Source: an uncultured Eubacteriaceae bacterium (GTDB lineage Bacteria; Bacillota; Clostridia; Lachnospirales; CAG-274). From it: a stretch of 64,000 nt of DNA. Positions 1 through 64,000 of this stretch are shown piece after piece (positions within the stretch are counted from its first letter, which is position 1; each line of letters opens with the position of its first letter). The notes beneath the pieces are model-generated. The model saw only the letters and a program-made list of their open reading frames with translations. It was not told where the DNA came from and made no database searches. The DNA lies in the NCBI GenBank assembly GCA_947167715.1, contig CAMVJD010000003.1:1-64000 (forward strand). The letters are read 5' to 3'. A program made the translations under genes and the position numbers.

Positions 1-57
1 TTGCAAAAAAAATTTGGTGTAGCCTATCGACCACACCAAATATTATAGAACCATATT

Positions 58-96
58 AAGGAGGCTGTCGTTTCAGGCGAGCGGCCTCCTTTTTTT
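58..96 (+). terminator. Rho-independent terminator at the left edge
   Basis: A perfect 8-bp stem (AAGGAGGC at 58-65 pairing with GCCTCCTT at 84-91) is followed by a T-run to 96. It probably ends a rightward gene lying left of the window. A second short hairpin (TTTGGTGT 13-20 with ACACCAAA 33-40) precedes it and has no T-run. Confidence 0.75.
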
Positions 97-134
97 ATTT
101 ACAAATTTGTTACAGTTTGTCACATAAATTTAAT

Positions 135-163
135 TTGTATTTGCCCCCGGAAGATGATATAAT
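135..163 (+). promoter_or_regulatory. SigmaA-type promoter of the vbhA/fic pair
   Basis: A -35 TTGTAT at 135-140 and a perfect -10 TATAAT at 158-163 are separated by 17 bases. They lie about 50 bases before the start of the antitoxin gene and after a terminator, so they fit as the promoter of the two-gene operon. Confidence 0.65.
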
Positions 164-213
164 AAACATAGAGAAAAGGAGTAACATAAATGTGTTTGTG
201 AGGAGAAGCGACC

Positions 214-411
214 GTGTACAAAAATTATTCTATTGCGGAAACAACAAGGGTAGAGCGTGAAAAAATTGTGAACGATGCGTTGGCGCTGTCAACACTTGAT
301 GCGGCAGAGCCGACTACGCAGACCAAAGAGCTTATAGATTGCTATATAATGGGGAAAATGGAAATTTCCGACATACTGAAAAAAACGATAGAAAGATATA
401 AGGTCGTATAA
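214..411 (+). CDS. VbhA-like antitoxin of a Fic toxin
   Basis: This 65-residue helical protein resembles the antitoxin VbhA family, which binds class I Fic proteins and blocks their AMP-transfer site with an inhibitory helix. The GTG start is chosen because AGGAG lies at 201-205, eight bases upstream; no ATG fits. It is followed after 21 bases by the Fic gene, the usual order. The inhibitory helix normally carries (S/T)xxxE(G/N). Here the matching stretch is STLDAAEP, in which the spacing to Glu is off, so the inhibitory residue is not certain. The family call rests mainly on size, overall pattern and the Fic neighbour. Confidence 0.7.
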   Translation: MYKNYSIAETTRVEREKIVNDALALSTLDAAEPTTQTKELIDCYIMGKMEISDILKKTIERYKVV

Positions 412-432
412 GACTAACGGGAGAAAGTCCGT

Positions 433-1041
433 ATGAAGGATATATATCTTTATGATGATGCCGAAGTGCTTAAAAATAATCTGGGCATCAAAGACGAGGA
501 TGAGCTGAATAAGGCGGAAGCCGATATAACGTGTATAAGACTGCTTGACATAGACGAAAAGTTTTCGGGCAGTCTTTTTGATTATGCGCGTTTAAAGGCA
601 ATACATAAGTATATTTTCGGCGATATTTACAGCTGGGCGGGCAAGGAACGCGAGGTGCCCATAGTAAAGGGCGAAAGAGTGCTGGGCGGCGATACCGTGC
701 GCTATTCTCTGCCGGGCTGTATAGAACGCGATGCCGAAAATGCCATTGCCGATCTTAACAATACAAACTGGGAGGAATTAAGCATTGACGAGACCGCTTC
801 GATTTTTTCGGTAAAGCTTGCCGCACTTTGGCAGGTACATCCCTTCCGTGAGGGCAACACCAGGACGATAGTTACCTTTGCGACCCAGTTTGCGGAGTAT
901 CACGGCTTTAAAATGAATAAGGCGCTTTTAAAGGAAAATGCCGAGTATGTCAGGGATTCGCTGGTAAAGGCCTGCGACGGACAGTATTCGGATTATAAGT
1001 ATTTAAGGCGCATTGTAAGGGATTCCATCGAAAAGGGATAA
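433..1041 (+). CDS. Fic-domain AMP-transferase (toxin)
   Basis: Fic proteins transfer AMP or another nucleotide from NTPs to a hydroxyl of a target protein; VbhT-type toxins modify DNA gyrase and topoisomerase IV. The 202-residue product is a single Fic domain. The core motif HPFREGNTR starts at His136 (catalytic base), with Glu140 and Asn142 for metal and phosphate binding and Arg144. The usual glycine after Asn is Thr here. The beta-hairpin flap region is near residues 75-85 (around GERVLGGD). No inhibitory helix is fused, so it is class I and pairs with the small protein just upstream. The target is unknown. Confidence 0.88.
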   Translation: MKDIYLYDDAEVLKNNLGIKDEDELNKAEADITCIRLLDIDEKFSGSLFDYARLKAIHKYIFGDIYSWAGKEREVPIVKGERVLGGDTVRYSLPGCIERDAENAIADLNNTNWEELSIDETASIFSVKLAALWQVHPFREGNTRTIVTFATQFAEYHGFKMNKALLKENAEYVRDSLVKACDGQYSDYKYLRRIVRDSIEKG

Positions 1042-1104
1042 AATTTTGACCCTCCCTATTTTATCAGTGTTACATTTCATAAACCCGAAGAGTGTAGTTT
1101 TGTT

Positions 1105-1362
1105 ATGTATGTTTATGGCGAGAACATACCGGAATACAAAAAAGGAGATTTTGAATGGATAGATGATGATTTGGCTGCTGCAATAAATATAGAGGATATT
1201 TCCGAGCGTGAAGAGACACTTATAAGATTATTGTATGAATACTTTAAATATTATCCCGATGATTATTTTGTTGATGAATTTGACCGGCATTATAATAAAA
1301 ACAATATAGATGTAATATATAAAAACAAAAATCGGTCGGGATGGTGTTATAAAAAACCATAG
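1105..1362 (+). CDS. Hypothetical acidic small protein
   Basis: An 85-residue, acidic and Tyr-rich open frame of no recognised family. Upstream is only a weak ribosome site (GAAGAG). The C-terminus is basic and ends abruptly (GWCYKKP), and the DNA after it (ggggacgggact at about 1376) looks like repeat debris, so the gene may be a truncated remnant. It follows fic by 63 bases and could be a fragment of another cargo gene. No function is proposed. Confidence 0.4.
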   Translation: MYVYGENIPEYKKGDFEWIDDDLAAAINIEDISEREETLIRLLYEYFKYYPDDYFVDEFDRHYNKNNIDVIYKNKNRSGWCYKKP

Positions 1363-1422
1363 CAATTGGCTCTATGGGGACGGGACTTACTTACAAAAGC
1401 AAAAAATTCAACGACAAAAACC

Positions 1423-1451
1423 TTGATTTATTTACAAGGTTGTTTTATAAT
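1423..1451 (+). promoter_or_regulatory. Promoter of thrH
   Basis: TTGATT at 1423-1428 and a perfect TATAAT at 1446-1451 are spaced by 17 bases. They lie 40 bases before the thrH start codon. Confidence 0.7.
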
Positions 1452-1490
1452 AGAGTTTGAATATATTTACTGCGAAAGGAAAATAAAATA

Positions 1491-2090
1491 ATGAAAATTG
1501 TATGTTTGGATCTCGAGGGTGTGTTGGTACCCGAAATATGGATCGCTTTTTCAAAGGAAAGCGGTATTGAGGTTTTAAAAAGAACCACCCGCGACGAGCC
1601 CGATTATGATAAATTAATGAAGTGGAGACTTGGCATATTAAAAGAGCATGGCCTGGGTCTTAAGGAAATACAAAGCACCATTGCAAAGATAGAACCGCTT
1701 GAGGGCGCAAAGGAGTTTTTGGACGAGCTTCGTTCGCTTACACAGGTTATTATTATAAGTGATACCTTTACGGAGTTTGCAAAGCCGCTGATGGAAAAAT
1801 TAGGCTGGCCCACTATTTTCTGCAACAGCCTTGAGGTTGCGGAAAACGGCGAAATAACAGGCTATAAAATGCGCTGTGCGCAATCCAAGTTAAGTACGGT
1901 CAAGGCGCTTCAATCGGTTGGCTTTGAAACAATAGCAGGCGGTGACAGCTATAACGATCTGGCTATGATACAGGCGGGAGAGTCCGGCTTTCTTTTCAGA
2001 AGTACCGAGCAGATCAAAAAGGATCATCCCGACATACCCGCGTATGAGGATTATAGCGAACTTCTTGCCGCAATAAAAAAGGCTCTGTAA
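1491..2090 (+). CDS. thrH: ThrH phosphoserine phosphatase / homoserine phosphotransferase
   Basis: This HAD-superfamily enzyme closes the serine pathway by hydrolysing phosphoserine. The ThrH branch can also move the phosphate to homoserine. The 199-residue length is typical. The N-terminal motif is CLDLEG with nucleophile Asp7 and the ThrH-specific Glu9 in place of the usual second Asp. The cap region follows (residues about 15-75), then SDT (motif II) near residue 90 and GGDSYND (motif IV) near residue 151. The fit to ThrH is colinear from the first residue to the last. It has its own promoter and is followed by a hairpin, so it is probably monocistronic. Confidence 0.92.
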   Translation: MKIVCLDLEGVLVPEIWIAFSKESGIEVLKRTTRDEPDYDKLMKWRLGILKEHGLGLKEIQSTIAKIEPLEGAKEFLDELRSLTQVIIISDTFTEFAKPLMEKLGWPTIFCNSLEVAENGEITGYKMRCAQSKLSTVKALQSVGFETIAGGDSYNDLAMIQAGESGFLFRSTEQIKKDHPDIPAYEDYSELLAAIKKAL

Positions 2091-2096
2091 TTGACT

Positions 2097-2127
2097 GCTC
2101 CGTGGACTGCGTGTCTGCGGAGCTTTT
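2097..2127 (+). terminator. Hairpin after thrH
   Basis: GCTCCG at 2097-2102 pairs with CGGAGC at 2118-2123 and is followed by four T. The stem is short and the T-run is weak, but it lies seven bases after the thrH stop. Confidence 0.5.
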
Positions 2128-2175
2128 GTAATATATTGTCCGACGGACTGATTGCAGATAAATAAGGAAAAATAT

Positions 2176-2736
2176 ATGGAAGAAATAATAATACAAGAAG
2201 ATAATCAAATTGATTCCGTAAAATTAAGGCGGTACAGCAACAGGCTTGTTTTAAGCGGTTGGGGCATTATTGTGCTTGGCATTTGGGGATCCATCCGCCT
2301 GATAATGGGCATCGTTTTTTACCGCAATACTATAATGAACAGCATATCGAGCGAATTAAATGTCCCCATAGTTGAATTGCAGAATATTATATTTGCCATT
2401 TTTGTTATAATTATACTTTTGGTGGGCTTAATATCGTTTATGATACACCTGTATATAGGCGGATGCGCTATGCTGGACGGCCGTGGGAAAAAAAGAAAAA
2501 ATTTGTATTTGCTGTTTGCTGCAGGGTTAATAATGCTTTCGTTTTTATCGCAGGAAGCTACCGATAACACCGCGCAAAATACAACAACACAGGTGCAGCA
2601 GGATATGGATCTTGCTTTTGCGACCGATCTGCTTGATTTTACACTATGCATTAACTGTGCTGAAATGATATACTGTGCGGCAAGAACAAAAATTTTGCGC
2701 AGAAAACGCAAACGGCAAATAAAGGAGGCACGGTAA
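2176..2736 (+). CDS. Membrane protein of unknown function
   Basis: The start is placed at the ATG at 2176 because AAGGA lies seven bases upstream; an in-frame TTG at 2152 has no ribosome site. The 186-residue product has about three hydrophobic segments (near residues 25-50, 75-100 and 113-130). The soluble C-terminus is strongly basic and ends close to KILRRKRKRQIK, so it is expected to face the cytoplasm. No catalytic motif is visible. It is two bases from the DUF6765-like gene and probably co-transcribed with it and the DUF308-like gene. Confidence 0.6.
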   Translation: MEEIIIQEDNQIDSVKLRRYSNRLVLSGWGIIVLGIWGSIRLIMGIVFYRNTIMNSISSELNVPIVELQNIIFAIFVIIILLVGLISFMIHLYIGGCAMLDGRGKKRKNLYLLFAAGLIMLSFLSQEATDNTAQNTTTQVQQDMDLAFATDLLDFTLCINCAEMIYCAARTKILRRKRKRQIKEAR

Positions 2737-2738
2737 AT

Positions 2739-3881
2739 ATGCAAATGGATTTTCATTATTACGCGACCTACTGTGCGGCCTTTATAGCCGGATATTCACA
2801 CAAGGAAAGCTGCAGCATAGCGTACAGCGCACAGTTTGTTGATGAATGCTCGCTTTTGCTTATAAATAAATTAAAGGCACCGCGGGCGGCGGCTACAACA
2901 CAGCTGCAAACAGAGCTTATGGACGCCGATACGGATATTATGGGGCTTCAGGATATTACAAGGATATGGGCATCGTTTCATTTTCTGCCGCAGGATCTGT
3001 ATGCGCAAAAAAAGTGGCGTACAAAGCGCTATTTAAGAAAATACCGCCTTTTGTGCGGCCCCAACGGCAGCCTGCTGCGCGAGACCGTGGATCTGGCAAA
3101 GGGCAGGGGTCTGCAGGCGGCGGGGCTTGCCATGCATATCCTGGCCGATACCTGGGCACACAGATATTTTGCGGGCACACCGTCGCTTGCTATCAATAAT
3201 ACGGATTACTACTTTTATGAGATATTTCCGGACGGCACGGAAAAACAAATCAAATTCAGGCATAGTACCATACAGCCCGATGACCTTGAAAACAGCATTT
3301 ACACAAGCAGTTTATATCAGTCAAACGAAAACTCCATTATGAATTTAGGCCATGGCAGGGCGGGACACCTGCCGGATTATAGCTTTTGCAGGTATAAATA
3401 CCTTCCCGCCTGGGGCGACTACCGAGAAATAATCAAGGATAACCCTTCGGATTATTTTAACGCCTTTTGTCAGATGATATATGCCATGAAATATCTTAAG
3501 GGCGATGTGGAGACGTTTGAGCTTGATACATACGATACAGAGGCGGTAAAGCCTTACAGGGATGAAATAAAGGCCATTATTTGCGAACGCAGACCAAATG
3601 CCTCCGACGGCTGGCGCGCCTTTGGCGAGCGGCTTTCGGGCGAGACTATACCCGTTTATGATATAAACAAATATCAAAAAGAATATATGGACTCGGACAA
3701 TAAGGAGGATACCTTCCTCGGCGGCTTTTTCGGCGCCGCGGTAAGGCAAAAAAGCATGGTCACAAACCGCATATTTACCTCGCACAGCCTTTTGGCGGGC
3801 TATTCCGTTACGCCCGGAAAAACGGGTCTTTTAGGGGCCCTGTTAAAGCTTATTAAAAAGGAGGAAGGCAAAGTTGAGTAA
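2739..3881 (+). CDS. DUF6765-like protein
   Basis: The 380-residue protein begins MQMDFHYYATYCAAFIAGY, a start typical of the DUF6765 family of unknown function. The motif HILADTWAHRYFAGT (His133 to about residue 147) recalls the metal-binding helices of zinc-dependent phospholipase C folds. That resemblance is only suggestive, and no signal peptide is present. It lies two bases after the membrane protein gene and overlaps the next gene by eight bases, so the three look like one operon. Family recognition is from memory. Confidence 0.6.
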   Translation: MQMDFHYYATYCAAFIAGYSHKESCSIAYSAQFVDECSLLLINKLKAPRAAATTQLQTELMDADTDIMGLQDITRIWASFHFLPQDLYAQKKWRTKRYLRKYRLLCGPNGSLLRETVDLAKGRGLQAAGLAMHILADTWAHRYFAGTPSLAINNTDYYFYEIFPDGTEKQIKFRHSTIQPDDLENSIYTSSLYQSNENSIMNLGHGRAGHLPDYSFCRYKYLPAWGDYREIIKDNPSDYFNAFCQMIYAMKYLKGDVETFELDTYDTEAVKPYRDEIKAIICERRPNASDGWRAFGERLSGETIPVYDINKYQKEYMDSDNKEDTFLGGFFGAAVRQKSMVTNRIFTSHSLLAGYSVTPGKTGLLGALLKLIKKEEGKVE

Positions 3882-4407
3882 AAGCCAAAGAATAAAAAGC
3901 TTTCTGACAGGTATGTTAATGATACCCATAGCCGCTTGTATGGCTCTTTTGCCCGAGTACGGTTATCCGCTGATAATGACTGTTTTAAGCGTTGGCCTTA
4001 TAATAAATGGCTTTGGCTCTCTGTTTTATTTTTTTACAATGGCAAGATTTATGGTGGGCGGCAAAAGGTCGTTGTATATAGGCATTATCGTTCTTGATCT
4101 GGGACTTTTTACGGTAAGTATTGCGGATATCCCGCGGTTTTATATAATGCTGTATCTGATAGGCATACACGCCTTTTCGGGCTTTGTTGAGATAATGGCG
4201 GCAAGAAACGCCAAAAAACTTGGGGATGATCATTGGAAGCTCAAATTCAGCCAAGGCCTTGTAAATGTTATCATAGCCATAATATGCCTTACTTTTATCA
4301 GAACAAAAAATACGGCGGTTTATATCTATTGCGCAGGTATGGCATATAGCGGCATAACAAAAATGCTGGCTGCGTTCAGAAAAACCGCTATGGTTTATAT
4401 ACAGTAA
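3874..4407 (+). CDS. HdeD/DUF308-type membrane protein
   Basis: The TTG start at 3874 is chosen because a perfect AAGGAGG lies at 3858-3864 and the frame overlaps the previous stop. The 177-residue product is almost entirely hydrophobic, with five or six predicted membrane spans in short hairpins, the layout of the HdeD/DUF308 family first described as acid-resistance membrane proteins. No active site is visible and its role is unknown. It is the last gene before a new promoter. Confidence 0.55.
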   Translation: MSKSQRIKSFLTGMLMIPIAACMALLPEYGYPLIMTVLSVGLIINGFGSLFYFFTMARFMVGGKRSLYIGIIVLDLGLFTVSIADIPRFYIMLYLIGIHAFSGFVEIMAARNAKKLGDDHWKLKFSQGLVNVIIAIICLTFIRTKNTAVYIYCAGMAYSGITKMLAAFRKTAMVYIQ

Positions 4408-4499
4408 TTGTTTTATTTATTATTAATAAATAGTGAAAGTAGTTTTTGTTTATTATTCATAAACCTAAATTTGTAATTTTGTTACCTTTCTATCTTATG

Positions 4500-4528
4500 T
4501 TGCCTTTGCTTTTTTTTTGCTGTATAAT
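4500..4528 (+). promoter_or_regulatory. Promoter of the GH98 gene
   Basis: TTGCCT at 4500-4505 and TATAAT at 4523-4528 are separated by 17 bases, including a T-tract. AGGAGGG follows at 4547-4553, ten bases before the start codon. Confidence 0.65.
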
Positions 4529-4563
4529 AATATCCGTATATTTTACAGGAGGGATATTATTAT

Positions 4564-7500
4564 ATGAAACTAAAGAAAATAATTGCGGGATTTATGTCTG
4601 CCGTAATGACATTTTGCGCGGTACCGCTTACAAGCGTCGGTGCCGCCGACGCGATACCCGAGGAATTTGCGGCAATACAGGCCTACGGCGCCGATGTCTG
4701 CCCCGCAGACGGTATAATTCGCCGCCCGCTTTCAAACGAGCAGCCAATGTGGATAGTACACATAGATGCGTGGAACTACCCCGACCCCGAAAAAATAATC
4801 GACCTTGTACCCGAGGATGTTTTGCCCTATGTGGTATTCAACCTTTCGCTTTCGATAAACTGGGACAGCAAAGAGCATCGCTGGAAAATGGTGCATAACG
4901 GCTACGAAACAGCCAAATCCTGGCTGCGCAGCTGTGCCGACAAGGGCGTTTGGACAACCATCCAGCCCGCAAGCGGCGGTCAATGCCACTTTCCCGATTA
5001 TTACGAGGGCTCGCCCGCGGGCAACAGCCTTGACGGCACCCTTTTCGAGGAATTTTTCAAGGAATACCCAAACTTTTTGGGTTATAACTACTGCGAGCAG
5101 TTCTGGGGCTTTGAGTCGCAGGATTTCCCCATTAGCTGCCCCAACCGCTACCGTCATTTTGCAAACCTTTTGGAGCTTTGCAACCGCTACGGCGGCTACC
5201 TTAATATAAGCTGGTGCGGTAACCAATGGAGCCCCGCTATAAATCCGCTTGCCATGCTTAAGCAGGTACCCGAGTGGAGAGAGGCCTGTGCAAATTATCA
5301 TCAAAACCTTATTATGGAAGAAAAATACACGCAGCTCAGCTATATCCACGACAAGGAAAGCCTTGTATACGGCTATTTTATAGGCGGCTGGTGCGACAAC
5401 TACGGCGTAAGATACGACGATACGGGCTGGTCGGACTACGGCTATACGGGCTCGGGCGAGGAGACCAAGGAGCAGTACAGACTGACCACATCCATACCCA
5501 TTCATTTTGAACGTATGGCTATGAACGGCGCCACGGTAATTGACGGCCCCGAGCTTATCTGGCGGGATGATATACAGACGCTTTACGAGGGTACGGACAG
5601 CGAGGGCTACAGATACAGGCGCTTCGCCTTTTTCCCACAGTACGAAAACGTAATGCTGGAGACCTTTCGCAAGGTGCTTGATAAGACGATACGCATACCC
5701 GACCGAAAAGAGACGGTAGAGCGCACAAAAATTGCCGTTATACAGGATGTGAGCGGCAATAAATACGGTTTCGGCGACAACCTTTACAGCAGCTACGAAA
5801 CTCTGTTTGAAGGCCTTTACCGTATGCCGAATGACGGCAATTTAAAGGATAATTTTGACCTTTACAAAAGCACGGGACGTTATCAGACCATACCCACGGT
5901 ATACGCATTGCGCGATGATCTGGCAAAAACCATACCCGTACAGATAAAGCAGTCACAGATACCGTCAAGGTGGGCTTCCATAGCCGCAAAGCAGGCGGAA
6001 TTTAACCAATACTACCCCGACGATACCGAGGGCGGCAATTCTTTCTGGGCAAGAAACGAAAACACCTGGTTCACATACAACCCCAACAAAACGGGTACGG
6101 CGGCAGGCAGCATATTAAAGCTTAAATACAATACCTGCAAGACACTTGATATAAGCCACTCCGCAGCCTACGGCACGGCGCTTGTAAACGAATATACCGA
6201 CCATATCGACATATATCTTAATAATTACGACCAGAAAAGCAGCGGCGCCACCACCGATACGCTCACAATTAAGGGCGCATCCTCAAAGCCGAGCTATACG
6301 GCAAAGGACCGCGCAACTCCCAAGCTTGCAAGCAAGATAACCGAAAGCTGGGAGGACGGAGTTTATAAGCTGACCGTCGAGCATAACGGCGCGCTTGACC
6401 TTACAATAAACTGCCAAGGCAACGAAACGGGCAAGGAAACGGCATATAAGACCGCAGTTTACACCGCACCTCAATTCCCTACATTTTACTCGGGTACACG
6501 CCAGTATGAGGCGGAAAACTTTGACTGCAAGAATGTTGAGGGCAATGTAACAAACGGCTGTAATACAGATACCGTAAATTTTCAGGGTATGGGCTTTATG
6601 CGCTTTGGCACAAACGCGAATGCAGCGGTAAAGGACACGGTAAAAACAAGCAAGGCGGGCGATTTTAAGCTTACATTAAGATACTCTGCAACCACCGCAA
6701 ACAAGGGCGTGGATGTATATGTAAACGGTGAAAAGACGGGTACGCTTTCACTTGAGGCGGGCTCGTCCTTAAGCGACTGGAAGAGCGTATCGCAAACCGT
6801 CACCCTTAAGGAGGGCGAAAATAAAATTGAGTTTAAGGCAAACTCTACGCTCCCAAGCACCGTTTATTTTGACAATTTCACCCTTGACGGCGTATTCGGC
6901 GATGCCGAGGGCGCAGTTGAGATAGGCAGCGGCGATATAGTTGGTTCGCTTAAGGTAAACGACAGCACAAACGCGGCAGGCTGGTCAGTACAAAGCAGCT
7001 TTGAGGAAAGCTCCAGGCTTTACGGCGACCGCGATTTTACCTGTGCCGAGCTGCCCAAAACACTTTCGGGCGCGGAGTATATCCAAACCTCGTGTGAATC
7101 CAAGATGTATACTCAGCCCCTCGGCTCGTTCAAGGCGGCCAAGGACTGCGATATTTACGTTTTATCGGACGAGCGTGTGGCGGCAGACTTTCCCGATTGG
7201 CTTAAGAGCTACGAAAAAACGGGTATGACCGTTACCACCTCGGGCGGACATACGCTTGATGTTTACTATAATGCCTTTAAAAAGGACAGCACCGTAATAC
7301 TCGGTGCAAACAGCGCCTCGGGCTTTGGAAACTGCGTTAATTACATTATGCTTATTGTAAAGGACAGGGGCGATGTAAACAACGACGGCATTATCGACGA
7401 TGCGGATGCAAAATCGGCGCTTGACTGCATTGCAAACGGCGGTGAGCTTTCGGGCAATTACGATTTTAAGGCCGCCGATGCCTCTACGGACAATACAATA

Positions 7501-7902
7501 GATATTTTGGATGTTATAAAAATACTTAATAAAAAGACCAAAAAGGGACAAAAGCTTGACCTTTCAACGGCAGGCACGGGTACCTATTCGGACGGCGCCT
7601 TAAATATAAAGGATACCCTCGCATTCCAGCTGGCATTGCCAAAAACGGTAAAGGCCGGCGAGGAACTAAAGGTATACATTACCGCAAAGGATAACGGCGG
7701 CACGGGCTTCAGAGCCTACCTCACAGGCGGCGTTGACAGCGCCCTTTCCGATATACAAGCAGTATCGGAAATAGGCTCTTACTCAAAGAATATCGAGTTT
7801 ACACTTACCGCAAACAGCGATGCAAGCCATATCCTGTTTAAGGGTCCCAATTACAGCACAAATATGGGCGATATAACCTTTGAATATATCGCCGTGGAAT
7901 AA
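4564..7902 (+). CDS. Secreted GH98 glycoside hydrolase with CBM and dockerin
   Basis: Family GH98 includes endo-beta-galactosidases that release blood-group A/B antigens from glycans, and also xylanases; which applies cannot be read here. The 1112-residue protein has a signal peptide (about 1-28, cleavage after VGA). The GH98 barrel follows (about 45-340), with hallmark stretches NYCEQFWGF, ISWCGNQW and GATVIDGPELIW, then the GH98 C-terminal beta domain (about 350-620). A CBM6/35-like module spans about 645-777, beginning QYEAENF. A dockerin type I repeat pair lies at about 936-992: the first calcium loop is GDVNNDGIIDDAD and the second contains DASTDNTIDILD. A further beta-rich module ends the protein, so the dockerin is internal. 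A dockerin implies anchoring to a cohesin-bearing scaffold. It is monocistronic, with its own promoter and terminator. Confidence 0.85.
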   Translation: MKLKKIIAGFMSAVMTFCAVPLTSVGAADAIPEEFAAIQAYGADVCPADGIIRRPLSNEQPMWIVHIDAWNYPDPEKIIDLVPEDVLPYVVFNLSLSINWDSKEHRWKMVHNGYETAKSWLRSCADKGVWTTIQPASGGQCHFPDYYEGSPAGNSLDGTLFEEFFKEYPNFLGYNYCEQFWGFESQDFPISCPNRYRHFANLLELCNRYGGYLNISWCGNQWSPAINPLAMLKQVPEWREACANYHQNLIMEEKYTQLSYIHDKESLVYGYFIGGWCDNYGVRYDDTGWSDYGYTGSGEETKEQYRLTTSIPIHFERMAMNGATVIDGPELIWRDDIQTLYEGTDSEGYRYRRFAFFPQYENVMLETFRKVLDKTIRIPDRKETVERTKIAVIQDVSGNKYGFGDNLYSSYETLFEGLYRMPNDGNLKDNFDLYKSTGRYQTIPTVYALRDDLAKTIPVQIKQSQIPSRWASIAAKQAEFNQYYPDDTEGGNSFWARNENTWFTYNPNKTGTAAGSILKLKYNTCKTLDISHSAAYGTALVNEYTDHIDIYLNNYDQKSSGATTDTLTIKGASSKPSYTAKDRATPKLASKITESWEDGVYKLTVEHNGALDLTINCQGNETGKETAYKTAVYTAPQFPTFYSGTRQYEAENFDCKNVEGNVTNGCNTDTVNFQGMGFMRFGTNANAAVKDTVKTSKAGDFKLTLRYSATTANKGVDVYVNGEKTGTLSLEAGSSLSDWKSVSQTVTLKEGENKIEFKANSTLPSTVYFDNFTLDGVFGDAEGAVEIGSGDIVGSLKVNDSTNAAGWSVQSSFEESSRLYGDRDFTCAELPKTLSGAEYIQTSCESKMYTQPLGSFKAAKDCDIYVLSDERVAADFPDWLKSYEKTGMTVTTSGGHTLDVYYNAFKKDSTVILGANSASGFGNCVNYIMLIVKDRGDVNNDGIIDDADAKSALDCIANGGELSGNYDFKAADASTDNTIDILDVIKILNKKTKKGQKLDLSTAGTGTYSDGALNIKDTLAFQLALPKTVKAGEELKVYITAKDNGGTGFRAYLTGGVDSALSDIQAVSEIGSYSKNIEFTLTANSDASHILFKGPNYSTNMGDITFEYIAVE

Positions 7903-7968
7903 AAAGGTCGCTTGTCAACCGTATGTGGCTGACAATTAACACAAGCTTAACTTGAATAACCTATACTG

Positions 7969-7998
7969 CGGCAGGGTACGATCGACCCTGCCGTTTTT
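7969..7998 (+). terminator. Terminator of the GH98 gene
   Basis: A perfect 9-bp stem (CGGCAGGGT 7969-7977 with ACCCTGCCG 7985-7993) is followed by five T. It is 66 bases after the GH98 stop. Confidence 0.85.
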
Positions 7999-8045
7999 GT
8001 GTATTTAGGACAATAATGTTCACCGAAAATTTACGGGCAGGAGTA

Positions 8046-8074
8046 TTGTTTGGGGGCGTATATTGTGATATACT
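8046..8074 (+). promoter_or_regulatory. Orphan promoter before a truncated secreted-protein gene
   Basis: TTGTTT at 8046-8051 and TATACT at 8069-8074 are spaced by 17 bases. It still points at the signal-peptide stub at 8152, whose gene body is gone. Transcription from it would run antisense through the NRPS remnants. Confidence 0.6.
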
Positions 8075-8151
8075 GTAAATTAATATGGTGTATCTGTATG
8101 AAAATATAATAATATGCGAAAATCTGCTGACGAAAAAGGGGGAAAACAAAA

Positions 8152-8280
8152 ATGAGAAGCACTAAAAAGATATTTGCCGTATTATTGGCGGTCATGGCGG
8201 TACTGCTGCTGTGTACGGCGGTGTTTGCCGATACACCCGCATTTACCGTGCGCTATATTTTTGTACGCGATCATACTTGA
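8152..8280 (+). pseudogene. 5' stub of a secreted protein (signal peptide only)
   Basis: This 42-codon frame reads MRSTKKIFAVLLAVMAVLLL and on to a cleavage-like TAVFADTP, a textbook signal peptide, preceded by a GGGGG ribosome site and a promoter. From about 8245 it runs into DNA that on the other strand encodes the C-terminus of an NRPS reductase domain, and it stops at 8280. A deletion has evidently fused the start of a secreted-protein gene to the end of the leftward NRPS gene. The identity of the lost protein cannot be told. Confidence 0.7.
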
Positions 8281-8724
8281 AAGTATAGCTGCCTTTTGCG
8301 GGTCTTTTTCCGCCTTGGCAACAGCTTCATCAAATACCTTGTCTTCGACAAATTTTATGTCTATACCCGCTTTGTTCATTTCGGTTATGATATCACCCAG
8401 CGGAATAATATGATTGTTGGTACAGTTAAACAGACAGCATTCCTTTGGAACGGAGGCAATGGCAAAAAAGGCTCTGACACTCTCGTCAATGGGTCCCATA
8501 CATATGGGAGAATTTATCATTGAGTACGGGAAACAGCCGAGTATTCCGTATGACCTAAGCCTTCCCGAAAAATTGTTGGTAAGGAAATTCATCTGAAATT
8601 CCCCGTCACTTTTGCGCGCAGACAAGGTGCCTACACGAATGACCTTTGCATCAAGTCCCTGCTCCGCTATGGCCTCAAGCACCACACGCTCGGAAAGAAG
8701 CTTTGAAATAGTAGAAATATACAT
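8182..8724 (-). pseudogene. NRPS remnant: C-terminal part of terminal reductase (R) domain
   Basis: The frame reads YISTISKLLSERVVLEAI and continues through RVGTLSARKSDGEFQMNF, the central and C-terminal part of a thioester reductase. These SDR-type domains release NRPS products as aldehydes with NAD(P)H. The N-terminal NAD-binding part is in the upstream fragment in a different frame, with the intervening piece deleted. Homology ends around 8250, where it meets the signal-peptide stub; the last 30 or so residues are out-of-family. It is part of the broken NRPS gene at 8250-12152 and not functional on its own. Confidence 0.75.
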
Positions 8725-10123
8725 TTTTCAAACGAATAAGAGGCTCGTCAAATCGGCCTTTCCTTAAAAGACAGTAGGCCTTGCCCTTTTCGTGCTTAAG
8801 GAAATGCGCCAATACATGAATACCCATAAATCCCGTTGCTCCCGTCAGCATAATATTCCCGACAGGCCGTGTTTTGCCCTCCATAAGACTTAAAACAACA
8901 GTTTTTACCGACTCCGCAAGTGTACGCATATAAGATTCTGTGTAAATGGCATTGTTGTAGCGTATGGTAACCGCGATTTGGCCGTTTTTATCTTCAATGG
9001 CGATCGTCACCTTAAATTTGGGCGCTTCAAGCTTAAGATACTCTGTTTTGTATGCGGCTTCACCTATGCTGTTTTTTGAACCGCTTACACCAAGCTGACA
9101 CTCATACATTATTTCCGTGCGATAGCCGTATTTGTCTGCAAGCTGAATAAACGGATAGGTCTCGTTTTCCATACCGCCGAGCATTGAGGCATTTGCCGCC
9201 TTTAAAAGCTCGTCCGAGGTCATTTTTTTGTTAAAATTGATATGGAGCGGCAGTGTATGTACAAACATACCTACGGTATGGCGTGTCCGGCTGCTGACTC
9301 TTCCACTTGAAATGGTGGAGATATACACATTTTTGTTGTTTGCAAAGCGCGATACGGTATAAAATGCCGCAGCAAGAAACAGGCTTGCGGGAGTGATTGC
9401 TTTTTCTTGGCAAAAACTCTTTACACGCCCTTTTTCAAGCATTACGTCAACTATGCCTATCCGTCCCTCTTCAATTCTTCCGCTTTTATCCGCAGGTATC
9501 TCCGCCGCGGTCTCAAATTCGCTCATCATATCCGTGAAGTATTGCTCGGAAATTTGATATTCATTGCTTTCTTTGTACTCGCTTTCGCCGAGTGCATAAT
9601 CAAAATAATTTAATTCCTCAACCTCCGTATTCTCTCCGCTGTATGCCTTGGAAACAGTATCCATAAACAAACCTCGCGAAAGACCGTCAAATATGATATG
9701 GTGAAGATCCGAAAGAAGATAGGTCTTTTTGTCCGTTATTATTATTTCAAAACGATACAGTATATCCTTATGCAGATCAAACGGTCTTACAAATTTCTTC
9801 TTTCGCTCTTCAAATTCGGTTTCCGTCATTTCGCTTACGGGTATTTCGCAGCCGTATTTTTCTTCAACAAAGGTTGCAAACGAAATTGCCGTAAGTGACG
9901 TCATTCCGAGATTCATAAGATTTATCCCAATCTCGTCGATAGGCGAGCCTATTGCCTTTTCCGCGAGCTGACAGATATCACGTTCAAACGCCGTTAATTG
10001 ATGCGGCGTTGACGGGCCCTCGGCCTTTTCGGCAATAATAGGGTCGGGCAGATTTTTCATATCTTTTTTTCCGTTGAATGTATGCGGCATTTCTTCAAGC
10101 TGCATATACGCGGTCGGCACCAT
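8675..10123 (-). pseudogene. NRPS remnant: carrier (T) - condensation (C2) - start of reductase
   Basis: In reading order: the end of an adenylation domain (MVPTAYMQLEEMPHTFNGK), a carrier domain with the pantetheine-site serine in LGMTSLT, then a jump into the middle of a second condensation domain. The jump (EMTETEFEERKKKFVRPFDL) skips that domain's N-terminus. The C domain keeps an intact HHIIFDG active-site motif. It then joins directly to the NAD-binding start of a reductase (MLTGATGFMG), which implies loss of a second A-T module. The frame ends in non-homologous residues after RLKN. The 482 codons are open but the domains are incomplete, so it is a mosaic of internal deletions. Confidence 0.75.
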
Positions 10124-10159
10124 ATAATGTGTAAGCTTTGATGCGGCGTGGTTTTTAAC

Positions 10160-10380
10160 AAACTAAATAAGTCCCCCGCTTTTAAAGCGGGGGTGCTTAC
10201 TTAAAATTCAGTGGGAGTCCAAGCTCCCACTGAATTTGGAATTGCTTGCAATTCCGTTGGTTATGAGTTATGGCGTAACACGCCAAAGGCGTGTATAGCC
10301 TACAGAGGATGAGCCTGTACGCGCTTGTCGCGCGTTTCGGCTTATGAAGCAGAAATTTATTTCTGCGGAATACGAATATC
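10160..10380 (-). repeat. Hairpin-array insertion (IS200/IS605-type end, MITE/PATE or omegaRNA-like) inside the NRPS gene
   Basis: Six perfect hairpins occur in 200 bases: 10173-10193 (10-bp stem, CCCCCGCTTT), 10204-10237 (14-bp stem AAATTCAGTGGGAG, 6-nt loop), 10238-10255 (GGAATTGC), 10278-10294 (ACACGCC), 10319-10335 (ACGCGC) and 10349-10366 (GCAGAAA). It carries no protein. Flanking codons are parts of one adenylation domain (ends ..DKQIDIEK; resumes VKNHAASKLTHYMVP), so this is an insertion that splits the gene. The closing GC hairpin before ACTTATTTAG on the minus strand resembles right ends of IS605-family elements, whose transcripts form TnpB guide RNAs. Strand is assigned on that resemblance. 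Confidence 0.65.
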
Positions 10381-11719
10381 ATTGACGCTTTTCGATATCT
10401 ATTTGCTTATCGGCCGTAAAATATGCCGCTATATGCTCTGTATTATTTATTGTTTTAACGGCGACGGCAGCCTCCTTGATACCGTCAAAGCTTCCAATAA
10501 CGTTTTCTATCTCGCCAAGCTCTATACGCAGTCCTCGCAGCTTTATCTGGCTGTCAAGTCTGCCGATTATCAAAACACGGCCCTCATTATCCCATTTGGC
10601 CAGATCCCCTGTGCGATACATTCGTTCGCCGTTATAGGTGACAAACAGTTCCGCCGTCTTTTTCTCCGGATTTCTGTATCCCTTTCCGACAACTATTCCG
10701 CCGACATACAACTCATCCGCAACTCCAAAGGGCGCTATATCTCCGAATTTATCGACTATATACTCCTTGTAATTAAGAAGCGGCCTGCCTACCGTTACAT
10801 ATTCCGCACTTGTAAGATCCCCTACGTTGCAGGAGACGGTTATTTCGGTAGGACCGTAAGTGTTGAGCAGCCGTGCATTCGGGGCTATTTCTTTTATTTT
10901 GTCACGAAGAGAAATAGGGTATAACTCGCCGCCCGCCATTATACATTTGCAATATTTCAATCTTTCGCAAAATGCAGCGTTATATAAATACTGCTGAAGC
11001 CTTGACGGGGTGGCATTTATGCAATCAACATTATACTTTTCCATCAAACGCGCCAATGCTCTTGGGTCGTTCATATCGCTGTCGGAGGAAAAAACCAGCG
11101 TTTTACCGTTGCAAAGCGACGCTGTGTGTTCCCTGAACGACATATCAAACGATACTGTGGTTATCGACAGATATGTATTGACAAGGTCGTGAACGGACTT
11201 CATATGTATATTGGCGGGATGAGGCCGGAGATAATTACATATACCCTCGTGTTTAAGCATTACACCCTTCGGCACACCGGTCGAACCCGATGTGTATATC
11301 ATATACGCAAGAGAATCGCCCGTTATCTCCACATTGTTTGCATCCGACGGACGCATATTGGTGGGAACGCCTATAACGACCTCCTCCGATGATGTATATT
11401 TTCCGAGAACCATTGAAATTGCCGAAAAAAACAGTTCAAATTTGGTGATATCGAGCTTTTTTGCGGTATCTTCCGGCTTTTTCAGCTCCGAAGCATCGTA
11501 TTTATCGGTTATTATGCTGTCTGATACGGGGTGTATCTCCGGTCGCTTGCCTTTTATCGGCATTTCGCAAACAGGCACTCCGTTTTCAAATAACTTGCGA
11601 TAATATGCAAGCCCGTTTTCTTTGTCGATTTTTCTATCCCAAATATCCGAAAGATCGTATTTTGGCGGCTCTATTGCTTCATTGCATAAAGCCTTGTTAA
11701 ATTCAACGAAAAATGTCCT
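10379..11719 (-). pseudogene. NRPS remnant: condensation (C1) fused by deletion to adenylation (A1)
   Basis: The frame starts inside a condensation domain (RTFFVEFNKALCNEA) and continues to VVIGVPTNMRPSDA. It then jumps in frame to the A3 core of an adenylation domain (YTSGSTGVPKGV). Later adenylation cores are present: NTYGPTE (A5), YRTGDLAKW (A7) and the Arg-rich A8 around GRLDSQIKLRGLRIELG. The end of C1 and the N-terminal part of A1, including the A1-A2 cores and part of the substrate pocket, are deleted. The frame is cut by the hairpin-array insertion at its 3' end. Adenylation selectivity therefore cannot be read. Confidence 0.75.
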
Positions 11720-12152
11720 TGCGGGAGCCCCCGTCAAATGTAATATGATGTGTTGCCAAGTGCAGTATAACAAAGCCGTCTGCCGCGGTATATACCGTCG
11801 GGCGTACGGGTATATCCTTTTCAAGGTCAAAGGGTATCGCATATTTCTCGGCGATAGCTATTGCTTTTGCACGGTCTGCCGCGGTCTTTTCGTCTATTGC
11901 GGGCAAATTTTCCGAAATTATACGCACGGGTCTCCCGTCCCGCTCACCGTAATACGAATGAAAGACCTCGTGTGCGGCAAAAACTTTGGTTATTGCTGCC
12001 TTAACTTCTTCTGAAGATGCGCCCTCAATAATAAGCAAAATATTCAAATTATACTCCGTTGACTGCGGATCCAGCTTTTGCGATATATACATTCCTCTCT
12101 CATATGCCGTAAGCGGATATACTTTATCGGATCTTTGAATGTTCGTTTCCAT
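11703..12152 (-). pseudogene. NRPS remnant: start of first condensation domain
   Basis: Begins METNIQRSDKVYPLTAYERG, a normal start of an NRPS beginning with a C domain, and keeps the active-site motif HHITFDG. A one-base shift in a run of five G (around 11731) throws it out of frame eight codons later; the same domain continues in the frame ending at 10379. No strong ribosome site is visible. If assembled, the gene is C-A-T-C-(A-T lost)-R, the architecture of gut Clostridia NRPSs that make dipeptide aldehydes/pyrazinones. Confidence 0.7.
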
Positions 12153-12496
12153 TTTTGATTTGTATGACAAAGGATATGATCTTTGCACATACTCTCATTT
12201 CCCTCATATTTTATACTCCAACTTTTGTCGTTTCAAGGTTATATTTTATCCTCCGAATACAGCTTTAATTTACCTTACAGGATACCATAATATACACCGT
12301 CAAACAATATCCCGTGATGTAGAATTTATGCGAATAAGATTGGATATATTTACCTATATTCCACTTTCTCCCTTTGCAAACAATAGCATGGATCTTGCAC
12401 CGTTTACAAAACCAAAAATCGGTAACGAAAATTTTGCCCCGATCAAATTGCACAAAAATTGTTGAAAATGTATAAAATCCCGCAATAAACTAATAA
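12153..12496. other. Gene-poor stretch upstream of the NRPS remnant
   Basis: About 340 AT-rich bases between the start of the leftward NRPS remnant and the hairpin before the AbrB-like gene. No convincing gene or promoter was found. It presumably held the control region of the NRPS gene. Confidence 0.4.
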
Positions 12497-12535
12497 TACA
12501 AGTAAAGCATCAACAGCTTTGCTTGTATTTTTTTT
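12497..12535 (+). terminator. Terminator or attenuator hairpin before the AbrB-like gene
   Basis: TACAAGTAAAGC (12497-12508) pairs with GCTTTGCTTGTA (12516-12527) with one G-T pair, and is followed by an eight-T run. It ends only 20 bases before the AbrB-like start, so it is either the end of a lost upstream gene or a leader attenuator. Confidence 0.6.
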
Positions 12536-12554
12536 ATTTAAGGAGGACACGCTT

Positions 12555-12758
12555 GTGAAAGCAACAGGAATAGTAAGACGAATAGACGATCTCGGACGAA
12601 TAGTCATCCCCAAGGAAATAAGACGTACCCTGCGTATACGCGAGGGCGACCCGCTGCTGATAACATTGACACAGTCCTCAAATGACGATAATAAGCGGGA
12701 TAGAGAGGTGCTGTTTGCTGAAATTCTAAATAAATTGGGGGATAAATGGAAATTATAA
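12555..12758 (+). CDS. Truncated AbrB/SpoVT-family DNA-binding protein
   Basis: The GTG at 12555 is the start, with AGGAGG at 12541-12546. Residues 1-33 (KATGIVRRIDDLGRIVIPKE and on to IREGDPL) are a swapped-hairpin AbrB domain as in SpoVT and AbrB transition-state regulators, which dimerise and bind promoter DNA. After residue 35 the usual strand (EIFTD..) is replaced by an unrelated tail ending ILNKLGDKWKL. The 67-residue length is short for the family. The gene looks like an AbrB start fused to other coding sequence by deletion. DNA binding may be lost because the second half of the beta-hairpin barrel is missing. Confidence 0.65.
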   Translation: MKATGIVRRIDDLGRIVIPKEIRRTLRIREGDPLLITLTQSSNDDNKRDREVLFAEILNKLGDKWKL

Positions 12759-12854
12759 ATATAAAATTTGCGATTACATATAAATTTTAATTAAATTTGG
12801 CACATATATCTTTCTTGTTTGTGCACATAAAAAACGCAATACTGCAAATAGATA

Positions 12855-12892
12855 AGGGAGCAAAAAGCATTTGTTTTTGCTATTTGCTCCCT
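12855..12892 (-). terminator. Bidirectional hairpin at the end of the leftward locus
   Basis: AGGGAGCAAA (12855-12864) pairs with TTTGCTCCCT (12883-12892), extended by AGCA/TGCT inside. It lies about 55 bases after the rfbA stop. No long T-run follows on either strand, but the stem is strong, and it is the only candidate terminator for the 20-kb leftward operon. Confidence 0.5.
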
Positions 12893-12946
12893 CCGTCTTG
12901 AACGTAAATTTTGAATGTATACTTGACTGAATATGTGCAATGAGGT

Positions 12947-13843
12947 TCAATGCAGTACATCCACATATTTCCCATCAATTACATCTTTCAAATACTGTCC
13001 GTACTGGTTTTTCATCATATCCTTGCAGTTTTCAAGTACCTCATCTGCACTAATCCAGCCGTTAAGATACGCTATCTCCTCAAGACAAGCCAATTTTCTA
13101 TGCTGATGCTGTTCTATTGTCTTTACAAAGTTAGATGCATCAACAAGGCTTTCGTGTGTACCTGTATCAAGCCATGTAAAGCCCTGACCTAATAATTCGA
13201 CATTCAACTCACCTTTTTCAAGATAGAGTCTATTGAGGTCGGTTATTTCAAGTTCTCCTCTTGCTGATGGCTTTAAGTTCTTTGCAAGGTTAACAACTCT
13301 ATTGTCATAGAAATATAAGCCGGTTACACAATAGTTGCTCTTCGGCTTTTCGGGTTTCTCCTCTATACTTATAGCTTTGCCGTTTTCGTCAAACTCAACG
13401 ATACCGAATCGTTCTGGATCATCAACATAGTAACCGAATACGGTTGCACCCTTGCCTGATTCGGCATTTTCAACGGCTGTTTTAAGTCTCATTTTAAGAC
13501 CATGACCCGAAAAAATATTGTCTCCAAGCACCATTGCTGCTGTATCGTCGCCAATAAATTCTTCACCAATAATAAATGCCTGCGCAAGTCCATCTGGACT
13601 AGGCTGAACAGCATAACTAAGGCTTATTCCAAACTGCGAGCCGTTACCTAAAAGAGCCTCAAATCTCGGCGTATCCTGTGGAGTTGAAATAATAAGTATG
13701 TCCTTTATTCCTGCCATCATAAGAACAGACAAAGGATAATAGATCATCGGTTTGTCATATATAGGCAGAAGCTGCTTTGATGTTACCTTTGTAAGTGGAT
13801 AAAGACGTGTGCCCGAACCGCCTGCTAAAACTATGCCTTTCAT
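12947..13843 (-). CDS. rfbA: Glucose-1-phosphate thymidylyltransferase
   Basis: RmlA makes dTDP-glucose from glucose 1-phosphate and dTTP, the first step to dTDP-rhamnose and other dTDP-deoxysugars. The start is the ATG at 13843 (MKGIVLAGG), because AAGGGGGG lies just upstream; the longer frame overlaps rfbC. Motifs are [11 protein letters not shown] (nucleotide-binding loop), [16 protein letters not shown], and GDNIFSGHG near residue 110. The 298 residues are standard. It is the last gene of the leftward locus, 13 bases after rfbC. No rfbB or rfbD lies in the window, so later steps must be encoded elsewhere. Confidence 0.94.
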
Positions 13844-13856
13844 ATGCCAGCCCCCC

Positions 13857-14411
13857 TTAAAACTTAAATGTTTCTTTAATGCCTTTCCAAAGCTTGTCCT
13901 TCTCGGAAAGGATAGGTTCCATGCCATCGGGTATAGGCCAATCAATACCTATATCGGGGTCATTCCAAAGAACACCGCCCTCATCACCGGGATGATAGAA
14001 GTCGGTACACTTGTAAACAAACTCTGCTTCATCGCTTAACACTACAAAACCGTGCGCGAATCCTTCGGAAATGTAAAATTGCTTTTTGTTTTCGGCACTT
14101 AATTCAACACCGAACCACTTGCCGTATGTCTTTGAGTTAGCTCTCAAATCCACAGCCACATCAAAAACCGCACCTCTTACAACACGAACAAGCTTGCCCT
14201 GCGGAAATTCTTTCTGAAAATGAAGTCCTCGCAAAACACCCTTAGTACTCATGGACTGGTTGTCCTGTACAAAAACCATATCAAGACCTTCCTCATGAAA
14301 ATCATTCTGGTTGTAAGTTTCCATAAAATAGCCCCTGTTATCACCAAAAACAGACGGTTCTATAACATAAAGTCCCTCTATATCACATTTTGTAACTTTT
14401 ATCTTGCTCAT
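13857..14411 (-). CDS. rfbC: dTDP-4-dehydrorhamnose 3,5-epimerase
   Basis: RmlC epimerises C3 and C5 of dTDP-4-keto-6-deoxyglucose. The ATG at 14411 ([10 protein letters not shown]) is preferred because AAGGAG lies at the right distance; in-frame codons further upstream have none. Cupin motifs are [20 protein letters not shown] (catalytic His within RGLHFQ) and [10 protein letters not shown]. The 184 residues match the family. It overlaps no gene and precedes rfbA. As RmlB and RmlD are absent here, the pair may serve a dTDP-sugar whose dehydratase is shared with another locus. Confidence 0.93.
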
Positions 14412-14708
14412 TGATTTATCTCCTTTAAATATCTGCCAATTACATTTTGACATATTTGAAAAACTCTCTACTATAAAATCAAGCGTATTAATCAATATTC
14501 ATACTTAACTAATTATATCCCAAATTTTGCCACATATTTTTCAGTATACTGCAAAATCTTTATAATATTATTATCATTTAAGACATACTTCCGCACAATT
14601 AGTACTATAAAATCTTTTACAAAATGCCATAGAAAGCTATCTCTCCACCAAGTTCGTTTTCGGCAAAAGTATTAATAACATTCAACTACTTATCTTGCGA
14701 ATCATTTC
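14412..14708. other. Intergenic stretch inside the leftward locus
   Basis: About 300 AT-rich bases between the phosphatase and rfbC with no open frame of note and no clear terminator. A separate promoter for rfbC-rfbA may lie here but none is convincing. Confidence 0.3.
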
Positions 14709-15182
14709 TCAACTACAACTTGTCAAATAATTAATACAATCACGAATTGCGCCCTCTCCTGCTTTAAAACTAGAAATGTAGTCAGCAAGACAAAAAACCT
14801 CAGAAATTGCATCAGATGGACATAAAACCAAGCCACCTGATTTCTTTACCGCCTCCATACAAGGAATATCAGGTAAATCATCTCCTGCATAAGCTACCGA
14901 ACTAAAATCGTCTCCAACAACTTCCCTTAGCATTTTAAGTTTGTCTTTAACCCCTTGGTACAATTCAGTTATTCCAATTTCTTTACACCTATTTTCAACA
15001 ATCTTACTACTGCGTGCAGTAATAATTATAGGAGTTATCTCATACTTAGGAAGTATGAGGAGTATGCCGCAACCATCTTTAATATTAAAGGCTTTTGCTA
15101 TTTCACCATTTTCTCCCATATAGATTTTGCCATCGGTTAATGTTCCATCAACATCCATGACAAGATATTTTATTTTACCCAT
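14709..15182 (-). CDS. KdsC-like HAD phosphatase
   Basis: The 157-residue C0-type HAD protein has the KdsC pattern: DVDGTLTDGKIY near the N-terminus (nucleophile Asp and acid/base Asp), IITARSS (motif II), and AYAGDDLPDIPCM (motif IV). The family dephosphorylates KDO-8-phosphate or sialic acid 9-phosphate and forms tetramers. It follows the ThDP enzyme by 42 bases on the same strand, and a CMP-sugar synthetase lies four genes upstream. A phosphatase for a phosphorylated ulosonic-type acid is therefore the best inference. The true substrate is not known because no KdsA or NeuB homologue is present. Confidence 0.75.
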   Translation of the reverse strand: MGKIKYLVMDVDGTLTDGKIYMGENGEIAKAFNIKDGCGILLILPKYEITPIIITARSSKIVENRCKEIGITELYQGVKDKLKMLREVVGDDFSSVAYAGDDLPDIPCMEAVKKSGGLVLCPSDAISEVFCLADYISSFKAGEGAIRDCINYLTSCS

Positions 15183-15224
15183 ATCTACACCTCACCCCAT
15201 TCTTTGATAAATTCAAATCATTTT

Positions 15225-16334
15225 TCAAGATAAGATTGTTTTTGCCTTTTCCATAACTTCATCATCTAAAAGAGGCTTCATTTCTCGCTCGTTCCAATTC
15301 ATTTTAGGCTGAAGAATTGTTGCTTCCGGCAACATAATGTTAATAAGGCATGGTTCATCATCTGTAAGCCACTTCATACAGCTATCAAGTTCTTCGTATC
15401 CGTCAAGCGTTTTTGACTTTATTCCGTACGCCTTGGCAACCTTTTCGAAATCTGGAACTGTATATCCGCCGCTTTCATCCGTAATAAGCATACGATTAGC
15501 ATACGAACCAACTTGAATTTCAACAATTTTTCCGAGTGCTTTGTTGTTTATTACAAATATCTTAATTGGCAACTTTTCACTAGCAATAGTTTGAAGTTCT
15601 TGAATATTCATCTGTAAGCCGCCGTCTCCGGTTATACAGTAAACAATTTTTTTTCCTTCAGCTAATGTCGCACCTATAGCATATGGAAGCCCGCACCCCA
15701 TGGAACCATAACTACCACCTATCAGTATTCGTCCTTTTCTTCCTTTTAATGTCAGACTTTGAGCCGACCAGCACTGAGCTTGACCAATATCAATAGCAAC
15801 AATCGGATTTTCCGGCAAAAGTGATGAAATCTTCTCAATGCACAAATTACCGAGATCTTTATCATATGGTTCTAAAAGATTCCGTGCTTCAAAGCAAGCT
15901 TTATTCCAATCTGTATATTCAGGAATATCTTCATCAATAAGTTTCTGAATAAATTCATTCGCATCAATAAGATGCTTTTCTTCATTTTCTTTAACATTTC
16001 GGCTTAACTCATACTGGTCTATATCTGCACGTATAAGAAATGCATTGGGTGCAAAAAATTCTTTCTTGTTTCCAATTTGGCGAAGCCCTAAACGCGCACC
16101 TATGCTAATAACAAGATCACACTGTTCTACTATCATATTAGCAACTCGATTGCCATAAACGCCAATGAACCCCAATTTATTTTTATCCTGTACCAAGTCC
16201 ACAGCATTCATTGTTGTTAAAATAGGGATTTTAGTTTTTTCATAGAAGGCATGAAGTTTTTCCGCACCTCCAGCTTCACGGCATCCGTTACCTACAATTA
16301 CAATCGGCTTTTTGGATGTTAAACGGAAAATCAA
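15225..16334 (-). pseudogene. ThDP-dependent (acetolactate synthase-like) enzyme, C-terminal part
   Basis: This carries the central and the cofactor-binding PP domain of a three-domain ThDP enzyme. IVIVGNGCREAGG opens the central domain. The PP domain has GSYGSMGCGLPYAIG and the diphosphate-binding GDGG..N motif (GDGGLQMNIQEL). It starts (TTG at 16334) in a frame shifted relative to the N-terminal part at 16288-16821, and together they give 546 residues where about 570 is usual, so a linker is also missing. The junction TCCAAAAAGCCGAT reads in both frames. Most likely one gene was broken by deletion between short direct repeats. The reaction (decarboxylation or acyl transfer from a 2-keto acid) is unknown. 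Confidence 0.7.
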
Positions 16335-16821
16335 TTATAACACCCCCCTTTCTTCCTATCATTGCTAAATTGTATGCTCTACTTATTATTTCCGGAAATT
16401 TTTCAGGATCTGATGGTGTTACCGATAGTTTTGTGATACTCCTCGTCATCGAAACAATATCCATCTCTTGAAATCCATTTTGTCGAATTCCTGAATACCC
16501 CTTCTGTTCATTAGTAGGAACATTTCCACAAACTCCCATAATAGGAATTCCATCGAACCATGCATCAGCTAATCCGCCAAGTGCATTAACCGCACCGGGA
16601 CCAGAAGTTGTAAAATAAACTCCAAGTTTTCCACTTACCCTTGCATAACCATTTGCCGCAAACGCGCAACCCTGCTCGTTATAACAAACGTGGGTAGTAA
16701 TTTCATCTTTTCTTTTGTAAAGTGCATCTATAAAAGGAACTATATATCCACCGGAAAAGCCGAAAACATCAGTAATACCTTTTTTTATAAGATAGTCTAC
16801 TAAATAGTCTGCACAATTCAT
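16288..16821 (-). pseudogene. ThDP-dependent (acetolactate synthase-like) enzyme, N-terminal part
   Basis: The PYR domain of a ThDP enzyme: MNCADYLVDYLIKKGITDVF, then HVCYNEQGCAFAANGYAR with the catalytic Glu that activates ThDP, then TTSGPGAVNALGGLADAW. It ends VIIDFPFNIQ followed by a short out-of-family tail and stop. Its ATG overlaps the stop of the aldolase gene by one base (TAATG), so it is translationally coupled. The split from the C-terminal part makes the enzyme probably inactive, unless the two halves assemble in trans or the frame is restored by phase variation. Confidence 0.7.
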
Positions 16822-17861
16822 TATTTACTCTCTCTTTCTTTCGTATAAGTATCATATGCTGCCTGCAAATTAGTAAAATCAGTTTTGCTATATCCCGTTC
16901 CATACCTTGTCCTTTGCGAAACAGGCATAGACTTAATCACTTCATACATTCCTCTTGCTGTACAATCAGTATTATTTTGTAAATAATATACGTTATCTAC
17001 ATGAGCATGCTCAGTGCCACAAACAAACATAGGTAAATCATATCCCCAGCAAATATTCTTTCTTAAGGGCTCTATAAATGCTTGAATGGTATCAAGAAGA
17101 ATCTGTATATTGTAATTTGCACCATGATGTTTATTTAAATAACTTGCAAGAAGCTCTGTGCTTGCATTACCTGCGCCGCGTCCCATTCCCAAAAGTGAGC
17201 CGTCAACAATAACATCTCGACCAGTATTTTCTGCCAACATAATCATAGTCTCAGCAAGAGCCGTTGATAATCCAAGATTATCATGACTATGCAGGCCTAT
17301 TGCAATATTCGGGTCAAGCAAAGCATCCATTTGTTTAAAAATATGGCGGAGATCCTCTAAATACATAGCACCAAATGTATCAACAATTGACATAGACCCA
17401 GGTTTTACTTTATTTACTTTTTCAATAAGTCCAGCTCTTTCCTTATCTGTATAACTAACTGCATCCATAGGGTTGAACTGAACTATATAGCCCTTATCTT
17501 GTGCCTTACGACAAAAATCTATGGATTCATCAATTTCATGTTTAGCAAAAGATATACGCAACCATTTAAAGCTATTACCATCATAACTATCTAAATTATG
17601 CGGACTATACCTACTATTGTCACAAAATCCCAAGAACTGCGTACGTCCTTTATTCTCAGGAAGGTATTTCCTTGCATCTACAGAGTTTGCGTATACCAAT
17701 GTCTCACCTGTTGTTTTCGTTTGTAAGAAACCAGTCTCCACAAAATCAATGCCTGCATCGGCAAGTCCTTTCATAATTCCTCTTACAAATTCGGGATCTG
17801 AATTTTTATTGAGGAGGTATCCTCCATCCCTAATAGTACAATCAGTTATTCGAACCGCCAT
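16821..17861 (-). CDS. DRE-TIM aldolase (HMG-CoA lyase-like / 4-hydroxy-2-oxovalerate aldolase-like)
   Basis: A 346-residue TIM-barrel metal enzyme. The superfamily signature is DCTIRDGGYLLN near residue 7 (metal Asp and catalytic Arg), and the divalent-metal HxH occurs in GLHSHDNLG. GMGRGAGNASTE in the second half recalls DmpG-type aldolases. Such enzymes join or split pyruvate and an aldehyde, or use acyl-CoA. It overlaps the CMP-sugar synthetase gene by 20 bases and abuts the ThDP gene, so all three act together. In this setting it may build a 2-keto acid sugar in place of NeuB/KdsA, an inference from context only. Confidence 0.75.
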   Translation of the reverse strand: MAVRITDCTIRDGGYLLNKNSDPEFVRGIMKGLADAGIDFVETGFLQTKTTGETLVYANSVDARKYLPENKGRTQFLGFCDNSRYSPHNLDSYDGNSFKWLRISFAKHEIDESIDFCRKAQDKGYIVQFNPMDAVSYTDKERAGLIEKVNKVKPGSMSIVDTFGAMYLEDLRHIFKQMDALLDPNIAIGLHSHDNLGLSTALAETMIMLAENTGRDVIVDGSLLGMGRGAGNASTELLASYLNKHHGANYNIQILLDTIQAFIEPLRKNICWGYDLPMFVCGTEHAHVDNVYYLQNNTDCTARGMYEVIKSMPVSQRTRYGTGYSKTDFTNLQAAYDTYTKERESK

Positions 17862-18513
17862 CTTTTTTTATGACCTCCTTGTATACTGCATTTGCAATAT
17901 CAAAATCCTCCGGATAATCAATGTCCATTGCTTCGATTTTACCAACTTCTTTTATAAATGGATGCGAACCTAATCGACGGTTATGTTTAAGAAAACTCTC
18001 TTTTGTAAATACATATGCAATGGAAGTTTCACCATAGATTAGCGGTAAATCCTGCGTCCTGGGGAAATGATCAGGATCAAAGTTTATAGGTTTCCCATCT
18101 TCCCACATGAATGTGCGCAACGACTCTGCACAAAACGCACTATCATATTCACCACTTGCAACCTTGTCAACCAACTCTGCAATAGTTGAAGGTTTTGCAA
18201 ATGGGGATGTTGTATGCGCATTAACATAAATATCCGCATCAACAGTTTTCATAAACTCACGAATAAAATCATTGGCGTTGATGTTGTCTCCGTCGAGATA
18301 ATCTGGTCGTTTGAGATATTTTACCCCCGGAATAACATATGGTATTACTGCGTCATCCGAACAATAGATGTAAATCTCATCAATATTGCCTGCATTTATA
18401 CATGCTTTCTGAATGAATGACATCAAAGGCTTTCCGTCAAAAAAAGGTTTTATGTTTTTACCTGGAACGCGTTTTGAGCCTAATTTAATTGGTATTAAAG
18501 CAACAGTTTTCAT
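17842..18513 (-). CDS. Acylneuraminate/KDO-type cytidylyltransferase
   Basis: Family members activate ulosonic acids as CMP-sugars. The 223-residue protein has the N-terminal loop ALIPIKLGSKRVPGKNI, which binds CTP, and the later conserved AHTTSPFAKPSTI and AMDIDYPEDFDIA (metal-binding Asp). Its ATG follows a clear AAGGAG. It is closest in pattern to NeuA-like proteins of polysaccharide loci. The acid it activates is not known. It is probably transferred by the polysialyltransferase-like protein at 19976-21100 upstream in the same operon. Confidence 0.82.
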   Translation of the reverse strand: MKTVALIPIKLGSKRVPGKNIKPFFDGKPLMSFIQKACINAGNIDEIYIYCSDDAVIPYVIPGVKYLKRPDYLDGDNINANDFIREFMKTVDADIYVNAHTTSPFAKPSTIAELVDKVASGEYDSAFCAESLRTFMWEDGKPINFDPDHFPRTQDLPLIYGETSIAYVFTKESFLKHNRRLGSHPFIKEVGKIEAMDIDYPEDFDIANAVYKEVIKKDGGSNN

Positions 18514-18667
18514 AAATTTACTCCTTAAAAAAATTTACTATAATATCTTTTTTAGTTTTAAAAAAATTAATACTATCTAGAAACATAAGCCTATGCTTTA
18601 CTTTTTATGCTATTCATTTTATTGACATATATTTTATTATAATAAAGATTATTCAGCATTGTTTATA

Positions 18668-19807
18668 CTATTTCGCTTTTAATATAAGCATTGCTTCGTG
18701 TAATAATTCTTTATGTCTTTTTATCAACTTATATATAATACGATATATATAACCAATTGGCATTAGCCATTTATGCTTATAAAAAAAAGGGTAGTGATAT
18801 TTAAAAACATTGATTGAAGGAAATAATCTCTTAAAACAATACCTAATCTTCCCAATTGTTTTAGAATTCGATTTATCCACTTCATCACTTATTACATTAT
18901 CAAGATTACCATATGTACCAGATAGTACAAAGCGTTTTAGAAAAAGCAATGAATCTTCATCCATTGACTCCAATTGAATAACGTTTTCAGTTAGAAAATA
19001 CCTTTCACAAAATTCTCTACACTTTTTTTCATAGTCTAGTAATTCAAGTTCGCACAAAATATTTTCCACGTAATCCCAATCAAGAGTAGGTTTGTTTTTC
19101 AAAAAAACAAACCTATCAATAAGTGAACGTAATCCTGTTCCTCCTTCAACATAATGCTTGTATTCATGAGTTGTTATATAAATATAAAAATCTTCATCTG
19201 TGAAGTGATATCCATATTTATTATTATCATCTTTCACTAAAATTTGCTTCACATTTCTAAAATATAATTCCCATTTAGGATTTGCATAATAAGACGCAAA
19301 AAGCGACATATGCATTTCAAAATTATAAAACGGTTTTTTTATAAACGCATCATCCTTGCCGTCATGGTTTGCCTTATATCCTCGTGAAATCATATAATCC
19401 CATATAATTTTCTGAAACCTATCATCAAACAAAATATCATTATCTGACATTTCTCTCATAACTGGGTCTGGATACATATCTTTTAGCAATACGCCTTTTA
19501 AGGGCAAATACCAGATTTTATTATCTTCTAAAAAAGATATGATTTTGTTTCGCTCAACGTCCATTGCGACACTTTTTGAAGCAATAAGGAGCAAATCATG
19601 TTCCCATTTTTTATATAAATCATTTGGTAATATAATATTTTGTTTTTTTAAGCACAGCAAGGTAATCGCAGTTAGGCTGTGTGCCTTACTTAATTCATAC
19701 AAGTCATATAAATTTATTTCTTTTTCACTAATTTGAATAGCTTTGTTATTCAAACCACATAATATAACATATAGCAAATTTATAGCTGATTCGAGATTAT
19801 TATGCAT
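18668..19807 (-). CDS. Nucleotidyltransferase-like protein of polysaccharide loci, copy 1
   Basis: A 379-residue protein of the 'uncharacterised nucleotidyltransferase' family (Pfam NTP_transf_5). The core is LPLKGVLLKDMYPDPVMREM followed by SDNDILF, the paired acidic residues of a minimal nucleotidyltransferase, at about residues 105-135. A helical C-terminal half holds the THEYKHYVEGG block. Reaction and substrate are unknown; members are common beside glycosyltransferases. Two homologues lie in this window: an intact one at 34038 and a fragment at 29246. Confidence 0.65.
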   Translation of the reverse strand: MHNNLESAINLLYVILCGLNNKAIQISEKEINLYDLYELSKAHSLTAITLLCLKKQNIILPNDLYKKWEHDLLLIASKSVAMDVERNKIISFLEDNKIWYLPLKGVLLKDMYPDPVMREMSDNDILFDDRFQKIIWDYMISRGYKANHDGKDDAFIKKPFYNFEMHMSLFASYYANPKWELYFRNVKQILVKDDNNKYGYHFTDEDFYIYITTHEYKHYVEGGTGLRSLIDRFVFLKNKPTLDWDYVENILCELELLDYEKKCREFCERYFLTENVIQLESMDEDSLLFLKRFVLSGTYGNLDNVISDEVDKSNSKTIGKIRYCFKRLFPSINVFKYHYPFFYKHKWLMPIGYIYRIIYKLIKRHKELLHEAMLILKAK

Positions 19808-19975
19808 ACAGTACTCTCCACTTAATTTTATAAATTAAAACATTTCCATATTTTGTATTTTTAATACACTATAGAGAATTGTTTTCCAGTTTTTACATAT
19901 TCAATAGAACAGCCTAAATACTCGCTTGTGCAAATTTAAAAATCCCCACAACTGATATATGATTAATGCTTTAAT

Positions 19976-21100
19976 TTACAAAAGCGATTTTAAAACTTCT
20001 TTCAACTTTTTATAACTTTCAGGAATAAAAACTTTTCTATCTTTTGTAATACTAAGATATTTTTTTATATAATTCCCTAATAACTTATCACTCGTTTTCA
20101 GTTTATGCTTCATGCATTCATACAAAAAAACTTTATAGCAGTCATCACCAAAAAAAATATCGGACGAGAACAAAGCTCCTGAACCTATTGAAACAAATAT
20201 TTTTCCGTTCATGTTATTATTTAGTTGAATAATTTCCCAAGGAACGGATGAAACCTCCGAAACATGAACTCCTAGATTTTGATAGCGGTTTCCCTTCCTT
20301 CTCGGATGCATTTTTATCAATATGTCTTTAGGTTCAAAAACATTACATAGTTGCTCCACAAGATCAACTTCTTCGTTATTATTTTCGAAATAGGCTGCAC
20401 CCGATTCAAAAAAAATAATCTTTTCATCTATTTTATCTGCCGTATAATCAAATGCCTGATTCAAAAACTCTCTTAATTCATCATTATCCCTACTTATTTG
20501 AGGACTTTTAATCAGCTTATATTTAGGCCTTATTACAGATATTTCCGTGTTTGATAGATAATACCCCTTAACAGCATCCTCTATACAGTAATTTTGAAAC
20601 ATCTTTTGTGTAAAACGTTCTAAAAAAACACGAAATTTGCCTTTTTCCTTTCCATATTCATACATACCACTACTAACACCATCTTCGATCCTAAAAACTT
20701 GCATTCGTGGATTATTATTTTTACATGTGTTAAATATAGCCTCCGGTAAAGCTCCTGCGCCATTGAAGAAAAAAATATCATATTTTTTATCAAAGTTCGT
20801 TTGCAATATTTCATCTACTACAACTTTAGGCTTAACCAATGACCTAAGATAAAGTATATATTTGGGTAATTTTTTTATTATACTCCATGTTTTCCCGGTT
20901 CTGCACAAAACAGTATCTGCCAAATATACATTTTCATACACTGTTTTGTTATTCAAATTATTATATATTTGTTTAGCACTTTTAAAAGAATTATATATAA
21001 TAATATCTGCTTTTTCATCTTTATATAATGTCATTTTTAAATTTGTTGCTATTATGAATTGGAATGCCGAATCCACACAAAATAACAAATTTTTTTCCAT
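19976..21100 (-). CDS. Polysialyltransferase-like (GT52/POLYST type) glycosyltransferase
   Basis: The 374-residue protein shows a GT-B pattern of CMP-sialic-acid-using transferases. It starts LLFCVDSAFQFIIATNL, has FFNGAGALPE midway, the KMHPRRKG motif (HP motif that binds CMP) near residue 265, and a Ser-rich VSIGSGALFSS near 305. These match the alpha-2,8-polysialyltransferase/GT52 families in order, but overall similarity is weak. With a NeuA-like gene in the same operon, it is the likely transferase for the CMP-activated acid. It has AGGAG before its ATG and follows the Wzx gene by 12 bases. Confidence 0.55.
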   Translation of the reverse strand: MEKNLLFCVDSAFQFIIATNLKMTLYKDEKADIIIYNSFKSAKQIYNNLNNKTVYENVYLADTVLCRTGKTWSIIKKLPKYILYLRSLVKPKVVVDEILQTNFDKKYDIFFFNGAGALPEAIFNTCKNNNPRMQVFRIEDGVSSGMYEYGKEKGKFRVFLERFTQKMFQNYCIEDAVKGYYLSNTEISVIRPKYKLIKSPQISRDNDELREFLNQAFDYTADKIDEKIIFFESGAAYFENNNEEVDLVEQLCNVFEPKDILIKMHPRRKGNRYQNLGVHVSEVSSVPWEIIQLNNNMNGKIFVSIGSGALFSSDIFFGDDCYKVFLYECMKHKLKTSDKLLGNYIKKYLSITKDRKVFIPESYKKLKEVLKSLL

Positions 21101-21112
21101 AGTTTTTTCTCC

Positions 21113-22519
21113 TTAATTAACATACGATTTTAGCAGTAGATAAAATTTTAATATGCTATTCTTTTTTAAGCACAAATAAATTAAATAGAATATTAAATAC
21201 AAAATCAGTCCCAATATACCTCCAATATTCCAACTCATGACAATAAACAAAATTGACAAAAGGTTTTCTCCCATCATATTTTGATATAAATTTACACCTT
21301 CTATCAATTTTGTCAACAACATCTCGGATACTGTGCATCTAAAAGCAAGCAATATAACTATCGAAATAATCGCAGCATCCAAATTCTGCAATACAAATAC
21401 ACTTATATAAGAAAGCACGGCACTAAGCAAAACTGTTGCAACATTTACCGCAAAGAGCCATTTTTCTTTTCTCAATGCCTTTAAATATGTATTTATCAAA
21501 AGAGTAACCTTGCTTTCATAAATGCACATTGGAAATAAGATTGCCATATATTTAAGGCTATCTGCATAGTTTGGTAACCATATAGACAAAATTGTTTTTA
21601 TTGGATAGTAGAAAACCAACATTCCTAACAATGGTATCATCATACCATCACGAAGAACAGAATACACTTCAGAATATTTATCTTGACTCATCCGTTTTAA
21701 CAACGGAAAAATAACATTCGCCACCGCTTTTATCACGACCAGCAAAAGATTTGAAATTGATATTGTCAAAGATATTTTTCCAAATGTTGCTATATCCCAT
21801 TTTTTCTCTATTGCCATTCTAACCAACCCTATTATAAGAAAACTGGCTATATTGGCCAACATCAAGTTAATACCAACTTTTGTATTGATAATTGCTTCAG
21901 CTACAGATGATTTAAATTTATAAGGTTTTTCCAATACGATATCACTACAACAAAACATTGAATAACATAATGAAAATAATTTACCAATAAGATCAGCTAT
22001 TATTACTGCTTTATAACTTGCGTACTTCAAAACAAATAATAGCAATATCCCGATAACCACAACTATTTTCTCTATCATAGTTATGATGGCATATTCTTTA
22101 ATTCTGTTTGTTCCTTGCAGCAAATATTGCAAAAGACACTTTGGCATTATCAAAACTGTGGAAATCCCCGTACATACTATAACAAACCACTTAGTATTCT
22201 CAGGAACAAAAATATATCCATAAAACATTATGCATACGCCAATTAACATCTCGAAAAGTAATAGCAACCAAAATTGTCCACTAAATAGTTTTCTGTCTAA
22301 TTTATCGTAGTATGCACCTGCATATCTTAAAAATATACCATCACACCAACCAAAATGAAAAAAACCTATATAACTCACATAAAAAAGATATAATTGGAAA
22401 TATCCATAACTTTCAACATTAAGGAATTTAGGTACTATAAACGTAATGATAGACGAAATTATTAATGATATTACATTACTTAAAAGTGTATACGAAAAAT
22501 TTTTAAAAAACTCCTTCAT
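21113..22519 (-). CDS. Wzx-type oligosaccharide flippase (first locus)
   Basis: A 468-residue integral membrane protein with about 12-14 hydrophobic spans, starting MKEFFKNFSYTLLSNVISLI. This is the MVF/PST layout of flippases that move lipid-linked repeat units across the membrane. The N-terminal half holds the pattern FHFGWCDGIFLRYAG seen in members of this family. It lies between the acetyltransferase and the transferase gene. The specificity is presumably the repeat unit made by this locus. Confidence 0.8.
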   Translation of the reverse strand: MKEFFKNFSYTLLSNVISLIISSIITFIVPKFLNVESYGYFQLYLFYVSYIGFFHFGWCDGIFLRYAGAYYDKLDRKLFSGQFWLLLLFEMLIGVCIMFYGYIFVPENTKWFVIVCTGISTVLIMPKCLLQYLLQGTNRIKEYAIITMIEKIVVVIGILLLFVLKYASYKAVIIADLIGKLFSLCYSMFCCSDIVLEKPYKFKSSVAEAIINTKVGINLMLANIASFLIIGLVRMAIEKKWDIATFGKISLTISISNLLLVVIKAVANVIFPLLKRMSQDKYSEVYSVLRDGMMIPLLGMLVFYYPIKTILSIWLPNYADSLKYMAILFPMCIYESKVTLLINTYLKALRKEKWLFAVNVATVLLSAVLSYISVFVLQNLDAAIISIVILLAFRCTVSEMLLTKLIEGVNLYQNMMGENLLSILFIVMSWNIGGILGLILYLIFYLIYLCLKKNSILKFYLLLKSYVN

Positions 22520-22537
22520 GAAAATTCTCCATTATAG

Positions 22538-23164
22538 CTATTTCTTCAGACAATCAAGCCAGTCAGATTGGATGTCCAAATCTTGAAGTAATTTGTCTTT
22601 GTTCTCTTTTATAAAATCTTCATCCATTTTTGCAAGATCGAGCTGCATAAGATACTTGATGGTTTCTTCGTTAAATCTGTATTTAATTATCTTTGCCGGA
22701 ACTCCTCCTACTATAGCGTAAGGTGGCACATTTTTTGTCACGACACTACCTGCGGTAATTATAGCCCCCTGCGAGATGTGTATACCGGATAAAATCACAG
22801 ACTTTTCAGCAATCCATACATCATCATCTACAATAATGTCACCCTTAGATTGCAAATCTTCTTCACTAAAAAAAACTCTGCTAATGGGATATGTTGTAAG
22901 ACAATTGTATTGATGATTGCCAGCCAAAAGGAAAACCGCTGTTTTTGCTATGGAACAAAAGTCACCGATTTTTATTTTACCTGCTTTGCTATCATTATAT
23001 GAGTAAAGATTTAAATATCCGTAAGTATTCTTTCCTATGGAAATAATACTGTTTATATTAAAACGATTACCCGGAATCATTTTCGTCTTAATGTTTCTAC
23101 TAAACCTTATTCTAAAAAGCAAAAGTCTAAATGGTTCCCACAAAAAAGCAACATATTTTCTCAT
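22538..23164 (-). CDS. CatB-type hexapeptide O-acetyltransferase (first locus)
   Basis: A 208-residue left-handed beta-helix protein. Hexapeptide turns run through ISIGKNTYGYLNLY and KIGDFCSIAKTAVFLLAGNH (with the catalytic His of CatB-like xenobiotic/sugar acetyltransferases) to DDDVWIAEKSVILSGIHI and AIITAGSVVTKNVPPYAIVG. It would transfer acetyl from acetyl-CoA to a sugar hydroxyl of the polysaccharide. A similar protein (38063-38680) serves the second locus. It is 18 bases upstream of the flippase gene. Confidence 0.85.
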   Translation of the reverse strand: MRKYVAFLWEPFRLLLFRIRFSRNIKTKMIPGNRFNINSIISIGKNTYGYLNLYSYNDSKAGKIKIGDFCSIAKTAVFLLAGNHQYNCLTTYPISRVFFSEEDLQSKGDIIVDDDVWIAEKSVILSGIHISQGAIITAGSVVTKNVPPYAIVGGVPAKIIKYRFNEETIKYLMQLDLAKMDEDFIKENKDKLLQDLDIQSDWLDCLKK

Positions 23165-23211
23165 AATAAACCCTTTTTTCTAAATAAAAAAACTAAAGCC
23201 ATTTCAACAAC

Positions 23212-24423
23212 TTACTCGTCCATTTGTGTAATAGTTCTCCATTTGTATAATAAAGCACCAAAAGAAATAAAGAAAAGAGTTGTTACAGGATAGTGCACAA
23301 ATGGTTCATAAAAAAAGAATACACAAAAAAAGGATATAAGAACCGCTTCTAACATTAATTCCAGTTCATCCATTTTGTTGTTTATAAATTTCTTTATAGT
23401 TTTTGCAAAATAATAAAGAATAATAGCAATATATATTAACCCATAATTATATAAATCACTTATATATAAGTTATCCGTGGTATTAAAATTATCCCATTCA
23501 AATTTAACTTTTAACATCATTTCGGCTGCAGCGTGACTTCCATTTCCTATCAAGATGTTATCTATAGATCCGTTAAAAAAATTCCTTACAATATAGAATA
23601 TTGTTGCAGTCCTTTGGTAATCGCGATTATAGCTCAAGGCCACCTCTGTTCTATCAAAAACATATGATATCAATCCTAATTTATAAAAAATCCATAAACC
23701 AATTGGTATCAAAATCAAATATAATATAAAAGTTGTTTTTTTAATTTTTAATTTTTTACTTCTATATATCCTATACATTGTTATTAAGCACAAAAATAAA
23801 AGTCCTATCCAAGATGATCTTGAGCCCGTTAGAATAATATTACATATAATTAATAAAATCATAAATGTTTGAAACATAGATTTTTTAAACAAGCACACCC
23901 ATCCGATTAACGCAAATAACATACAGTTTGCGTAAATTATAGGATGTCTAAATGGGCCATAAATCCTTTCATTTTTATATCCCACTAAATCGCCCACAGT
24001 AATCTTGTCAAAATAATTAACTTTTGTCATATATTCAATTATTCCAAAAATACATACAACAGATAATAGAATACATATAATTCTTATTCCTGCTTTTAAA
24101 TAACGATCCCCAAAAGCATACTCCATATAATACCCCAACAATACTAACATAATATTTATAGATATCTCAGCAATATACTTAAAGTTCCATTGATATAATA
24201 AAGTGCTTAAAACAGCAATGCCAAATCCACAAAAAAAAAGAAATTCTTTAGATAGTACTCCTATAAATATTGGTTTCGATGATTTAAAAAGCATAAAATA
24301 TAAAAAGCAACAAATAATAGTTACTATCCATATCGTCGGATTCAATAATAACTTTGAAATCATACTAGCCAATAATAACACAACAAAAATATTTATTTCG
24401 TATTTCTTCAAAACAATTTTCAT
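23212..24423 (-). CDS. Wzy/O-antigen ligase-type polymerase (first locus)
   Basis: A 403-residue membrane protein with about ten to twelve spans and one larger loop around residues 270-310, the layout of Wzy polymerases and WaaL ligases. GSRSSWIGLLFL (near residue 200) is the conserved arginine-containing stretch of the O-antigen ligase family. It would join repeat units after flipping. Together with the Wzx gene downstream it marks this locus as Wzx/Wzy dependent. Ligase and polymerase cannot be told apart from sequence. Confidence 0.75.
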   Translation of the reverse strand: MKIVLKKYEINIFVVLLLASMISKLLLNPTIWIVTIICCFLYFMLFKSSKPIFIGVLSKEFLFFCGFGIAVLSTLLYQWNFKYIAEISINIMLVLLGYYMEYAFGDRYLKAGIRIICILLSVVCIFGIIEYMTKVNYFDKITVGDLVGYKNERIYGPFRHPIIYANCMLFALIGWVCLFKKSMFQTFMILLIICNIILTGSRSSWIGLLFLCLITMYRIYRSKKLKIKKTTFILYLILIPIGLWIFYKLGLISYVFDRTEVALSYNRDYQRTATIFYIVRNFFNGSIDNILIGNGSHAAAEMMLKVKFEWDNFNTTDNLYISDLYNYGLIYIAIILYYFAKTIKKFINNKMDELELMLEAVLISFFCVFFFYEPFVHYPVTTLFFISFGALLYKWRTITQMDE

Positions 24424-24429
24424 AACACT

Positions 24430-25416
24430 CTACCAATTTCTTATATCTTTCAAGAGATTTACGGGAGAAAACTCACCCTCATATTTGTAGTCGACCGCAA
24501 CATCTTTCTTTACCCAATCCCAATCAATTTTTTTAACATCGCTGAACACTTGAATATAATTTGGATCGTAGTATTTACTATGTATTACAGATTCATTATT
24601 TGTCAGTAGCTTTTTGTTGTAACAAATCGCTTCCTTAAACCGTAAAGTATTACCCTTTTGTCCGGTATTAATAATTTCCAATATACATTTCGTTTTCTTT
24701 GTATAGGCAACTATTTCGTTATAATTCATAGGTTGATTCACTTCTATACATTCACATTCATTTATTTGTTCTTTAGGTACACTATTTAACCGGATTTTGT
24801 AATTTATGCTTTCTTGGACCGTCTTAATTATTGCTTTTATTATTTCCAACCTTTCGTTGTTTCTGTAATTTCCTATGTATAGCAAATCACTTTTTTCAGC
24901 CGTTATTTCATCAGTTTCTATCATTGAGTAAAAATCAAAAAACTGCATACCGTATTTTTCGCAATCCGATTGGTCAAAAGAATAGCATTGATCTATTTGA
25001 TAATACGCTTTATATTTTTCAAATGATCCCCTATCCGTAGCTATACCTATATTTTCAATTGTATCAGGCATATATAAAATAATTTTTGTATTATATTTCT
25101 TTTTTAGCATTTTAATATATGACGGGGAATATTTAATACCTGTTTGAAAAATAATATAATTTGTTCCATCACATAATTCTTCTGGCTGAATTGAAAAATA
25201 TTTATTCCAAATCCCTTTATAAGGCAAGCATACAATACTGTTAAGTTTATTTGAAAAATGCGCCTTTATTAATTTTTTTAATATTCCATTAGAGAATGTA
25301 CTAATTTCTTTTTTTATTGTAACTATGTCTGCTATATCATTCCAAACATATAATCCAAAATTTATATTAGCATTTATACCATTTATAACAATAAACCATT
25401 TTTCATTATCACTCAT
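24430..25416 (-). CDS. Possible glycosyltransferase of unknown family
   Basis: A 328-residue soluble protein without recognised domain. A GT-B like alternation is visible: an N-terminal half with KKYNTKIILYMPDT and DQSDCEKYGMQF, and a C-terminal half with LLYIGNYRNNERLEII and LEIINTGQKGNTLRFKEAIC. The second resembles the donor-side Glu-rich block of transferases found in capsule loci. It stands between gmhB and the polymerase, so a transferase or polysaccharide-modifying role is likely. The evidence is position and pattern only. Confidence 0.5.
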   Translation of the reverse strand: MSDNEKWFIVINGINANINFGLYVWNDIADIVTIKKEISTFSNGILKKLIKAHFSNKLNSIVCLPYKGIWNKYFSIQPEELCDGTNYIIFQTGIKYSPSYIKMLKKKYNTKIILYMPDTIENIGIATDRGSFEKYKAYYQIDQCYSFDQSDCEKYGMQFFDFYSMIETDEITAEKSDLLYIGNYRNNERLEIIKAIIKTVQESINYKIRLNSVPKEQINECECIEVNQPMNYNEIVAYTKKTKCILEIINTGQKGNTLRFKEAICYNKKLLTNNESVIHSKYYDPNYIQVFSDVKKIDWDWVKKDVAVDYKYEGEFSPVNLLKDIRNW

Positions 25417-25439
25417 ATAAATTCTTCACTTTCAATAAA

Positions 25440-26006
25440 TTATTGACATATTTTTTTTGCCGCCTCTTTTAAAGATAATACATACTCAATCTTTTGCCTT
25501 TTATCCGAATCCAGTGCTAATAGTAGATTTTTGTTTGATATTCCTCCCACAAGAAACCCTCTACAATTCGTATTAAAACAAATCTCTAAATCTCTTATTT
25601 TATCACCAATTGCAAAGCTTCTATCTATATCTATATCTAGCTCCTGTATTGCCTGTGTAAATAATCCTAGTTTGGGTTTTCTGCACTCGCAGTCAATTCT
25701 ATATTTCTCCACGCTCGCGTCTTTTAGATGTGGACAGTAGTATGATCCCGCAATGTTAATACCGTTTTTTTTCAATTCTATGCACATGTAATCCATGAGT
25801 TTATAATACTCTTGTTCTGTATAATATCCTCTGCCTATACCCGATTGGTTAGTTATTATCACAAGTAGGAAACCGGCATCTTGAAGCATTTTTAACCCAT
25901 CTATTACACCTGGAATAAATTCAAAATCCTCTATTTTGTAAAGATAATGTTTTTCAACATTTATAGTCCCATCTCTATCTAAAAATACTGCCTTATTTAA
26001 GCTCAT
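25440..26006 (-). CDS. gmhB: D,D-heptose 1,7-bisphosphate 7-phosphatase
   Basis: This HAD phosphatase removes the C7 phosphate in ADP-heptose synthesis. The motifs are FLDRDGTIN (Asp nucleophile), ITNQSGIGRGYY and the zinc-binding CPHLKD..CECRKPKLG, which distinguishes GmhB from histidinol phosphatase-like relatives lacking it; motif IV is IGDKIRDL. The ATG at 26006 is chosen over a TTG six bases upstream. It overlaps gmhA by 14 bases, so it is co-translated with gmhA and hldE. About 188 residues is normal. Confidence 0.9.
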   Translation of the reverse strand: MSLNKAVFLDRDGTINVEKHYLYKIEDFEFIPGVIDGLKMLQDAGFLLVIITNQSGIGRGYYTEQEYYKLMDYMCIELKKNGINIAGSYYCPHLKDASVEKYRIDCECRKPKLGLFTQAIQELDIDIDRSFAIGDKIRDLEICFNTNCRGFLVGGISNKNLLLALDSDKRQKIEYVLSLKEAAKKICQ

Positions 26007-26565
26007 TTTCAACTATCTCACATATACTATGAATTATTGTTATATGACTTTCCTGGACTCTTGCCGTAGTATTACATTTGACAATTACCGGATAATCAAC
26101 TTTTCTGCTGATCTTTCCTCCGTCTTTACCTAACAGTGCGGCAGTTTTAGCACCGCTTTCTTTTGCTGCGTCAACAGCTCTGAGCACATTTTCAGAATTC
26201 CCGCTGGTGCTTATACCTATAAACACATCTTTATCTGTAAGATGAGCCTTAGCTTGTCTTGCAAAAGCATCATCATACCCATAATCATTGGCAATAGCAG
26301 TAAGCGTAGCAACATCCGCATTTAGAACAACAGCAGGCCAAGGATTTCTTTCTTTTTGAAACCTGCCAACTATCTCACCCGCAAAATGCAATGCATCAGA
26401 TGCCGAACCACCATTGCCGCATAAAACAAGTTTTCCTCCTCTTTTTATGCACTCAACAATCTCATCCGCAAGTTCCTCAATAACATTTATTAAGGCTTCA
26501 TCAGCAATTATGCTTTTTTTAACTTCTATACTATCCTGCAATCTTTCTATAACAATACTGCCCAT
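25993..26565 (-). CDS. gmhA: Sedoheptulose 7-phosphate isomerase
   Basis: GmhA converts sedoheptulose 7-phosphate to D-glycero-D-manno-heptose 7-phosphate. The 190-residue SIS-domain protein has CGNGGSASDALHFAGEIVGRF (phosphate-binding loop), ADVATLTAIANDYGYD (catalytic Asp/Glu region) and STSGNSENV, all characteristic. Start ATG follows AAGGAG. It is tightly packed between hldE (three bases) and gmhB (overlap). Confidence 0.94.
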   Translation of the reverse strand: MGSIVIERLQDSIEVKKSIIADEALINVIEELADEIVECIKRGGKLVLCGNGGSASDALHFAGEIVGRFQKERNPWPAVVLNADVATLTAIANDYGYDDAFARQAKAHLTDKDVFIGISTSGNSENVLRAVDAAKESGAKTAALLGKDGGKISRKVDYPVIVKCNTTARVQESHITIIHSICEIVENELK

Positions 26566-26568
26566 CTT

Positions 26569-27996
26569 TTACTCCTTAATCTTATTAATGATATTTGTCG
26601 TAGATTTACCATCGACAAAAGATATCAATTCTAACTTTCCACCTCTTGCTTCAACTATATCTTTTCCAACAACATTATCGGGGTTATAATCTCCGCCTTT
26701 TACCAGTATGTCCGGTTGGATGATCTTTATAAGTTCATAAGGTGTATCTTCATCAAATATAGTTACATAATCCACGTATTCAAGTGCACACAATAACTCC
26801 GCACGGTCAAGTTCAGAATTAATCGGTCTGTCTTCACCTTTTAAACGCTTTACAGAAGTATCACTATTAAGACCAATAATAAGTATATCACCAAGTTTGG
26901 CCGCCTCCTGTAAATATCTTATATGGCCTACATGAAGAATATCGAAACAGCCGTTTGTAAATACAATTTTCTTCTTTTCATTATCTTTTCTGAATGACTT
27001 GACTGTCTCGTTATCAATCAACTTATGTATAACACCGCGCTTACCTCTAAGCAAGAATTCTTTGACTTCGTTAAGGTATACAGATGACGTGCCAACTTTA
27101 GCCACCTGTAATCCTGCTGCATAATTTGCTATCTCGACCGCTTTTTTTATATCCATCTTATTTGCGAGACAAGCAGCAAGATATGCAATAGTAGTATCAC
27201 CCGCACCAGTAACATCAAATACTTCTTTGCCATATGCATCAACTATGTAATGTTCCTTTTCTCCAACAAGAATCATTCCTCTTGCACCACATGTTGTAAG
27301 TACATATTCGCACGAACACAAGCCTCGAAGTTCTCTTGAAACTTTAATTATTTCTTCATCAGTCTTCGGCTGTTTTCCCGTCAGCATACTTAATTCATTA
27401 AGATTAGGTTTTATCAGAAAAGCATTTCTATACTTTTCTATTCTCGTATCTTTAACATCAACAAGGGTAGGAATATTTAACTTTTTTGCAAGTCTTAAAA
27501 CACCTTGAGTAAAATCATAACTCAATAAACCTTTCAAATAATCGGATAAAATTATCAAATCAAACTTTTCTATTTTATCCCTAAGGTCTTCCAGTAATTG
27601 AATCGATTCCGCTTTTGATATTTCATATGTATCCTCCATATCAAGCCTTAAAATCTGCTGATTATTGGATGCCATAAAACGTACTTTCTCGGTAGTACTT
27701 CTGTCACAATATGTCATAAGTTCCGTGTCTATTTCGTCTTTTTCAAGAAAACCAACTAATTTATGACCATTTATATCATCACCAACAACCGACATCATGG
27801 CTGCTTTTTGATTTGCCGCTATAAGATTTGCTGCAACATTCGCAGCACCACCAAGCACACAACGTTCCGATTTTTTGTGAAACACTGGTACGGGGGCTTC
27901 TGGAGAAATACGCTTTACATCGCCTTTATAGTAGGTGTCAAGCATGACATCTCCAATAACCAGTATTCTTTTTGATGAAACCAAACTTTTTCCCAT
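26569..27996 (-). CDS. hldE: Bifunctional heptose-7-phosphate kinase / heptose-1-phosphate adenylyltransferase
   Basis: HldE adds phosphate at C1 and later forms ADP-heptose. The N-terminal half (about 1-315) is a PfkB-type kinase: GDVMLDTYYKGDVKRISPEAPVP at the start (family-specific) and DVTGAGDT with the catalytic Asp near residue 250. The C-terminal domain (about 335-475) is a cytidylyltransferase fold with TNGCFDILHVGH and ends KSTTNIINKI. At 475 residues both domains are complete. No hldD epimerase gene is in the window, so the product may remain the D,D-form. Confidence 0.94.
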   Translation of the reverse strand: MGKSLVSSKRILVIGDVMLDTYYKGDVKRISPEAPVPVFHKKSERCVLGGAANVAANLIAANQKAAMMSVVGDDINGHKLVGFLEKDEIDTELMTYCDRSTTEKVRFMASNNQQILRLDMEDTYEISKAESIQLLEDLRDKIEKFDLIILSDYLKGLLSYDFTQGVLRLAKKLNIPTLVDVKDTRIEKYRNAFLIKPNLNELSMLTGKQPKTDEEIIKVSRELRGLCSCEYVLTTCGARGMILVGEKEHYIVDAYGKEVFDVTGAGDTTIAYLAACLANKMDIKKAVEIANYAAGLQVAKVGTSSVYLNEVKEFLLRGKRGVIHKLIDNETVKSFRKDNEKKKIVFTNGCFDILHVGHIRYLQEAAKLGDILIIGLNSDTSVKRLKGEDRPINSELDRAELLCALEYVDYVTIFDEDTPYELIKIIQPDILVKGGDYNPDNVVGKDIVEARGGKLELISFVDGKSTTNIINKIKE

Positions 27997-28002
27997 ATTC
28001 TA

Positions 28003-29055
28003 TTACTCCGTGCAACTTATTGTTTTTTTTACTTCCTCATAAACATCATTGACCCTTATTGATTTTAGACATTGGCGATCCAAGCAATTTTTATACCTTT
28101 CAGTACCAAAACAATACTGACATTCTTGATACGATTGAACAAAATGACCTTTTTCAGAATAAGCACCATGTGTTTTAGGATTAGTGGGTCCAAATATGGA
28201 TACAGTAGAAACGCCCACAGCATCTGCAACGTGTTGCATGCCTGTGTCAACACCAACCATAACATTGCACATCGATGCAATTGCAATTGATTCAGCAATA
28301 GACGTTTCCCCGACAGTATTTATCAGTTTTCCCTTCGATTTAATTCGATCCAAAATCATCGTAGATATCTTTTCTTCCTGTTTTCCGCCTACCATAACAA
28401 CATTCCAGCCTGTATTAATGAATTTTTGTATTAATTCGGTCATATTGTCAACATGCTGTTCGAAATCGCCCCAACCTCTTGTGTATACATAATTTTTTCT
28501 TTTTTTATCTGTATACGTAATATCTCCTCTTCCTACGCATATGCCAATTGTTATTCCATCGAAATCTCCATATCTATTTTTTATTATTTTAACGCTTTTC
28601 TCACTTGCATATAATGTTGGTAAATAGTCATGTTTTACAAGTCCTAATGATTCTATAGCCATATAGTGCGCTTCCACAAAATGGTATTTATCTTCCAAAA
28701 TCTCATAGTATTTTTCTGAGGAATACTGTATGCCAACTGTTTTTTTTGCATGTATTATATTCATCATCAATTTTGATTTTTTCACCGGTGTATTTGCTGA
28801 AACAATAGCTAAATCAAACCGTTCTTTTCGCAATTTCATACACTGCATAAGCGCATCAAGCTTTTTTTTGTGAGCATCGATAATTCGAATCGACTTAAAT
28901 TTTATTCTGGAACATTTCAAAACATCCTTAGTAAAATTTCTATTGATCAATATGGTTAATTCCGCATTTGCATAATTCTCTTGCACGTCTTTTATCATCG
29001 GAAGCATACAAACCACATCTCCCATACCGTGCATAGCTTCTATCAAAATTTTCAT
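28003..29055 (-). CDS. GT9 heptosyltransferase-family protein
   Basis: GT9 enzymes (WaaC/WaaF) use ADP-heptose. The 350-residue protein starts MKILIEAMHGMGDVVCMLPM, the family's N-terminal acceptor loop, and has the donor site GVDTGMQHVADAVGVSTVSI followed by FGPTNPKTHGAY. C-terminal cysteines in CQYCFG..CLDRQC are typical for a subgroup. It lies seven bases before hldE, which makes heptose transfer a natural call. Its first 23 codons plus upstream DNA are duplicated at 30108-30236. Confidence 0.85.
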   Translation of the reverse strand: MKILIEAMHGMGDVVCMLPMIKDVQENYANAELTILINRNFTKDVLKCSRIKFKSIRIIDAHKKKLDALMQCMKLRKERFDLAIVSANTPVKKSKLMMNIIHAKKTVGIQYSSEKYYEILEDKYHFVEAHYMAIESLGLVKHDYLPTLYASEKSVKIIKNRYGDFDGITIGICVGRGDITYTDKKRKNYVYTRGWGDFEQHVDNMTELIQKFINTGWNVVMVGGKQEEKISTMILDRIKSKGKLINTVGETSIAESIAIASMCNVMVGVDTGMQHVADAVGVSTVSIFGPTNPKTHGAYSEKGHFVQSYQECQYCFGTERYKNCLDRQCLKSIRVNDVYEEVKKTISCTE

Positions 29056-29110
29056 ATCTATTTCCCTTTTATTTTTATCGAAACCATCTACATTTTATAA
29101 TTTGACGGAT

Positions 29111-29176
29111 TTACCCGTACATTTCAAGCATACGCTCGCAAACAACTTTTCCCAAAGTGCAATTATCAGCAAGGAC
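29111..29176 (-). pseudogene. C-terminal scrap of a glycosyltransferase
   Basis: On the minus strand a stop-ended stretch reads VLADNCTLGKVVCERMLEMYG, which looks like the last residues of a GT4-type transferase (a short basic-acidic helix ending EMYG). No start or body remains. It lies between the GT9 gene and the broken nucleotidyltransferase gene. The call is by eye and weak. Confidence 0.35.
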
Positions 29177-29245
29177 TGTGCGCTTTGCAAAGTTTTATAA
29201 AAATCAATATATTTTCCTTTTTTCCATCTTTCGTAACCGTATTAT

Positions 29246-29714
29246 CTAAAAAACAACTATCCCATTGCAAGGGGTATTTATTCTAAATTCTTCTCCTATT
29301 GTGTTAAATACTTTCCCGTGAAATAATCCTTTATAAAAAACATAACCAACAGCATCATTTTCAAATTTATATCCTTCTCTCATGAAGAATTCCTTGATTC
29401 TTTTAGCCGCTTCAGGCTTTATTAATATATCAAAGTCGCCCATAGTTCGTATTTCTGGAATCGGGTATATACTTTTGATTATACTGCCTTTCAACGCAAC
29501 TAAACACAGGTCTTGCTCTAATGCCGTTTTAGTTATTCGTTCAAACTCATAAGCCTGTTTTACTCCCACCGTCACTGTCTCCAAGGTTTTTTCATTCCAT
29601 TTCTTTAACAGCTCTTTCGGTGGTTTTATGTTCAATTTTTCAATTGATGTATAAATCAATTCCACAATATTTTGTTCTACAGATTTTTTAAGAATATTTG
29701 TTGTTATAGTCCAT
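29246..29714 (-). pseudogene. Nucleotidyltransferase-like protein, fragment (copy 3)
   Basis: The same family as the proteins at 18668 and 34038: VALKGSIIKSIYPIPEIRTM followed by GDFDILI is the conserved core. Only about 155 of the usual 380 residues remain. A start at 29714 reads MDYNNKYS then stops; the proper N-terminus (ILKKSVEQNIVELIYTSIEK) continues in another frame, so one base is lost near the start. The C-terminus is cut after EFRINTP. It is certainly a non-functional relic. Confidence 0.75.
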
Positions 29715-29717
29715 ATC

Positions 29718-30176
29718 TCACTTTAAAATAAAATTCTTAACAGGTCTCAATACCGTTTGTGCAAAACTTGCTGCAGGTAAAACCAAGATTTTTTTTATTT
29801 TATCTTTTTTATTTAATTTCTCATTCTCCCATAACGGCATATCTGCCCAACAAGACATGTATTTATATTTAAACCATAAATGTACATATCTATGCTTACA
29901 TCCCTTTACCCAAGGTCTTAAGCTTAAAAAGCTTGTTGTATAGTGTATAAGATAAGGATCATTCACAACTTTTTTTCTGTTTCTTCTTTAGTGCAAAACT
30001 TAGGAGGTCTTCTGTAAAAAAAGAAGATCTGCATAGCTGAAATCGAAATAAATCGTTGCCGCATTAAACCTCTCTTTAAAGTAACAAGTTTCTTTACTTA
30101 AAACTGCATCTTTTATCATCGGAAGCATACAAACTACATCTCCGATACCGTGCATAGCCTCTATCAAAATTTTCAT
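29718..30176 (-). pseudogene. Chimeric relic: GT9 start fused to GT8 C-terminus
   Basis: Reading leftward from 30176: MKILIEAMHGIGDVVCMLPM and three more residues are a near copy of the GT9 gene start. From there it joins the C-terminal part of a family 8 glycosyltransferase (KERFNAATIYFDFSYADLLF). A one-base shift at about 30000 puts the rest in another frame (FCTKEETEKKVVNDPYLIHY, then SFLSLRPWVKGCKHRYVHLW), which is the GT8 ending with the HYTTSFLSLRPW block and Cys-His pair. The fusion and frameshift mean it is dead. It documents loss of a GT8 gene from this site. Confidence 0.7.
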
Positions 30177-30236
30177 ATCAAATATCTTTTTTATATCAAA
30201 ATCATCTACATTTTCATGATTTGACGAATTTGGACT
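30108..30236 (-). repeat. Duplicated start region of the GT9 gene
   Basis: About 130 bases (30108-30236) match 28989-29117 in the same orientation with scattered changes. Both hold the first 23 codons of a GT9 gene and the upstream leader (including CATCTACATTTT and ATTTGACG). The copies bracket the relic patch 29111-30107 and could have served as recombination substrates that deleted or shuffled intervening genes. Confidence 0.75.
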
Positions 30237-30310
30237 TATTCATGCATTTTTATATCTACACACATACAACTTACTTTTTTAAACATAATTATCAATGCAG
30301 GTAGGATGCT

Positions 30311-31378
30311 TCACAGAGATTTATAAAAGCCTATATATTTTTCTTTCATAATATCTGTATTATAAATTTTCATCACATCTTGATAAGCCTTTTCTGGTAA
30401 TTCAAAAGGAAATTTATTCATTGCGGCCTTTATTCTATCTGCATATTCCCGTGCCATTGTACATACATATCCATTAACACCATCTTGGATAACACTCTTA
30501 TTTCCCATTGTATTACTTACAAGAACAAGTTTTTTTATGTACATATTTTCTATCAAGCTCATTGCAATAGCTTCACCAAGTGAACACAAAATAAAAGCGT
30601 CAGCCCCTTTTGCCATTGCAAGTGCTTCCTTTCGAGGCTTCCAACCCGTAACTTCCAAGTTTGGCGCATCAAGTAAATTTTCCAATTCACCGTTTCCTAT
30701 CCAAACAAATCTTGCTTCTGGAACCAATTTTGCTATTTCATTAAAGAGTTGCGGCTGCTTTTGAACACATGCACGACCCAAAGTAAATACTGTAAATTTA
30801 TCATTTTTAATCGGTTCAATCCCATCAAGAGAAACGGACAAATCCTTGAGATTTACTCCTGTTTCTATATACGCGGTACGTTTAGAAAATTTTTTAGCCT
30901 CTTCATCTTCGCTTTCGCAGCATGTTAAAGTCATCGAATTGGTTTTACCCAATATTTTCTCCGCAGTTTTATAAATAAAACTTTTTAATCCAGGACCCAT
31001 CAAAATATGGGCATAGCCATGCGGAGTATATATGACAGTATTATTTTTGCCCTTATATGCCAATCGACCTAATCCTCCGGCAACTGAAGAATGTAAATGA
31101 ATTATATCAGGGTGTACATCTTCTTCTATTTTGCGAAGTTCTTTTATTGCTGCTCTATTATTACTTAAACTTGTCAGCCCCTTTACACCCACACACTTCA
31201 TTTCTATAAGATGAACCCTAGGGTCTAAAAACTCTTTATAGTTGTCTGGTGTTTGAGGTCTTAATGAATATGCCAAATAAATATCAAAATCATCGACCAT
31301 ATCATTACAAAGCTGTGAAACATATGTAAATACGCCACCGCCAAAAGCTTCACATACCATTAAGATTTTCTTTTTCAT
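30311..31378 (-). CDS. GT4 family glycosyltransferase (first locus)
   Basis: Start is placed at the ATG at 31378 (MKKKILMVCEAFGGGVFTYV), with AGGAG 11 bases upstream; a longer reading from 31408 overlaps glf. The 355-residue GT-B protein has the acceptor Gly-rich loop at the N-terminus, HLHSSVAGGLGRL near residue 95, TLGRACVQKQPQL opening the donor domain, and the retaining GT4 Glu pair within CSLGEAIAMSLIENM. It is the second gene of the leftward locus. Sugar and acceptor are unknown. Confidence 0.85.
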   Translation of the reverse strand: MKKKILMVCEAFGGGVFTYVSQLCNDMVDDFDIYLAYSLRPQTPDNYKEFLDPRVHLIEMKCVGVKGLTSLSNNRAAIKELRKIEEDVHPDIIHLHSSVAGGLGRLAYKGKNNTVIYTPHGYAHILMGPGLKSFIYKTAEKILGKTNSMTLTCCESEDEEAKKFSKRTAYIETGVNLKDLSVSLDGIEPIKNDKFTVFTLGRACVQKQPQLFNEIAKLVPEARFVWIGNGELENLLDAPNLEVTGWKPRKEALAMAKGADAFILCSLGEAIAMSLIENMYIKKLVLVSNTMGNKSVIQDGVNGYVCTMAREYADRIKAAMNKFPFELPEKAYQDVMKIYNTDIMKEKYIGFYKSL

Positions 31379-31398
31379 TTTCAATGTATCTCCTGTTT

Positions 31399-32508
31399 TT
31401 ATAAGCATTCATCCGCACATTTTAAAGCAGCATCAATAACTTGATCCATATCATAGTATTTATATTCTCCTAGTCGACCACCAAAAATCATTTTCTTTTC
31501 TTGTCCTGCAAGAATACGATATTCGTTATATAGTTCTTCATTTTTTTTGTCATTTACAGGGTAATATGGCTCATCACCTATTTTCCACTCTGCTGAAAAC
31601 TCTTTACTTATAACGGTTTTATGTAATTCATTTCCGTTCTCATCTTTTCCGAACGTAAACCATTTATGCTCAATTATTCTTGTCCATGGCGTTTCTGCGT
31701 CAGTATAATTAACTGCAGCATTACCTTGAAAATTATCAACATCTAAAAGTTCTGTTTCAAATCTTACGGATCTGTATTCCAAATGTCCTAATTTGTATCC
31801 AAAATACGCATCTATCGGTCCTGTATATATAATTTTCTTAGCTAAATCATCGAATTTATTCTTATTTTCTAAATAATCTGTATTGACCTTTACTTCAACA
31901 CCATCAAACATTCTCTCAACCATTTTAGTATATCCGCAAACAGGAATCCCCTGATAAAGAGCATTAAAATAGTTGTTATCAAAAGTTAGTCTTACCGGCA
32001 ATCTCTTTATTATAAATGCGGGTAGTTCTTTACAACTTCTTCCCCATTGCTTTTCGGTATATCCCTTAATTAGCTTTTCAAAAATATCTCTACCCACCAA
32101 AGATATAGCTTGCTCTTCTAAATTTTGTGGAATACCTTTTATTTCTTGTCTTTGTTGGTCGATTATTTTTTTTGCTTCTTCTGGTTTACTTACTCCCCAC
32201 ATTTGGTTAAATGTATACATGTTAAAAGGTAGAGAATACAATTCGTTTTTATAATTTGCAACCGGAGAATTAGTAAATCTGTTAAACTCTGCGAAACTGT
32301 TTACAAAATCCCAAACTTGCTTATTATTCGTATGGAAAATATGTGCGCCATATTTATGCACATCTATGCCCTCAATTTTTTCGCTGTATACATTGCCAGC
32401 GATATGAGGCCTTTTTTCTATCACAAGCACACTTTTGCCTCTTTTTTTAGCCATGTTTGCAAATACTGCACCAAACAATCCGGCGCCAACAATCAAATAA
32501 TCAAACAC
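31399..32508 (-). CDS. glf: UDP-galactopyranose mutase
   Basis: Glf converts UDP-galactopyranose to UDP-galactofuranose with reduced FAD. The start is the GTG at 32508 (reading FDYLIVGAGLFGAVFA), with GGAGG eight bases upstream; an upstream TTG has no site. Motifs are the FAD-binding GAGLFGAVF, VIEKRPHIAGN, HKYGAHIFHT, and YTEKQWGRSCKEL with the substrate-binding Trp. About 369 residues, complete. It is the promoter-proximal gene of the leftward locus, so galactofuranose is probably part of that polysaccharide. Confidence 0.94.
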   Translation of the reverse strand: MFDYLIVGAGLFGAVFANMAKKRGKSVLVIEKRPHIAGNVYSEKIEGIDVHKYGAHIFHTNNKQVWDFVNSFAEFNRFTNSPVANYKNELYSLPFNMYTFNQMWGVSKPEEAKKIIDQQRQEIKGIPQNLEEQAISLVGRDIFEKLIKGYTEKQWGRSCKELPAFIIKRLPVRLTFDNNYFNALYQGIPVCGYTKMVERMFDGVEVKVNTDYLENKNKFDDLAKKIIYTGPIDAYFGYKLGHLEYRSVRFETELLDVDNFQGNAAVNYTDAETPWTRIIEHKWFTFGKDENGNELHKTVISKEFSAEWKIGDEPYYPVNDKKNEELYNEYRILAGQEKKMIFGGRLGEYKYYDMDQVIDAALKCADECL

Positions 32509-32604
32509 AAAGCAAACCTCCAATATTTTCCAAAAGTATTTCAGTTTAGGTAATCTACCTAATATTTTGCACTATATCCAACAGCACAATCTATATCAGA
32601 ATGT

Positions 32605-32634
32605 AGTATATCACAAAACAAAATCCTCTGTCAA
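32605..32634 (-). promoter_or_regulatory. Promoter of the leftward polysaccharide locus
   Basis: On the minus strand a perfect -35 TTGACA (plus-strand 32629-32634) and -10 TATACT (32605-32610) are spaced by 18 bases, about 95 bases before glf. It is the best promoter seen anywhere in the 20-kb operon. Confidence 0.7.
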
Positions 32635-32811
32635 TAGCACATAATGACAAAATTTCGGGATTTATTATCCATATTATAAAATAATTAGTACAGGGTATTT
32701 ATGCAACTGCCCTGAATTTACAAAATCATACAAAATTGACGGGAAAACGGTCTGTATTTTTGCAGATTATAGCAAATATGCCTATTAAACTGCCTAAAAT
32801 TTGAAAAATTT

Positions 32812-32833
32812 TTTATGCCGTCATTTCCCGTCA
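32812..32833 (+). repeat. Left direct repeat flanking the integrase
   Basis: TTTATGCCGTCAT at 32812-32824, then TTCCCGTCA. A second copy lies directly after the integrase stop (33919-33942) with three bases different or inserted. An inverted partner TGACGGGAAA sits at 32737-32746 (against TTTCCCGTCA at 32824-32833). These fit core or arm-type integrase binding sites. Confidence 0.6.
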
Positions 32834-32850
32834 GCAAGGAGGAAGCTATT

Positions 32851-33918
32851 ATGGCAAGAAATGGAAAGAATATTTACAGAAGGAAAGACGGAAGATGCGA
32901 GGGACGCATCTATTACGAGGGACGAAAATACAAGTCTGTTTACGGGCGCACCTACAAAGAAGTTTATGAAAAGATGATAAAACTGCGCTGCAAAATGGGA
33001 TTTAAAGACGCCAAAGACTACTGCTTCAACACCCTCGCAGAGCTGTGGCTCGAAGAAAAAGAAAATACCGTCAAAAGAAGTTCGGTCGTTGCATATCGTA
33101 CAAAGCTGAAAAATCACATTCTACCGTATTTTACCGATGTATTCATGTCAAAAGTTACCAATACAACATTATCGGCTTTTGTTGCTGCAAAACGGGCAGA
33201 TGGGCTGTCGGATAAATACATATCGGATATGGTAATCATAATTAAATCTATCGGTGTTTGGGCAGAAGAAAATTACTCCGTGAAGAATAATATTAAAAAA
33301 TTCAAAACTATCCATCAAATCCCAAAAGTGCCAAAACTTTTGAGCAAAGATGAACAAACCAAGCTGCACAAGCACCTTTCAGAGAAACTTGACGGCACAT
33401 CCATTTCCCTGCTTACGGAAATGTACACAGGGCTGAGAATAGGTGAATTATGCGCTTTAAGGTGGGGAGATATTGATTTTGAGAATGATGTTATCAGAGT
33501 CAATAAAAGTATTCAGCGCTTACCCGACGGCACAACAGGCAGGACAAAAGTAATGGTCACTTCTACAAAAACTTCTACTTCCGATAGGGTTATACCCATT
33601 TCCTCATTTCTAAAAGACAAGCTGAAAGAGGCTCGAAAAGCCGATAATTTCTATCTCCTGTCGGGCAACGAGAAGATCATAGAACCCCGAACCTTAACAA
33701 ATCGGTTCAAGGCCATACTTTCAGCAGCAGGCGTTAGTGATGTCAATTTTCACTCATTGCGTCACGGGTTTGCCACTCGGTGTATTCAAAAAAACGTGGA
33801 CATCAAGACTGTAAGCGAACTGCTGGGGCACTCAAGTATGAACATAACGATGAAAACATACATCCATTCCGATATGCAGCGAAAGCGCGAGTGCGTTGAA
33901 CAACTGAAATGGGCATAG
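32851..33918 (+). CDS. Tyrosine recombinase/integrase
   Basis: Phage-type integrases cut and rejoin DNA through a 3'-phosphotyrosine. The start is the ATG at 32851 (MARNGKNIYRRKDGRCEG), with AAGGAGG 9 bases upstream. The protein has an N-terminal arm-binding domain (1-50), a SAM-like core-binding domain (about 60-150), and a catalytic domain with all residues: Arg196 in TGLRIGEL, His301 and Arg304 in HSLRHG, His327 in GHSS, and Tyr337 in TYIH. 355 residues, intact. No excisionase or cargo is adjacent. It sits alone between two divergent polysaccharide operons, inside direct repeats. Confidence 0.9.
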   Translation: MARNGKNIYRRKDGRCEGRIYYEGRKYKSVYGRTYKEVYEKMIKLRCKMGFKDAKDYCFNTLAELWLEEKENTVKRSSVVAYRTKLKNHILPYFTDVFMSKVTNTTLSAFVAAKRADGLSDKYISDMVIIIKSIGVWAEENYSVKNNIKKFKTIHQIPKVPKLLSKDEQTKLHKHLSEKLDGTSISLLTEMYTGLRIGELCALRWGDIDFENDVIRVNKSIQRLPDGTTGRTKVMVTSTKTSTSDRVIPISSFLKDKLKEARKADNFYLLSGNEKIIEPRTLTNRFKAILSAAGVSDVNFHSLRHGFATRCIQKNVDIKTVSELLGHSSMNITMKTYIHSDMQRKRECVEQLKWA

Positions 33919-33942
33919 TTTATGCCGTCATGTGTCCCGTCA
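33919..33942 (+). repeat. Right direct repeat flanking the integrase
   Basis: TTTATGCCGTCAT at 33919-33931 followed by GTGTCCCGTCA; the repeat begins at the base after the integrase stop codon. It is the partner of 32812-32833, and together the pair encloses a unit of about 1.1 kb. Confidence 0.6.
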
Positions 33943-34037
33943 TAGATTTTGCGAACCCCTGTAAGAATGCACGATAGCGAAGGACTTCTAAAAGTGAAAT
34001 ACTTTCGGAAAATTTTTTGCGATGATGAGGGGGTATT

Positions 34038-35207
34038 ATGGAAAGACAGAAACAAAATTTTTTGAACATTCTTAATGCCTATGTAAATGAAAAGGCTATT
34101 AATCTTGATATGCCAGATTATAACGAAATATTTCATTTGGCAAAAATTAACAGCCTTGAAGCTGTCGTTTACTCAACTTTGAAGCAAAATGAAATTGTTC
34201 CTGAAGATGTTGATGTTGCATGCCTTGAAAACATATTCAATACAACAGTTATGTACTCGGTTAAACAGGAATATGTCACAAATGAAGTTGTTAAGATATT
34301 GACTGCAAATGAAGTCGAGCACTTGTTGTTTAAAGGTGCTATTATCAAGAGATTTTACCCAAGTCCTGAATTAAGGACTATGGGTGATATTGATATATAT
34401 GTGAATTTTGATAATCGAGATAAAGTCAAGACTATTCTTCTGGGAAATGGATACAAATTAGATGAGGTTAATTCTCATACCAACGTTTGGAATTATACAA
34501 AAAACAATATTGTCATCGAAATGCATACCGTTTTATTTGAAAGGAATTTGTACCAAGATATATCTTTAGATGATTATTATAAAACCCCTTTTTTACTTGC
34601 AATAAAAGACGATGAATACAGTTATGTATTTACTATCGAAAACCATCTTGTATATATGCTTCTGCATATGGCAAAACATTTTGTAAATGGTGGTTGTGGC
34701 ATAAGAATGTTGTTGGATATTGTTTTTGTGCTAAAAACCAGTAACGATTTGGATTGGCAATATATTAAGAGTGAATTACAGGATAATAACATATATCAAT
34801 TTGCGTTAAATATTTTTAGTTTGTCTACAGATTTGTTTGGTGTGAAATATCCATTTGAGAAAAACGAAAACAATCTTGATTATATACTGGAATATATGAT
34901 TAATGGTGGCGTTTTTGGCTATGAAGGCAAGAATATTGATGCAATTAGAACTTCAAAAAAGACAACAGGTAAAGGAAACATCTTGAGATTGATTTTTCCG
35001 TCATATAAGGATATAACCACAAGATATGTATGGGCAAATAAATACCCTCGTTTTTTATTACCAATATGCTGGATAAAAATGTGGTTTTATAGATTGTTTG
35101 TTGTAAAAGAGAATAGTTTCAAGCGAGTGATTGATATGGCAAAAAGTGGCAATGACGCAATCGCTCATAGAAAAATCCTTGAATCAATAGGATTAAGTAA
35201 GGATTAG
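34038..35207 (+). CDS. Nucleotidyltransferase-like protein of polysaccharide loci, copy 2
   Basis: A 389-residue, intact member of the same NTP_transf_5-like family as copies 1 and 3. The core is LLFKGAIIKRFYPSPELRTM followed by GDIDIYVNF, and the middle block is NHLVYMLLHMAKHFVNGG. A good ribosome site (GAGGGGG) precedes the ATG. It heads the rightward locus, with a 720-base gap after it, so it may be transcribed separately. Function is unknown; its repeated presence in surface polysaccharide loci suggests a role in glycan modification or precursor activation. Confidence 0.65.
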   Translation: MERQKQNFLNILNAYVNEKAINLDMPDYNEIFHLAKINSLEAVVYSTLKQNEIVPEDVDVACLENIFNTTVMYSVKQEYVTNEVVKILTANEVEHLLFKGAIIKRFYPSPELRTMGDIDIYVNFDNRDKVKTILLGNGYKLDEVNSHTNVWNYTKNNIVIEMHTVLFERNLYQDISLDDYYKTPFLLAIKDDEYSYVFTIENHLVYMLLHMAKHFVNGGCGIRMLLDIVFVLKTSNDLDWQYIKSELQDNNIYQFALNIFSLSTDLFGVKYPFEKNENNLDYILEYMINGGVFGYEGKNIDAIRTSKKTTGKGNILRLIFPSYKDITTRYVWANKYPRFLLPICWIKMWFYRLFVVKENSFKRVIDMAKSGNDAIAHRKILESIGLSKD

Positions 35208-35927
35208 TTATATACATAATGATATAAAATTTCCGTTAAGTACAGGATATGTATTTTTATTTATGATGCACCCATGGTAATCAAACCTCGAACAATGTCA
35301 ATTATAATCGAGGAGATTATGATTGAGGAATATGGTTCTATAGTTTAATAATTTACAACAACTATGAGAGAAAAGAAATTGCCGATTTTGTAACTAATAA
35401 AGCTAAAGCAGTGAACATAGTAGGTGACTTTTCGGTAGTATTTGCAGTTACGATGTTCATCATATAAGCGTTAATAGAGAGGCCTTGATGTTTAGAAAAA
35501 AATAAAGCAGAAAGTGCTATACAAAGTAACTGCAAGACCCATTTGAGATTTGGCAAAAGTATATTTTGAATCTACTAAAAGCAAAAATCTGTTAGGATTG
35601 AAAGGTGAAAACGGGCTAAAAGAAATGTATTTGAGATAAATTGTGTATTTTGTTTTTTAATAGCGTTATAAAAGCTAAAGTCGATAATTATTTTTGATAT
35701 ATATGATATATATTTTATTACTTCGGCAACTAAATATCGACAGCCTTTGTCTGCACATAAAAAAGATAACACTGTATAGATACTTATGTGGAAGCTTGTT
35801 ATTATCGATAAATCATTGCCGAAGTAATAATATTATTTTTGAAAAAATGAAATCTCATTGTTTAAACGAGAGTTAACATTTGAGAATTAAAAGGAAACTA
35901 GCAACATTAAAATGAGGCGTCATAACA
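35208..35927. other. 720-base gene-free stretch before the second transferase block
   Basis: No convincing coding frame. It contains a small hairpin (CCTCG at 35285 with CGAGG at about 35308), the inverted-repeat element at 35715-35830, and the ribosome site of the next gene. The minus-strand frame at 35362-35556 is hydrophobic but not recognisable. A promoter for the 35928-52797 operon should be here; no sequence stands out. Probably a scar of lost genes. Confidence 0.4.
35715..35830. repeat. Inverted-repeat element (15-bp ends), small MITE-like
   Basis: TTATTACTTCGGCAA at 35715-35729 and its exact complement TTGCCGAAGTAATAA at 35816-35830 enclose 86 bases. The right half (from ACTTATGTGG at about 35783) recurs at 54704-54750, ending in the same 15 bases. 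A repeated, inverted-ended, non-coding unit is best read as a mobile-element end or MITE. Confidence 0.6.
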
Positions 35928-37187
35928 ATGAAAAAAAAACTTTTAATATATGCACATTATTATGCTCCTGATGTAGCATCTACGGGGCAAATCCTTCAGG
36001 ATCAAGCCGAAGGAATGAAGGATAAGTTTGATGTGACGGTCATTTGTACTGTTCCGAGCTATACGGGAACTATTGATCAGAAATATCGAGAGAAGAAGTT
36101 TTATAAGGAACAGATTAACGGTGTAAATGTTATTCGTGTTCCAGTGCCGGAGTTTAGTAAGAACAGTAAAGTCAGTCGCATTAAAAACCTCTTGGCATAT
36201 TTTTTTAATGCTCGTAAAGTTACAAAGAAACTTGGACATTATGATTATGTATTCACTATCTCGCAACCACCTATTATGGGCGGAATGCTTGGGGTATATG
36301 GAAAAAAGAAACTCGGAGCTAAACTAATATACTGTATACAGGACTTTAATCCTGAACAGATAGAAGCAACGGGTTATATAAAGCTGAAACCGCTTATGAG
36401 TATAGCTAGAATGCTCGATAACAGAAGCTGTAGGGAATCGGATCTTGTTATTACGGTTGGACGTGATCTTGTAGAAACATTGAAAACACGATTCGCAGGT
36501 AAGCCTATACCTAACCATACGGTAATTAACAACTGGATTGATGAAAAAAATATATATCCATTGGAAATAGATAATCCCGGTGTGATTGAGTTCAAAGAAA
36601 AATACGGATTAAAAAACAAGTTTATAATTATGTACAGTGGAAACATCGGTTTGTATTATGATCTTGAAGGAATTATCAAAGTTATTGAAAAATTCAAGGA
36701 CGTAAAGACGTCAGATGGTAGAGATGTGATATTCGCCTTTGTGGGTGCTGGAAGCGTTTTAGACAAACTTGTCAAGTATAAGAATGAACATAAAATGGAT
36801 AATACGGTTTTTATTCCGTATCAAGAAAAGAATAAGTTGATATATAGTTTGAATGCGGCGGATGTTCATTGGTGTGTGAACGCTAAGGGGATAAAAGGAG
36901 TCAGTTGTCCGAGCAAATTTTATGGAATTGCCGGTGTGGGTAAACCAACTATAGGAGTGTTAGAGAAAGGCTCGGAGATAGAAATGCTTATTGACGAGAT
37001 TGGCTGTGGCTTAGTGTCTGAACCGGGGGATTACGAGAAAGTTGAAGAAAACATAAAATGGTTTTTAAATAAAGCCGGTAATAGTGAATCTGCTGAAATG
37101 GGTAAGCGGGGTCATAGGTACCTTATCGAATATTTGACCAAGGATATAAGTATAAAAAAATACATAAATAGTATAGAGCATTTGTGA
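35928..37187 (+). CDS. GT4 family glycosyltransferase, WbuB-like
   Basis: A 419-residue GT-B protein starting KKLLIYAHYYAPDVASTGQI, the pattern of WbuB/FnlC-associated N-acetylfucosaminyl transferases. It has IYCIQDFNPEQIEATGYIK midway and a donor domain with FIIMYSGNIGLYYDLEGII and CPSKFYGIAGVGKPTIGV. It is the first transferase of the rightward locus. WbuB enzymes usually act early on undecaprenyl-linked sugars. The exact sugar cannot be told from the sequence. Confidence 0.83.
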   Translation: MKKKLLIYAHYYAPDVASTGQILQDQAEGMKDKFDVTVICTVPSYTGTIDQKYREKKFYKEQINGVNVIRVPVPEFSKNSKVSRIKNLLAYFFNARKVTKKLGHYDYVFTISQPPIMGGMLGVYGKKKLGAKLIYCIQDFNPEQIEATGYIKLKPLMSIARMLDNRSCRESDLVITVGRDLVETLKTRFAGKPIPNHTVINNWIDEKNIYPLEIDNPGVIEFKEKYGLKNKFIIMYSGNIGLYYDLEGIIKVIEKFKDVKTSDGRDVIFAFVGAGSVLDKLVKYKNEHKMDNTVFIPYQEKNKLIYSLNAADVHWCVNAKGIKGVSCPSKFYGIAGVGKPTIGVLEKGSEIEMLIDEIGCGLVSEPGDYEKVEENIKWFLNKAGNSESAEMGKRGHRYLIEYLTKDISIKKYINSIEHL

Positions 37188-37196
37188 GGATATATA

Positions 37197-38051
37197 ATGA
37201 AATCAGATATTACTGCAATTATTCTGACACGAAACGAGGAAATAAATATTAAAGATTGCATCAATTCCATAAGGCAAATAGTTAAGAGAATTGTTGTTAT
37301 AGATAGCTTTAGCGATGACAAGACTGTAGAAATTGCTAGGGGACTTGGAGCGGAAGTGTATCAAAATCCATTTGAGAATTATGCAAAACAGTATATGTAT
37401 GGAGTAAAAAAAGCTAATGCAGATACTGTATGGACTTTGAGAATTGATGCTGACGAAAGGCTAACTCCAGAATCAGCCAAGGAGTTGTCAACGTTGTGCG
37501 ATAAGCATATGACAACTGAAGTTGCAGGGATAGTTCTTCGCTTTAAGAAAAATTTTTTAGGGAAAGACCTTTACCATGGGGGTGTATATCCTTGGAAAAA
37601 AATGAATTGCTACAAAACAAATCTTGGAACAATAGAGGATAGAATGATGGATGAACACATTGTTCTGAGTTCAGGATCTATTGTTGAGATGAAATCTGAT
37701 TGCCTGCACTTTGATTTCAAAACCTTAGAATACTGGATTAATAAACATAATTGGTATTCAAGTCGCGAAACGGTAGATTTTTTTCAGAATCTTGATAAGC
37801 CCAAATCCAAGAAAGATTTGGATTCGAAAACGTGGTTTAAAATGAATGTGTATTACAAACTTCCTCTTGGTATGAGAGCGTATATTTATTATATATATAG
37901 ATATTATTTCAAGCTTGGTTTTTTGGATGGGAAGGAAGGAAAGATATATGCATTTCTTCATGCATATTGGTACAGATATCTTGTTGATGCAAAGATTTAT
38001 GAATGTAAGACGATGGGTGTTAGGTATGTTGGAAAGGGCGAACTTAAATAG
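37197..38051 (+). CDS. GT2 family glycosyltransferase (WaaE/KdtX-like)
   Basis: 284 residues, GT-A fold. Motifs: DITAIILTRNEEINIKDCI at the N-terminus, VVIDSFSDDKTVEIA, and the metal-binding DxD region LRIDADERL near residue 85. A C-terminal half with YYKLPLGMRAYIYYIYRYYF and LDGKEGKIYAFLHAYWYR is typical of the WaaE-like subgroup. It lies nine bases after the GT4 gene and 11 bases before the acetyltransferase. Confidence 0.85.
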   Translation: MKSDITAIILTRNEEINIKDCINSIRQIVKRIVVIDSFSDDKTVEIARGLGAEVYQNPFENYAKQYMYGVKKANADTVWTLRIDADERLTPESAKELSTLCDKHMTTEVAGIVLRFKKNFLGKDLYHGGVYPWKKMNCYKTNLGTIEDRMMDEHIVLSSGSIVEMKSDCLHFDFKTLEYWINKHNWYSSRETVDFFQNLDKPKSKKDLDSKTWFKMNVYYKLPLGMRAYIYYIYRYYFKLGFLDGKEGKIYAFLHAYWYRYLVDAKIYECKTMGVRYVGKGELK

Positions 38052-38062
38052 GAGAATAATAT

Positions 38063-38680
38063 ATGAGTAATCTTTTCACTTTTGTAAAAAACTATATCCA
38101 AAGAAGAAAAACTAAGATATCTCCGTTGGCAATTCTCCATAATGTAAAGTGTGACAAATCAACGGGAATAAAAGCATTTGCAAGGCTTGAACGAGCTGAG
38201 GTAGGTAGTGGCACTTATATCGGTTCTATGGCTGCGGCTTATGATTGTAAGATTGGAAAGTTTTGCTCTATCGCACGCGATGTGTATATCGGGGGGATAC
38301 ACCCGGTTGATTGGGTGAGTACGTCTCCGTGCTTTCATATAAGAGATAATGCTACTGGTGTGTATTATGGAGATAAAACTTTTAGTTGGTCGAAAGAAAC
38401 GGTAATTGGCAATGATGTTTGGATTGGCATAAGGGCAATCGTTCTTCCGGGAGTGAGTGTGGGAGACGGTGCAGTAATCGGGGCAGGCAGTATTGTAACA
38501 AAAGACATTGGCCCATATGAGATTTGGGCAGGAAATCCAGCGAGGCTTATTAGAAAAAGATTTGATGATGAGACTATTAAGAAACTGCTTGAAATGAAAT
38601 GGCGGGATTGGGATGATGAGAAACTGTTACAAAAATCCGATTTATTTGATAATACAAGGCTCTTTATCCAGAATGAATAG
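38063..38680 (+). CDS. CatB-type hexapeptide O-acetyltransferase (second locus)
   Basis: 205 residues of left-handed beta-helix: KSTGIKAFARLERAEVGSGT and KIGKFCSIARDVYIGGIHPV (active-site His within IHP), then NDVWIGIRAIVLPGVSVGDG and AGSIVTKDIGPYEIWAGNPA. The partner of the acetyltransferase at 22538 in the other locus. It acetylates a sugar hydroxyl using acetyl-CoA. A short C-terminal helix follows the coil domain, as usual. Confidence 0.85.
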   Translation: MSNLFTFVKNYIQRRKTKISPLAILHNVKCDKSTGIKAFARLERAEVGSGTYIGSMAAAYDCKIGKFCSIARDVYIGGIHPVDWVSTSPCFHIRDNATGVYYGDKTFSWSKETVIGNDVWIGIRAIVLPGVSVGDGAVIGAGSIVTKDIGPYEIWAGNPARLIRKRFDDETIKKLLEMKWRDWDDEKLLQKSDLFDNTRLFIQNE

Positions 38681-38738
38681 TAAGGGAATAAATTGACTTG
38701 CAGCTGCACTTTATTAGACAGATAGGATGGGATACATA

Positions 38739-39821
38739 ATGAAAATTGTTTTTACTACAACAGTATATCTTCCTCATATAGGAGGAATAGAAGTATATAT
38801 CCATACCATAGCACAATATTTGATTGAACATGGGCACAAAATAGTGATTATTGTGGCAGATAAGTATTGTGATGTGGTGAAGACAGAAATACTAGAGGGA
38901 GAAAAAATAGTTAGATTACCAGCTAGAGAAATCTCAGGTTTTTTCTTATTAAAAGATAAAAACAATTGTCAAATAGTGCAGAAAGAAATTGGGGATGCAG
39001 ATGTTGTTCATATTAACGTTTGCAAATTTTTGTTTGGATTTTTGGCAAAAGAAAAGAAAAATAATCATTATAGATTAATAGTTACATCACACGGTTGGTT
39101 GTATCATACTCAAAAGTATAAATTAATAAAAAATTTTTATTTTCGACATGTTATATCCAAATATGCCCCTTTATATGATGCAATTATAAATGTTTCCGCT
39201 CAAGATAAGAAGATTGCTGAAAGTTTTGGAATATATAATTCATGTGTGATTGAAAATGGTGTAAATATTTATAAATATTCGAAATTGAAACCCAAAGATA
39301 AGTACGATGCAAGATTCTTGTATTGGGGAAGAATAGCACAGAATAAGGGTATTCTTGAATGTCTTGTAAAACTAAGTGCGTATGATCGAGACTTTATGTT
39401 TGACATAATAGGAAGTTGCGAAGATAAAGTCTATGAAAGAAAACTGAATGATTATATAAGTGAAAATAATCTTATGAATAAGGTGATCTTTAGAGGGCGA
39501 TTAAATGATAACGAAATAAAAGAGTATATTGAAAAGTGTGATTTTATATTAATGCCTTCTTTGCATGAAGGATTTGGAATGACTCTTACAGAGTGCCTTC
39601 TTTCAGAAAGGCCGATAATTGCTAACACGAATGAAGCGTTTATTTCCATATTGAAGAATGTTAATGCGGAAGAATACTTATTTGATTATGAAGATGTTGC
39701 TTTACCAATAAGTAGAAAAATAGATGAACTTCTCTGTTTAAAAGTTACTCCTCAAAATGTTGAACAATATTCTTTCCAAACGATGATTCAAAAAACATTA
39801 AATGTGTATCAGAATAAATAG
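38739..39821 (+). CDS. GT4 family glycosyltransferase (second locus)
   Basis: The ATG at 38739 (MKIVFTTTVYLPHIGGIEVY) is preferred to one 12 bases earlier because AGGATGGG precedes it. About 360 residues, GT-B, with the IGGIEVY acceptor loop, VTSHGWLYHTQKY, INVSAQDKKIAESFGI, LYWGRIAQNKGI at the donor domain start, and the GT4 Glu pair in PSLHEGFGMTLTECL. The sugar is unknown. Confidence 0.87.
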   Translation: MKIVFTTTVYLPHIGGIEVYIHTIAQYLIEHGHKIVIIVADKYCDVVKTEILEGEKIVRLPAREISGFFLLKDKNNCQIVQKEIGDADVVHINVCKFLFGFLAKEKKNNHYRLIVTSHGWLYHTQKYKLIKNFYFRHVISKYAPLYDAIINVSAQDKKIAESFGIYNSCVIENGVNIYKYSKLKPKDKYDARFLYWGRIAQNKGILECLVKLSAYDRDFMFDIIGSCEDKVYERKLNDYISENNLMNKVIFRGRLNDNEIKEYIEKCDFILMPSLHEGFGMTLTECLLSERPIIANTNEAFISILKNVNAEEYLFDYEDVALPISRKIDELLCLKVTPQNVEQYSFQTMIQKTLNVYQNK

Positions 39822-39864
39822 TTTTAATTAAAGAATAAATAGTTTTGATTAATAGGATATAGAT

Positions 39865-41127
39865 ATGATAACGTTATTCGGGGTATTATGGATAGTATTA
39901 ATTATCTTATGTTTGCCTAAAATAGAAAATATGATTGTAATAACTACCGTTGCTGCTACTATTCAGTGTTCAAATGTAGTCGTGCTTGGAGGAGTAGGAA
40001 TTGGTCCGCAAATTATTACATCTATCTTTTTTATCATTAGGACATTAACAACAAAAAAGATAAAAATCAAAAAGAATAAGCAAGATTGGAACATAGGGAA
40101 GCTTTCATTACTGTTGTTTGGTGTCGTATTTGTATCATCAGCATATAACGGCGTGGTTGAGAACATAATTGCTAGACTTTTGCAATTGCTTATATATATT
40201 TTGTGTGCGATCATGATGTATGTGGTTTCATATTCTGTGGAAGAGGAGGATATATATCAAATCATCCGGAAAATAATTATATTTATGATTGTTTTTGGCT
40301 TCGTACAGATTTTATCGACTTCTGGTGTTTTACCAAGAGTATGGCTGTTGGAACAAATTTTTTTCAATGAAACAGGAAAGCATATTTATTACTATACAAA
40401 AGGTGGATACTCTCGTGTTCTAGGAACATTTATGGAGCCATCGTATTTTGCAGGATTTGCTGTTGGAGCGTTTTATTATTTTTTGTCATTGAAGGAAAAA
40501 AGAAAAAATAATTGGTTAATAATGGGTTTATTAAGTTTAGAAATTATATTAACATTCGCTTCGACTGCATATGGGGCGATAGTAATTGTGGGAATCATAT
40601 ACATATTATTATCAAATGAAAAAAAGTTTAAGCTTAGAATGCTTTTTTTTGCAGCCATTGCTTTTATAGCGTTTTATGTTTTGTTTTATGATGTTTTAGA
40701 CCGTGTAATTTTTTCAAAAATAAATATTGCAAACGATTCATATAAAATAAGACATTGGGCTAATTTGGCTGCATATGATTTATTTAAAAAATCACCAATA
40801 ATTGGAAATGGATATAAACAATCAAGAGCTAGTAGTGTAATTTATACTATATTGGCAGAAAATGGAATTGTAGGGCTTGCAGCTTATATCCTACTTAATG
40901 GAAGTATTATAATTAACGGTTTTATGTTAAAGCTAAAAAAACATATGAGCAGTTACCATTTAGGTCTTCTTTTGGCGTTAATGGCTACAGTTGTTACACA
41001 GGTTTTAGCAGTTCCTGACCTTGATATATGCACATATTGGATGTGGATGAACTTATTAATGATACAACTTGGAAAGGAATCAAGAAATAGCCTAGTTAGT
41101 ATAGATAGAGGTAAGGTGAAAATATAG
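39865..41127 (+). CDS. Wzy-type polymerase (second locus)
   Basis: A 420-residue membrane protein with about 11 spans. YYTKGGYSRVLGTFMEPSYF lies in a central loop, and GNGYKQSRASSVIYTILAEN is the second loop motif typical of Wzy polymerases. It is followed directly by a GT2 gene (stop and start adjacent). With the flippase at 50330 it makes this locus Wzx/Wzy dependent. The family is poorly conserved and the call rests on topology and context. Confidence 0.75.
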   Translation: MITLFGVLWIVLIILCLPKIENMIVITTVAATIQCSNVVVLGGVGIGPQIITSIFFIIRTLTTKKIKIKKNKQDWNIGKLSLLLFGVVFVSSAYNGVVENIIARLLQLLIYILCAIMMYVVSYSVEEEDIYQIIRKIIIFMIVFGFVQILSTSGVLPRVWLLEQIFFNETGKHIYYYTKGGYSRVLGTFMEPSYFAGFAVGAFYYFLSLKEKRKNNWLIMGLLSLEIILTFASTAYGAIVIVGIIYILLSNEKKFKLRMLFFAAIAFIAFYVLFYDVLDRVIFSKINIANDSYKIRHWANLAAYDLFKKSPIIGNGYKQSRASSVIYTILAENGIVGLAAYILLNGSIIINGFMLKLKKHMSSYHLGLLLALMATVVTQVLAVPDLDICTYWMWMNLLMIQLGKESRNSLVSIDRGKVKI

Positions 41128-42012
41128 ATGCAAAAGAATACTTTTTCGCTGATTCTTGCAACAATAGATAGACCAGAAGCTCTTTCTATTTGTTTAGAAT
41201 CTCTTCAAAATCAAAAATATAAGAATTTTGAAATAATAATTGTTGATCAAAGTAGTAGCCGTAAAACAGAAGAAGTAGTAAAATTATACGACAATATGTC
41301 CATCAGCTATCACCACGTTTCGTTTCGCGGTCTATCAAAAGCGAGAAATTATGCGTTAAAAAAATGTAATGGAGAATATTTTGCTCTTATAGATGATGAT
41401 GCAAGCTACCCTCCCGAATATTTTTATAATGCAAGTCGAATTGTTGAAAAAAAAACAATTTTATCAGGAAATATTATTGATTTAAATGGAATAACGCCTA
41501 TTAACGAATACCATAGTGTTAAAGATAATACATTACTTTCTATAAGGAAAATAAGACGAATGGCTCCTTCAGCTGCGCTGATTATACCATATGAGATTTA
41601 TAAAGCGGGAATACAATTTGATAATAATATGGGGGCTGGAACTTATTTTGGCTCTGGTGAAGAGACAGATTTTATTTTGCAAGCTATAGATATAGGATAT
41701 CAAGTTAAATATACCAAAAATCTGACGATTGTACATCCAACAATAAAAGTAAACTGTACAAAAAGCGAAGAATTAAAAAAAGTTGAAGCATATTCAAGAG
41801 GGCTTGCTGCACTAATTCAAAAAGATAGAATTATCAGGGGGAATAATCGGTTATTACTGATTAAAATAGAAACCTACATAAAAATTTTTATAAAGATAAC
41901 AGGCATACTTGGAACTGAAAAAAAAGAAATGGGGTGTGCAGAGTATCGAGGATTATCAACTGGTACAAAAGCGTATAATGAACAATATGGAATAAAAAAA
42001 CAAAATACATAA
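41128..42012 (+). CDS. GT2 family glycosyltransferase
   Basis: 294 residues. TFSLILATIDRPEALSICLE opens the GT-A domain; then IIIVDQSSSRKTEEVV, GLSKARNYALKKCNGEYFAL and the metal-binding IDDDASYPPEYF. FGSGEETDFILQAIDIGYQV is the acceptor-side ED motif region. It begins at the base after the polymerase stop, so expression depends on that gene. Sugar unknown. Confidence 0.87.
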   Translation: MQKNTFSLILATIDRPEALSICLESLQNQKYKNFEIIIVDQSSSRKTEEVVKLYDNMSISYHHVSFRGLSKARNYALKKCNGEYFALIDDDASYPPEYFYNASRIVEKKTILSGNIIDLNGITPINEYHSVKDNTLLSIRKIRRMAPSAALIIPYEIYKAGIQFDNNMGAGTYFGSGEETDFILQAIDIGYQVKYTKNLTIVHPTIKVNCTKSEELKKVEAYSRGLAALIQKDRIIRGNNRLLLIKIETYIKIFIKITGILGTEKKEMGCAEYRGLSTGTKAYNEQYGIKKQNT

Positions 42013-42096
42013 ATTCAGATTTTTTTAAAGAAACATAATGACATTATATTAGTAATATGTGAGAAAATGATAGTTACAGGCGGAGGAATAAATAGT

Positions 42097-43185
42097 ATGA
42101 AGAAAGCATTGATTACAGGAGTAACTGGGCAAGATGGTTCTTATCTGTCCGAGTTTTTGATTGAAAAGGGATATGATGTACACGGTATAATTAGGAGAAG
42201 CAGTGTAGATTTTCGTGAACGAATTGTTCATTTAGAAGAAAATCCTCATTTTCATCTGCATTATGGAGACCTTTCTGATACAAGTTCTTTAGTAAAAGTT
42301 ATAGGATTAGTAAGACCAAATGAGATTTATAATCTTGCAGCGCAATCTCATGTACAGGTCAGTTTTGATTCTCCTGAATTTACCGCAGATATTGATGCAA
42401 CTGGGGTTCTGCGTATACTTGAGGCGGTTAGAATTACCGGATTGGCTGATATATGTAGAATATACCAAGCATCAACATCTGAACTATATGGAAAAGTTGA
42501 AGAGGTTCCGCAGAATGAAAGAACACCATTTCATCCATATTCCCCTTATGCTGTGGCCAAGCAGTACGGTTTTTGGATCACGAAAGAATATAGAGAAGCA
42601 TATAATATGTTCTGTTGCTCTGGTATTCTGTTCAACCACGAATCAGAACGTCGTGGTGAGACCTTCGTGACGAGAAAAATCACTTTAGCAGCCGCTCGTA
42701 TTGCACAGGACAAGCAGGACAAATTATATCTCGGAAATCTTGATTCTCTTCGTGATTGGGGATACGCCAAGGATTATGTGGAGTGTATGTGGATGATTCT
42801 TCAGAACGATAAGCCAGAAGATTTTGTTATTGCCACAGGAGTACAACATAGTGTTCGTGAATTTGCTGCGCTGGCGTTTCATTATGCAGGTATTGAACTT
42901 GAGTGGAAAGGAGAAGGACTTAATGAAGTTGGCATAAATAAGGCTAACGGAAAAGAAGTTATTGCAGTTTCTCCTGACTTCTATCGCCCTACAGACGTAG
43001 TCAACCTTTGGGGTGACCCAAGTAAGGCAAAGAATAAACTTGGCTGGAATCCTACGAAAACATCTTTTGAAGAACTTGTTGAACTTATGGTTAAGCATGA
43101 TATGGAAAAGGTTGCTGTGGAAAGAGCGGAGGAGCATATTAAGATGAATCTTGCAGAGTATCTTGAGAAAGGTGTAGTGAAATAA
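42097..43185 (+). CDS. gmd: GDP-mannose 4,6-dehydratase
   Basis: Gmd makes GDP-4-keto-6-deoxymannose. The ATG at 42097 ([20 protein letters not shown]) is preceded by GGAGG; a longer frame from 42067 has none. Motifs: NAD(P)-binding [23 protein letters not shown], the catalytic Ser/Thr with [10 protein letters not shown] (Tyr and Lys of the SDR triad), and [17 protein letters not shown], a hallmark of Gmd. 362 residues, complete. It is three bases before fcl. Confidence 0.95.
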
Positions 43186-43187
43186 AA

Positions 43188-44147
43188 ATGAGCAAAGTCG
43201 GACTTATGAATAAGAGTGCGAAAATTTATGTTGCTGGACATTGCGGTATGGTTGGTTCTGCAATCGTAAGAGAACTTGAAAGACAGGGCTACACAAATAT
43301 AATTACAAGGACACATAAAGAACTTGATCTTACGCGTCAGGATGAGGTCGAAAAGTTTTTTGCGGCAGAAAAGCCTGAATATGTCTTTCTTGCGGCAGCA
43401 AAAGTGGGTGGCATTGTAGCTAACGAAAGTGCTTTGGCTGACTTTATGTATGAAAACATGATACTTGAAATGAATGTTATAAATTCAGCTTGGAAAAATG
43501 GCTGCAAAAAGCTTGAATTTCTTGGTTCGTCATGCATATATCCGCGTATGGCACCTCAGCCTATGAAAGAAAGTTGTCTTTTGACGAGTGAACTTGAAAA
43601 GACAAACGAGGCTTATGCACTTGCTAAGATAAGCGGTTTAAAGTATTGTGAGTTTTTGAACAGACAGTACGGAACAGATTATATTTCCGTAATGCCCACA
43701 AATCTTTACGGTCCAAATGACAACTACCATCCAACTCACAGTCATGTTCTTCCGGCTCTTATTCGTCGTTTTCATGAGGCAAAGGAAACAGGGGCAAAGT
43801 CTGTTACCTGTTGGGGTGACGGCAGTCCTCTTCGTGAGTTTCTTTATGTAGATGACCTGGCGAACCTTTGTGTTTTCTTAATGAACAACTACAGTGGCAA
43901 CGAGACTGTTAATGCGGGAACGGGTAAGGAACTGACTATCAAAGAACTTACCGAACTTGTTGCAAAAGTTATAGGTTATACAGGAAACATTGAATGGGAT
44001 ACGACAAAACCGAACGGAACACCAAGAAAGTTGTTGGATGTTAGCAAGGCAACAGCTCTTGGTTGGACATATAAAACAGAACTTGAAGATGGTATAAGAC
44101 TCAGCTATAAGGATTTCCTTGATAATCCGGTGAGAGCAGAGAGGTAA
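43188..44147 (+). CDS. fcl: GDP-L-fucose synthase
   Basis: Fcl (WcaG) epimerises and reduces the Gmd product to GDP-L-fucose. Motifs: AGHCGMVGSAIVRELE (NADP loop), EFLGSSCIYPRMAPQPMKES (conserved SSCIYP), NEAYALAKISGLKYCE with the Tyr-Lys pair, and LYGPNDNYHPTHSHVLPALI. 319 residues, normal. It completes a four-gene GDP-fucose set with gmd, manC and manA. Confidence 0.95.
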   Translation: MSKVGLMNKSAKIYVAGHCGMVGSAIVRELERQGYTNIITRTHKELDLTRQDEVEKFFAAEKPEYVFLAAAKVGGIVANESALADFMYENMILEMNVINSAWKNGCKKLEFLGSSCIYPRMAPQPMKESCLLTSELEKTNEAYALAKISGLKYCEFLNRQYGTDYISVMPTNLYGPNDNYHPTHSHVLPALIRRFHEAKETGAKSVTCWGDGSPLREFLYVDDLANLCVFLMNNYSGNETVNAGTGKELTIKELTELVAKVIGYTGNIEWDTTKPNGTPRKLLDVSKATALGWTYKTELEDGIRLSYKDFLDNPVRAER

Positions 44148-44175
44148 AGATACATAGAAAGAAAAGGTATTGAGT

Positions 44176-45525
44176 ATGAACATTATCCTTTTATCCGGCG
44201 GTTCAGGCAAGCGTTTGTGGCCGTTAAGTAATGATATACGAAGTAAGCAATTTATAAAGATATTCAGACGCCCCGAACACGATATCTCAATGGGAACAGA
44301 AGATGGAAATGGCTATGAGTCAATGGTACAGAGAATCTATCGACAGATCAAGACTGTAGATGAAGAGGCAACTGTGACTATTGCAACCAGCAAGTCTCAG
44401 GTATCGGCTATCTATAATCAATTAGGTACTGATGTTGGAATCTCGGTCGAACCGTGCAGAAGAGATACTTTTGCTGCAATTGCTCTTGCTACTGCCTATC
44501 TTCACGATGTACAAGGAGTTTCCGAATCGGAGGCGGTTGTAGTTTGCCCTGTAGACCCTTATGTTGAGGAAAGCTACTTCAAAACTCTTGAGGCTATGTG
44601 TAAAGCCGCACAAAATGGTTCTGAAAATCTTGTACTTATGGGTATTGAGCCGACATATCCATCTGAAAAGTATGGATATATAAAGCCGATACAATGTGGT
44701 GACGGAAAGTCTTCTTGGGGTTTTACCGAAAAACCGACCAAGGATAAGGCAGAGGAATACATAAAAGACGGTGCGCTTTGGAACGGCGGAGTGTTTGCAT
44801 ACAAACTTTCGTATGTTTTAAACAAGAGTAAGGAATTGCAGGGTACATCCGATTATTCAGAACTATTTACAAACTATGCAAATCTTAAGAAAATCTCTTT
44901 TGACTATGCTGTGGTTGAACAGGAAACCAGTATTGAAGTTATCAGTTACTCGGGTACATGGAAAGACCTCGGTACATGGAATACTCTATCCGAAGCAATG
45001 GAGGAAAATATAATCGGGGATGGCAGGATGAATGAAAACTGTTTTAATACACATATTATCAATGAACTTGGCATTCCGATCCTTGTGATGGGTGCAAAGG
45101 ATATGGTAATAAGTGCAAGTCCGGAGGGGATTTTGGTTTCTGACAAGGAACAGAGTTCCTATATAAAACCGTTTGTGGATGTAATTGATCAGCAAATTAT
45201 GTTTGCCGAGAAAAGCTGGGGCAGTTACCGCGTTCTTGATGTTGAGGAAGATTCTATGACCGTAAAAGTTACACTCAATCCGAGACATAGTATGAACTAT
45301 CACAGCCACGAAAAACGTGATGAGGTTTGGACTGTATTGAGCGGTACAGGCAAAACTATTGTTGATGGTATGGAACAGCCGATAAAACCCGGTGATGTGG
45401 TTACTATGTCGGCAGGATGTAGGCACACAGTTGTTGCCGGTGATGAAGGACTCCAGCTAATGGAAGTTCAGCTTGGTACAGAAATCAGTGTGGATGATAA
45501 AAAGAAATATGAGTGGCCGTTATGA
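44176..45525 (+). CDS. manC: Mannose-1-phosphate guanylyltransferase / phosphomannose isomerase-like
   Basis: ManC/CpsB makes GDP-mannose. The ATG at 44176 is chosen over a TTG six bases earlier. The N-terminal nucleotidyltransferase has ILLSGGSGKRLWPLSNDIRS and a GFTEKP motif. The C-terminal cupin has NYHSHEKRDEVWTVLSGTG, which matches the type II isomerase module. About 449 residues with both domains. It overlaps manA by four bases (ATGA). GDP-mannose feeds gmd. Confidence 0.93.
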   Translation: MNIILLSGGSGKRLWPLSNDIRSKQFIKIFRRPEHDISMGTEDGNGYESMVQRIYRQIKTVDEEATVTIATSKSQVSAIYNQLGTDVGISVEPCRRDTFAAIALATAYLHDVQGVSESEAVVVCPVDPYVEESYFKTLEAMCKAAQNGSENLVLMGIEPTYPSEKYGYIKPIQCGDGKSSWGFTEKPTKDKAEEYIKDGALWNGGVFAYKLSYVLNKSKELQGTSDYSELFTNYANLKKISFDYAVVEQETSIEVISYSGTWKDLGTWNTLSEAMEENIIGDGRMNENCFNTHIINELGIPILVMGAKDMVISASPEGILVSDKEQSSYIKPFVDVIDQQIMFAEKSWGSYRVLDVEEDSMTVKVTLNPRHSMNYHSHEKRDEVWTVLSGTGKTIVDGMEQPIKPGDVVTMSAGCRHTVVAGDEGLQLMEVQLGTEISVDDKKKYEWPL

Positions 45526-46514
45526 GCAAATCACACAAGAACAGACCGTTTTTGCTGACCCCTGTTGCTAAAGATTATCTTTGGGGCGGTAGCAGACTGA
45601 ATGATGATTTCAATTTTAATATGGAATGCGATCCATTTGCAGAAGCATGGGTTTGCAGTTGCCATCCGGATGGAGAAAGTATTGTTGCAGAATTGAATTG
45701 CAGTTTATCGGCTTTGTTGAAGGCACACCCCGAGTATTTGGGTACTCATGCAGTTGCTGTGGCAAATGGAGAATTTCCGATTCTGATTAAGTTGATTGAT
45801 GCAAAGAAAAATCTGAGTGTGCAGGTTCACCCTGATGATGAGTATGCTAATGTTTATGAGAATGGCTCTCTCGGCAAGACCGAAATGTGGTATATACTTG
45901 ATGCAAAGAAGGATTCTGAATTGGTTTATGGGTTTAAACAAGATGTAACCGATGCTCAGGTAAGAAGTAGCATAGATAATGACACAATTGAGTCACTTTT
46001 GAATCATGTGCAAGTTCATAAAAATGACTTGTTTTTCATAGAATCAGGAACAGTTCATGCTATTGGTGCAGGCTGTTTGATTGCGGAGATACAAGAAAGC
46101 AGTAACCTTACCTATCGTCTTTATGACTATAACCGCATTGATAAGAACGGAAACAAAAGAGAACTGCATATAGATAAAGCAATGGACGTAACGAATCTGA
46201 AATCATCTGCTGCCCCGCATCAGCCAATGCGCGTGCTGAAGTATAAAAATGGCGCAGCAAGTGAATTGTTGACTCGCTGCAAGTACTTTCAGGTAGAACG
46301 CATGTTGCTAAACACAGAAGTCCAACGTAAACTGGCAACATTCCAGACTGGAGAAAATAGTTTTCATTGCTTGCTTTGTGTTGATGGCTGCGGAGTTCTG
46401 TTTGGGAATGAGGTAAACATACCATTTTTTAAAGGAGACTGTATCTTTGTCCCAGCGGAATCTATATCTCTGAAACTTCATGGAAAAGCACAGATGCTTA
46501 ATGTAAGTTGCTAA
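45522..46514 (+). CDS. manA: Mannose-6-phosphate isomerase (type I)
   Basis: Interconverts fructose 6-phosphate and mannose 6-phosphate. The ATG at 45522 overlaps the manC stop; an in-frame GTG nine bases earlier is unlikely. Zinc-binding residues lie in LSVQVHPDDEYA and in GTVHAIGAGCLIAEIQESSN. The AKDYLWGGSRL start is typical for Firmicute ManA. 330 residues. No phosphomannomutase gene is in the window. Confidence 0.93.
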   Translation: MSKSHKNRPFLLTPVAKDYLWGGSRLNDDFNFNMECDPFAEAWVCSCHPDGESIVAELNCSLSALLKAHPEYLGTHAVAVANGEFPILIKLIDAKKNLSVQVHPDDEYANVYENGSLGKTEMWYILDAKKDSELVYGFKQDVTDAQVRSSIDNDTIESLLNHVQVHKNDLFFIESGTVHAIGAGCLIAEIQESSNLTYRLYDYNRIDKNGNKRELHIDKAMDVTNLKSSAAPHQPMRVLKYKNGAASELLTRCKYFQVERMLLNTEVQRKLATFQTGENSFHCLLCVDGCGVLFGNEVNIPFFKGDCIFVPAESISLKLHGKAQMLNVSC

Positions 46515-46583
46515 AATTTAGATATCCCAATTAGAGTATTTTAATCTATAGAAAGTTAATAAATTGATTAAGGAGATGTAAAA

Positions 46584-47735
46584 ATGCATAATAAAGTAGA
46601 GATTGCCAAATTATTCCAAAGGCTTTCTAGTGTAATTAAAAGGATATGCATATTGGGAGTTTATAGGTTTATGAAAACTAAGAATAATAAAGTGATTTTC
46701 AGCAGTTTTTATGGGAACCAATATAGTGCTCAACCAAAGAAAATATTTGAGGAAATATATAAAAAAAATAAGAATTTAGATTATGTTTGGATTCTTGTAG
46801 ATGATGTAAATGCTCCTGAAGGAGTAAGAACGGTAAAACCTAATAGTTTAAGAGCGTTAATAGAACTTGCAACTGCTAAGGTTTGGGTAGATAATTGCAG
46901 AAAGCATTTTTTAATAAAAAAAAGAAAAGATCAAATATACATTCAAACATGGCATGGTCCAATATGCATAAAAGCAGTAGAAAAAGATGCACAAACAACA
47001 TTGCCTCACGGATATATAAAAAGTGCGATTCAAGATTCAAAAAATGCCAACTATATTGTTGCTGAAACTAAATGGCGTGAAAAAAATATAAAAGAAGCCT
47101 TTTGGTTTGATAAGGAAATAATCAAGGCTGAATTTAAAATAAAAGAATTTGATGATTGTGAGAACTGTCGCTGTAATGTTAATAAATATTATCAGATAAA
47201 TAATGATTGTGGCATTGTTTTATATGCACCTACATTTAGAAAAGATGGAAATTTAAAATGTTATAACATAAATTATGATGAGTTACTTATTAAATTAAAA
47301 GAAAAATATAAAAAGAACTACAAGTTTATTGTAAGGCTTCACCCTAATGTGGCTCACAATAACAAAATGTTGACATATACAGATAATGTTTTAAACGGCT
47401 CGGAATACCCATTAGTTTATGAACTAATTGCGGCAGCAGATATTATTATTAGTGATTATTCGGGAGTTATATTTGATGGCTACAGAGCTAATAAAGTCGT
47501 TTGGTTATACGCAAACGATTTAGAAAATTATGTAAATACAGACCGACCGCTATATTTTAATTTTTCCGAACTACCGTCACCATTAACTCAAAATAATGAT
47601 GAACTTCTTTCTCTTGTAGACAAGTTTGACGAAAGTGAATACGAGGAGAAAAGAAAAGCGTTTGTGGATGAAATACATTATTTTGATAATGATGCGGCTA
47701 AATTAATATCAGATATTATATTAGCAAGTTTATAA
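46584..47735 (+). CDS. CDP-glycerol glycerophosphotransferase family protein
   Basis: TagB/TagF-type enzymes transfer glycerol phosphate from CDP-glycerol to sugar or polymer ends, as in teichoic acids. The 383-residue protein has the family signature YIQTWHGPICIKAV and, in the donor domain, IVRLHPNVAHNN and IIISDYSGVIFDGYRANK. The N-terminus is short without a glycosyltransferase fusion, so it resembles single-step TagB-like proteins. A tagD-type gene follows in the same operon. It suggests a glycerol-phosphate substituent on the polysaccharide. Confidence 0.85.
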   Translation: MHNKVEIAKLFQRLSSVIKRICILGVYRFMKTKNNKVIFSSFYGNQYSAQPKKIFEEIYKKNKNLDYVWILVDDVNAPEGVRTVKPNSLRALIELATAKVWVDNCRKHFLIKKRKDQIYIQTWHGPICIKAVEKDAQTTLPHGYIKSAIQDSKNANYIVAETKWREKNIKEAFWFDKEIIKAEFKIKEFDDCENCRCNVNKYYQINNDCGIVLYAPTFRKDGNLKCYNINYDELLIKLKEKYKKNYKFIVRLHPNVAHNNKMLTYTDNVLNGSEYPLVYELIAAADIIISDYSGVIFDGYRANKVVWLYANDLENYVNTDRPLYFNFSELPSPLTQNNDELLSLVDKFDESEYEEKRKAFVDEIHYFDNDAAKLISDIILASL

Positions 47736-47770
47736 AACAAAGATTAATCGTTTATATAAAGGAGTTTGAA

Positions 47771-48226
47771 ATGATAATTGGATACACAACAGGTGTTTAT
47801 GATTTATTTCATGTCGGTCATTTGAACCTGTTAAAAAACGCAAAAGGCATGTGTGACAAGTTAGTAGTTGGAGTTACGGTTGACGAACTTGTTGAATATA
47901 AAGGCAAGCGCTCTATGATACCGTTTGAAGACAGAATAGAGATTGTTCGCAGCTGCAAATATGTTGATGCGGCTGTACCTCAATATGACATGGACAAGCT
48001 TGAGGCTTGCAAGAAACTTGGCGCATCGATTCTTTTTGTAGGAGATGATTGGTATGGTACCGATAAATGGAAAGCCTATGAAAAAGAATTTGAAAATAAT
48101 GGCATTAAGATTGTCTATTTCCCATACACAAAAGGTATATCATCTACAAAGATAACGCAAGCATTACATAACGCAAGAGGTTGGACGAGTGACGAAGCCA
48201 GCAAAGAACTAAAAGGAAAACAATAA
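47771..48226 (+). CDS. tagD: Glycerol-3-phosphate cytidylyltransferase (TagD-like)
   Basis: TagD makes CDP-glycerol from glycerol 3-phosphate and CTP. 151 residues, with GYTTGVYDLFHVGHLNLL at the start (HxGH loop) and KGISSTKITQ, the usual RTEGISTT variant, at the end. It sits 35 bases after the CDP-glycerol transferase, its natural partner. A related cytidylyltransferase for another polyol phosphate cannot be excluded by sequence alone. Confidence 0.85.
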   Translation: MIIGYTTGVYDLFHVGHLNLLKNAKGMCDKLVVGVTVDELVEYKGKRSMIPFEDRIEIVRSCKYVDAAVPQYDMDKLEACKKLGASILFVGDDWYGTDKWKAYEKEFENNGIKIVYFPYTKGISSTKITQALHNARGWTSDEASKELKGKQ

Positions 48227-48256
48227 ATGGTTGTTCCAAATAAAGGGGAGAGTTAA

Positions 48257-49288
48257 ATGGTAGATAAAGATTATTGCATGAGTTCGTATCTCGCTTTGAG
48301 GTATGTTGAAAAAGAAAATGTCGATTTTTTCGAAGGGATAAAGTATAAACGACCTCATCTAAAAGATGGGGAGAAAGTTTATGTAAGAACGGCATCTGAT
48401 ATTGATAAATCTATTGCTTTGCAAATTGAAAAACTTCGCGGGCGAAAAATAGGTATTCTTTTATCGGGAGGAATGGATTCCGCAATTTTGGCATCGTATT
48501 TAAAAGGCTGTGATGCATATACATTCAGGTTTCTCGGCGGGGATTTTCAAAGAGATGAAATGGAAAGAGCCGAGAAATTTGCGAAGCATAATGAAATGCG
48601 CCTTCACTATGTTGATATTGATTGGGATGTAATAAACACTTCGCTTCCAAAGATAATGAAGGAAAAAGGTGGTCCGGTACATTCTATAGAACCCCAGATC
48701 TATCAAGGTGCAATTCAAGCTAAAGCTGATGGAATAGATTTAATGATAATTGGTGACGGCAGTGATTATGTTTTCGGAGGAATGGATCAGTTACTTTCCA
48801 AAGAGTGGAAGTTTGATGAATTTATCAAAAGATACATATATATTGATCCCAAAGAAGTGCTTAATTCTCCAATAAGCATGGATTACTTGTTTGAAAGATA
48901 CCGAAATGGAGAAAATATAGATTTTCTTAAATTCATGAGTATTGTTGCAACAGAAGAAAGTTATGGTTCTTACTCCAATGCATTTGAAACAGCCCAATTA
49001 AACTATTATGATCCGTATGAGATGCTCGAAATGGCTGAACCATTAGATTTGGAAAGGATAAGAAAAGGAGAGTCCAAATATCTTATTCGCGAACTATTTA
49101 AAATTAGGTATCCCGATTTTAACATACCTGAAAAAATACCCATGCCAAGACCGGTTGATAAATACTTTGAAAACTGGGGCGGGCCACGGCGAAAAGAATT
49201 TAAGAGCAACTTAAATATGAATAATTTTACAGGCAACCAAAAGTGGCTATTGTATTGTTTGGAACGTTTTTTAAATATCTACGATTAA
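48257..49288 (+). CDS. Asparagine synthetase-related protein without glutaminase domain, copy 1
   Basis: 343 residues. The C-terminal synthetase fold is present with the PP-loop GILLSGGMDSAILASYL (ATP pyrophosphatase), and FRFLGGDFQRDEMERAEKFA after it. The N-terminal glutamine amidotransferase with its Cys nucleophile is missing. MSSYLALRYVEKENVDFFEG at the N-terminus is the usual AsnB linker region. Such truncated proteins are found in glycan loci and natural product clusters where an acid is activated by AMP. Substrate and amine donor are unknown. It is followed by a tandem copy. Confidence 0.72.
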   Translation: MVDKDYCMSSYLALRYVEKENVDFFEGIKYKRPHLKDGEKVYVRTASDIDKSIALQIEKLRGRKIGILLSGGMDSAILASYLKGCDAYTFRFLGGDFQRDEMERAEKFAKHNEMRLHYVDIDWDVINTSLPKIMKEKGGPVHSIEPQIYQGAIQAKADGIDLMIIGDGSDYVFGGMDQLLSKEWKFDEFIKRYIYIDPKEVLNSPISMDYLFERYRNGENIDFLKFMSIVATEESYGSYSNAFETAQLNYYDPYEMLEMAEPLDLERIRKGESKYLIRELFKIRYPDFNIPEKIPMPRPVDKYFENWGGPRRKEFKSNLNMNNFTGNQKWLLYCLERFLNIYD

Positions 49289-49302
49289 AAGGAGATAAAA
49301 TT

Positions 49303-50340
49303 ATGATTGACAAGAATTTTTGTATGAGTTCATACATGGCTTTTCGTTATATCGAAAAAGAAAATATGGATTTTTATCCCGGAATGAAACATAAAAATTT
49401 TACGCCTGTACCAAATAACGAAAAGGCATTGGTTAGATCGGCCGATGAAATTGATAAAGCGATTGCCGTGCAGTTCAAACAATTTGAGAACAAAAAGAAA
49501 GGCATTATGCTTTCGGGTGGAATGGATTCCGCTATTGTGGCTTCATATATGTCAGGATGTGATGCGTACACATTCAGATTTCTCGGAGGAGATTTTCAAA
49601 GCGAGGAACTTAAAAGGGCAGAATACTATGCAAATTATTATAAATTGAACTTACATTATGTTGATATAAGTTGGGATACTGTAACAGAACATCTTAATGC
49701 TGTTATGGAGGCAAAGTGTGCACCTGTACATTCTATAGAGCCCCAAATTTTGCAGGCAGCGTTGCAAGCAAAAGCTGACGGGATCGAAATGATGTTTGTT
49801 GGTGAAAGCAGCGATCTTGTTTTTGGCGGAATGGATGGACTTTTGGCAAAAGATTGGACATTTGATGAATTTGTTGACAGATACACTTTCACAAATCCTG
49901 AAGATGTTTTAAATGAACCAGTCGATATGAGTTACTTATATGAGCGTTATCGTAAAGGTAATAATATTGATTTTTTGTCTTTTATGGACGATGTATTCTC
50001 AATAGAAAGCTCAAGTTCATATTATAATGCTTTTGGTGTTGCCAATATGCCGTATTATGATCCTTATGCTCGTTTAAAGATGGCTGATAAGTTAGATTTA
50101 AATCGCGTAAGAAACGGAGAACCAAAATATCTTATAAGAGAATTAATGGCAAAAAAATATCCTGAAATACCGGTGCCCAATAAAGTACCTATGCCAAGAC
50201 CTGTTGATAAATACTTTGAAAGTTGGGAAGGCCCAACAAGAAAAGAATTTAAACAAGGTTTGGATATGAGCAAGTTTACAGGTAATCAAAAATGGCAGAT
50301 ATGGTGTTTAGAAAAATTTTTGAATATATATGATAAATAA
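49303..50340 (+). CDS. Asparagine synthetase-related protein without glutaminase domain, copy 2
   Basis: Start is the ATG at 49303, with AAGGAG upstream. The 345-residue product is colinear with copy 1 from MIDKNFCMSSYMAFRYIEKE to TGNQKWQIWCLEKFLN and has the PP-loop GIMLSGGMDSAIVASYM. It is clearly a tandem duplicate whose residues have diverged throughout, so it is not recent. Two copies may form a heteromer or act on different acids. It overlaps the flippase start by 11 bases. Confidence 0.72.
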   Translation: MIDKNFCMSSYMAFRYIEKENMDFYPGMKHKNFTPVPNNEKALVRSADEIDKAIAVQFKQFENKKKGIMLSGGMDSAIVASYMSGCDAYTFRFLGGDFQSEELKRAEYYANYYKLNLHYVDISWDTVTEHLNAVMEAKCAPVHSIEPQILQAALQAKADGIEMMFVGESSDLVFGGMDGLLAKDWTFDEFVDRYTFTNPEDVLNEPVDMSYLYERYRKGNNIDFLSFMDDVFSIESSSSYYNAFGVANMPYYDPYARLKMADKLDLNRVRNGEPKYLIRELMAKKYPEIPVPNKVPMPRPVDKYFESWEGPTRKEFKQGLDMSKFTGNQKWQIWCLEKFLNIYDK

Positions 50341-51781
50341 TTTTTTGAGAAAATACAAAAATTTACCAATACAATTAAAAGCATCTTTTTGGTTTATGAT
50401 ATGTGCCTTTATGCAAAAAGGCATTTCTACAATAACGACTCCTATATTTACAAGATTACTGACAGCAGAAGAATATGGTCAATATAATGTTTTTAATTCA
50501 TGGTTGGGCATAATCACAATATTTGTTTCACTTAATTTAAGTTGGGGTGTTTATACACAAGGTCTCGTAAAATTTGAAGATGACCGCAAAATTTTTTCTT
50601 CATCCATGCAGGGATTGTCTTTGACTTTGTCGATTGTGTGGCTCATTATATATATATTATTTAAGGATTCTATAAATAATATATTGGGTTTAAGTACGGT
50701 ACAAATGTTATTAATGATAATGATGATTTGGACAACGGCTATATTCAACCTCTGGGCTTCCGAACAACGTGTGTTGTATAACTACAAAATGCTTGTGTTT
50801 ATTACAATAGCTGTTTCGTTGTTTAAACCCATTATAGGAATTATTCTTGTGGCAAATTTTACCGATAAAGTTACGGCGCGTATTTTTGGACTTGCAATCG
50901 TGGAATTAGTGGCGTATATAGGTCTATGCATAAGTCAATTTCTTAAAGGAAAAAGATTTTTTGTCTCAAAATATTGGAAATATGCTGTTTTGTATAATTT
51001 ACCATTAGTTCCGCATTATCTATCACAAACAGTTCTTAATGGTGCTGACCGCATAATGATTAAAAATATGGATAGCGAAAAAACAGCAGGAGTATACAGT
51101 TTAGCATATTCTATTTCTCTTATTATGACGCTGTTTAATACTGCAATGTTACAAACTCTTAATCCTTGGATATATACAAAAATAAAACAGAAAAAATATA
51201 CGGATATTTCTTCGATTGCATATATTTCACTTGTGGTGATTGCTTATGTAAACATTATATTGATTGCACTTGCTCCCGAAGTTGTTGCTATATTTGCGCC
51301 CAAAGAATACTATGATGCAATCTATGTTATTCCACCGGTAGCTATGAGTGTATATTTTATGTTTGCATATGATTTGTTTGCAAAATTTGCTTTTTATTAC
51401 GAAAAGACGTTTTTTGTTATGTTGGCAAGCATAATTAGCGCATTATTAAATATAATTTTGAACTATATATTTATAAAAAAATTCGGATATATTGCGGCCG
51501 GATACACCACTTTGTTTTGTTTTGTTATTTATGCTATTGGTCATTATTGTTTTATGCTGCTCGTTTGTAATAAGTATTGTGATAAAGTTAGACCTTATAA
51601 AACACGATATATTTTATGGTTATCAATAATATTTATACTTGTTGGATTTCTGCTTTTAGCAACGTATAAATTTGTTGTTTTAAGATATTTAGTGTTTGTG
51701 TGTTTTTTGGCGATAGCAATAATATTACAAAAAAAGCTTGATTTTATAGATAAGATTAAAAATATACGAAAAGGAAGTTAA
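50330..51781 (+). CDS. Wzx-type oligosaccharide flippase (second locus)
   Basis: 483 residues, about 13-14 membrane spans, PST/MVF layout. LKASFWFMICAFMQKGISTI at the N-terminus and TAEEYGQYNVFNSWLGIITI are typical starts for gut Firmicute flippases. It starts within the previous gene and is three bases from galE. It is different from the flippase at 21113, so the two loci export different repeat units. Confidence 0.82.
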   Translation: MINNFLRKYKNLPIQLKASFWFMICAFMQKGISTITTPIFTRLLTAEEYGQYNVFNSWLGIITIFVSLNLSWGVYTQGLVKFEDDRKIFSSSMQGLSLTLSIVWLIIYILFKDSINNILGLSTVQMLLMIMMIWTTAIFNLWASEQRVLYNYKMLVFITIAVSLFKPIIGIILVANFTDKVTARIFGLAIVELVAYIGLCISQFLKGKRFFVSKYWKYAVLYNLPLVPHYLSQTVLNGADRIMIKNMDSEKTAGVYSLAYSISLIMTLFNTAMLQTLNPWIYTKIKQKKYTDISSIAYISLVVIAYVNIILIALAPEVVAIFAPKEYYDAIYVIPPVAMSVYFMFAYDLFAKFAFYYEKTFFVMLASIISALLNIILNYIFIKKFGYIAAGYTTLFCFVIYAIGHYCFMLLVCNKYCDKVRPYKTRYILWLSIIFILVGFLLLATYKFVVLRYLVFVCFLAIAIILQKKLDFIDKIKNIRKGS

Positions 51782-51783
51782 GA

Positions 51784-52797
51784 ATGTCAGTTTTGGTAAC
51801 CGGTGGTGCCGGATATATAGGAAGCCACACATGTATTGAGCTTTTAAACAATAATTATGATGTGATTGTAGTTGACAACTTGTGTAATTCATCGCCCAAA
51901 TCATTAAAAAGAGTTGGGGATATAACCAAGAAAAAAATCAAATTTTATAAAGCCGATGTATGTGATAAAAACGCTTTAAGAAATATTTTTACTGAAAACA
52001 AAATAGATTGTGTGATTCATTTTGCAGGTTTGAAAGCTGTTGGAGAATCGGTGCAAAAGCCGTTGGAATACTATGACAACAATCTGTCATCAACACTTAC
52101 ACTTTTAAAGGTTATGAATGAATATAATGTCAAAAAAATTGTGTTTTCATCATCTGCTACGGTATATTCTTCCGATAATGAAATGCCTTTGACAGAAGAC
52201 TGCAAAACAGGAAACTGCACAAATCCTTACGGCTGGACAAAATATATGGGGGAGCAAATTTTCAGAGACCTTGCAAAATCGGATTCTGAATGGGCTATTG
52301 CCTTGTTGAGATACTTTAATCCTATTGGTGCTCATAAAAGCGGTTTGATAGGCGAAAGTCCAAAGGATATTCCAAACAATCTTATGCCTTATGTTTCGCA
52401 GGTTGCCATCGGAAAATTAAAGGAATTGAGTGTTTTCGGTAATGACTATGATACTCTCGATGGAACGGGTGTAAGAGACTATATTCACGTTGTTGATCTT
52501 GCCAAAGGTCATGTTGCAGCGATTGATTATATAAACAAACATAAAGGTTTAGATGTGTTTAATTTAGGCACTGGTGTTGGATATAGCGTACTTGATATTG
52601 TCAATGCATTTGAAGATACAACAAATCAAAAAGTGCCTTATAAAATAACTGCAAGACGCGCTGGAGATTTGGCAACGGTATATTCTGATCCAACTAAAAG
52701 TAAGAAATTATTAGGTTGGAAGGCTGAAAACGGAATAAAAGAGATGTGTTTGGATGCGTGGAACTGGCAGAAAAATAATCCAAACGGATATGAATAA
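51784..52797 (+). CDS. galE: UDP-glucose 4-epimerase
   Basis: GalE interconverts UDP-glucose and UDP-galactose (or GlcNAc/GalNAc forms). 337 residues with VTGGAGYIGSHTCIELLNNN (NAD loop), VIHFAGLKAVGESVQKPLEY, FSSSATVY with the catalytic Ser, and NPYGWTKYMGE with Tyr and Lys. It is the last gene of the rightward locus. UDP-galactose would feed this locus and also glf of the other locus. Confidence 0.93.
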   Translation: MSVLVTGGAGYIGSHTCIELLNNNYDVIVVDNLCNSSPKSLKRVGDITKKKIKFYKADVCDKNALRNIFTENKIDCVIHFAGLKAVGESVQKPLEYYDNNLSSTLTLLKVMNEYNVKKIVFSSSATVYSSDNEMPLTEDCKTGNCTNPYGWTKYMGEQIFRDLAKSDSEWAIALLRYFNPIGAHKSGLIGESPKDIPNNLMPYVSQVAIGKLKELSVFGNDYDTLDGTGVRDYIHVVDLAKGHVAAIDYINKHKGLDVFNLGTGVGYSVLDIVNAFEDTTNQKVPYKITARRAGDLATVYSDPTKSKKLLGWKAENGIKEMCLDAWNWQKNNPNGYE

Positions 52798-52926
52798 AAT
52801 ATGAAAATGCAAGGTGAAAAGCAGTGTTACGACTTCATGAGCATAACAAATAGACTTATGAATGGATGACACAGCTTTTGCTTATAATGACTGTTTATAT
52901 CAGTTGATTCTTAAAATCGGCAATAA

Positions 52927-53631
52927 TTATATTGTCTGATAGTCTTTCAGTGCATTACGCCTATCCTTATAATCCGGCGTGAATTTTGCTACCACATTCC
53001 AAAAATCTTTTGAATGATTTGGATGGAGGAGGTGGGCGAATTCGTGGACTGTTACATATTTGATACATTCGGGCGGGGTGGCGAGCAGCATCAGATTAAG
53101 AGTTATTTTAGCTTTATCGGGTCTGCAAGAGCCCCAGCGGCTTTTCATTGCGCGGACGGTTATTTCGGGATAGGGAATGTTATAGTGCTGTCTGAATTCC
53201 CGATAAGTTTCCTGTACATAATGTTTGAAAATCAATGCAGCCTGTGTATTGAGCCATTTAAGCAGGTGTCTTCTGACAGCCTCCCCGTTATTTGCGGGTA
53301 TATAAAGAATATTATTATCGAGTTTGACTTCGCCATCCGAAACAGTTTTAATTACAGTCTGCCGACCGAGAAAATAAAACTCTGCCTTATCGCAAAAATC
53401 TGTGGGGATAAGGCATTTTTCTTTGTTTTCCGTGATATTTTCTTTGGCTTTGGTGATGAAATCTCTGTTGCTGTACACAAAATTATCTATATAATAAAGC
53501 GGTACACGGGGATTGGCAGAGACATGGATGCTTCCGTCCTTGTGCAGGCGAAGATTTATATTTTTTACCGATTTTCGTGTGAGTATATATTCAATTCCGT
53601 TTATATGCCTGATCGTTTGTTTTGTGTTCAT
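52927..53631 (-). CDS. YgjP-like metal-dependent hydrolase (M48-type)
   Basis: 234 residues. The start is the ATG at 53631 (MNTKQTIRHINGIEYILTRK) with GGAGG just upstream; the longer frame has no site. An N-terminal beta domain with NINLRLHKDGSIHVSANPRV is followed by VRAMKSRWGSCRPDKAKI and TVHEFAHLLHPNHSKDFW, the HExxH zinc motif with a third His. This pattern is the DUF45/YgjP family, annotated as M48-like metallopeptidases, with role unknown. It converges on the rightward operon and is unrelated to it. Confidence 0.85.
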   Translation of the reverse strand: MNTKQTIRHINGIEYILTRKSVKNINLRLHKDGSIHVSANPRVPLYYIDNFVYSNRDFITKAKENITENKEKCLIPTDFCDKAEFYFLGRQTVIKTVSDGEVKLDNNILYIPANNGEAVRRHLLKWLNTQAALIFKHYVQETYREFRQHYNIPYPEITVRAMKSRWGSCRPDKAKITLNLMLLATPPECIKYVTVHEFAHLLHPNHSKDFWNVVAKFTPDYKDRRNALKDYQTI

Positions 53632-53648
53632 AATTGACCTCCGATTAC

Positions 53649-53677
53649 AGTATACAAAAAAATTGCGGATAACGCAA
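53649..53677 (-). promoter_or_regulatory. Possible promoter of the YgjP-like gene
   Basis: On the minus strand TTGCGT (plus 53672-53677) and TATACT (53649-53654) are 17 bases apart. The start site would fall around 53642, very close to the ribosome site, which gives an unusually short leader. Confidence 0.4.
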
Positions 53678-54012
53678 GCGTTACAATGCACTTTAATAAT
53701 AATCGGAGCAAAATCTTGAAATAAGTATTTGGATATGTTAAAATAGATATAAGAGAGCAATGCAAAAGAGAGTAGTGTAAGTTTTTTGAATCGGAAAGCG
53801 GTCAATGATGAAGAATTTGTGTCGGAATTAAAATATCATAGCCCTCGGACTTGGTTAATTATTACTGTGTAAAATCTGACTGCCTGAATAATGCCCGACC
53901 CTTGTTTTTTGCTATTTTTTACGGGTATTTCATATTTTGGGGAATGTCAGCGCAACCCACTGAAATACAGCGTTTAAGCAATATTCGGGGCGCTATGGGA
54001 TTTTACTCGTTC
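53678..54012. other. Gene-poor stretch between the metalloprotease and the tRNA fragment
   Basis: About 335 bases without a convincing gene. It borders the boundary where tRNA-derived sequence begins, and no clear repeat was found in it. Confidence 0.35.
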
Positions 54013-54015
54013 GGT

Positions 54016-54057
54016 CTTTTAATCAAGGGGTCCCGGGTTCGAGTCCCAGGTGTCTCA
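54016..54057 (+). other. 3' half of a tRNA-Lys gene (attachment-site remnant)
   Basis: From the anticodon loop CTTTTAA (54016-54022, anticodon TTT) through the 3' stem TCAAG, variable region, T-arm (CCGGG, loop TTCGAGT, CCCAG) and acceptor GTGTCTC plus A. The 5' half (acceptor, D-arm, 5' anticodon stem) is absent. One T-stem pair is C-A. 3' tRNA halves are typical attachment sites of integrative elements. A terminator follows, which could be the original downstream sequence. Confidence 0.65.
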
Positions 54058-54071
54058 GCCTTTCAAAGAGG

Positions 54072-54099
54072 CTCAAACAGCAATGTTTGGGTCTTTTTT
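54072..54099 (+). terminator. Terminator after the tRNA fragment
   Basis: CTCAAACA (54072-54079) pairs with TGTTTGGG (54084-54091) with one wobble, then six T at 54094-54099. It resembles the terminators that follow intact tRNA genes. Confidence 0.7.
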
Positions 54100-54148
54100 A
54101 TTTTTGAAAAAACGTAAGCGATCAATAATCCTGCGTACCCATAATCAA

Positions 54149-54263
54149 AAAAACTCCAACCAACTCTAACGAAGTACCATTAAAGTTGATTGGAGTTTTT
54201 AAATTTGATGGAAGTTGATTGGAGTTCGTGGGAGTTCATTGGACTTCGTTGGAGTTCGTGGTG
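54149..54263. repeat. Inverted and tandem repeat region based on TTGGAGTT
   Basis: AAAACTCCAACCAACT (from about 54149) faces AGTTGATTGGAGTTTT (54184-54200) as a long hairpin. The unit GTTGATTGGAGTT then recurs in slightly changed form about four times to 54263. No gene. It may be a former recombination or regulatory site of an element, or a terminator with slippage repeats. Confidence 0.45.
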
Positions 54264-54488
54264 TGTATGCCGACAAGATTGCCACAGCTGCACGGAGTAA
54301 TTGCCACACCTTGCCGCTGAGTGCCACGGGCACTGCCCTGAAAAGTACCACCAACCTCTATGCTGCACGGATATTCAGTTTAGACAGTGCATTTGCACCG
54401 AAAATTCAGAGCAGATCGTGACGAAAAATCAGAGCACCCTTTCCGATAATACAGCGCAGTAAATCCGGCTCTTCATTGCTTTGTAAAT

Positions 54489-54725
54489 ATGTTCTATGCA
54501 CAGGCATTTAAGCAGCTGTTTGAATATGCAGAGAATCGCCCTGATGGTGTATTACCTATTCCAGTTCATGTGCTATGTGACGACTTCGCCACTGGCAACC
54601 GCGTATTGAACTTCCCGGAATATATCAGTATCTTCCGCGAGAAGGGCATCTCTGTTACGCTTTTTCTCCAGTCTGAAAGTCAGCTGGAGCAGATGTACAG
54701 ATACTTATATGGGATTTGTTATTAG
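54489..54725 (+). pseudogene. Fragment of a VirD4/TraG-type coupling protein
   Basis: Contains PVHVLCDDFATGNRVLNFPE and ISIFREKGISVTLFLQSESQ, the Walker B-side region of conjugation coupling ATPases of Gram-positive ICEs. The full protein has 500-600 residues; only about 70 remain. After LEQMY the frame runs into the repeat that also occurs at 35783-35830. The ATG is only the first available one. It shows that conjugation genes were once present. Confidence 0.75.
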
Positions 54726-54752
54726 TAATAAATCATTGCCGAAGTAATAATT
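54704..54752. repeat. Second copy of the 35783-35830 repeat end
   Basis: ACTTATATGG..TTGTTATTA..ATAAATCATTGCCGAAGTAATAA matches the right half of the element at 35715-35830, including the 15-bp terminal repeat. It interrupts the VirD4 fragment. No opposite inverted end was found nearby. Confidence 0.55.
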
Positions 54753-54768
54753 ACAAATCCGAGTCAAG

Positions 54769-54844
54769 TGTTCCAAAGTTCCAAAAAATTTGATACTTCC
54801 GTTTTATTTATATATTTTTGCTGTAATGTTCCAAAGTTCCAAAA
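54769..54844. repeat. Pair of 18-bp direct repeats upstream of the Xis-like gene
   Basis: TGTTCCAAAGTTCCAAAA occurs exactly at 54769-54786 and 54827-54844, with a 40-base spacer. Each repeat contains TTCCAAA twice. These may be binding sites for the small DNA-binding protein downstream, or iterons. Confidence 0.6.
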
Positions 54845-55015
54845 TTTTATAGAAATTCAAAAATAATTTTTGTAATTATCTGATGGTACGATATGGATTA
54901 AAAAAGTATAATATGAACAAATTTTTATAACATAGTATTAAATAAAAAAATATAATCAAATCTACAACACAGTAACTGCAATTATAATTACAATAAATGT
55001 CAGGAGCGTGATAAT

Positions 55016-55216
55016 ATGTACAGCAACAATTATTCAAAGATACCCGATATATTGACCAGAAAAGAAGCACAATCTATTTTGAAGATAGGCAAGGGTACGA
55101 TGTTCAGGCTGATACACAATGGGGAACTTCCTGCGATAAGGCTTGGAAACAACAGATTTAAAATTAAAAAGGAAGATCTTATAACTTACATTGAAAACAG
55201 CGTTTATGTCGGTTGA
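55016..55216 (+). CDS. Excisionase-family helix-turn-helix protein, copy 1
   Basis: A 66-residue winged helix protein: ILTRKEAQSILKIGKGTMFR, then LGNNRFKIKKEDLITYIEN, the pattern of MerR-like 'excisionase/HTH_17' domains on ICEs. AGGAG precedes the ATG. Such proteins act as recombination directionality factors or regulators of mobilisation genes. A related copy is at 63567. MobC follows 89 bases downstream. Confidence 0.75.
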   Translation: MYSNNYSKIPDILTRKEAQSILKIGKGTMFRLIHNGELPAIRLGNNRFKIKKEDLITYIENSVYVG

Positions 55217-55305
55217 AAAATTGGGCAGAATTAATTTCTGTCCTTTTTTTATTGGCGGCATTGTGCCGGATCATACCGTTTTATACTTTATAGGGAGGAA
55301 TACAA

Positions 55306-55857
55306 ATGAATGGTAAACATAATAACAGCATAACTGTAAAATTAACAAAAAGACAAAATAATAAGCTGAAATTATTATCGTTTGAAGATGGCATAAGCAG
55401 GACTGAACTTATCAGAGAATGCATTACGCTTACGGAGTATAATTCTGTAAAGACCGCGGAATTGGCTGCGCTTGTAACCAAACTGTCGGCTGCTGTTTAT
55501 GAAAATAATATTTATGATGATAATGCGAGTGTAAACATATACATTACAAAACTAAACGAGATAATGGATAGGGATTTGGAACAGTATATATCCAAAGACA
55601 AAAATTATGTAAAAAAGATAACCGTACCGCTTACGGATGCAGAGAAAACACTTATAAAGCAAAGAGCGGCTCAAAATGGTGTTTCCGAATCAAAATATGC
55701 AAGAATGATGATGTTTTGCAAAAACAAATATATCTCTAAAAGAAGGCTTTTGCCTGTCTTGGAGGAACTGAATTACTCTATCAGAAAAATGGATCTTAAA
55801 GGTTGGAACATATCGGAAGTGAAAGGATGGATAATTAAAATATGGAAGTTATTGTAA
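55306..55857 (+). CDS. mobC: MobC-like relaxosome protein
   Basis: 183 residues. The C-terminal half KKITVPLTDAEKTLIKQRAA, then NGVSESKYARMMMF, is a ribbon-helix-helix-like MobC domain, which helps the relaxase nick oriT. The N-terminal half also carries a ribbon-helix-helix-like repeat (ITVKLTKRQNNKLKLLSFED and GISRTELIRE), so the protein seems duplicated internally. It overlaps the relaxase start by 16 bases, the usual arrangement. Confidence 0.7.
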   Translation: MNGKHNNSITVKLTKRQNNKLKLLSFEDGISRTELIRECITLTEYNSVKTAELAALVTKLSAAVYENNIYDDNASVNIYITKLNEIMDRDLEQYISKDKNYVKKITVPLTDAEKTLIKQRAAQNGVSESKYARMMMFCKNKYISKRRLLPVLEELNYSIRKMDLKGWNISEVKGWIIKIWKLL

Positions 55858-56369
55858 AAAATAAGCTAGTTTCAAGAAAAGTCGGATTTAAAAATGTAAA
55901 AATTTATCAAAATCCGGGTGATGTGGAAAGATTGATAAAATATGTTATGGATGAAAACAAGAGAAAAGAGCTGGATATATACGGCTGTATAAACTTAATA
56001 GAAACAGAGCCGCATGAAATGGCTATGGAAATGGAAAAGGTCAAGGAGATATTCGATAAACAAGAGAGCTATCAGATAAAACATCTATGTGTGGATGTGG
56101 GAAAAACTCCGTTTGAAAAGCTTAAAAAGCAAAGGTTCATATACCTGTTTGAACGTGCGCTGGGATATTTCAGAGGCGTGCAAATAGTATATGCCCTGCA
56201 TGAGAATACGGATATTTTACATATTCACCTTATACTTAATACCGTGGATATATATGGCGCTCGTCTTGATCTGAGTGATAATAAGATCAATGGATTTAAG
56301 GAAAATTTTAAAAAGATATTTGAAAAATACTATGGTAATGAGACCGTTCTTATGCTTTTGTTTTACTGA
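55842..56369 (+). CDS. Short MobA/VirD2-type relaxase
   Basis: The 175-residue protein has the HUH metal-binding block in HENTDILHIHLILNTVDIYG, the signature of MOBP-type relaxases. A relaxase Tyr is expected in the N-terminal 30-60 residues; Tyr22 in KIYQNPGD and Tyr34 in KYVMDENK are candidates. No helicase or primase part follows. Relaxases of gut Firmicute elements are often 400 or more residues, so this one is likely truncated at its C-terminus, or a minimal version. Confidence 0.6.
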   Translation: MEVIVKNKLVSRKVGFKNVKIYQNPGDVERLIKYVMDENKRKELDIYGCINLIETEPHEMAMEMEKVKEIFDKQESYQIKHLCVDVGKTPFEKLKKQRFIYLFERALGYFRGVQIVYALHENTDILHIHLILNTVDIYGARLDLSDNKINGFKENFKKIFEKYYGNETVLMLLFY

Positions 56370-56646
56370 ATACTGTGCGTAAATCTGCGGTGCGCAGTAG
56401 TGCGGCGTTCGGTTGGTAAAAGCAGTAAATAAGCCTGTGGTAAGAATTGTCATATAATTTCGGTATCTTGCTATAAAATAATATAATACTATATTCTATT
56501 AATAACATATTAAATATTAAATATTAAATATATAAGTATATATATAATAATTATAGTATATTATTTAATATTAATTATTAATATAATTTATAAATTAACT
56601 ATTATAGTTATTAAATAACTTACAGTTTGAGTATAAATTGAGATAA
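56370..56646. other. Extremely AT-rich stretch
   Basis: From about 56459 to 56625 the sequence is nearly all A and T with repeated TATTAAAT and ATATTAAT words. No gene. Such regions serve as replication or transfer origins, or bind nucleoid proteins. It lies right after the relaxase gene. No defined iteron pattern could be fixed. Confidence 0.5.
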
Positions 56647-56690
56647 ATATATCCTCCTGAAGACGATATTAACCAAACAGGAGGATATAT
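56647..56690. terminator. 13-bp perfect hairpin
   Basis: ATATATCCTCCTG (56647-56659) pairs exactly with CAGGAGGATATAT (56678-56690), with an 18-base loop. It is 13 bases after the stop of the leftward nuclease gene, so it may be its terminator, though no T-run follows. The next possibility is a nic-site hairpin of the mobile element. Confidence 0.5.
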
Positions 56691-56703
56691 GTTTTGAAAT
56701 TTA

Positions 56704-57423
56704 TTAAGATGATTTTACCATACAACGCTTTTGCCAAAATGCAATACCATAGCATAATATAGTTTCATATCCATCGGGAATGCCAAGTGCACATTCTTTT
56801 GCCTGTATCTGTTCAAGCGCATTATTGCAAATCGAAGGCATAGAATCTTTATCGGGCGAACGTTTTGCTTCGATTATCAATGCTCTGCGGTTATTTCTGT
56901 CCTTTAATACTATATCGGGGCGTCCAAGTCCATATTCCTTGTTTGAATCTACAGCATAGCCAAGTCCCGTAAATATACCCGCAAGAAATACATGGTAATA
57001 GTCTTCGTGATAATCGTTGTAGCTTATGGTTTCCCACAGAAATCCCGAAAGGAGTTCCGTGGCTTTTGCTTCGTCTCCGTTCCAAAGGGCTTGCATAAGT
57101 TCCGTTTGTTTCGCTTTTTCTATATTGTCATTAAACCATTTAACAACAGTATCTTCAAAAATGCCGAGTACCTCTTTGTTTGGTATTCTCAAAGTTAATT
57201 CATTGCCTTGCTTACTTGCATCGGCTTTTGTCAAATAACCTGTCATATACAGCATACTCCACAAATTTTCTTCTGTAGAATATAACTCATCATAAGTCAG
57301 ATCATCGCAGATAACTTGTTCTATGGTGCCGCCGTTAAGAAGTGTTTCAAATTTGTCATTTACGGCAAATTCCGTTCTGTCCACAAAACTTCTGATTATA
57401 GCACTATTCATGTCCTTTTTCAA
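56704..57423 (-). pseudogene. PD-(D/E)XK nuclease domain, N-terminally truncated AAA-ATPase-like protein
   Basis: 239 residues. The sequence equals the C-terminal half of AAA-ATPase-like/PDDEXK_9 proteins (usual length over 500): EENLWSMLYMTGYLT after the ATPase part, then DYYHVFLAGIFTGLGYAVDS, then GRPDIVLKD..RRALIIEAKR, with Asp and Glu-x-Lys of the nuclease. The ATPase domain is absent, and MKKDMNSAIIRSFVD is probably a fortuitous start. Its role in full-length form is unknown; this remnant keeps the nuclease site. Confidence 0.65.
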
Positions 57424-57539
57424 TATTAAACATTGCAGATTTATTATGTGCGTTATTTAGTACCTTAAATATCATTTGATAGGAGTATATTTCAATCATA
57501 AAAAGATATATTATCCCTGTGTTTAGAAAGGTATACCAT

Positions 57540-57576
57540 AACGAACACACCAAATCTGCCCGTAATTGTGTTCGTT
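57540..57576. promoter_or_regulatory. Inverted repeat upstream of the resolvase
   Basis: AACGAACACA (57540-57549) and its complement TGTGTTCGTT (57567-57576) are separated by 17 bases. Further half-like motifs (AACGAATA at about 57595, TTACGAACA at about 57623) follow. This may be the resolvase's own binding/crossover site or an operator. Confidence 0.5.
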
Positions 57577-57645
57577 AAACACCAACTTTCAAAAAACGAA
57601 TATGTCCGTAAATGGTCAGACCTTTACGAACAGGAAAGGAGAACA

Positions 57646-58269
57646 ATGAGCAGTCGTACTTACTACTATGCACGGGTATCATCCACCGAACAAAATCTTG
57701 ACCGACAGCTGGAAGCGTTCAAAGCTATGGGAGCAGATGACCGAGCCGTAATAACCGACAAGGCAAGCGGTAAAGATTTGGAAAGAGCAGGTTATCAAGC
57801 GTTGAAGTCAACGATTTTGCGTTCCGGAGACACTCTTGTTATCAAAAGTCTGGACAGGTTGTCAAGGAACAAGTCGGACATCAAAGGTGAGCTGGAGTTC
57901 TTCAAACAGCAAGGCATACGGCTTAAGGTGCTTGATCTGCCTACAACACTTATCGATCTGCCTGAAGAACAAAGCTGGATCTTCGATATGATAAACAACA
58001 TTCTTATCGAAGTTCTTGCAAGTATAGCTGAACAGGGGCGTATTACTATACGTCAACGACAGCGTGAAGGCATTGACGCAGCTAAAAAACAAGGCAAACA
58101 TTTAGGTCGAAAGCCTATGTTATATCCTGCCGACTGGGGAGAAAATTATCTTTTATGGAAGGAAGGTGAGATAACCGCAAACGAATTTATGCGAAGGACA
58201 GGGCTGAAAAGAACTACGTTCTACAAGTTAGTAAAAAATTATGAAGAGGTGGACGATATGAGTGAGTGA
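57646..58269 (+). CDS. Serine recombinase (resolvase/invertase type)
   Basis: Start at the ATG at 57646 (SSRTYYYARVSSTEQNLDRQ) with AAAGGAG upstream. The catalytic Ser12 lies in YARVSS. Then KASGKDLERAGYQ, LVIKSLDRLSRNKSDI (the Arg-rich site) and a C-terminal helix-turn-helix (GEITANEFMRRTGLKRTTFY). 207 residues, small resolvase/invertase type, complete. It probably moves or inverts DNA of this element. Zinc-ribbon and amidoligase genes follow with overlap or two-base gap. Confidence 0.9.
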   Translation: MSSRTYYYARVSSTEQNLDRQLEAFKAMGADDRAVITDKASGKDLERAGYQALKSTILRSGDTLVIKSLDRLSRNKSDIKGELEFFKQQGIRLKVLDLPTTLIDLPEEQSWIFDMINNILIEVLASIAEQGRITIRQRQREGIDAAKKQGKHLGRKPMLYPADWGENYLLWKEGEITANEFMRRTGLKRTTFYKLVKNYEEVDDMSE

Positions 58270-58474
58270 TGAATTGATCAAATGCGATTGCTGTGGGAGG
58301 AAGATAAGCAAAAGCAGTGTGATTTCAGGGGTGAATTACGACCTTTTTACAAGCTGTTTTGATAAACATTATACCCGCTGCGACAAGTGTAACTCGGTAA
58401 TCGATGTAAATGATATTTATTGGCGTAAAGGCTGCAAGTATTGCAGTCATTGCTATTTTGAGGAAGGAGAATAA
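58262..58474 (+). CDS. Small zinc-ribbon protein
   Basis: 70 residues with three CxxC pairs: CDCCGRK, CDKC and CKYCSHC, a treble-clef/LIM-like zinc protein. The GTG start overlaps the resolvase stop. It resembles the N-terminal zinc part of the amidoligase just downstream, so it may be a split or duplicated module that binds the same partner. No enzyme site is visible. Confidence 0.7.
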   Translation: MSDELIKCDCCGRKISKSSVISGVNYDLFTSCFDKHYTRCDKCNSVIDVNDIYWRKGCKYCSHCYFEEGE

Positions 58475-58476
58475 AA

Positions 58477-59568
58477 ATGGAACATGACATTATTGTATGC
58501 TGCGAATGCGGCGAGCCTTTATCACATGATGAGGCACTTGAATTTGACGGGAATACCTACTGCCAACATTGCCTGGATGAGGTGACTTTCATCTGTGACT
58601 GCTGCGGGGAGAGGGAATATCTCGATGACGAGGTATGCGATGACAGGATAAGTCTGTGCAGGCGCTGTTATGAGCGGTATTACACCCGATGTGAGGCTTG
58701 CAATCGTTTGATTTATAATGACGATGCCTGCTATTTGAGCGATGACGACGATTATTCGTACTGCTATGACTGCTACAACGAACGTGTCGGGCGAAGTATT
58801 CGTGAGTACAGTTATAAGCCGACGCCCGTATTTTATGGCGAGGGTACACGTTTTATGGGTGTAGAACTTGAAGTTGACGAGGGCGGTCATTCAAACGACA
58901 ATGCAGAGGAGGTGTTTAAGATAGCCAACAGCGAAAAAGAGCATCTTTACATCAAGAGTGACGGGTCGATAAACAGCGGTTTCGAGATAGTTACGCATCC
59001 TATGTCATTGGACTATCATAAAAATCAAATGCCATGGCAGGCGGTAATGGACAGGCTTATAGATATGGGCTATTTAAGTCACAAAACAAGCACCTGCGGA
59101 CTGCACGTTCATGTCAACAGAAATTCTTTGGGAGAAAACTGTACGGAGCAGGAGAATGCCGTTGCAAGGATATTGTACTTTGTGGAGCATAACTGGGATG
59201 AGATGCTGAGGTTTTCAAGACGTACCGAGAGTGCCATGCAGCGTTGGGCAGCAAGGTACGGGACAAAAGGCGATCCCAAAGAACACATAGACAATGCCAA
59301 AAAGGATTATAGCCGTTACCGCTGTATCAACATTCAGAATTATTATACAATTGAGTTTCGCTTGTTCAGAGGAACTCTGAAGTATAACACATTTGTAGCC
59401 ACGTTGGAACTCGTTAATGAGATTTGCAATGTGGCTGTTTCTTTGTCCGATGATGAAATGACGAAACTCACTTGGGAGAAATTCATTGACGGACTCGACA
59501 AGGAAAAGAATGTGGAACTTATCAACTACTTAGGCGAGAGAAATCTTTACAATGGAATGGAGGAATGA
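58477..59568 (+). CDS. Amidoligase with N-terminal zinc ribbons
   Basis: Amidoligases of this family (Amidoligase_2) are predicted to join carboxyl and amino groups with ATP. Residues 1-110 form three zinc units: pairs C8/C11 with C29/C32, C40/C43 with C61/C64, and C72/C75 with C96/C99. The catalytic domain follows with FMGVELEVDEGGHSND (GxExE signature), SDGSINSGFEIVTHPMSLDY, CGLHVHVNRNSL and IEFRLFRGT, the conserved Glu/Arg/His pattern. 363 residues. It overlaps a class II glutamine amidotransferase, so ammonia may come from it. Substrate unknown. Confidence 0.8.
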   Translation: MEHDIIVCCECGEPLSHDEALEFDGNTYCQHCLDEVTFICDCCGEREYLDDEVCDDRISLCRRCYERYYTRCEACNRLIYNDDACYLSDDDDYSYCYDCYNERVGRSIREYSYKPTPVFYGEGTRFMGVELEVDEGGHSNDNAEEVFKIANSEKEHLYIKSDGSINSGFEIVTHPMSLDYHKNQMPWQAVMDRLIDMGYLSHKTSTCGLHVHVNRNSLGENCTEQENAVARILYFVEHNWDEMLRFSRRTESAMQRWAARYGTKGDPKEHIDNAKKDYSRYRCINIQNYYTIEFRLFRGTLKYNTFVATLELVNEICNVAVSLSDDEMTKLTWEKFIDGLDKEKNVELINYLGERNLYNGMEE

Positions 59569-59570
59569 GC

Positions 59571-60542
59571 ATGTGCTGTCTGTTTGGTTTAATTGATTAC
59601 GCGCAATGTTTAAGCGTAAAACGAAAGGAAAAAATAATAAAGGTTCTATCAAGAGAAAGTGAAGTAAGAGGAACTCATGCAACGGGTGTTGCATATTTAA
59701 CGGGAGATAAAATGACTGTTTACAAGCGTCCCAAAGCGGCTCACTCAATGCGCTTTAAATTTGACAGTAATCCACAGGTCATTATGGGTCATTGCCGTTT
59801 CACGACTCAAGGCACAGAGAAGAACAACGAGAACAATCATCCTTTTTACTCGGAAAAGTTAGGCTTTTCTCTTGCCCATAACGGCGTATTATACAATGAT
59901 GTGCTTCTAAGACAGCAGGAGCATCTTCCAAAGCCCAAAATCGAGACCGACAGTTATGTTGCTGTCCAGCTTATAGAAAAGAAGAATACCCTCAGCTTCG
60001 ACAGCCTGAAATATATGGCAGAGAAAGTTGAGGGTTCTTTTTGTTTTACCGTGCTTGACAGGAATAACAATATCTATCTTGTAAAGGGCGATAATCCGCT
60101 TGCTGTCGTGGATGCGGGAGGTTATTATTTATACGCTTCGACCGAGGCCATACTTGCTTCTGCACTTAAAAAGCTTGGCATATATCACTTTGAGCAGATA
60201 AAGCTCGGCGAGGGCGAGATAATGCGTATCGACCGCAACGGCAAGCGTGTGAAAGATACCTTTGAATTTTCCGAACGGTTCTATGGCTTGTGGGGCAGAT
60301 ACGGCGGTTATTATAACTATGGATATTGGAACAGCTCCAAAAGCAAGAAGAATGACGAGTATATAAAACAGTACACAAAAGACCTTATCGACTATGCCGC
60401 TTTGGTAGGTATCGACGAGGACACTATACTCAACCTTATTAAAGACGGGTTCAGTCTTGACGAGATCGAGAACATGATATACGACACAGAATATTATTAC
60501 GAAATGGAGGCGATGTACGATGATGCACTTACTGAAATATGA
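59571..60542 (+). CDS. Class II glutamine amidotransferase
   Basis: Ntn-hydrolase that frees ammonia from glutamine using an N-terminal Cys. The start at 59571 is chosen over an ATG six bases upstream: GGAGGA has correct spacing and it places Cys at position 2 (MCCLFGLID) for exposure. Motifs: RGTHATGVAYL, MGHCRFTTQGT, NNHPF and FSLAHNGVLYND. The C-terminus (about 250-323) is helical and unlike purine or asparagine synthetases. About 323 residues. Overlap and order link it to the amidoligase upstream. Confidence 0.85.
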   Translation: MCCLFGLIDYAQCLSVKRKEKIIKVLSRESEVRGTHATGVAYLTGDKMTVYKRPKAAHSMRFKFDSNPQVIMGHCRFTTQGTEKNNENNHPFYSEKLGFSLAHNGVLYNDVLLRQQEHLPKPKIETDSYVAVQLIEKKNTLSFDSLKYMAEKVEGSFCFTVLDRNNNIYLVKGDNPLAVVDAGGYYLYASTEAILASALKKLGIYHFEQIKLGEGEIMRIDRNGKRVKDTFEFSERFYGLWGRYGGYYNYGYWNSSKSKKNDEYIKQYTKDLIDYAALVGIDEDTILNLIKDGFSLDEIENMIYDTEYYYEMEAMYDDALTEI

Positions 60543-61374
60543 TGATTTCAAAACGGCTCTGCTTAATGGGATAAAAAATTCTCTTCCTGTTGAGTATGGA
60601 AATTACAGCGTTGAGCTGCACAGGATAACCAAGGACAATCAAACTTTTGACGGGATATGTATGCTTGACAAGAACGAGCATACCGCAGTTTCGCCCGTAG
60701 TTTACGCCGAAGAACTGTACAACAGCTACATTGACGGCACAAGTTTGGATAAAGTCATAAAAACAGCAACAAACCTGCTGTTCGGTAATTTTGAGACTGC
60801 AACCGATATGGACCTCGATAATATCAAAGAAAACGTAGTTCCTGTACTAACAGCACAAAAACCGAATGAAAATACGATCCACATACCATTCCTCGATATG
60901 GAGATACTGTTCAGGTGGATAATTAAAAGGGATGAAAACGGCGTTTTCGGTACTATGATAACAAATGAAGTGGCAAAGGCCTTTGCACTTGACACGGATA
61001 ATATTCTCGAAAAAGCAAAAGATAATATGAGAAAAATAATGCCCGTTTCCGTTATGCCGCTTAAAACTGCTATTCCCGAATACAAGTTCAGTTCGGATGA
61101 TATTCCCGTATTTGTGTTAAGCAATAAATACAGCATAGACGGGGCGGCGTATATCCTTGATGAAATCGTTTTGCAGCAGCTTCACGATATTTTCAAAAAG
61201 GATTTTTATATCCTGCTGCCTTGCGTCCATGAGGCACTTATAATCCTAAAAGGTGTTATGAGTGAAAACACACTTAAACAGGCCGCCGAAAACATAGCAC
61301 AAAGTATAACAAACCCCGAAGAAAAACTTACATCCAGCTTATATAAATACAACGGCAGTATTTCATTGATCTGA
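60520..61374 (+). CDS. DUF5688-like protein
   Basis: 284 residues, no enzyme motif. MMHLLKYDDFKTALLNGIKN at the N-terminus and DDIPVFVLSNKYSIDGAAYI in the C-terminal half match the DUF5688 family frequent on gut Firmicute mobile elements. The start overlaps the amidotransferase by 23 bases. Part of its C-terminal region is duplicated at 61505-61596. Its function is unknown. Regular co-occurrence with the amidotransferase suggests a shared regulon or a shared pathway. Confidence 0.7.
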   Translation: MMHLLKYDDFKTALLNGIKNSLPVEYGNYSVELHRITKDNQTFDGICMLDKNEHTAVSPVVYAEELYNSYIDGTSLDKVIKTATNLLFGNFETATDMDLDNIKENVVPVLTAQKPNENTIHIPFLDMEILFRWIIKRDENGVFGTMITNEVAKAFALDTDNILEKAKDNMRKIMPVSVMPLKTAIPEYKFSSDDIPVFVLSNKYSIDGAAYILDEIVLQQLHDIFKKDFYILLPCVHEALIILKGVMSENTLKQAAENIAQSITNPEEKLTSSLYKYNGSISLI

Positions 61375-61379
61375 AAAAT

Positions 61380-61415
61380 GCCCCTTGCTAAAGTATTTTG
61401 ACTTTAACAAGGGGC
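61380..61415 (+). terminator. Hairpin after the DUF5688 gene
   Basis: GCCCCTTG (61380-61387) pairs with CAAGGGGC (61408-61415), extended by TAAAG/CTTTA. It lies just after the stop codon; only short T stretches follow. Confidence 0.55.
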
Positions 61416-61425
61416 TAATATTACT

Positions 61426-61629
61426 ATGGCAGCATATAGATTTTATTTATTCCTTTGCCCTGTTTCACTGTCGAGTGAAAATAATTTTGTTAATATATCT
61501 CAAATTAAAACCGCCATACCCGAATACAAGTTCAGCTCGGATGATATACCCGTATTTGTGTTAAGCAATAAATACAGCATAGACGGGGCGGCATATTACA
61601 GCTTTCTTTTTTGTTCGCCTATGTTATAA
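61426..61629 (+). pseudogene. Fragment of a second DUF5688 gene
   Basis: Bases 61505-61596 repeat 61061-61152 of the DUF5688 gene with a few changes: EYKFSSDDIPVFVLSNKYSI recurs identically as protein. The rest of the frame is unrelated and lacks a real start. The copy is diverged in third positions, so it is a relic of a paralogue rather than a recent duplication. It was probably truncated by arrival of the amidohydrolase cassette. Confidence 0.7.
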
Positions 61630-61656
61630 ATCGGTTTTGATTGCCGTTTATCTGTT

Positions 61657-63303
61657 TTATGCGGTATATACCCATTTTCCGCCAACCATGGTGCCAAGCA
61701 CGGGAGCATCCTGAATATGCTCGGGGTCGCATTTGGTGATGTCATCGCCAAGTACGACCAGGTCCGCCTCTTTGCCGACTGTAATACTGCCAAGACGGTC
61801 GTCACACAGAAGCTGATATGCCTCGTTTATTGTGGTCGCTTCGATCATTTGCTCAATGGTGACGCGCTCTCCTGCGTTATGCAGGGTATCGGGACGGCCG
61901 GGAAGCTGTCGTATCACACCTTTTTGTATGCCTATCAGCGGATATGCAGGGTTCGTGACGGGGTAATCGCTTGCGGAAGTCACTACGACACCCGCATCGA
62001 AAAAGGACTTCATGGGCAGCTGGTTCTCTGCGCGTTCTTCTCCTATAACAGCCGCTATCATGCCGAAGTAGTCGGGGTCCATATCGAACCAATGAGGATC
62101 TGTGGAAGCTACGACACCCAGTTTCGCCATGCGCGGGATGTCTGCCTTATCTACCACCTGCAAATGTGTAACGGCGTCACGATAATCGTGCTTCCCGTTT
62201 TCTGCCTGTACCTTCTCGATAGCATCCAATGTCATTGAAAGAGCGCCGTCGCCGATAGCGTGGACGTGTACCGTAAAACCGAGTTCGTGTGATCTCTTGA
62301 ACACAGCCGTCAGAGTTTCCATGTCAAGACGAAGCTGTCCGCAGTGCTGATGTTCCTGAGACCATGGATCTGTGTAGGGCTCTTTCAGGTAGGCAGTCGA
62401 GGGATTGCCGGGCATTGTGCCGTCCAGCTGAAGTTTGATGTTGGTCAGTTCAAACATGGGTCCCTTGGTACGTTGTCTGAGTTCCGCTGCGTGTTCGATC
62501 TCTGCCAGCGTGTCATGGCCTTTTGCCTGAAATACCTGATAGGCGGCATAGACGTGCATATGCAGCTTACCCTCTGAATCAAGCTGATGACAAGCTTCTG
62601 CGGCGTTGTCTGTACTGTCCCAGTTGATAATGGGATCCAGGATCAGGGTCTCTCCGTGTGCCAGATATTCCTCCTGATAATACAGGAAGCCCTCCTTATA
62701 CTGCTCAACCGAAAAAACTGTGAGAGGTTTCAGCAGATCCATTGCGCCCTCACGGAAAAAGCCTGTGGGATTGCCGTCTTTATCCCGCACGATAATGCCG
62801 TCCGAGACATCGGGCGTGTTTCTGTCGATGCCAAGACGATCCATAGCGGCATGGTTCACCCAGTAGGAATGATGACCGATGTCCGCAAGAACGATAGGTT
62901 TGTCCGTCAGAGGGTCAAGCAGATCTGCGGTAGGGCCGTCGGGTCCCATATCGGGGGTGGGAATAAAGCCTGCACCTTGAATAACATCAAGCTCGGGGTG
63001 ATTTTCTGCAAAATCTTTGACTGCGGCAAGATGCTCCTCAAGAGTTCCGAAAGGACTAAGGTGTACCGTGAAAAGTGCTTCCGTTCCGCCCGGAGCAACA
63101 TGACCGTGACCTTCTCCCAGTCCGGGCAATATGATGCCGTTCTCATACCGCAGTTCTTCCGTGCTTTCGCCGATATATGCCTTTGCGCCCGCTTCGCTGC
63201 CGACATAGACAAACTTTCCGTCCGCGATCGCCACAGCTTCGGCTTTGGGTAACTTCTTATCAACGGTGTATATGTTTCCGTAAATAACCTTGTCTGCATT
63301 CAT
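61657..63303 (-). CDS. Amidohydrolase family 3 protein (YtcJ-like)
   Basis: 548 residues, metal-dependent hydrolase of the imidazolonepropionase-like type. LPGLGEGHGHVAPGGTEALF contains the HxH metal pair; HVHAIGDGALSMTLDAI holds a later metal His; SASDYPVTNP contains the catalytic Asp; and EADLVVLGDDITKCDP ends the beta-sandwich. Substrate unknown (an amide, N-acyl or urea-like bond). AGGAGGA precedes the ATG. The gene is visibly richer in G and C than its neighbours, which points to acquisition. Promoter and operator lie just upstream at 63406-63469. Confidence 0.85.
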   Translation of the reverse strand: MNADKVIYGNIYTVDKKLPKAEAVAIADGKFVYVGSEAGAKAYIGESTEELRYENGIILPGLGEGHGHVAPGGTEALFTVHLSPFGTLEEHLAAVKDFAENHPELDVIQGAGFIPTPDMGPDGPTADLLDPLTDKPIVLADIGHHSYWVNHAAMDRLGIDRNTPDVSDGIIVRDKDGNPTGFFREGAMDLLKPLTVFSVEQYKEGFLYYQEEYLAHGETLILDPIINWDSTDNAAEACHQLDSEGKLHMHVYAAYQVFQAKGHDTLAEIEHAAELRQRTKGPMFELTNIKLQLDGTMPGNPSTAYLKEPYTDPWSQEHQHCGQLRLDMETLTAVFKRSHELGFTVHVHAIGDGALSMTLDAIEKVQAENGKHDYRDAVTHLQVVDKADIPRMAKLGVVASTDPHWFDMDPDYFGMIAAVIGEERAENQLPMKSFFDAGVVVTSASDYPVTNPAYPLIGIQKGVIRQLPGRPDTLHNAGERVTIEQMIEATTINEAYQLLCDDRLGSITVGKEADLVVLGDDITKCDPEHIQDAPVLGTMVGGKWVYTA

Positions 63304-63354
63304 AATTATTCCTCCTTTTATTTCATGATCCTATATTTTATAGTAAGCGAATTA

Positions 63355-63390
63355 AATAATCGGACTTAAGCTCGCTTAAGGCTGATTATT
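63355..63390 (-). promoter_or_regulatory. Dyad in the leader of the amidohydrolase
   Basis: AATAATC (63355-63361) faces GATTATT (63384-63390), with CTTAAG-type inner arms. It lies in the transcribed leader between operator and start codon. It may form an RNA hairpin or a second operator half. Confidence 0.45.
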
Positions 63391-63405
63391 TATGAGCCAC
63401 ATCAT

Positions 63406-63440
63406 ATCGTGAACGTCGAAATATTTTTGACGTTCACGAT
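63406..63440. promoter_or_regulatory. Operator palindrome of the amidohydrolase gene
   Basis: A perfect 12-bp inverted repeat, ATCGTGAACGTC (63406-63417) and GACGTTCACGAT (63429-63440), with an 11-base AT-rich centre. It starts one base after the -10 box and covers the expected start site, so a repressor (TetR- or LacI-like in style) is likely. No such regulator gene is in the window. Confidence 0.75.
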
Positions 63441-63441
63441 A

Positions 63442-63469
63442 ATTTTAACAAGAATTTACTAAATGTCAA
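63442..63469 (-). promoter_or_regulatory. Promoter of the amidohydrolase gene
   Basis: On the minus strand TTGACA (plus 63464-63469) and TAAAAT (63442-63447) are 16 bases apart. It overlaps the operator edge and lies 139 bases before the start codon. Confidence 0.6.
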
Positions 63470-63566
63470 TGAATAAGTATATTTTTTGTTAAAAAAACGC
63501 TTTGTTTTTTAGCATTGCTCTTATATTTGTTAACATTCTTATAAAAACAATACGGAGGCGATATAA

Positions 63567-63755
63567 ATGCTTGAAAACTATAATGAGGTATTAAAACCCA
63601 ACGATGTATGTAAAATACTGTTAATTGGTAAAGGAACGCTTTACAAGCTGCTTGATTCGGGTGTGCTCAAAGGCTACAAGTCGGGCAAGAACTGGCGTAT
63701 TACCAAACAAGCTGTTATCAACTACTTAAAATCCATGTCTGAGGGAGTCCTGTAA
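63567..63755 (+). CDS. Excisionase-family helix-turn-helix protein, copy 2
   Basis: 62 residues: LKPNDVCKILLIGKGTLYKL, then GYKSGKNWRITKQAVINYLK. This is the same winged-helix type as 55016-55216, with the shared IGKGT turn. Ribosome site GGAGG precedes the ATG. It may be an Xis-like factor or a regulator of the element extending beyond the window. Confidence 0.75.
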   Translation: MLENYNEVLKPNDVCKILLIGKGTLYKLLDSGVLKGYKSGKNWRITKQAVINYLKSMSEGVL

Positions 63756-63808
63756 GGCTCCCTCTATTAAAAATCTCATTTTTGTTTTTAACGGCCACGA
63801 TAACCCTT

Positions 63809-64000
63809 TTAGGAATTGTAGTTGAATGTGGCTTGTTTAGCGGGAAAACTTGAATATACATATACTGTATTATCATTATTCAAAAGTCTTGCACGGCCTA
63901 TAGCCTGTTCCAGTTCGCTTACTATATGGTAGATATGTATTTCTTTAAGTAAATCATCCTCAAAAGTTGAGAAATAAAACTTGTATCTATCATATATGAC
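63809..64000 (-). CDS. C-terminal end of a helicase/primase-like protein (partial)
   Basis: The frame runs off the right edge and gives 63 residues ending FPAKQATFNYNS before the stop at 63809-63811. HIVSELEQAIGRARLLNND resembles motif VI (QxxGRxxR) of superfamily II helicases, followed by TVYVYSSFPAKQ, common at the end of element-borne DNA primase/helicase proteins. The beginning lies outside the window, so the family remains open. Confidence 0.5.
   Translation of the reverse strand, partial: VIYDRYKFYFSTFEDDLLKEIHIYHIVSELEQAIGRARLLNNDNTVYVYSSFPAKQATFNYNS

Follow-up and report, generated by a model that had tools for sequence, protein, structure and literature searches.

A gene cluster for a proposed CMP-3-deoxy-2-ulosonic acid pathway with a DRE-TIM aldolase in place of a PEP-dependent synthase

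The window analysed here comprises 64,000 nucleotides of contig CAMVJD010000003.1 from an uncultured Eubacteriaceae bacterium of the gut, and profile searches of its open reading frames identified all five expected kinds of genes on the minus strand between positions 14709 and 21100 (Table 1). A previous sequence-only reading had described neighbouring genes for a KdsC-like phosphatase, a ThDP enzyme, a DRE-TIM aldolase and a NeuA-like transferase, with a polysialyltransferase-like gene upstream, and the domain matches confirm this arrangement. The NeuA-like protein reached 77.5 bits with the PseF model, below its cut-off of 205.7, and also stayed below the cut-off of the KdsB equivalog model. 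A comparison at the DNA level with the E. coli genome collection gave no match.

Table 1. Genes of the cluster, with the profile matches on which their assignments are based
Gene product	Position	Strand	Matches and proposed role
KdsC-like HAD phosphatase, 157 aa	14709..15182	-	TIGR01670, 142 bits (cut-off 107); proposed ulosonate-phosphate phosphatase
Split ThDP enzyme, C subunit (middle and PP domains), 369 aa, TTG start	15225..16334	-	PF00205, PF02775
Split ThDP enzyme, N subunit (PYR domain), 177 aa	16288..16821	-	PF02776
DRE-TIM pyruvate aldolase-like enzyme, 346 aa	16821..17861	-	PF00682, E 2.9e-23; proposed to form the C-C bond
NeuA/PseF-like CMP-sugar-acid cytidylyltransferase, 223 aa	17842..18513	-	PF02348, 56.3 bits (cut-off 22.6)
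NTP_transf_5 family protein	18668..19807	-	PF14907, 130.6 bits; lies between the NeuA and polysialyltransferase-like genes
Polysialyltransferase-like glycosyltransferase	19976..21100	-	PF07388, 35.4 bits (cut-off 23.3); proposed user of the CMP-sugar acid

A genome scan seeded with three NeuA proteins yielded 80 NeuA-anchored loci, including two seed loci (L081 and L109) and a few loci sharing one genome. An aldolase gene was present in 65 of the 80 loci, which is not an unbiased rate because all seed NeuA proteins have an aldolase neighbour; without L081 and L109, the count was 63 of 78. One of the 65 aldolases (L115) is represented only by a 43-bit fragment. NeuB and KdsA were each found in a single one of the 80 loci, and among 20 NeuB-anchored control regions, one showed an aldolase match, which was weak (72 bits). 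Homologues of the polysialyltransferase-like enzyme occurred in 17 of the 80 loci, and eight of the 15 loci without an aldolase were Bacteroidales KdsD-NeuA pairs. Among the 19 loci containing a split ThDP enzyme, 16 (all except L051, L061 and L068) have a KdsC gene no more than 5 kb from NeuA, while 24 of the 65 aldolase loci had no KdsC within this distance, some of them owing to a contig end. Because the split-type loci, mostly from MAGs, span five phylum labels in their records (Bacillota, Bacteroidota, Spirochaetota, Synergistota and Thermoplasmatota), the gene set occurs far beyond chance. In an aldolase tree of 73 rows, restricted to loci with more than 150 bits and at least 300 aa, the 20 aldolases linked to split ThDP genes formed one clade among the NeuA-linked aldolases (support 100/100). 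On plasmids, tblastn matched 84 records, all at less than 60% identity, and most of the 40 matches listed were named DmpG or MhpE. A Leisingera plasmid carries a long aldolase gene together with KdsB-like and HAD genes, a Desulfobaculum plasmid carries RfbH, a split transketolase and an aldolase, and the matches on Priestia and Paraburkholderia plasmids have no polysaccharide context.

The ThDP enzyme anticipated as a single gene is indeed present but encoded by two overlapping genes. Together they provide the complete domain set of acetohydroxyacid synthase, and the enzyme shares these domains and the ThDP motifs with acetohydroxyacid synthase and the YerE-like carboligases (JanthE, ErwE and YerE), as well as the acetohydroxyacid synthase-like Arg in the motif LRQ[IVT]G. 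In contrast to these enzymes, it consists of two subunits, split after the PYR domain and with the linker lost; the two genes scored 206.7 and 156.9 bits with the one-polypeptide model of acetohydroxyacid synthase (TIGR00118, cut-off 538), and the enzyme has Lys in the motif LGKI where ALS II and the unsplit enzyme of L038 have Met. The overlapping reading frames and the loss of about 40 residues at the joint compared to full-length relatives might indicate a broken acetolactate synthase gene in a cluster decaying in the source genome, which we regard as hardly credible, since the same split into about 177 and 370 aa recurs with the same joint in 19 of the 80 loci from several phyla. In 16 of these, the second gene starts with TTG and its overlap with the preceding gene measures 47 nt including the stop codon, as in the window, whereas it has its own ATG and a 4-nt overlap in three Bacteroidales loci. 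Moreover, the GDG motif and the Glu of the PYR domain are retained, and a truncated C subunit was observed only in L051. The interpretation as a frameshifted pseudogene was rejected because of this conservation.

The predicted model of the aldolase (pLDDT 94.7) resembles most closely the structure 3DXI (Z 35.0, 25% identity), the N-terminal domain of BVU_2661 from Bacteroides vulgatus, which is described in its entry only as a putative aldolase. Among characterised enzymes, the 4-hydroxy-2-oxovalerate (pyruvate) aldolases are nearest to the modelled fold (1nvm, 4lrt, 4lrs, 8ih7 and 4jn6; Z 32.3–33.2 over 321–326 residues). The model shares the DRE-TIM fold with DmpG, BphI and AmnG over almost its full length and combines it with their Asp/His/His metal site; the predicted ligands D12, H191 and H193 are invariant in an alignment of 23 aldolases (L089, L100 and L109 left out). 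Unlike DmpG, BphI and AmnG, the enzyme is linked to NeuA, has relatives fused to a sialyltransferase-fold domain, and stays far below the score of the curated family (78.6 bits with TIGR03217, cut-off 286). It also contains a Tyr at the position of the His following RDG in DmpG, which we take to be a catalytic residue, and this counts against our preferred explanation. Fold, metal ligands and gene context support the earlier proposal that the enzyme may form a C-C bond with pyruvate. Because the DRE-TIM proteins also include Claisen-condensing enzymes of the citramalate or homocitrate synthase type as well as degradative aldolases, and the protein weakly matches isopropylmalate and homocitrate synthase models, it could belong to one of these groups and be a neighbour of NeuA only incidentally. 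We consider this highly improbable, given the scores of 86.7 bits with 4-hydroxy-2-oxovalerate aldolase models versus 51.6 bits for the alternatives, the weaker structural match of the latter (Z values of at most 27.7 over about 250 residues), and a linkage to NeuA in so many loci that it is hard to call incidental. The NeuA linkage, the surrounding surface-polysaccharide genes and the sialyltransferase-fold fusion of relatives likewise argue against a role in an unrelated degradation route, which had been named as a possible refutation.

The source genome (99.5% complete) contains no match to either NeuB (PF03102) or KdsA (TIGR01362), with controls for both models positive in 9 of 14 cases, and the lack of a PEP-dependent synthase noted from the window thus extends to the genome. 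Matches to KdsD and KdsB reached 28 and 22 bits, below the respective cut-offs. The cluster shares with the NeuB/SpsE- and KdsA-dependent pathways to CMP-sialic acids and CMP-Kdo a NeuA-type cytidylyltransferase (PF02348 above cut-off), a KdsC-type phosphatase (TIGR01670) and a polysialyltransferase-like transferase, but instead of the synthase its operon encodes a DRE-TIM aldolase together with a split ThDP enzyme. Among the relatives, NeuB was sought in 50 of the genomes containing the 80 loci, KdsA in two sets of 25 and 29 genomes and KdsD in 47. NeuB gave no match in 11 of the 19 split-type genomes; seven of the 19 lack both a NeuB match and a KdsA above cut-off, and the remaining 12 each contain at least one of them. 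KdsD-fed Kdo synthesis was rejected as a rule for the split-type loci, since no KdsD above cut-off occurs in the source genome or in 13 of the 19 split-type genomes. In four Pseudobutyrivibrio loci, KdsD directly follows the aldolase gene, and the genomes have no KdsA or KdsB above cut-off; they do contain NeuB elsewhere (249–295 bits), so only KdsA and not NeuB is missing there. A KdsA-KdsD pair lies immediately upstream of the NeuA, aldolase and ThDP genes in L057 and about 11 kb from NeuA on the same contig in the genome of L068, and the aldolase cannot simply replace KdsA in these genomes. The NeuA clade studied here might simply be the CMP-Kdo synthetase of the Bacteroidales KdsD-NeuA loci; the six genomes with such pairs that were tested contain ordinary KdsA and KdsB, the latter above cut-off, which is compatible with more than one substrate.

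Further hints at the pathway came from fusions and replacements in the relatives. KdsC is fused to a sialate-anomerase-like YhcH domain in nine of the 19 split-type loci; the three fusion proteins scanned were above the cut-off of the YhcH family and below that of the N-acetylneuraminate anomerase model (E 7.4e-14 to 1.7e-23). Many related aldolases, but not that of the window, carry a C-terminal domain of about 200 residues with a predicted fold common to the Cst-II and Maf sialyltransferases. In VIA-align comparisons, this domain gave Z values of 12.3 with Maf, 11.5 with Cst-II and 8.1–9.8 with mammalian sialyltransferases before a drop to 4.9 (11.1–12.3 for Maf, Cst-I and Cst-II, with the gap after rank 26). 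The same fold also occurs in HPPK and SteA, with comparable Z values, and Foldseek alone placed these two on top, with no sialyltransferase among the 50 matches listed. The C-domain alignment comprised 26 sequences; seven loci were dropped for lack of the start motif, as were those not within 500–600 aa. In L095 and L105, NeuA is followed by a pyruvate aldolase of the different HpcH/HpaI family in place of the DRE-TIM enzyme, and L070 and L088 contain an RpiB-type isomerase beside the aldolase. A split transketolase occupies the slot of the ThDP enzyme in L089, which gives some support to the suggestion that the ThDP enzyme may supply or add a two-carbon unit.

As an alternative, the cluster may encode a route similar to those for erwiniose or yersiniose, in which the aldolase makes a 4-hydroxy-2-oxo acid, the ThDP enzyme decarboxylates it and adds the product to a keto group, and KdsC and NeuA process the resulting branched acidic sugar. 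Consistent with this, the C subunit of the ThDP enzyme is almost as close to JanthE (8rph, E 3.9e-43) as to ALS II (E 5.2e-47), and both the window and all 19 split-type loci retain the Arg of LRQ[IVT]G. Related aldolase-ThDP pairs are present in the CDP-dideoxysugar-like clusters L032 and L038, and the aldolase of L128 is paired with a split transketolase beside RfbH. A precedent is given by ErwE, for which 4-hydroxy-2-oxo acids and CDP-4-keto-3,6-dideoxyglucose are reported as substrates (PMC12247030). However, 46 of the 65 NeuA-aldolase loci contain no split ALS-type ThDP subunits (L089 having the split transketolase instead), indicating that the substrate of NeuA does not need the ThDP enzyme. 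Moreover, the clade of the split-linked aldolases is separate from the L038/L128 pair, yet the L032/L034 pair falls into its sister group, and reading through the listed open reading frames of the window revealed none recognisable as a CDP-glucose, RfbH-like or CDP-4-keto-3,6-dideoxyhexose gene. Taken together, we regard the branched-sugar route as rather unlikely.

We consider it probable that the cluster encodes a CMP-3-deoxy-2-ulosonic acid pathway employing a class II pyruvate aldolase in place of the PEP-dependent synthase. This proposal builds on the observed gene set and its conservation, the predicted folds, the fusions, and the pattern of NeuB, KdsA, KdsB and KdsD in the source genome, from which we infer the identity of the sugar and the step of the ThDP enzyme. 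The split ThDP enzyme would either produce the acceptor aldehyde or extend the acceptor by carboligation, and the DRE-TIM aldolase, as suggested by its fold, metal ligands and context, would condense pyruvate with the phosphorylated aldehyde to a 3-deoxy-2-ulosonate phosphate. The KdsC-like phosphatase would then remove the phosphate, with the fused YhcH domain of some relatives possibly interconverting ring and open forms, and the NeuA-like enzyme would generate the CMP-ulosonate. Finally, the polysialyltransferase-like enzyme would transfer the ulosonate to a surface polysaccharide, a function that may reside in the sialyltransferase-fold domain of the aldolase itself in many relatives.

It appears about evenly balanced whether bacteria from several phyla synthesise an entire family of CMP-ulosonic acids through such a PEP-independent modular route, perhaps joined by an archaeon known here only from a MAG. 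A DRE-TIM or HpcH/HpaI aldolase would extend interchangeable aldehyde phosphates provided by KdsD (arabinose-5-phosphate), an RpiB-type isomerase, a transketolase or the new two-subunit ThDP carboligase, KdsC-YhcH would dephosphorylate and anomerise the products, and NeuA would activate them, with one branch having fused the aldolase to the transferase. To our knowledge, the natural biosynthesis of sialic, legionaminic and pseudaminic acids and of Kdo always relies on a PEP-dependent synthase, and searches of an open-access library listed no description of a pathway like the one proposed. Klebsiella K38 may contain a 3-deoxy-pentulosonic acid, for which the same library listed no paper. The question is directly testable in Butyrivibrio sp. 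INlla18, Pseudobutyrivibrio ruminis AD2017 and Anaerostipes butyraticus JCM 17466. If true, the proposal would establish a novel biosynthetic strategy for a familiar class of cell-surface sugars, with a new two-subunit ThDP enzyme and a fusion of aldolase and transferase as further additions. NeuB and KdsA are the usual genome markers for such sugars, and if the aldolase route is widespread, these markers overlook a class of acidic surface sugars in gut and rumen bacteria.

The cluster comprises the genes listed in the table, most of which the sequence-only reading had assigned to a candidate CMP-ulosonic acid pathway without NeuB or KdsA. This claim is supported in outline: neither NeuB nor KdsA gave a match in the genome carrying the cluster (99.5% completeness, 0.6% contamination), where KdsD and KdsB gave only stray matches of 28 and 22 bits, far below cut-off, and an aldolase gene was found in 65 of the best 80 of 194 NeuA loci, a biased sample, as every NeuA seed had an aldolase neighbour. 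A CMP-ulosonic acid route with the aldolase replacing NeuB/KdsA is the best explanation of these observations and a probable one. We found no earlier description of an aldolase-based route in the open-access literature, where most subscription-journal papers are missing.

Genes of the cluster in the window
Feature	Position	Strand	Remark
Polysialyltransferase-like gene	19976-21100	minus	first in operon order
NTP_transf_5 gene	18668-19807	minus	Pfam-confirmed
NeuA-like cytidylyltransferase	17842-18513	minus	
DRE-TIM aldolase	16821-17861	minus	
ThDP enzyme, first half	16288-16821	minus	
ThDP enzyme, second half	15225-16334	minus	
KdsC-like phosphatase	14709-15182	minus	last in operon order

We regard the surroundings as a surface-polysaccharide cluster because a Wzy_C-domain gene and a WaaS/CpsH glycosyltransferase gene, both above their own cut-offs, and a flippase-like gene below its cut-off are located nearby, together with genes which we take to be rfbA/rfbC and ADP-heptose genes. 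The latter (GmhB-, GmhA- and HldE-like, window 25440-27996) were labelled by reading their translations; the nearest relatives of the cluster belong to Bacillota. Two further NTP_transf_5-like ORFs are present in the same polysaccharide region (window 29246-29665 and 34038-35207), Pfam confirmation applying only to the one in the table. Window 48257-50340 contains an adjoining pair of much alike ORFs, labelled as asparagine-synthase-like from their translations. On the minus strand of window 8182-12188, NRPS-like condensation, adenylation and reductase pieces are spread over four ORFs that do not share a frame; from the translations alone, this looks like a broken or misassembled gene. A second, long aldolase with an extra C-terminal stretch is encoded in the same genome (L031:9996-14326; G000:C3 about 100 kb) next to a HAD_2 phosphatase, an ATP-grasp protein and an epimerase-family protein, with no NeuA match in the 19 kb taken.

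The NeuA loci were collected by searching the contigs of genomes, with three aligned NeuA proteins as the query, and neighbours were counted in the retained best 80 of 194 loci by tblastn (E 1e-4). In these 80, which include the seed loci L081 and L109 themselves and a few loci from shared genomes, the aldolase gene was located within 1 kb of NeuA in 64 cases and within 300 bp in 59. KdsC was present within 5 kb in 41, the split ThDP enzyme in 19, the polysialyltransferase-like family in 17 and YhcH in 13 of the same best 80 of 194, and NeuB and KdsA occurred once each (L090 and L057, respectively). What makes this biased sample useful is how widely its identity (45-89%) and its labels range (Bacillota, Bacteroidota, Spirochaetota, Synergistota, Fibrobacterota and Thermoplasmatota). 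Most records are MAGs, and an individual label may stem from a binning error; the records of Butyrivibrio sp. NC2007, Butyrivibrio sp. INlla18, Pseudobutyrivibrio ruminis AD2017 and Anaerostipes butyraticus JCM 17466 bear strain names and no MAG tag. The 20 NeuB-anchored control regions, drawn from genomes of the NeuA set, contained a NeuA-like match in 16 cases and an aldolase match in one (72 bits, L151), and from this comparison NeuB and the aldolase look like alternative partners. One control region (L142; G084:C6:11000-30000) shows ALS-like ThDP matches of 95 and 130 bits close to NeuB.

At the genome level, PF03102 (NeuB) matched in 25 of 50 genomes searched, 12 of them with short matches only (34-44 bits), which look like DAHP synthases. 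A NeuB match was absent in 11 of the 19 split-type genomes, KdsA exceeded its cut-off in five (G073, G075, G076, G079 and G084), and seven had neither. KdsA-KdsD genes are located beside the full gene set in L057 and about 11 kb away on the L068 contig; therefore, two ulosonate routes may coexist there. Eight Bacteroidales KdsD-NeuA pairs occur without the aldolase (L093, L098, L099, L106 and L111-L114), and the six of their genomes searched contain KdsA and KdsB above cut-off.

The aldolase model (23 sequences, pLDDT 94.7) gave its best match with 3dxi (Z 35.0), the structure of a putative Bacteroides vulgatus aldolase. The 4-hydroxy-2-oxovalerate aldolases came next (Z 32.3-33.2 across 321-326 residues), and homocitrate/isopropylmalate synthases matched clearly more weakly (Z at most 27.7 across about 250 residues). 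R11 is invariant in the alignment, as are D12, H191 and H193, the metal ligands. The His following RDG in DmpG is replaced by Tyr. In 34 of the best 80 of 194 NeuA loci, an aldolase continues at its C-terminus into an additional domain (about 190-200 residues), which the window aldolase lacks. The model of this domain (26 sequences, pLDDT 92.1) matched a Maf glycosyltransferase (Z 12.3), Cst-II (11.5), Cst-I (11.1) and mammalian sialyltransferases (8.1-9.8), interspersed with HPPK (11.7) and SteA (11.4), before the values fell to 4.9; Foldseek alone placed HPPK and SteA on top.

Full-length ThDP relatives (e.g. at locus L032) contain about 40 residues between the PYR and middle domains, which are missing in the window enzyme, where the frame is broken at the same spot. 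The gene is split at one common place in 19 of the best 80 of 194 NeuA loci (L043, L044, L046-L061 and L068), yielding halves of about 177 and 370 residues, and judged by these sequences we consider the split enzyme real. In 16 of the 19, the second gene begins at a TTG codon and overlaps the first by 47 nt, counting the stop. A purine-rich stretch ahead of this TTG may serve as a ribosome site, though the overlapping GRKGG codons partly dictate it; the Bacteroidales loci L055, L058 and L059 use an own ATG with a 4-nt overlap. All 19 loci conserve the Arg of LRQ[IVT]G, and 18 also GDG and the Lys of LGKI, the exception being L051 of Butyrivibrio sp. NC2007 with a truncated C subunit (L051:12179-13072). 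No KdsC is present within the latter locus. The counterpart of the LGKI Lys is Met in ALS II and in the L038 enzyme, which is not split.

Pairs of the aldolase with a full-length ThDP enzyme occur in L032, L034 and L038. Those of L032 and L038 are located among genes which we presume to be of CDP-glucose/dideoxysugar type and resemble erwiniose or yersiniose clusters. Because YerE-like enzymes such as ErwE use 4-hydroxy-2-oxo acids for branched CDP-sugars (PMC12247030), an erwiniose-like role is a less likely alternative for the aldolase and ThDP enzyme of the window; against it, the split ThDP enzyme is absent in 46 of the 65 aldolase loci among the best 80 of 194. YerE-like chemistry may explain the L032 and L038 pairs. 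Another aldolase-ThDP combination, with RfbH and a split transketolase, is found on a Desulfobaculum bizertense plasmid (L128).

For the preferred CMP-ulosonic acid route, the neighbours offer clues to function. YhcH is a sialate anomerase, as an NCBIfam name also says, and is fused to KdsC (KdsC-YhcH/YiaL) in nine of the 19 split loci; three fusions scanned scored above the cut-off of the YhcH family model (67.5-97.4 vs. 45.5) and below that of the N-acetylneuraminate anomerase model (51.9-83.2 vs. 160). YhcH is a stand-alone gene in L060 (PF04074), and the window KdsC has no YhcH domain. In four Pseudobutyrivibrio loci with the order NeuA-Ald-KdsD, arabinose-5-P probably feeds the aldolase, because their genomes contain KdsD (302-304 bits) and neither KdsA nor KdsB above cut-off. 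NeuB is encoded elsewhere in these genomes (249-295 bits), and arabinose-5-P is, to our knowledge, not a NeuB substrate. KdsD also directly precedes NeuA in L055 and L057, and an RpiB-family isomerase (L070, L088) or a split transketolase (L089) is encoded between the aldolase and KdsC, so the aldolase neighbours are repeatedly predicted makers of aldose phosphates, with the split ThDP enzyme in the same slot. In L095 and L105, the gene next after NeuA codes for an HpcH/HpaI-type pyruvate aldolase of a different family. A Leisingera sp. M527 plasmid (L129) combines a long aldolase with an annotated 3-deoxy-manno-octulosonate cytidylyltransferase and a HAD hydrolase, possibly an alphaproteobacterial version of the route.

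In the midpoint-rooted aldolase tree (73 rows), the 20 split-linked aldolases including that of the window group in a single clade (100/100) within the NeuA-linked aldolases; its sister group (97/93) consists mostly of extra-domain aldolases together with L032 and L034, and the L038 and L128 aldolases are placed elsewhere. The NeuA-aldolase pair may thus well be the older arrangement, to which the split ThDP enzyme was added once before spreading across phyla.

Follow-up and report, generated by a model that had tools for sequence, protein, structure and literature searches.

What does an amidoligase modify when its gene stands directly beside that of a glutamine amidotransferase, and which of the surrounding genes take part? 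We examined this question for a five-gene cassette in the window (a 64,000-nucleotide stretch from an uncultured Eubacteriaceae bacterium, a gut organism of Ruminococcus type), which encodes a small serine resolvase (RES), a zinc-ribbon protein (ZNR), the amidoligase (AMI), the glutaminase (GAT) and a DUF5688 protein (Table 1). The core of the cassette is two genes, AMI and GAT. With slightly better than even confidence, we propose as a joint explanation that these two form an amidating ligase carried as mobile cargo, that its acceptor is held by zinc ribbons, and that the resolvase acts on the res site beside it.

Table 1. Features of the cassette and its flanks, with positions in the window
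Feature	Position	Strand	Evidence
res site, three inverted-repeat subsites	57522..57630	+	I 57522-57545, II 57571-57600, III 57605-57630
RES, small serine resolvase, 207 aa	57646..58269	+	PF00239 E 5.7e-28; PHROG 125
ZNR, 70 aa, one complete and one incomplete zinc ribbon	58262..58474	+	sub-threshold LIM match
AMI, 363 aa, zinc ribbons and putative carboxylate-amine ligase domain	58477..59568	+	Amidoligase_2 (PF12224) 1.5e-10
GAT, 323 aa, predicted class II (N-terminal Cys) glutaminase	59571..60542	+	GATase_6 9.3e-14 (ORF 59565-60542)
DUF5688 protein, 284 aa	60520..61374	+	Pfam DUF5688 2.1e-48
Remnant of second DUF5688 gene, 92 bp	61505..61596	+	93% identical to 61061-61152

Gene layout and the two copies in the genome

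All five open reading frames of the initial annotation were recovered intact at the positions given and on the plus strand only, and their close packing was borne out: RES and ZNR overlap by 8 nt, 2 nt separate ZNR from AMI, and GAT and the DUF5688 gene overlap by 23 nt. AMI and GAT overlap (by 4 nt) only when the first GAT ATG, at 59565, is taken as the start. The Shine-Dalgarno sequence GGAGG at 59559-59563 lies 1 nt from that codon and 7 nt from the ATG at 59571, and we assigned the start to 59571 because this spacing fits. Translation from 59571 yields an N-terminal Met-Cys, as a class II glutaminase requires. RES starts at the ATG at 57646; the GTG at 57568 falls within the res site. The DUF5688 remnant sits shortly downstream of the intact DUF5688 gene. 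No Rfam family was found in the window, and eight related loci yielded just a tRNA.

Another contig (C77) of the same genome carries the cassette a second time, there without ZNR. Between the two copies, dN/dS is ~0.12/1.14 for AMI and ~0.09/0.75 for GAT, and these low ratios indicate that both genes are under purifying selection. The separate zinc-ribbon protein of the initial annotation does exist, but was rejected as a conserved partner, as it was found in the window copy only and is absent from the second copy. It matches AMI residues 40-79 (BLASTP E 9e-7) and looks like part of the AMI N-terminus that was duplicated and has since diverged and decayed; it is a local feature.

Conservation of the pair and its companions

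The linkage of AMI and GAT is near-obligate and reciprocal. Of 79 relatives that could be assessed, 77 have GAT after AMI, and profile or motif matches show the same order at ~58 of 80 viral loci. Across 196 genomes every full-length GAT of the same subfamily adjoins an AMI gene (23/23), whereas ordinary Amidoligase_2-type amidoligases of the same genomes have a GAT partner at none of 27 loci. The same order occurs in annotated phages (Marvin gp105/106, MEP402 gp06/07 and MW202733), and the pair is conserved across phages and mobile elements, hundreds in all. We did not accept the read-through reading frame at locus L118 as a genuine AMI-GAT fusion, since its internal cysteine would be unable to act as an N-terminal nucleophile. 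The AMI lineage of Clostridioides difficile phages lacks zinc ribbons and has no GAT beside it, which counts against our explanation in that a related ligase can work without either; this lineage adjoins RlaP and lies close to KptA RNA-repair genes.

The initial annotation had treated the five genes as one cassette, a view against which separate occurrence and unconserved order would speak. Examined in this way, AMI and GAT hold together strongly and the resolvase moderately, whereas DUF5688 is facultative and ZNR is not conserved. DUF5688 is a common partner that also occurs alone. Among the other neighbors, integrases and relaxases are the commonest (Phage_integrase downstream in 15/87, Relaxase upstream in 8/91), which marks the cassette as cargo of mobile elements. 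The suggestion of a defence or signalling module gained no positive support; PADLOC models matched none of the five cassette proteins, and restriction-modification genes are occasional neighbors only.

The resolvase had been recognized correctly, although its res site and the link to DUF960 had been overlooked. Three inverted pairs of the half-site TCCGTAAAG precede RES, with centre spacings of 52 and 32 bp and offsets that match among resolvase-first copies; such spacing is Tn3-like. The window copy has 17 mismatches in 54 positions compared with a shuffle minimum of 23, and locus L071 has 8 compared with 21. A three-subsite res was found in the window and in nine further resolvase-first copies. 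For most resolvases downstream of GAT, a search with this half-site revealed no upstream res, the exceptions being L139 and L154, where res is located between GAT and RES, and weakly L160.

The resolvase and res may nevertheless simply be the resolution system of the carrier, functionally unrelated to an AMI-GAT unit, and we regard this as a serious possibility that falls somewhat short of even. Copies of Ruminococcus type have RES upstream, others have it downstream of GAT, and nearly half have none; DUF5688 also occurs alone. All of this suits a loose gathering of genes. Against it, each of the 48 small resolvase reading frames close to AMI shares its strand, and such a frame lies nearby at 43 of 80 loci where 8.2 would be expected at random. 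The resolvase is a genuine same-strand companion of AMI-GAT. The carrier reading touches RES only and is compatible with our explanation of AMI and GAT; under the latter, RES would act on its own three-subsite res, and binding there would probably control transcription of the cassette as well.

Predicted chemistry and candidate acceptors

AMI comprises three LIM-like zinc ribbons (residues ~8-99) followed by a glutamine synthetase-like ligase domain (122-361), within which Amidoligase_2 (PF12224) matches residues 152-314 at 41.8 bits (cut-off 22). The three ribbons named in the initial annotation were confirmed, their ligands (C8/C11-C29/C32, C40/C43-C61/C64 and C72/C75-C96/C99) showing little or no variation among 50 relatives. 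Their likeness to LIM is limited to cysteine spacing and Foldseek matches to LMO2/PINCH: the LIM Pfam cut-off of 22.9 bits was not reached by AMI (17.8) or ZNR (21.1), and an AMI profile searched against solved structures found zinc-binding proteins only, mostly of LIM type, with weak E-values. The predicted AMI structure (pLDDT 88) aligned with YbdK (VIA-align Z 12.2), glutamine synthetase (11.8) and glutamate-cysteine ligase (11.4), with rmsd of 3.5-4.1 over 188-219 residues, and PafA and Dop were also among its Foldseek matches. Ten residues are invariant (E130, E132, K160, E170, H210, H212, R249, N285, E293 and R295), and all but K160, R249 and N285 correspond to metal- and ATP-site acids, histidines and arginine, an equivalence with glutamine synthetase that is a motif reading, as profile alignment to the host's own enzyme gave nothing usable.

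For GAT, the Met-Cys start is invariant in 39 sequences, as is the catalytic and glutamine-binding set C2, R76, N104, G105 and D127. Its predicted structure (pLDDT 86.6) matched PurF (1ao0, E 1.2e-15) and the GlmS glutaminase domain (2.0e-13), and these ammonia-delivering enzymes are nearest to it by sequence and by fold. Folds and invariant residues together support a glutamine synthetase-like ligase that would be given ammonia by a PurF/GlmS-like glutaminase, and on the same predicted basis amide-bond formation by the pair, as proposed earlier, has good support.

AMI and GAT would thus be the ligase and glutaminase subunits of a single amidating enzyme that depends on glutamine. The N-terminal cysteine of GAT would hydrolyze glutamine and set ammonia free for transfer to AMI, whose glutamine synthetase-like site would activate a carboxylate with ATP as an acyl phosphate; attack by ammonia would give a carboxamide. 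The one feature that points to a macromolecular acceptor is the zinc-ribbon array, which may hold it. Such an acceptor would most likely be a protein, either the host's own or one from a competing element, and its amidation would presumably benefit the carrier.

A more specific form of this proposal, which we put forward tentatively and consider rather unlikely in its full detail, is that AMI amidates the acidic side chains of one particular protein, belonging to the host or to a competitor, with exchangeable zinc-ribbon arrays for recruitment and DUF960 as adaptor or target. The amidation would be of the Asp-to-Asn or Glu-to-Gln type. A DUF960 gene lies ahead of AMI in many relatives; none was found in the source genome. 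SCCmec elements, too, have this small gene as a conserved component. DUF960 was rejected as a Pup-like tag, as its C-terminus TMLLAEEY is also retained where the gene does not adjoin AMI (L189; similar in L190) and the gene is absent from this genome. No Pup-like tag gene was found in the window.

Equally improbable in our view is an acceptor in the cell surface or peptidoglycan, where amidated wall carboxylates would keep competing phages out. This was proposed for phage phiEco32, which has the same gene pair, by Iyer et al. 2009, as cited in PMC10580990 and PMC11318856; phages and mobile elements bear the module, and wall-peptide amidation by MurT-GatD is known chemistry, as outlined in PMC3267633. 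Wall and envelope genes, however, do not recur among the neighbors, LIM-like ribbons suggest a cytosolic macromolecule, and the MEP402 pair is located by replication genes. Slightly less probable still is that the two enzymes oppose each other, AMI attaching an amine or amino acid to a carboxylate that GAT, an amidase under this view, would release again, following the EgtA/EgtC logic of ergothioneine. Glutamate-cysteine ligases share the AMI fold, and amidases are known among class II Ntn proteins, but GAT retains its full catalytic set and is closest to enzymes that deliver ammonia. A nucleic-acid base or tRNA-linked carboxylate as acceptor seems quite improbable: zinc ribbons can bind nucleic acids and the C. 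difficile lineage lies beside RlaP and near KptA, but that lineage lacks ribbons and GAT, and RNA- or base-hypermodification genes do not recur near the cassette.

Comparison with known systems

Tn3-family modules likewise place a serine resolvase right behind a three-subsite res; here, in contrast, enzyme genes come after the resolvase. No Tn3 transposase was seen among the neighbor proteins scanned around the cassette. AMI residues 122-361 have a fold in common with YbdK, glutamine synthetase and PafA-Dop at ~10-16% identity, but the AMI system adds a glutaminase subunit and zinc ribbons and has no Pup. GAT shares fold and catalytic set with the PurF and GlmS glutaminase domains, but is a stand-alone subunit without a phosphoribosyltransferase or isomerase domain and has an added helical C-terminus. 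In MurT-GatD, a two-gene ligase and glutaminase carries out glutamine-dependent peptidoglycan amidation (PMC3267633, PMC5871853). AMI-GAT resembles it in two-gene make-up and, by prediction, in glutamine-dependent amidation. MurT is related to Mur ligases, whereas GatD is not known to belong to the class II glutaminases with an N-terminal Cys; neither fold is known to be common to the two systems.

The closest counterparts are the phage amidoligase and glutamine amidotransferase pairs whose prediction goes back to Iyer et al. 2009 (doi 10.1039/b917682a, cited in PMC10580990 and PMC11318856), and the initial annotation rightly called this a known predicted pairing. In the literature since 2009 we found no substrate assigned to these phage pairs, and the present cassette offers a compact operon and a concrete list of partners for finding a first one. 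The phage pairs (phiEco32, Marvin gp105/106, MEP402 gp06/07) have the same gene order and the same two enzyme families. Their AMI relatives carry CxxC pairs ahead of the ligase domain that vary in number, mostly 4-14, whereas AMI here has three regular LIM-like ribbons, and the cassette, which resides in clostridial integrative elements, comes with a resolvase and a res site and often with DUF960 or DUF5688. The AMI-GAT pairing itself was thus already predicted in 2009; what is new is the form with resolvase, zinc ribbons and DUF960, which connects the pair with a resolvase whose res site is defined and with integrative elements of gut Clostridia.

Pairing of the amidoligase with the glutaminase

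A scan of named genomes confirmed at least 567 relatives of the amidoligase, and the best 80 of these, the loci closest to the window, served as the bacterial set; partner frequencies within it may therefore not hold family-wide. The pairing with a class II amidotransferase that the initial annotation claimed was borne out in these best 80 loci, where the glutaminase gene directly follows the amidoligase gene in 77 and the other three comprise one contig that ends too early and two loci that lack it. Among 196 related genomes, 29 carry amidoligase relatives, and all 23 full-length glutaminases of this subfamily adjoin an amidoligase; the other strong glutaminase matches are fragments or contig ends, except one distant glutaminase in a single genome (G175), and the weak matches are proteins of GlmS size. 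Viral contigs show adjacency by profile in 29 of 80 loci and by motif (the next gene product starting with MC and containing HNG) in 29 more, and annotated phages also contain the pair. As none of the 27 loci for ordinary Amidoligase_2 proteins in the 196 genomes has a glutaminase within 1.5 kb, adjacency across bacterial, viral and annotated-phage loci marks the pairing as a property of this subfamily. Its range runs from elements of Clostridia to mycobacteriophages and marine phages.

Variants of the gene pair were also observed. A single 723-aa reading frame runs from the amidoligase into the glutaminase at L118:1674-3842, through either fusion or loss of a stop codon. Two tandem amidoligase genes precede a single glutaminase in L088 and L089 and have a glutaminase each in L081, with fewer ribbons in some copies of this set. 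An amidoligase lineage in L198 (a C. difficile phage) and L254-L258 has neither zinc ribbons nor an adjacent glutaminase; several copies adjoin RlaP, near KptA RNA-repair genes.

Cassette content, res site and mobile context

Features of the cassette and its surroundings in the window
Feature	Position	Strand	Remarks
NikA-like and truncated relaxase genes	55306-56369		
res subsites	57522-57545, 57571-57600, 57605-57630		centre spacings 52 and 32 bp
Small serine resolvase, zinc-ribbon protein (70 aa), amidoligase, class II glutaminase and DUF5688 genes, in order	57646-61374	+	tightly packed

The nearest relatives of this Clostridia genome are Ruminococcus-type, and a second cassette copy on its contig C77 has the order resolvase, amidoligase, glutaminase and DUF5688, without the zinc-ribbon protein, at ~81% protein identity to the window copy for both the amidoligase and the glutaminase. 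Both proteins have low dN/dS and are therefore working genes. The glutaminase start is best placed at 59571, because GGAGG at 59559-59563 stands 7 nt from this ATG and the product opens with Met-Cys, the start that a class II glutaminase requires. The zinc-ribbon protein looks like a duplicate of the amidoligase ribbons that has diverged and partly decayed. A 92-bp fragment (61505-61596) has 93% identity to 61061-61152 within DUF5688 and is the remnant of a second DUF5688 gene. The HTH_17 gene region at 63532-64000 is repeated with 89% identity ~9.5 kb downstream on the same contig (C3:73089-73561, locus L083).

The half-site TCCGTAAAG builds three inverted-repeat subsites directly 5' of the resolvase gene, the layout that res has in Tn3-family elements. 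Scored with this half-site, which was picked by eye from the same sequences, the window has 17 mismatches in 54 positions versus a shuffle minimum of 23, the best copy (L071) has 8 versus 21, and nine of ten further resolvase-first copies score below every shuffle, the one that does not being L062, near a contig start. Independent support thus comes from the half-site recurring at equivalent offsets, and from two loci, L139 and L154, that have a site of this kind between the glutaminase and a downstream resolvase. All 48 small resolvase frames in the best 80 of at least 567 loci are on the amidoligase strand, and 43 of these 80 loci have one nearby versus 8.2 expected; the resolvase thus truly accompanies the pair, in either of two arrangements, though not at every locus. 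A conserved block ~150-250 bp upstream of the resolvase and ahead of res in L064, L065, L069, L070, L071, L072 and L084 holds a short palindrome (ATCAGG/CCTGAT or ATTAGG/CCTAAT, both arms changed together) and a terminator-like hairpin, and has no match in Rfam. The window is without this block, and its homology to these copies begins at res site I (57519).

DUF5688 follows the glutaminase in many Ruminococcus-type copies and also occurs alone. DUF960 (PF06124) directly precedes the amidoligase in 37 of the best 80 loci (of at least 567), and in the related genomes 10 of the 15 genes for DUF960 lie beside one. In SCCmec-type DNA (L279, an S. aureus plasmid with SCC genes), two recombinase genes precede DUF960, which is flanked by a uracil-DNA glycosylase inhibitor and DUF1643, a context that hints at DUF960 as a gene of mobile elements in general; small reading frames for these three occur in both SCC patterns (PMC7581432). 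The most frequent of the remaining neighbours are tyrosine integrases on the downstream side (15 of 87 proteins) and, on the upstream side, relaxases (8 of 91). Integrative mobilizable elements most likely carry the cassette as cargo. The reading frame of a large serine recombinase in L105 and L084 (1466-3640, - strand) continues into a SpoVT C-terminal domain, which suggests integration into spoVT. The genomes of L071 and L072 are otherwise syntenic, one carrying, at the cassette's left edge, an insert of 2.9 kb that contains a DEAD-box-like gene (L071:10743-13651 versus L072:10624-10626).

Predicted chemistry and putative role

From residue 122 onward, the amidoligase model (pLDDT 88) has the fold of a glutamine synthetase-like ligase, with structural Z scores of 12.2 for YbdK, 11.8 for glutamine synthetase and 11.4 for glutamate-cysteine ligase, and its Foldseek list includes PafA and Dop. 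The acidic, histidine and arginine residues that a site of this type should contain are invariant, as is the full glutamine-binding set of the glutaminase, which is modelled as PurF/GlmS-type. Established knowledge of these enzyme classes makes ATP-dependent carboxylate amidation, with ammonia from glutamine, the likely joint reaction. The three zinc ribbons initially annotated in the amidoligase were located in its first 105 residues as four-cysteine ribbons, LIM zinc finger-like in spacing and fold, and in many phage relatives the corresponding region holds 4 to 14 CxxC pairs. The ribbons may serve as a variable array on which a macromolecular acceptor docks.

Work cited in passages of PMC10580990 and PMC11318856 suggested superinfection exclusion via wall amidation for phage pairs of this kind. 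Among the 87 downstream and 91 upstream neighbour proteins, we found no recurrent wall genes and occasional R-M genes, and defence models gave no match for the cassette. Our working view, held with modest confidence, is that a cytosolic macromolecule is modified to the benefit of the element.

No paper on the LIM-like, res-resolvase or DUF960 form of the cassette was found in the open-access literature. The amidoligase-glutaminase pairing itself is an already published prediction; what seems new is the LIM-like array, the resolvase head with its res site, the association with DUF960 and a measure of how strong the pairing is.
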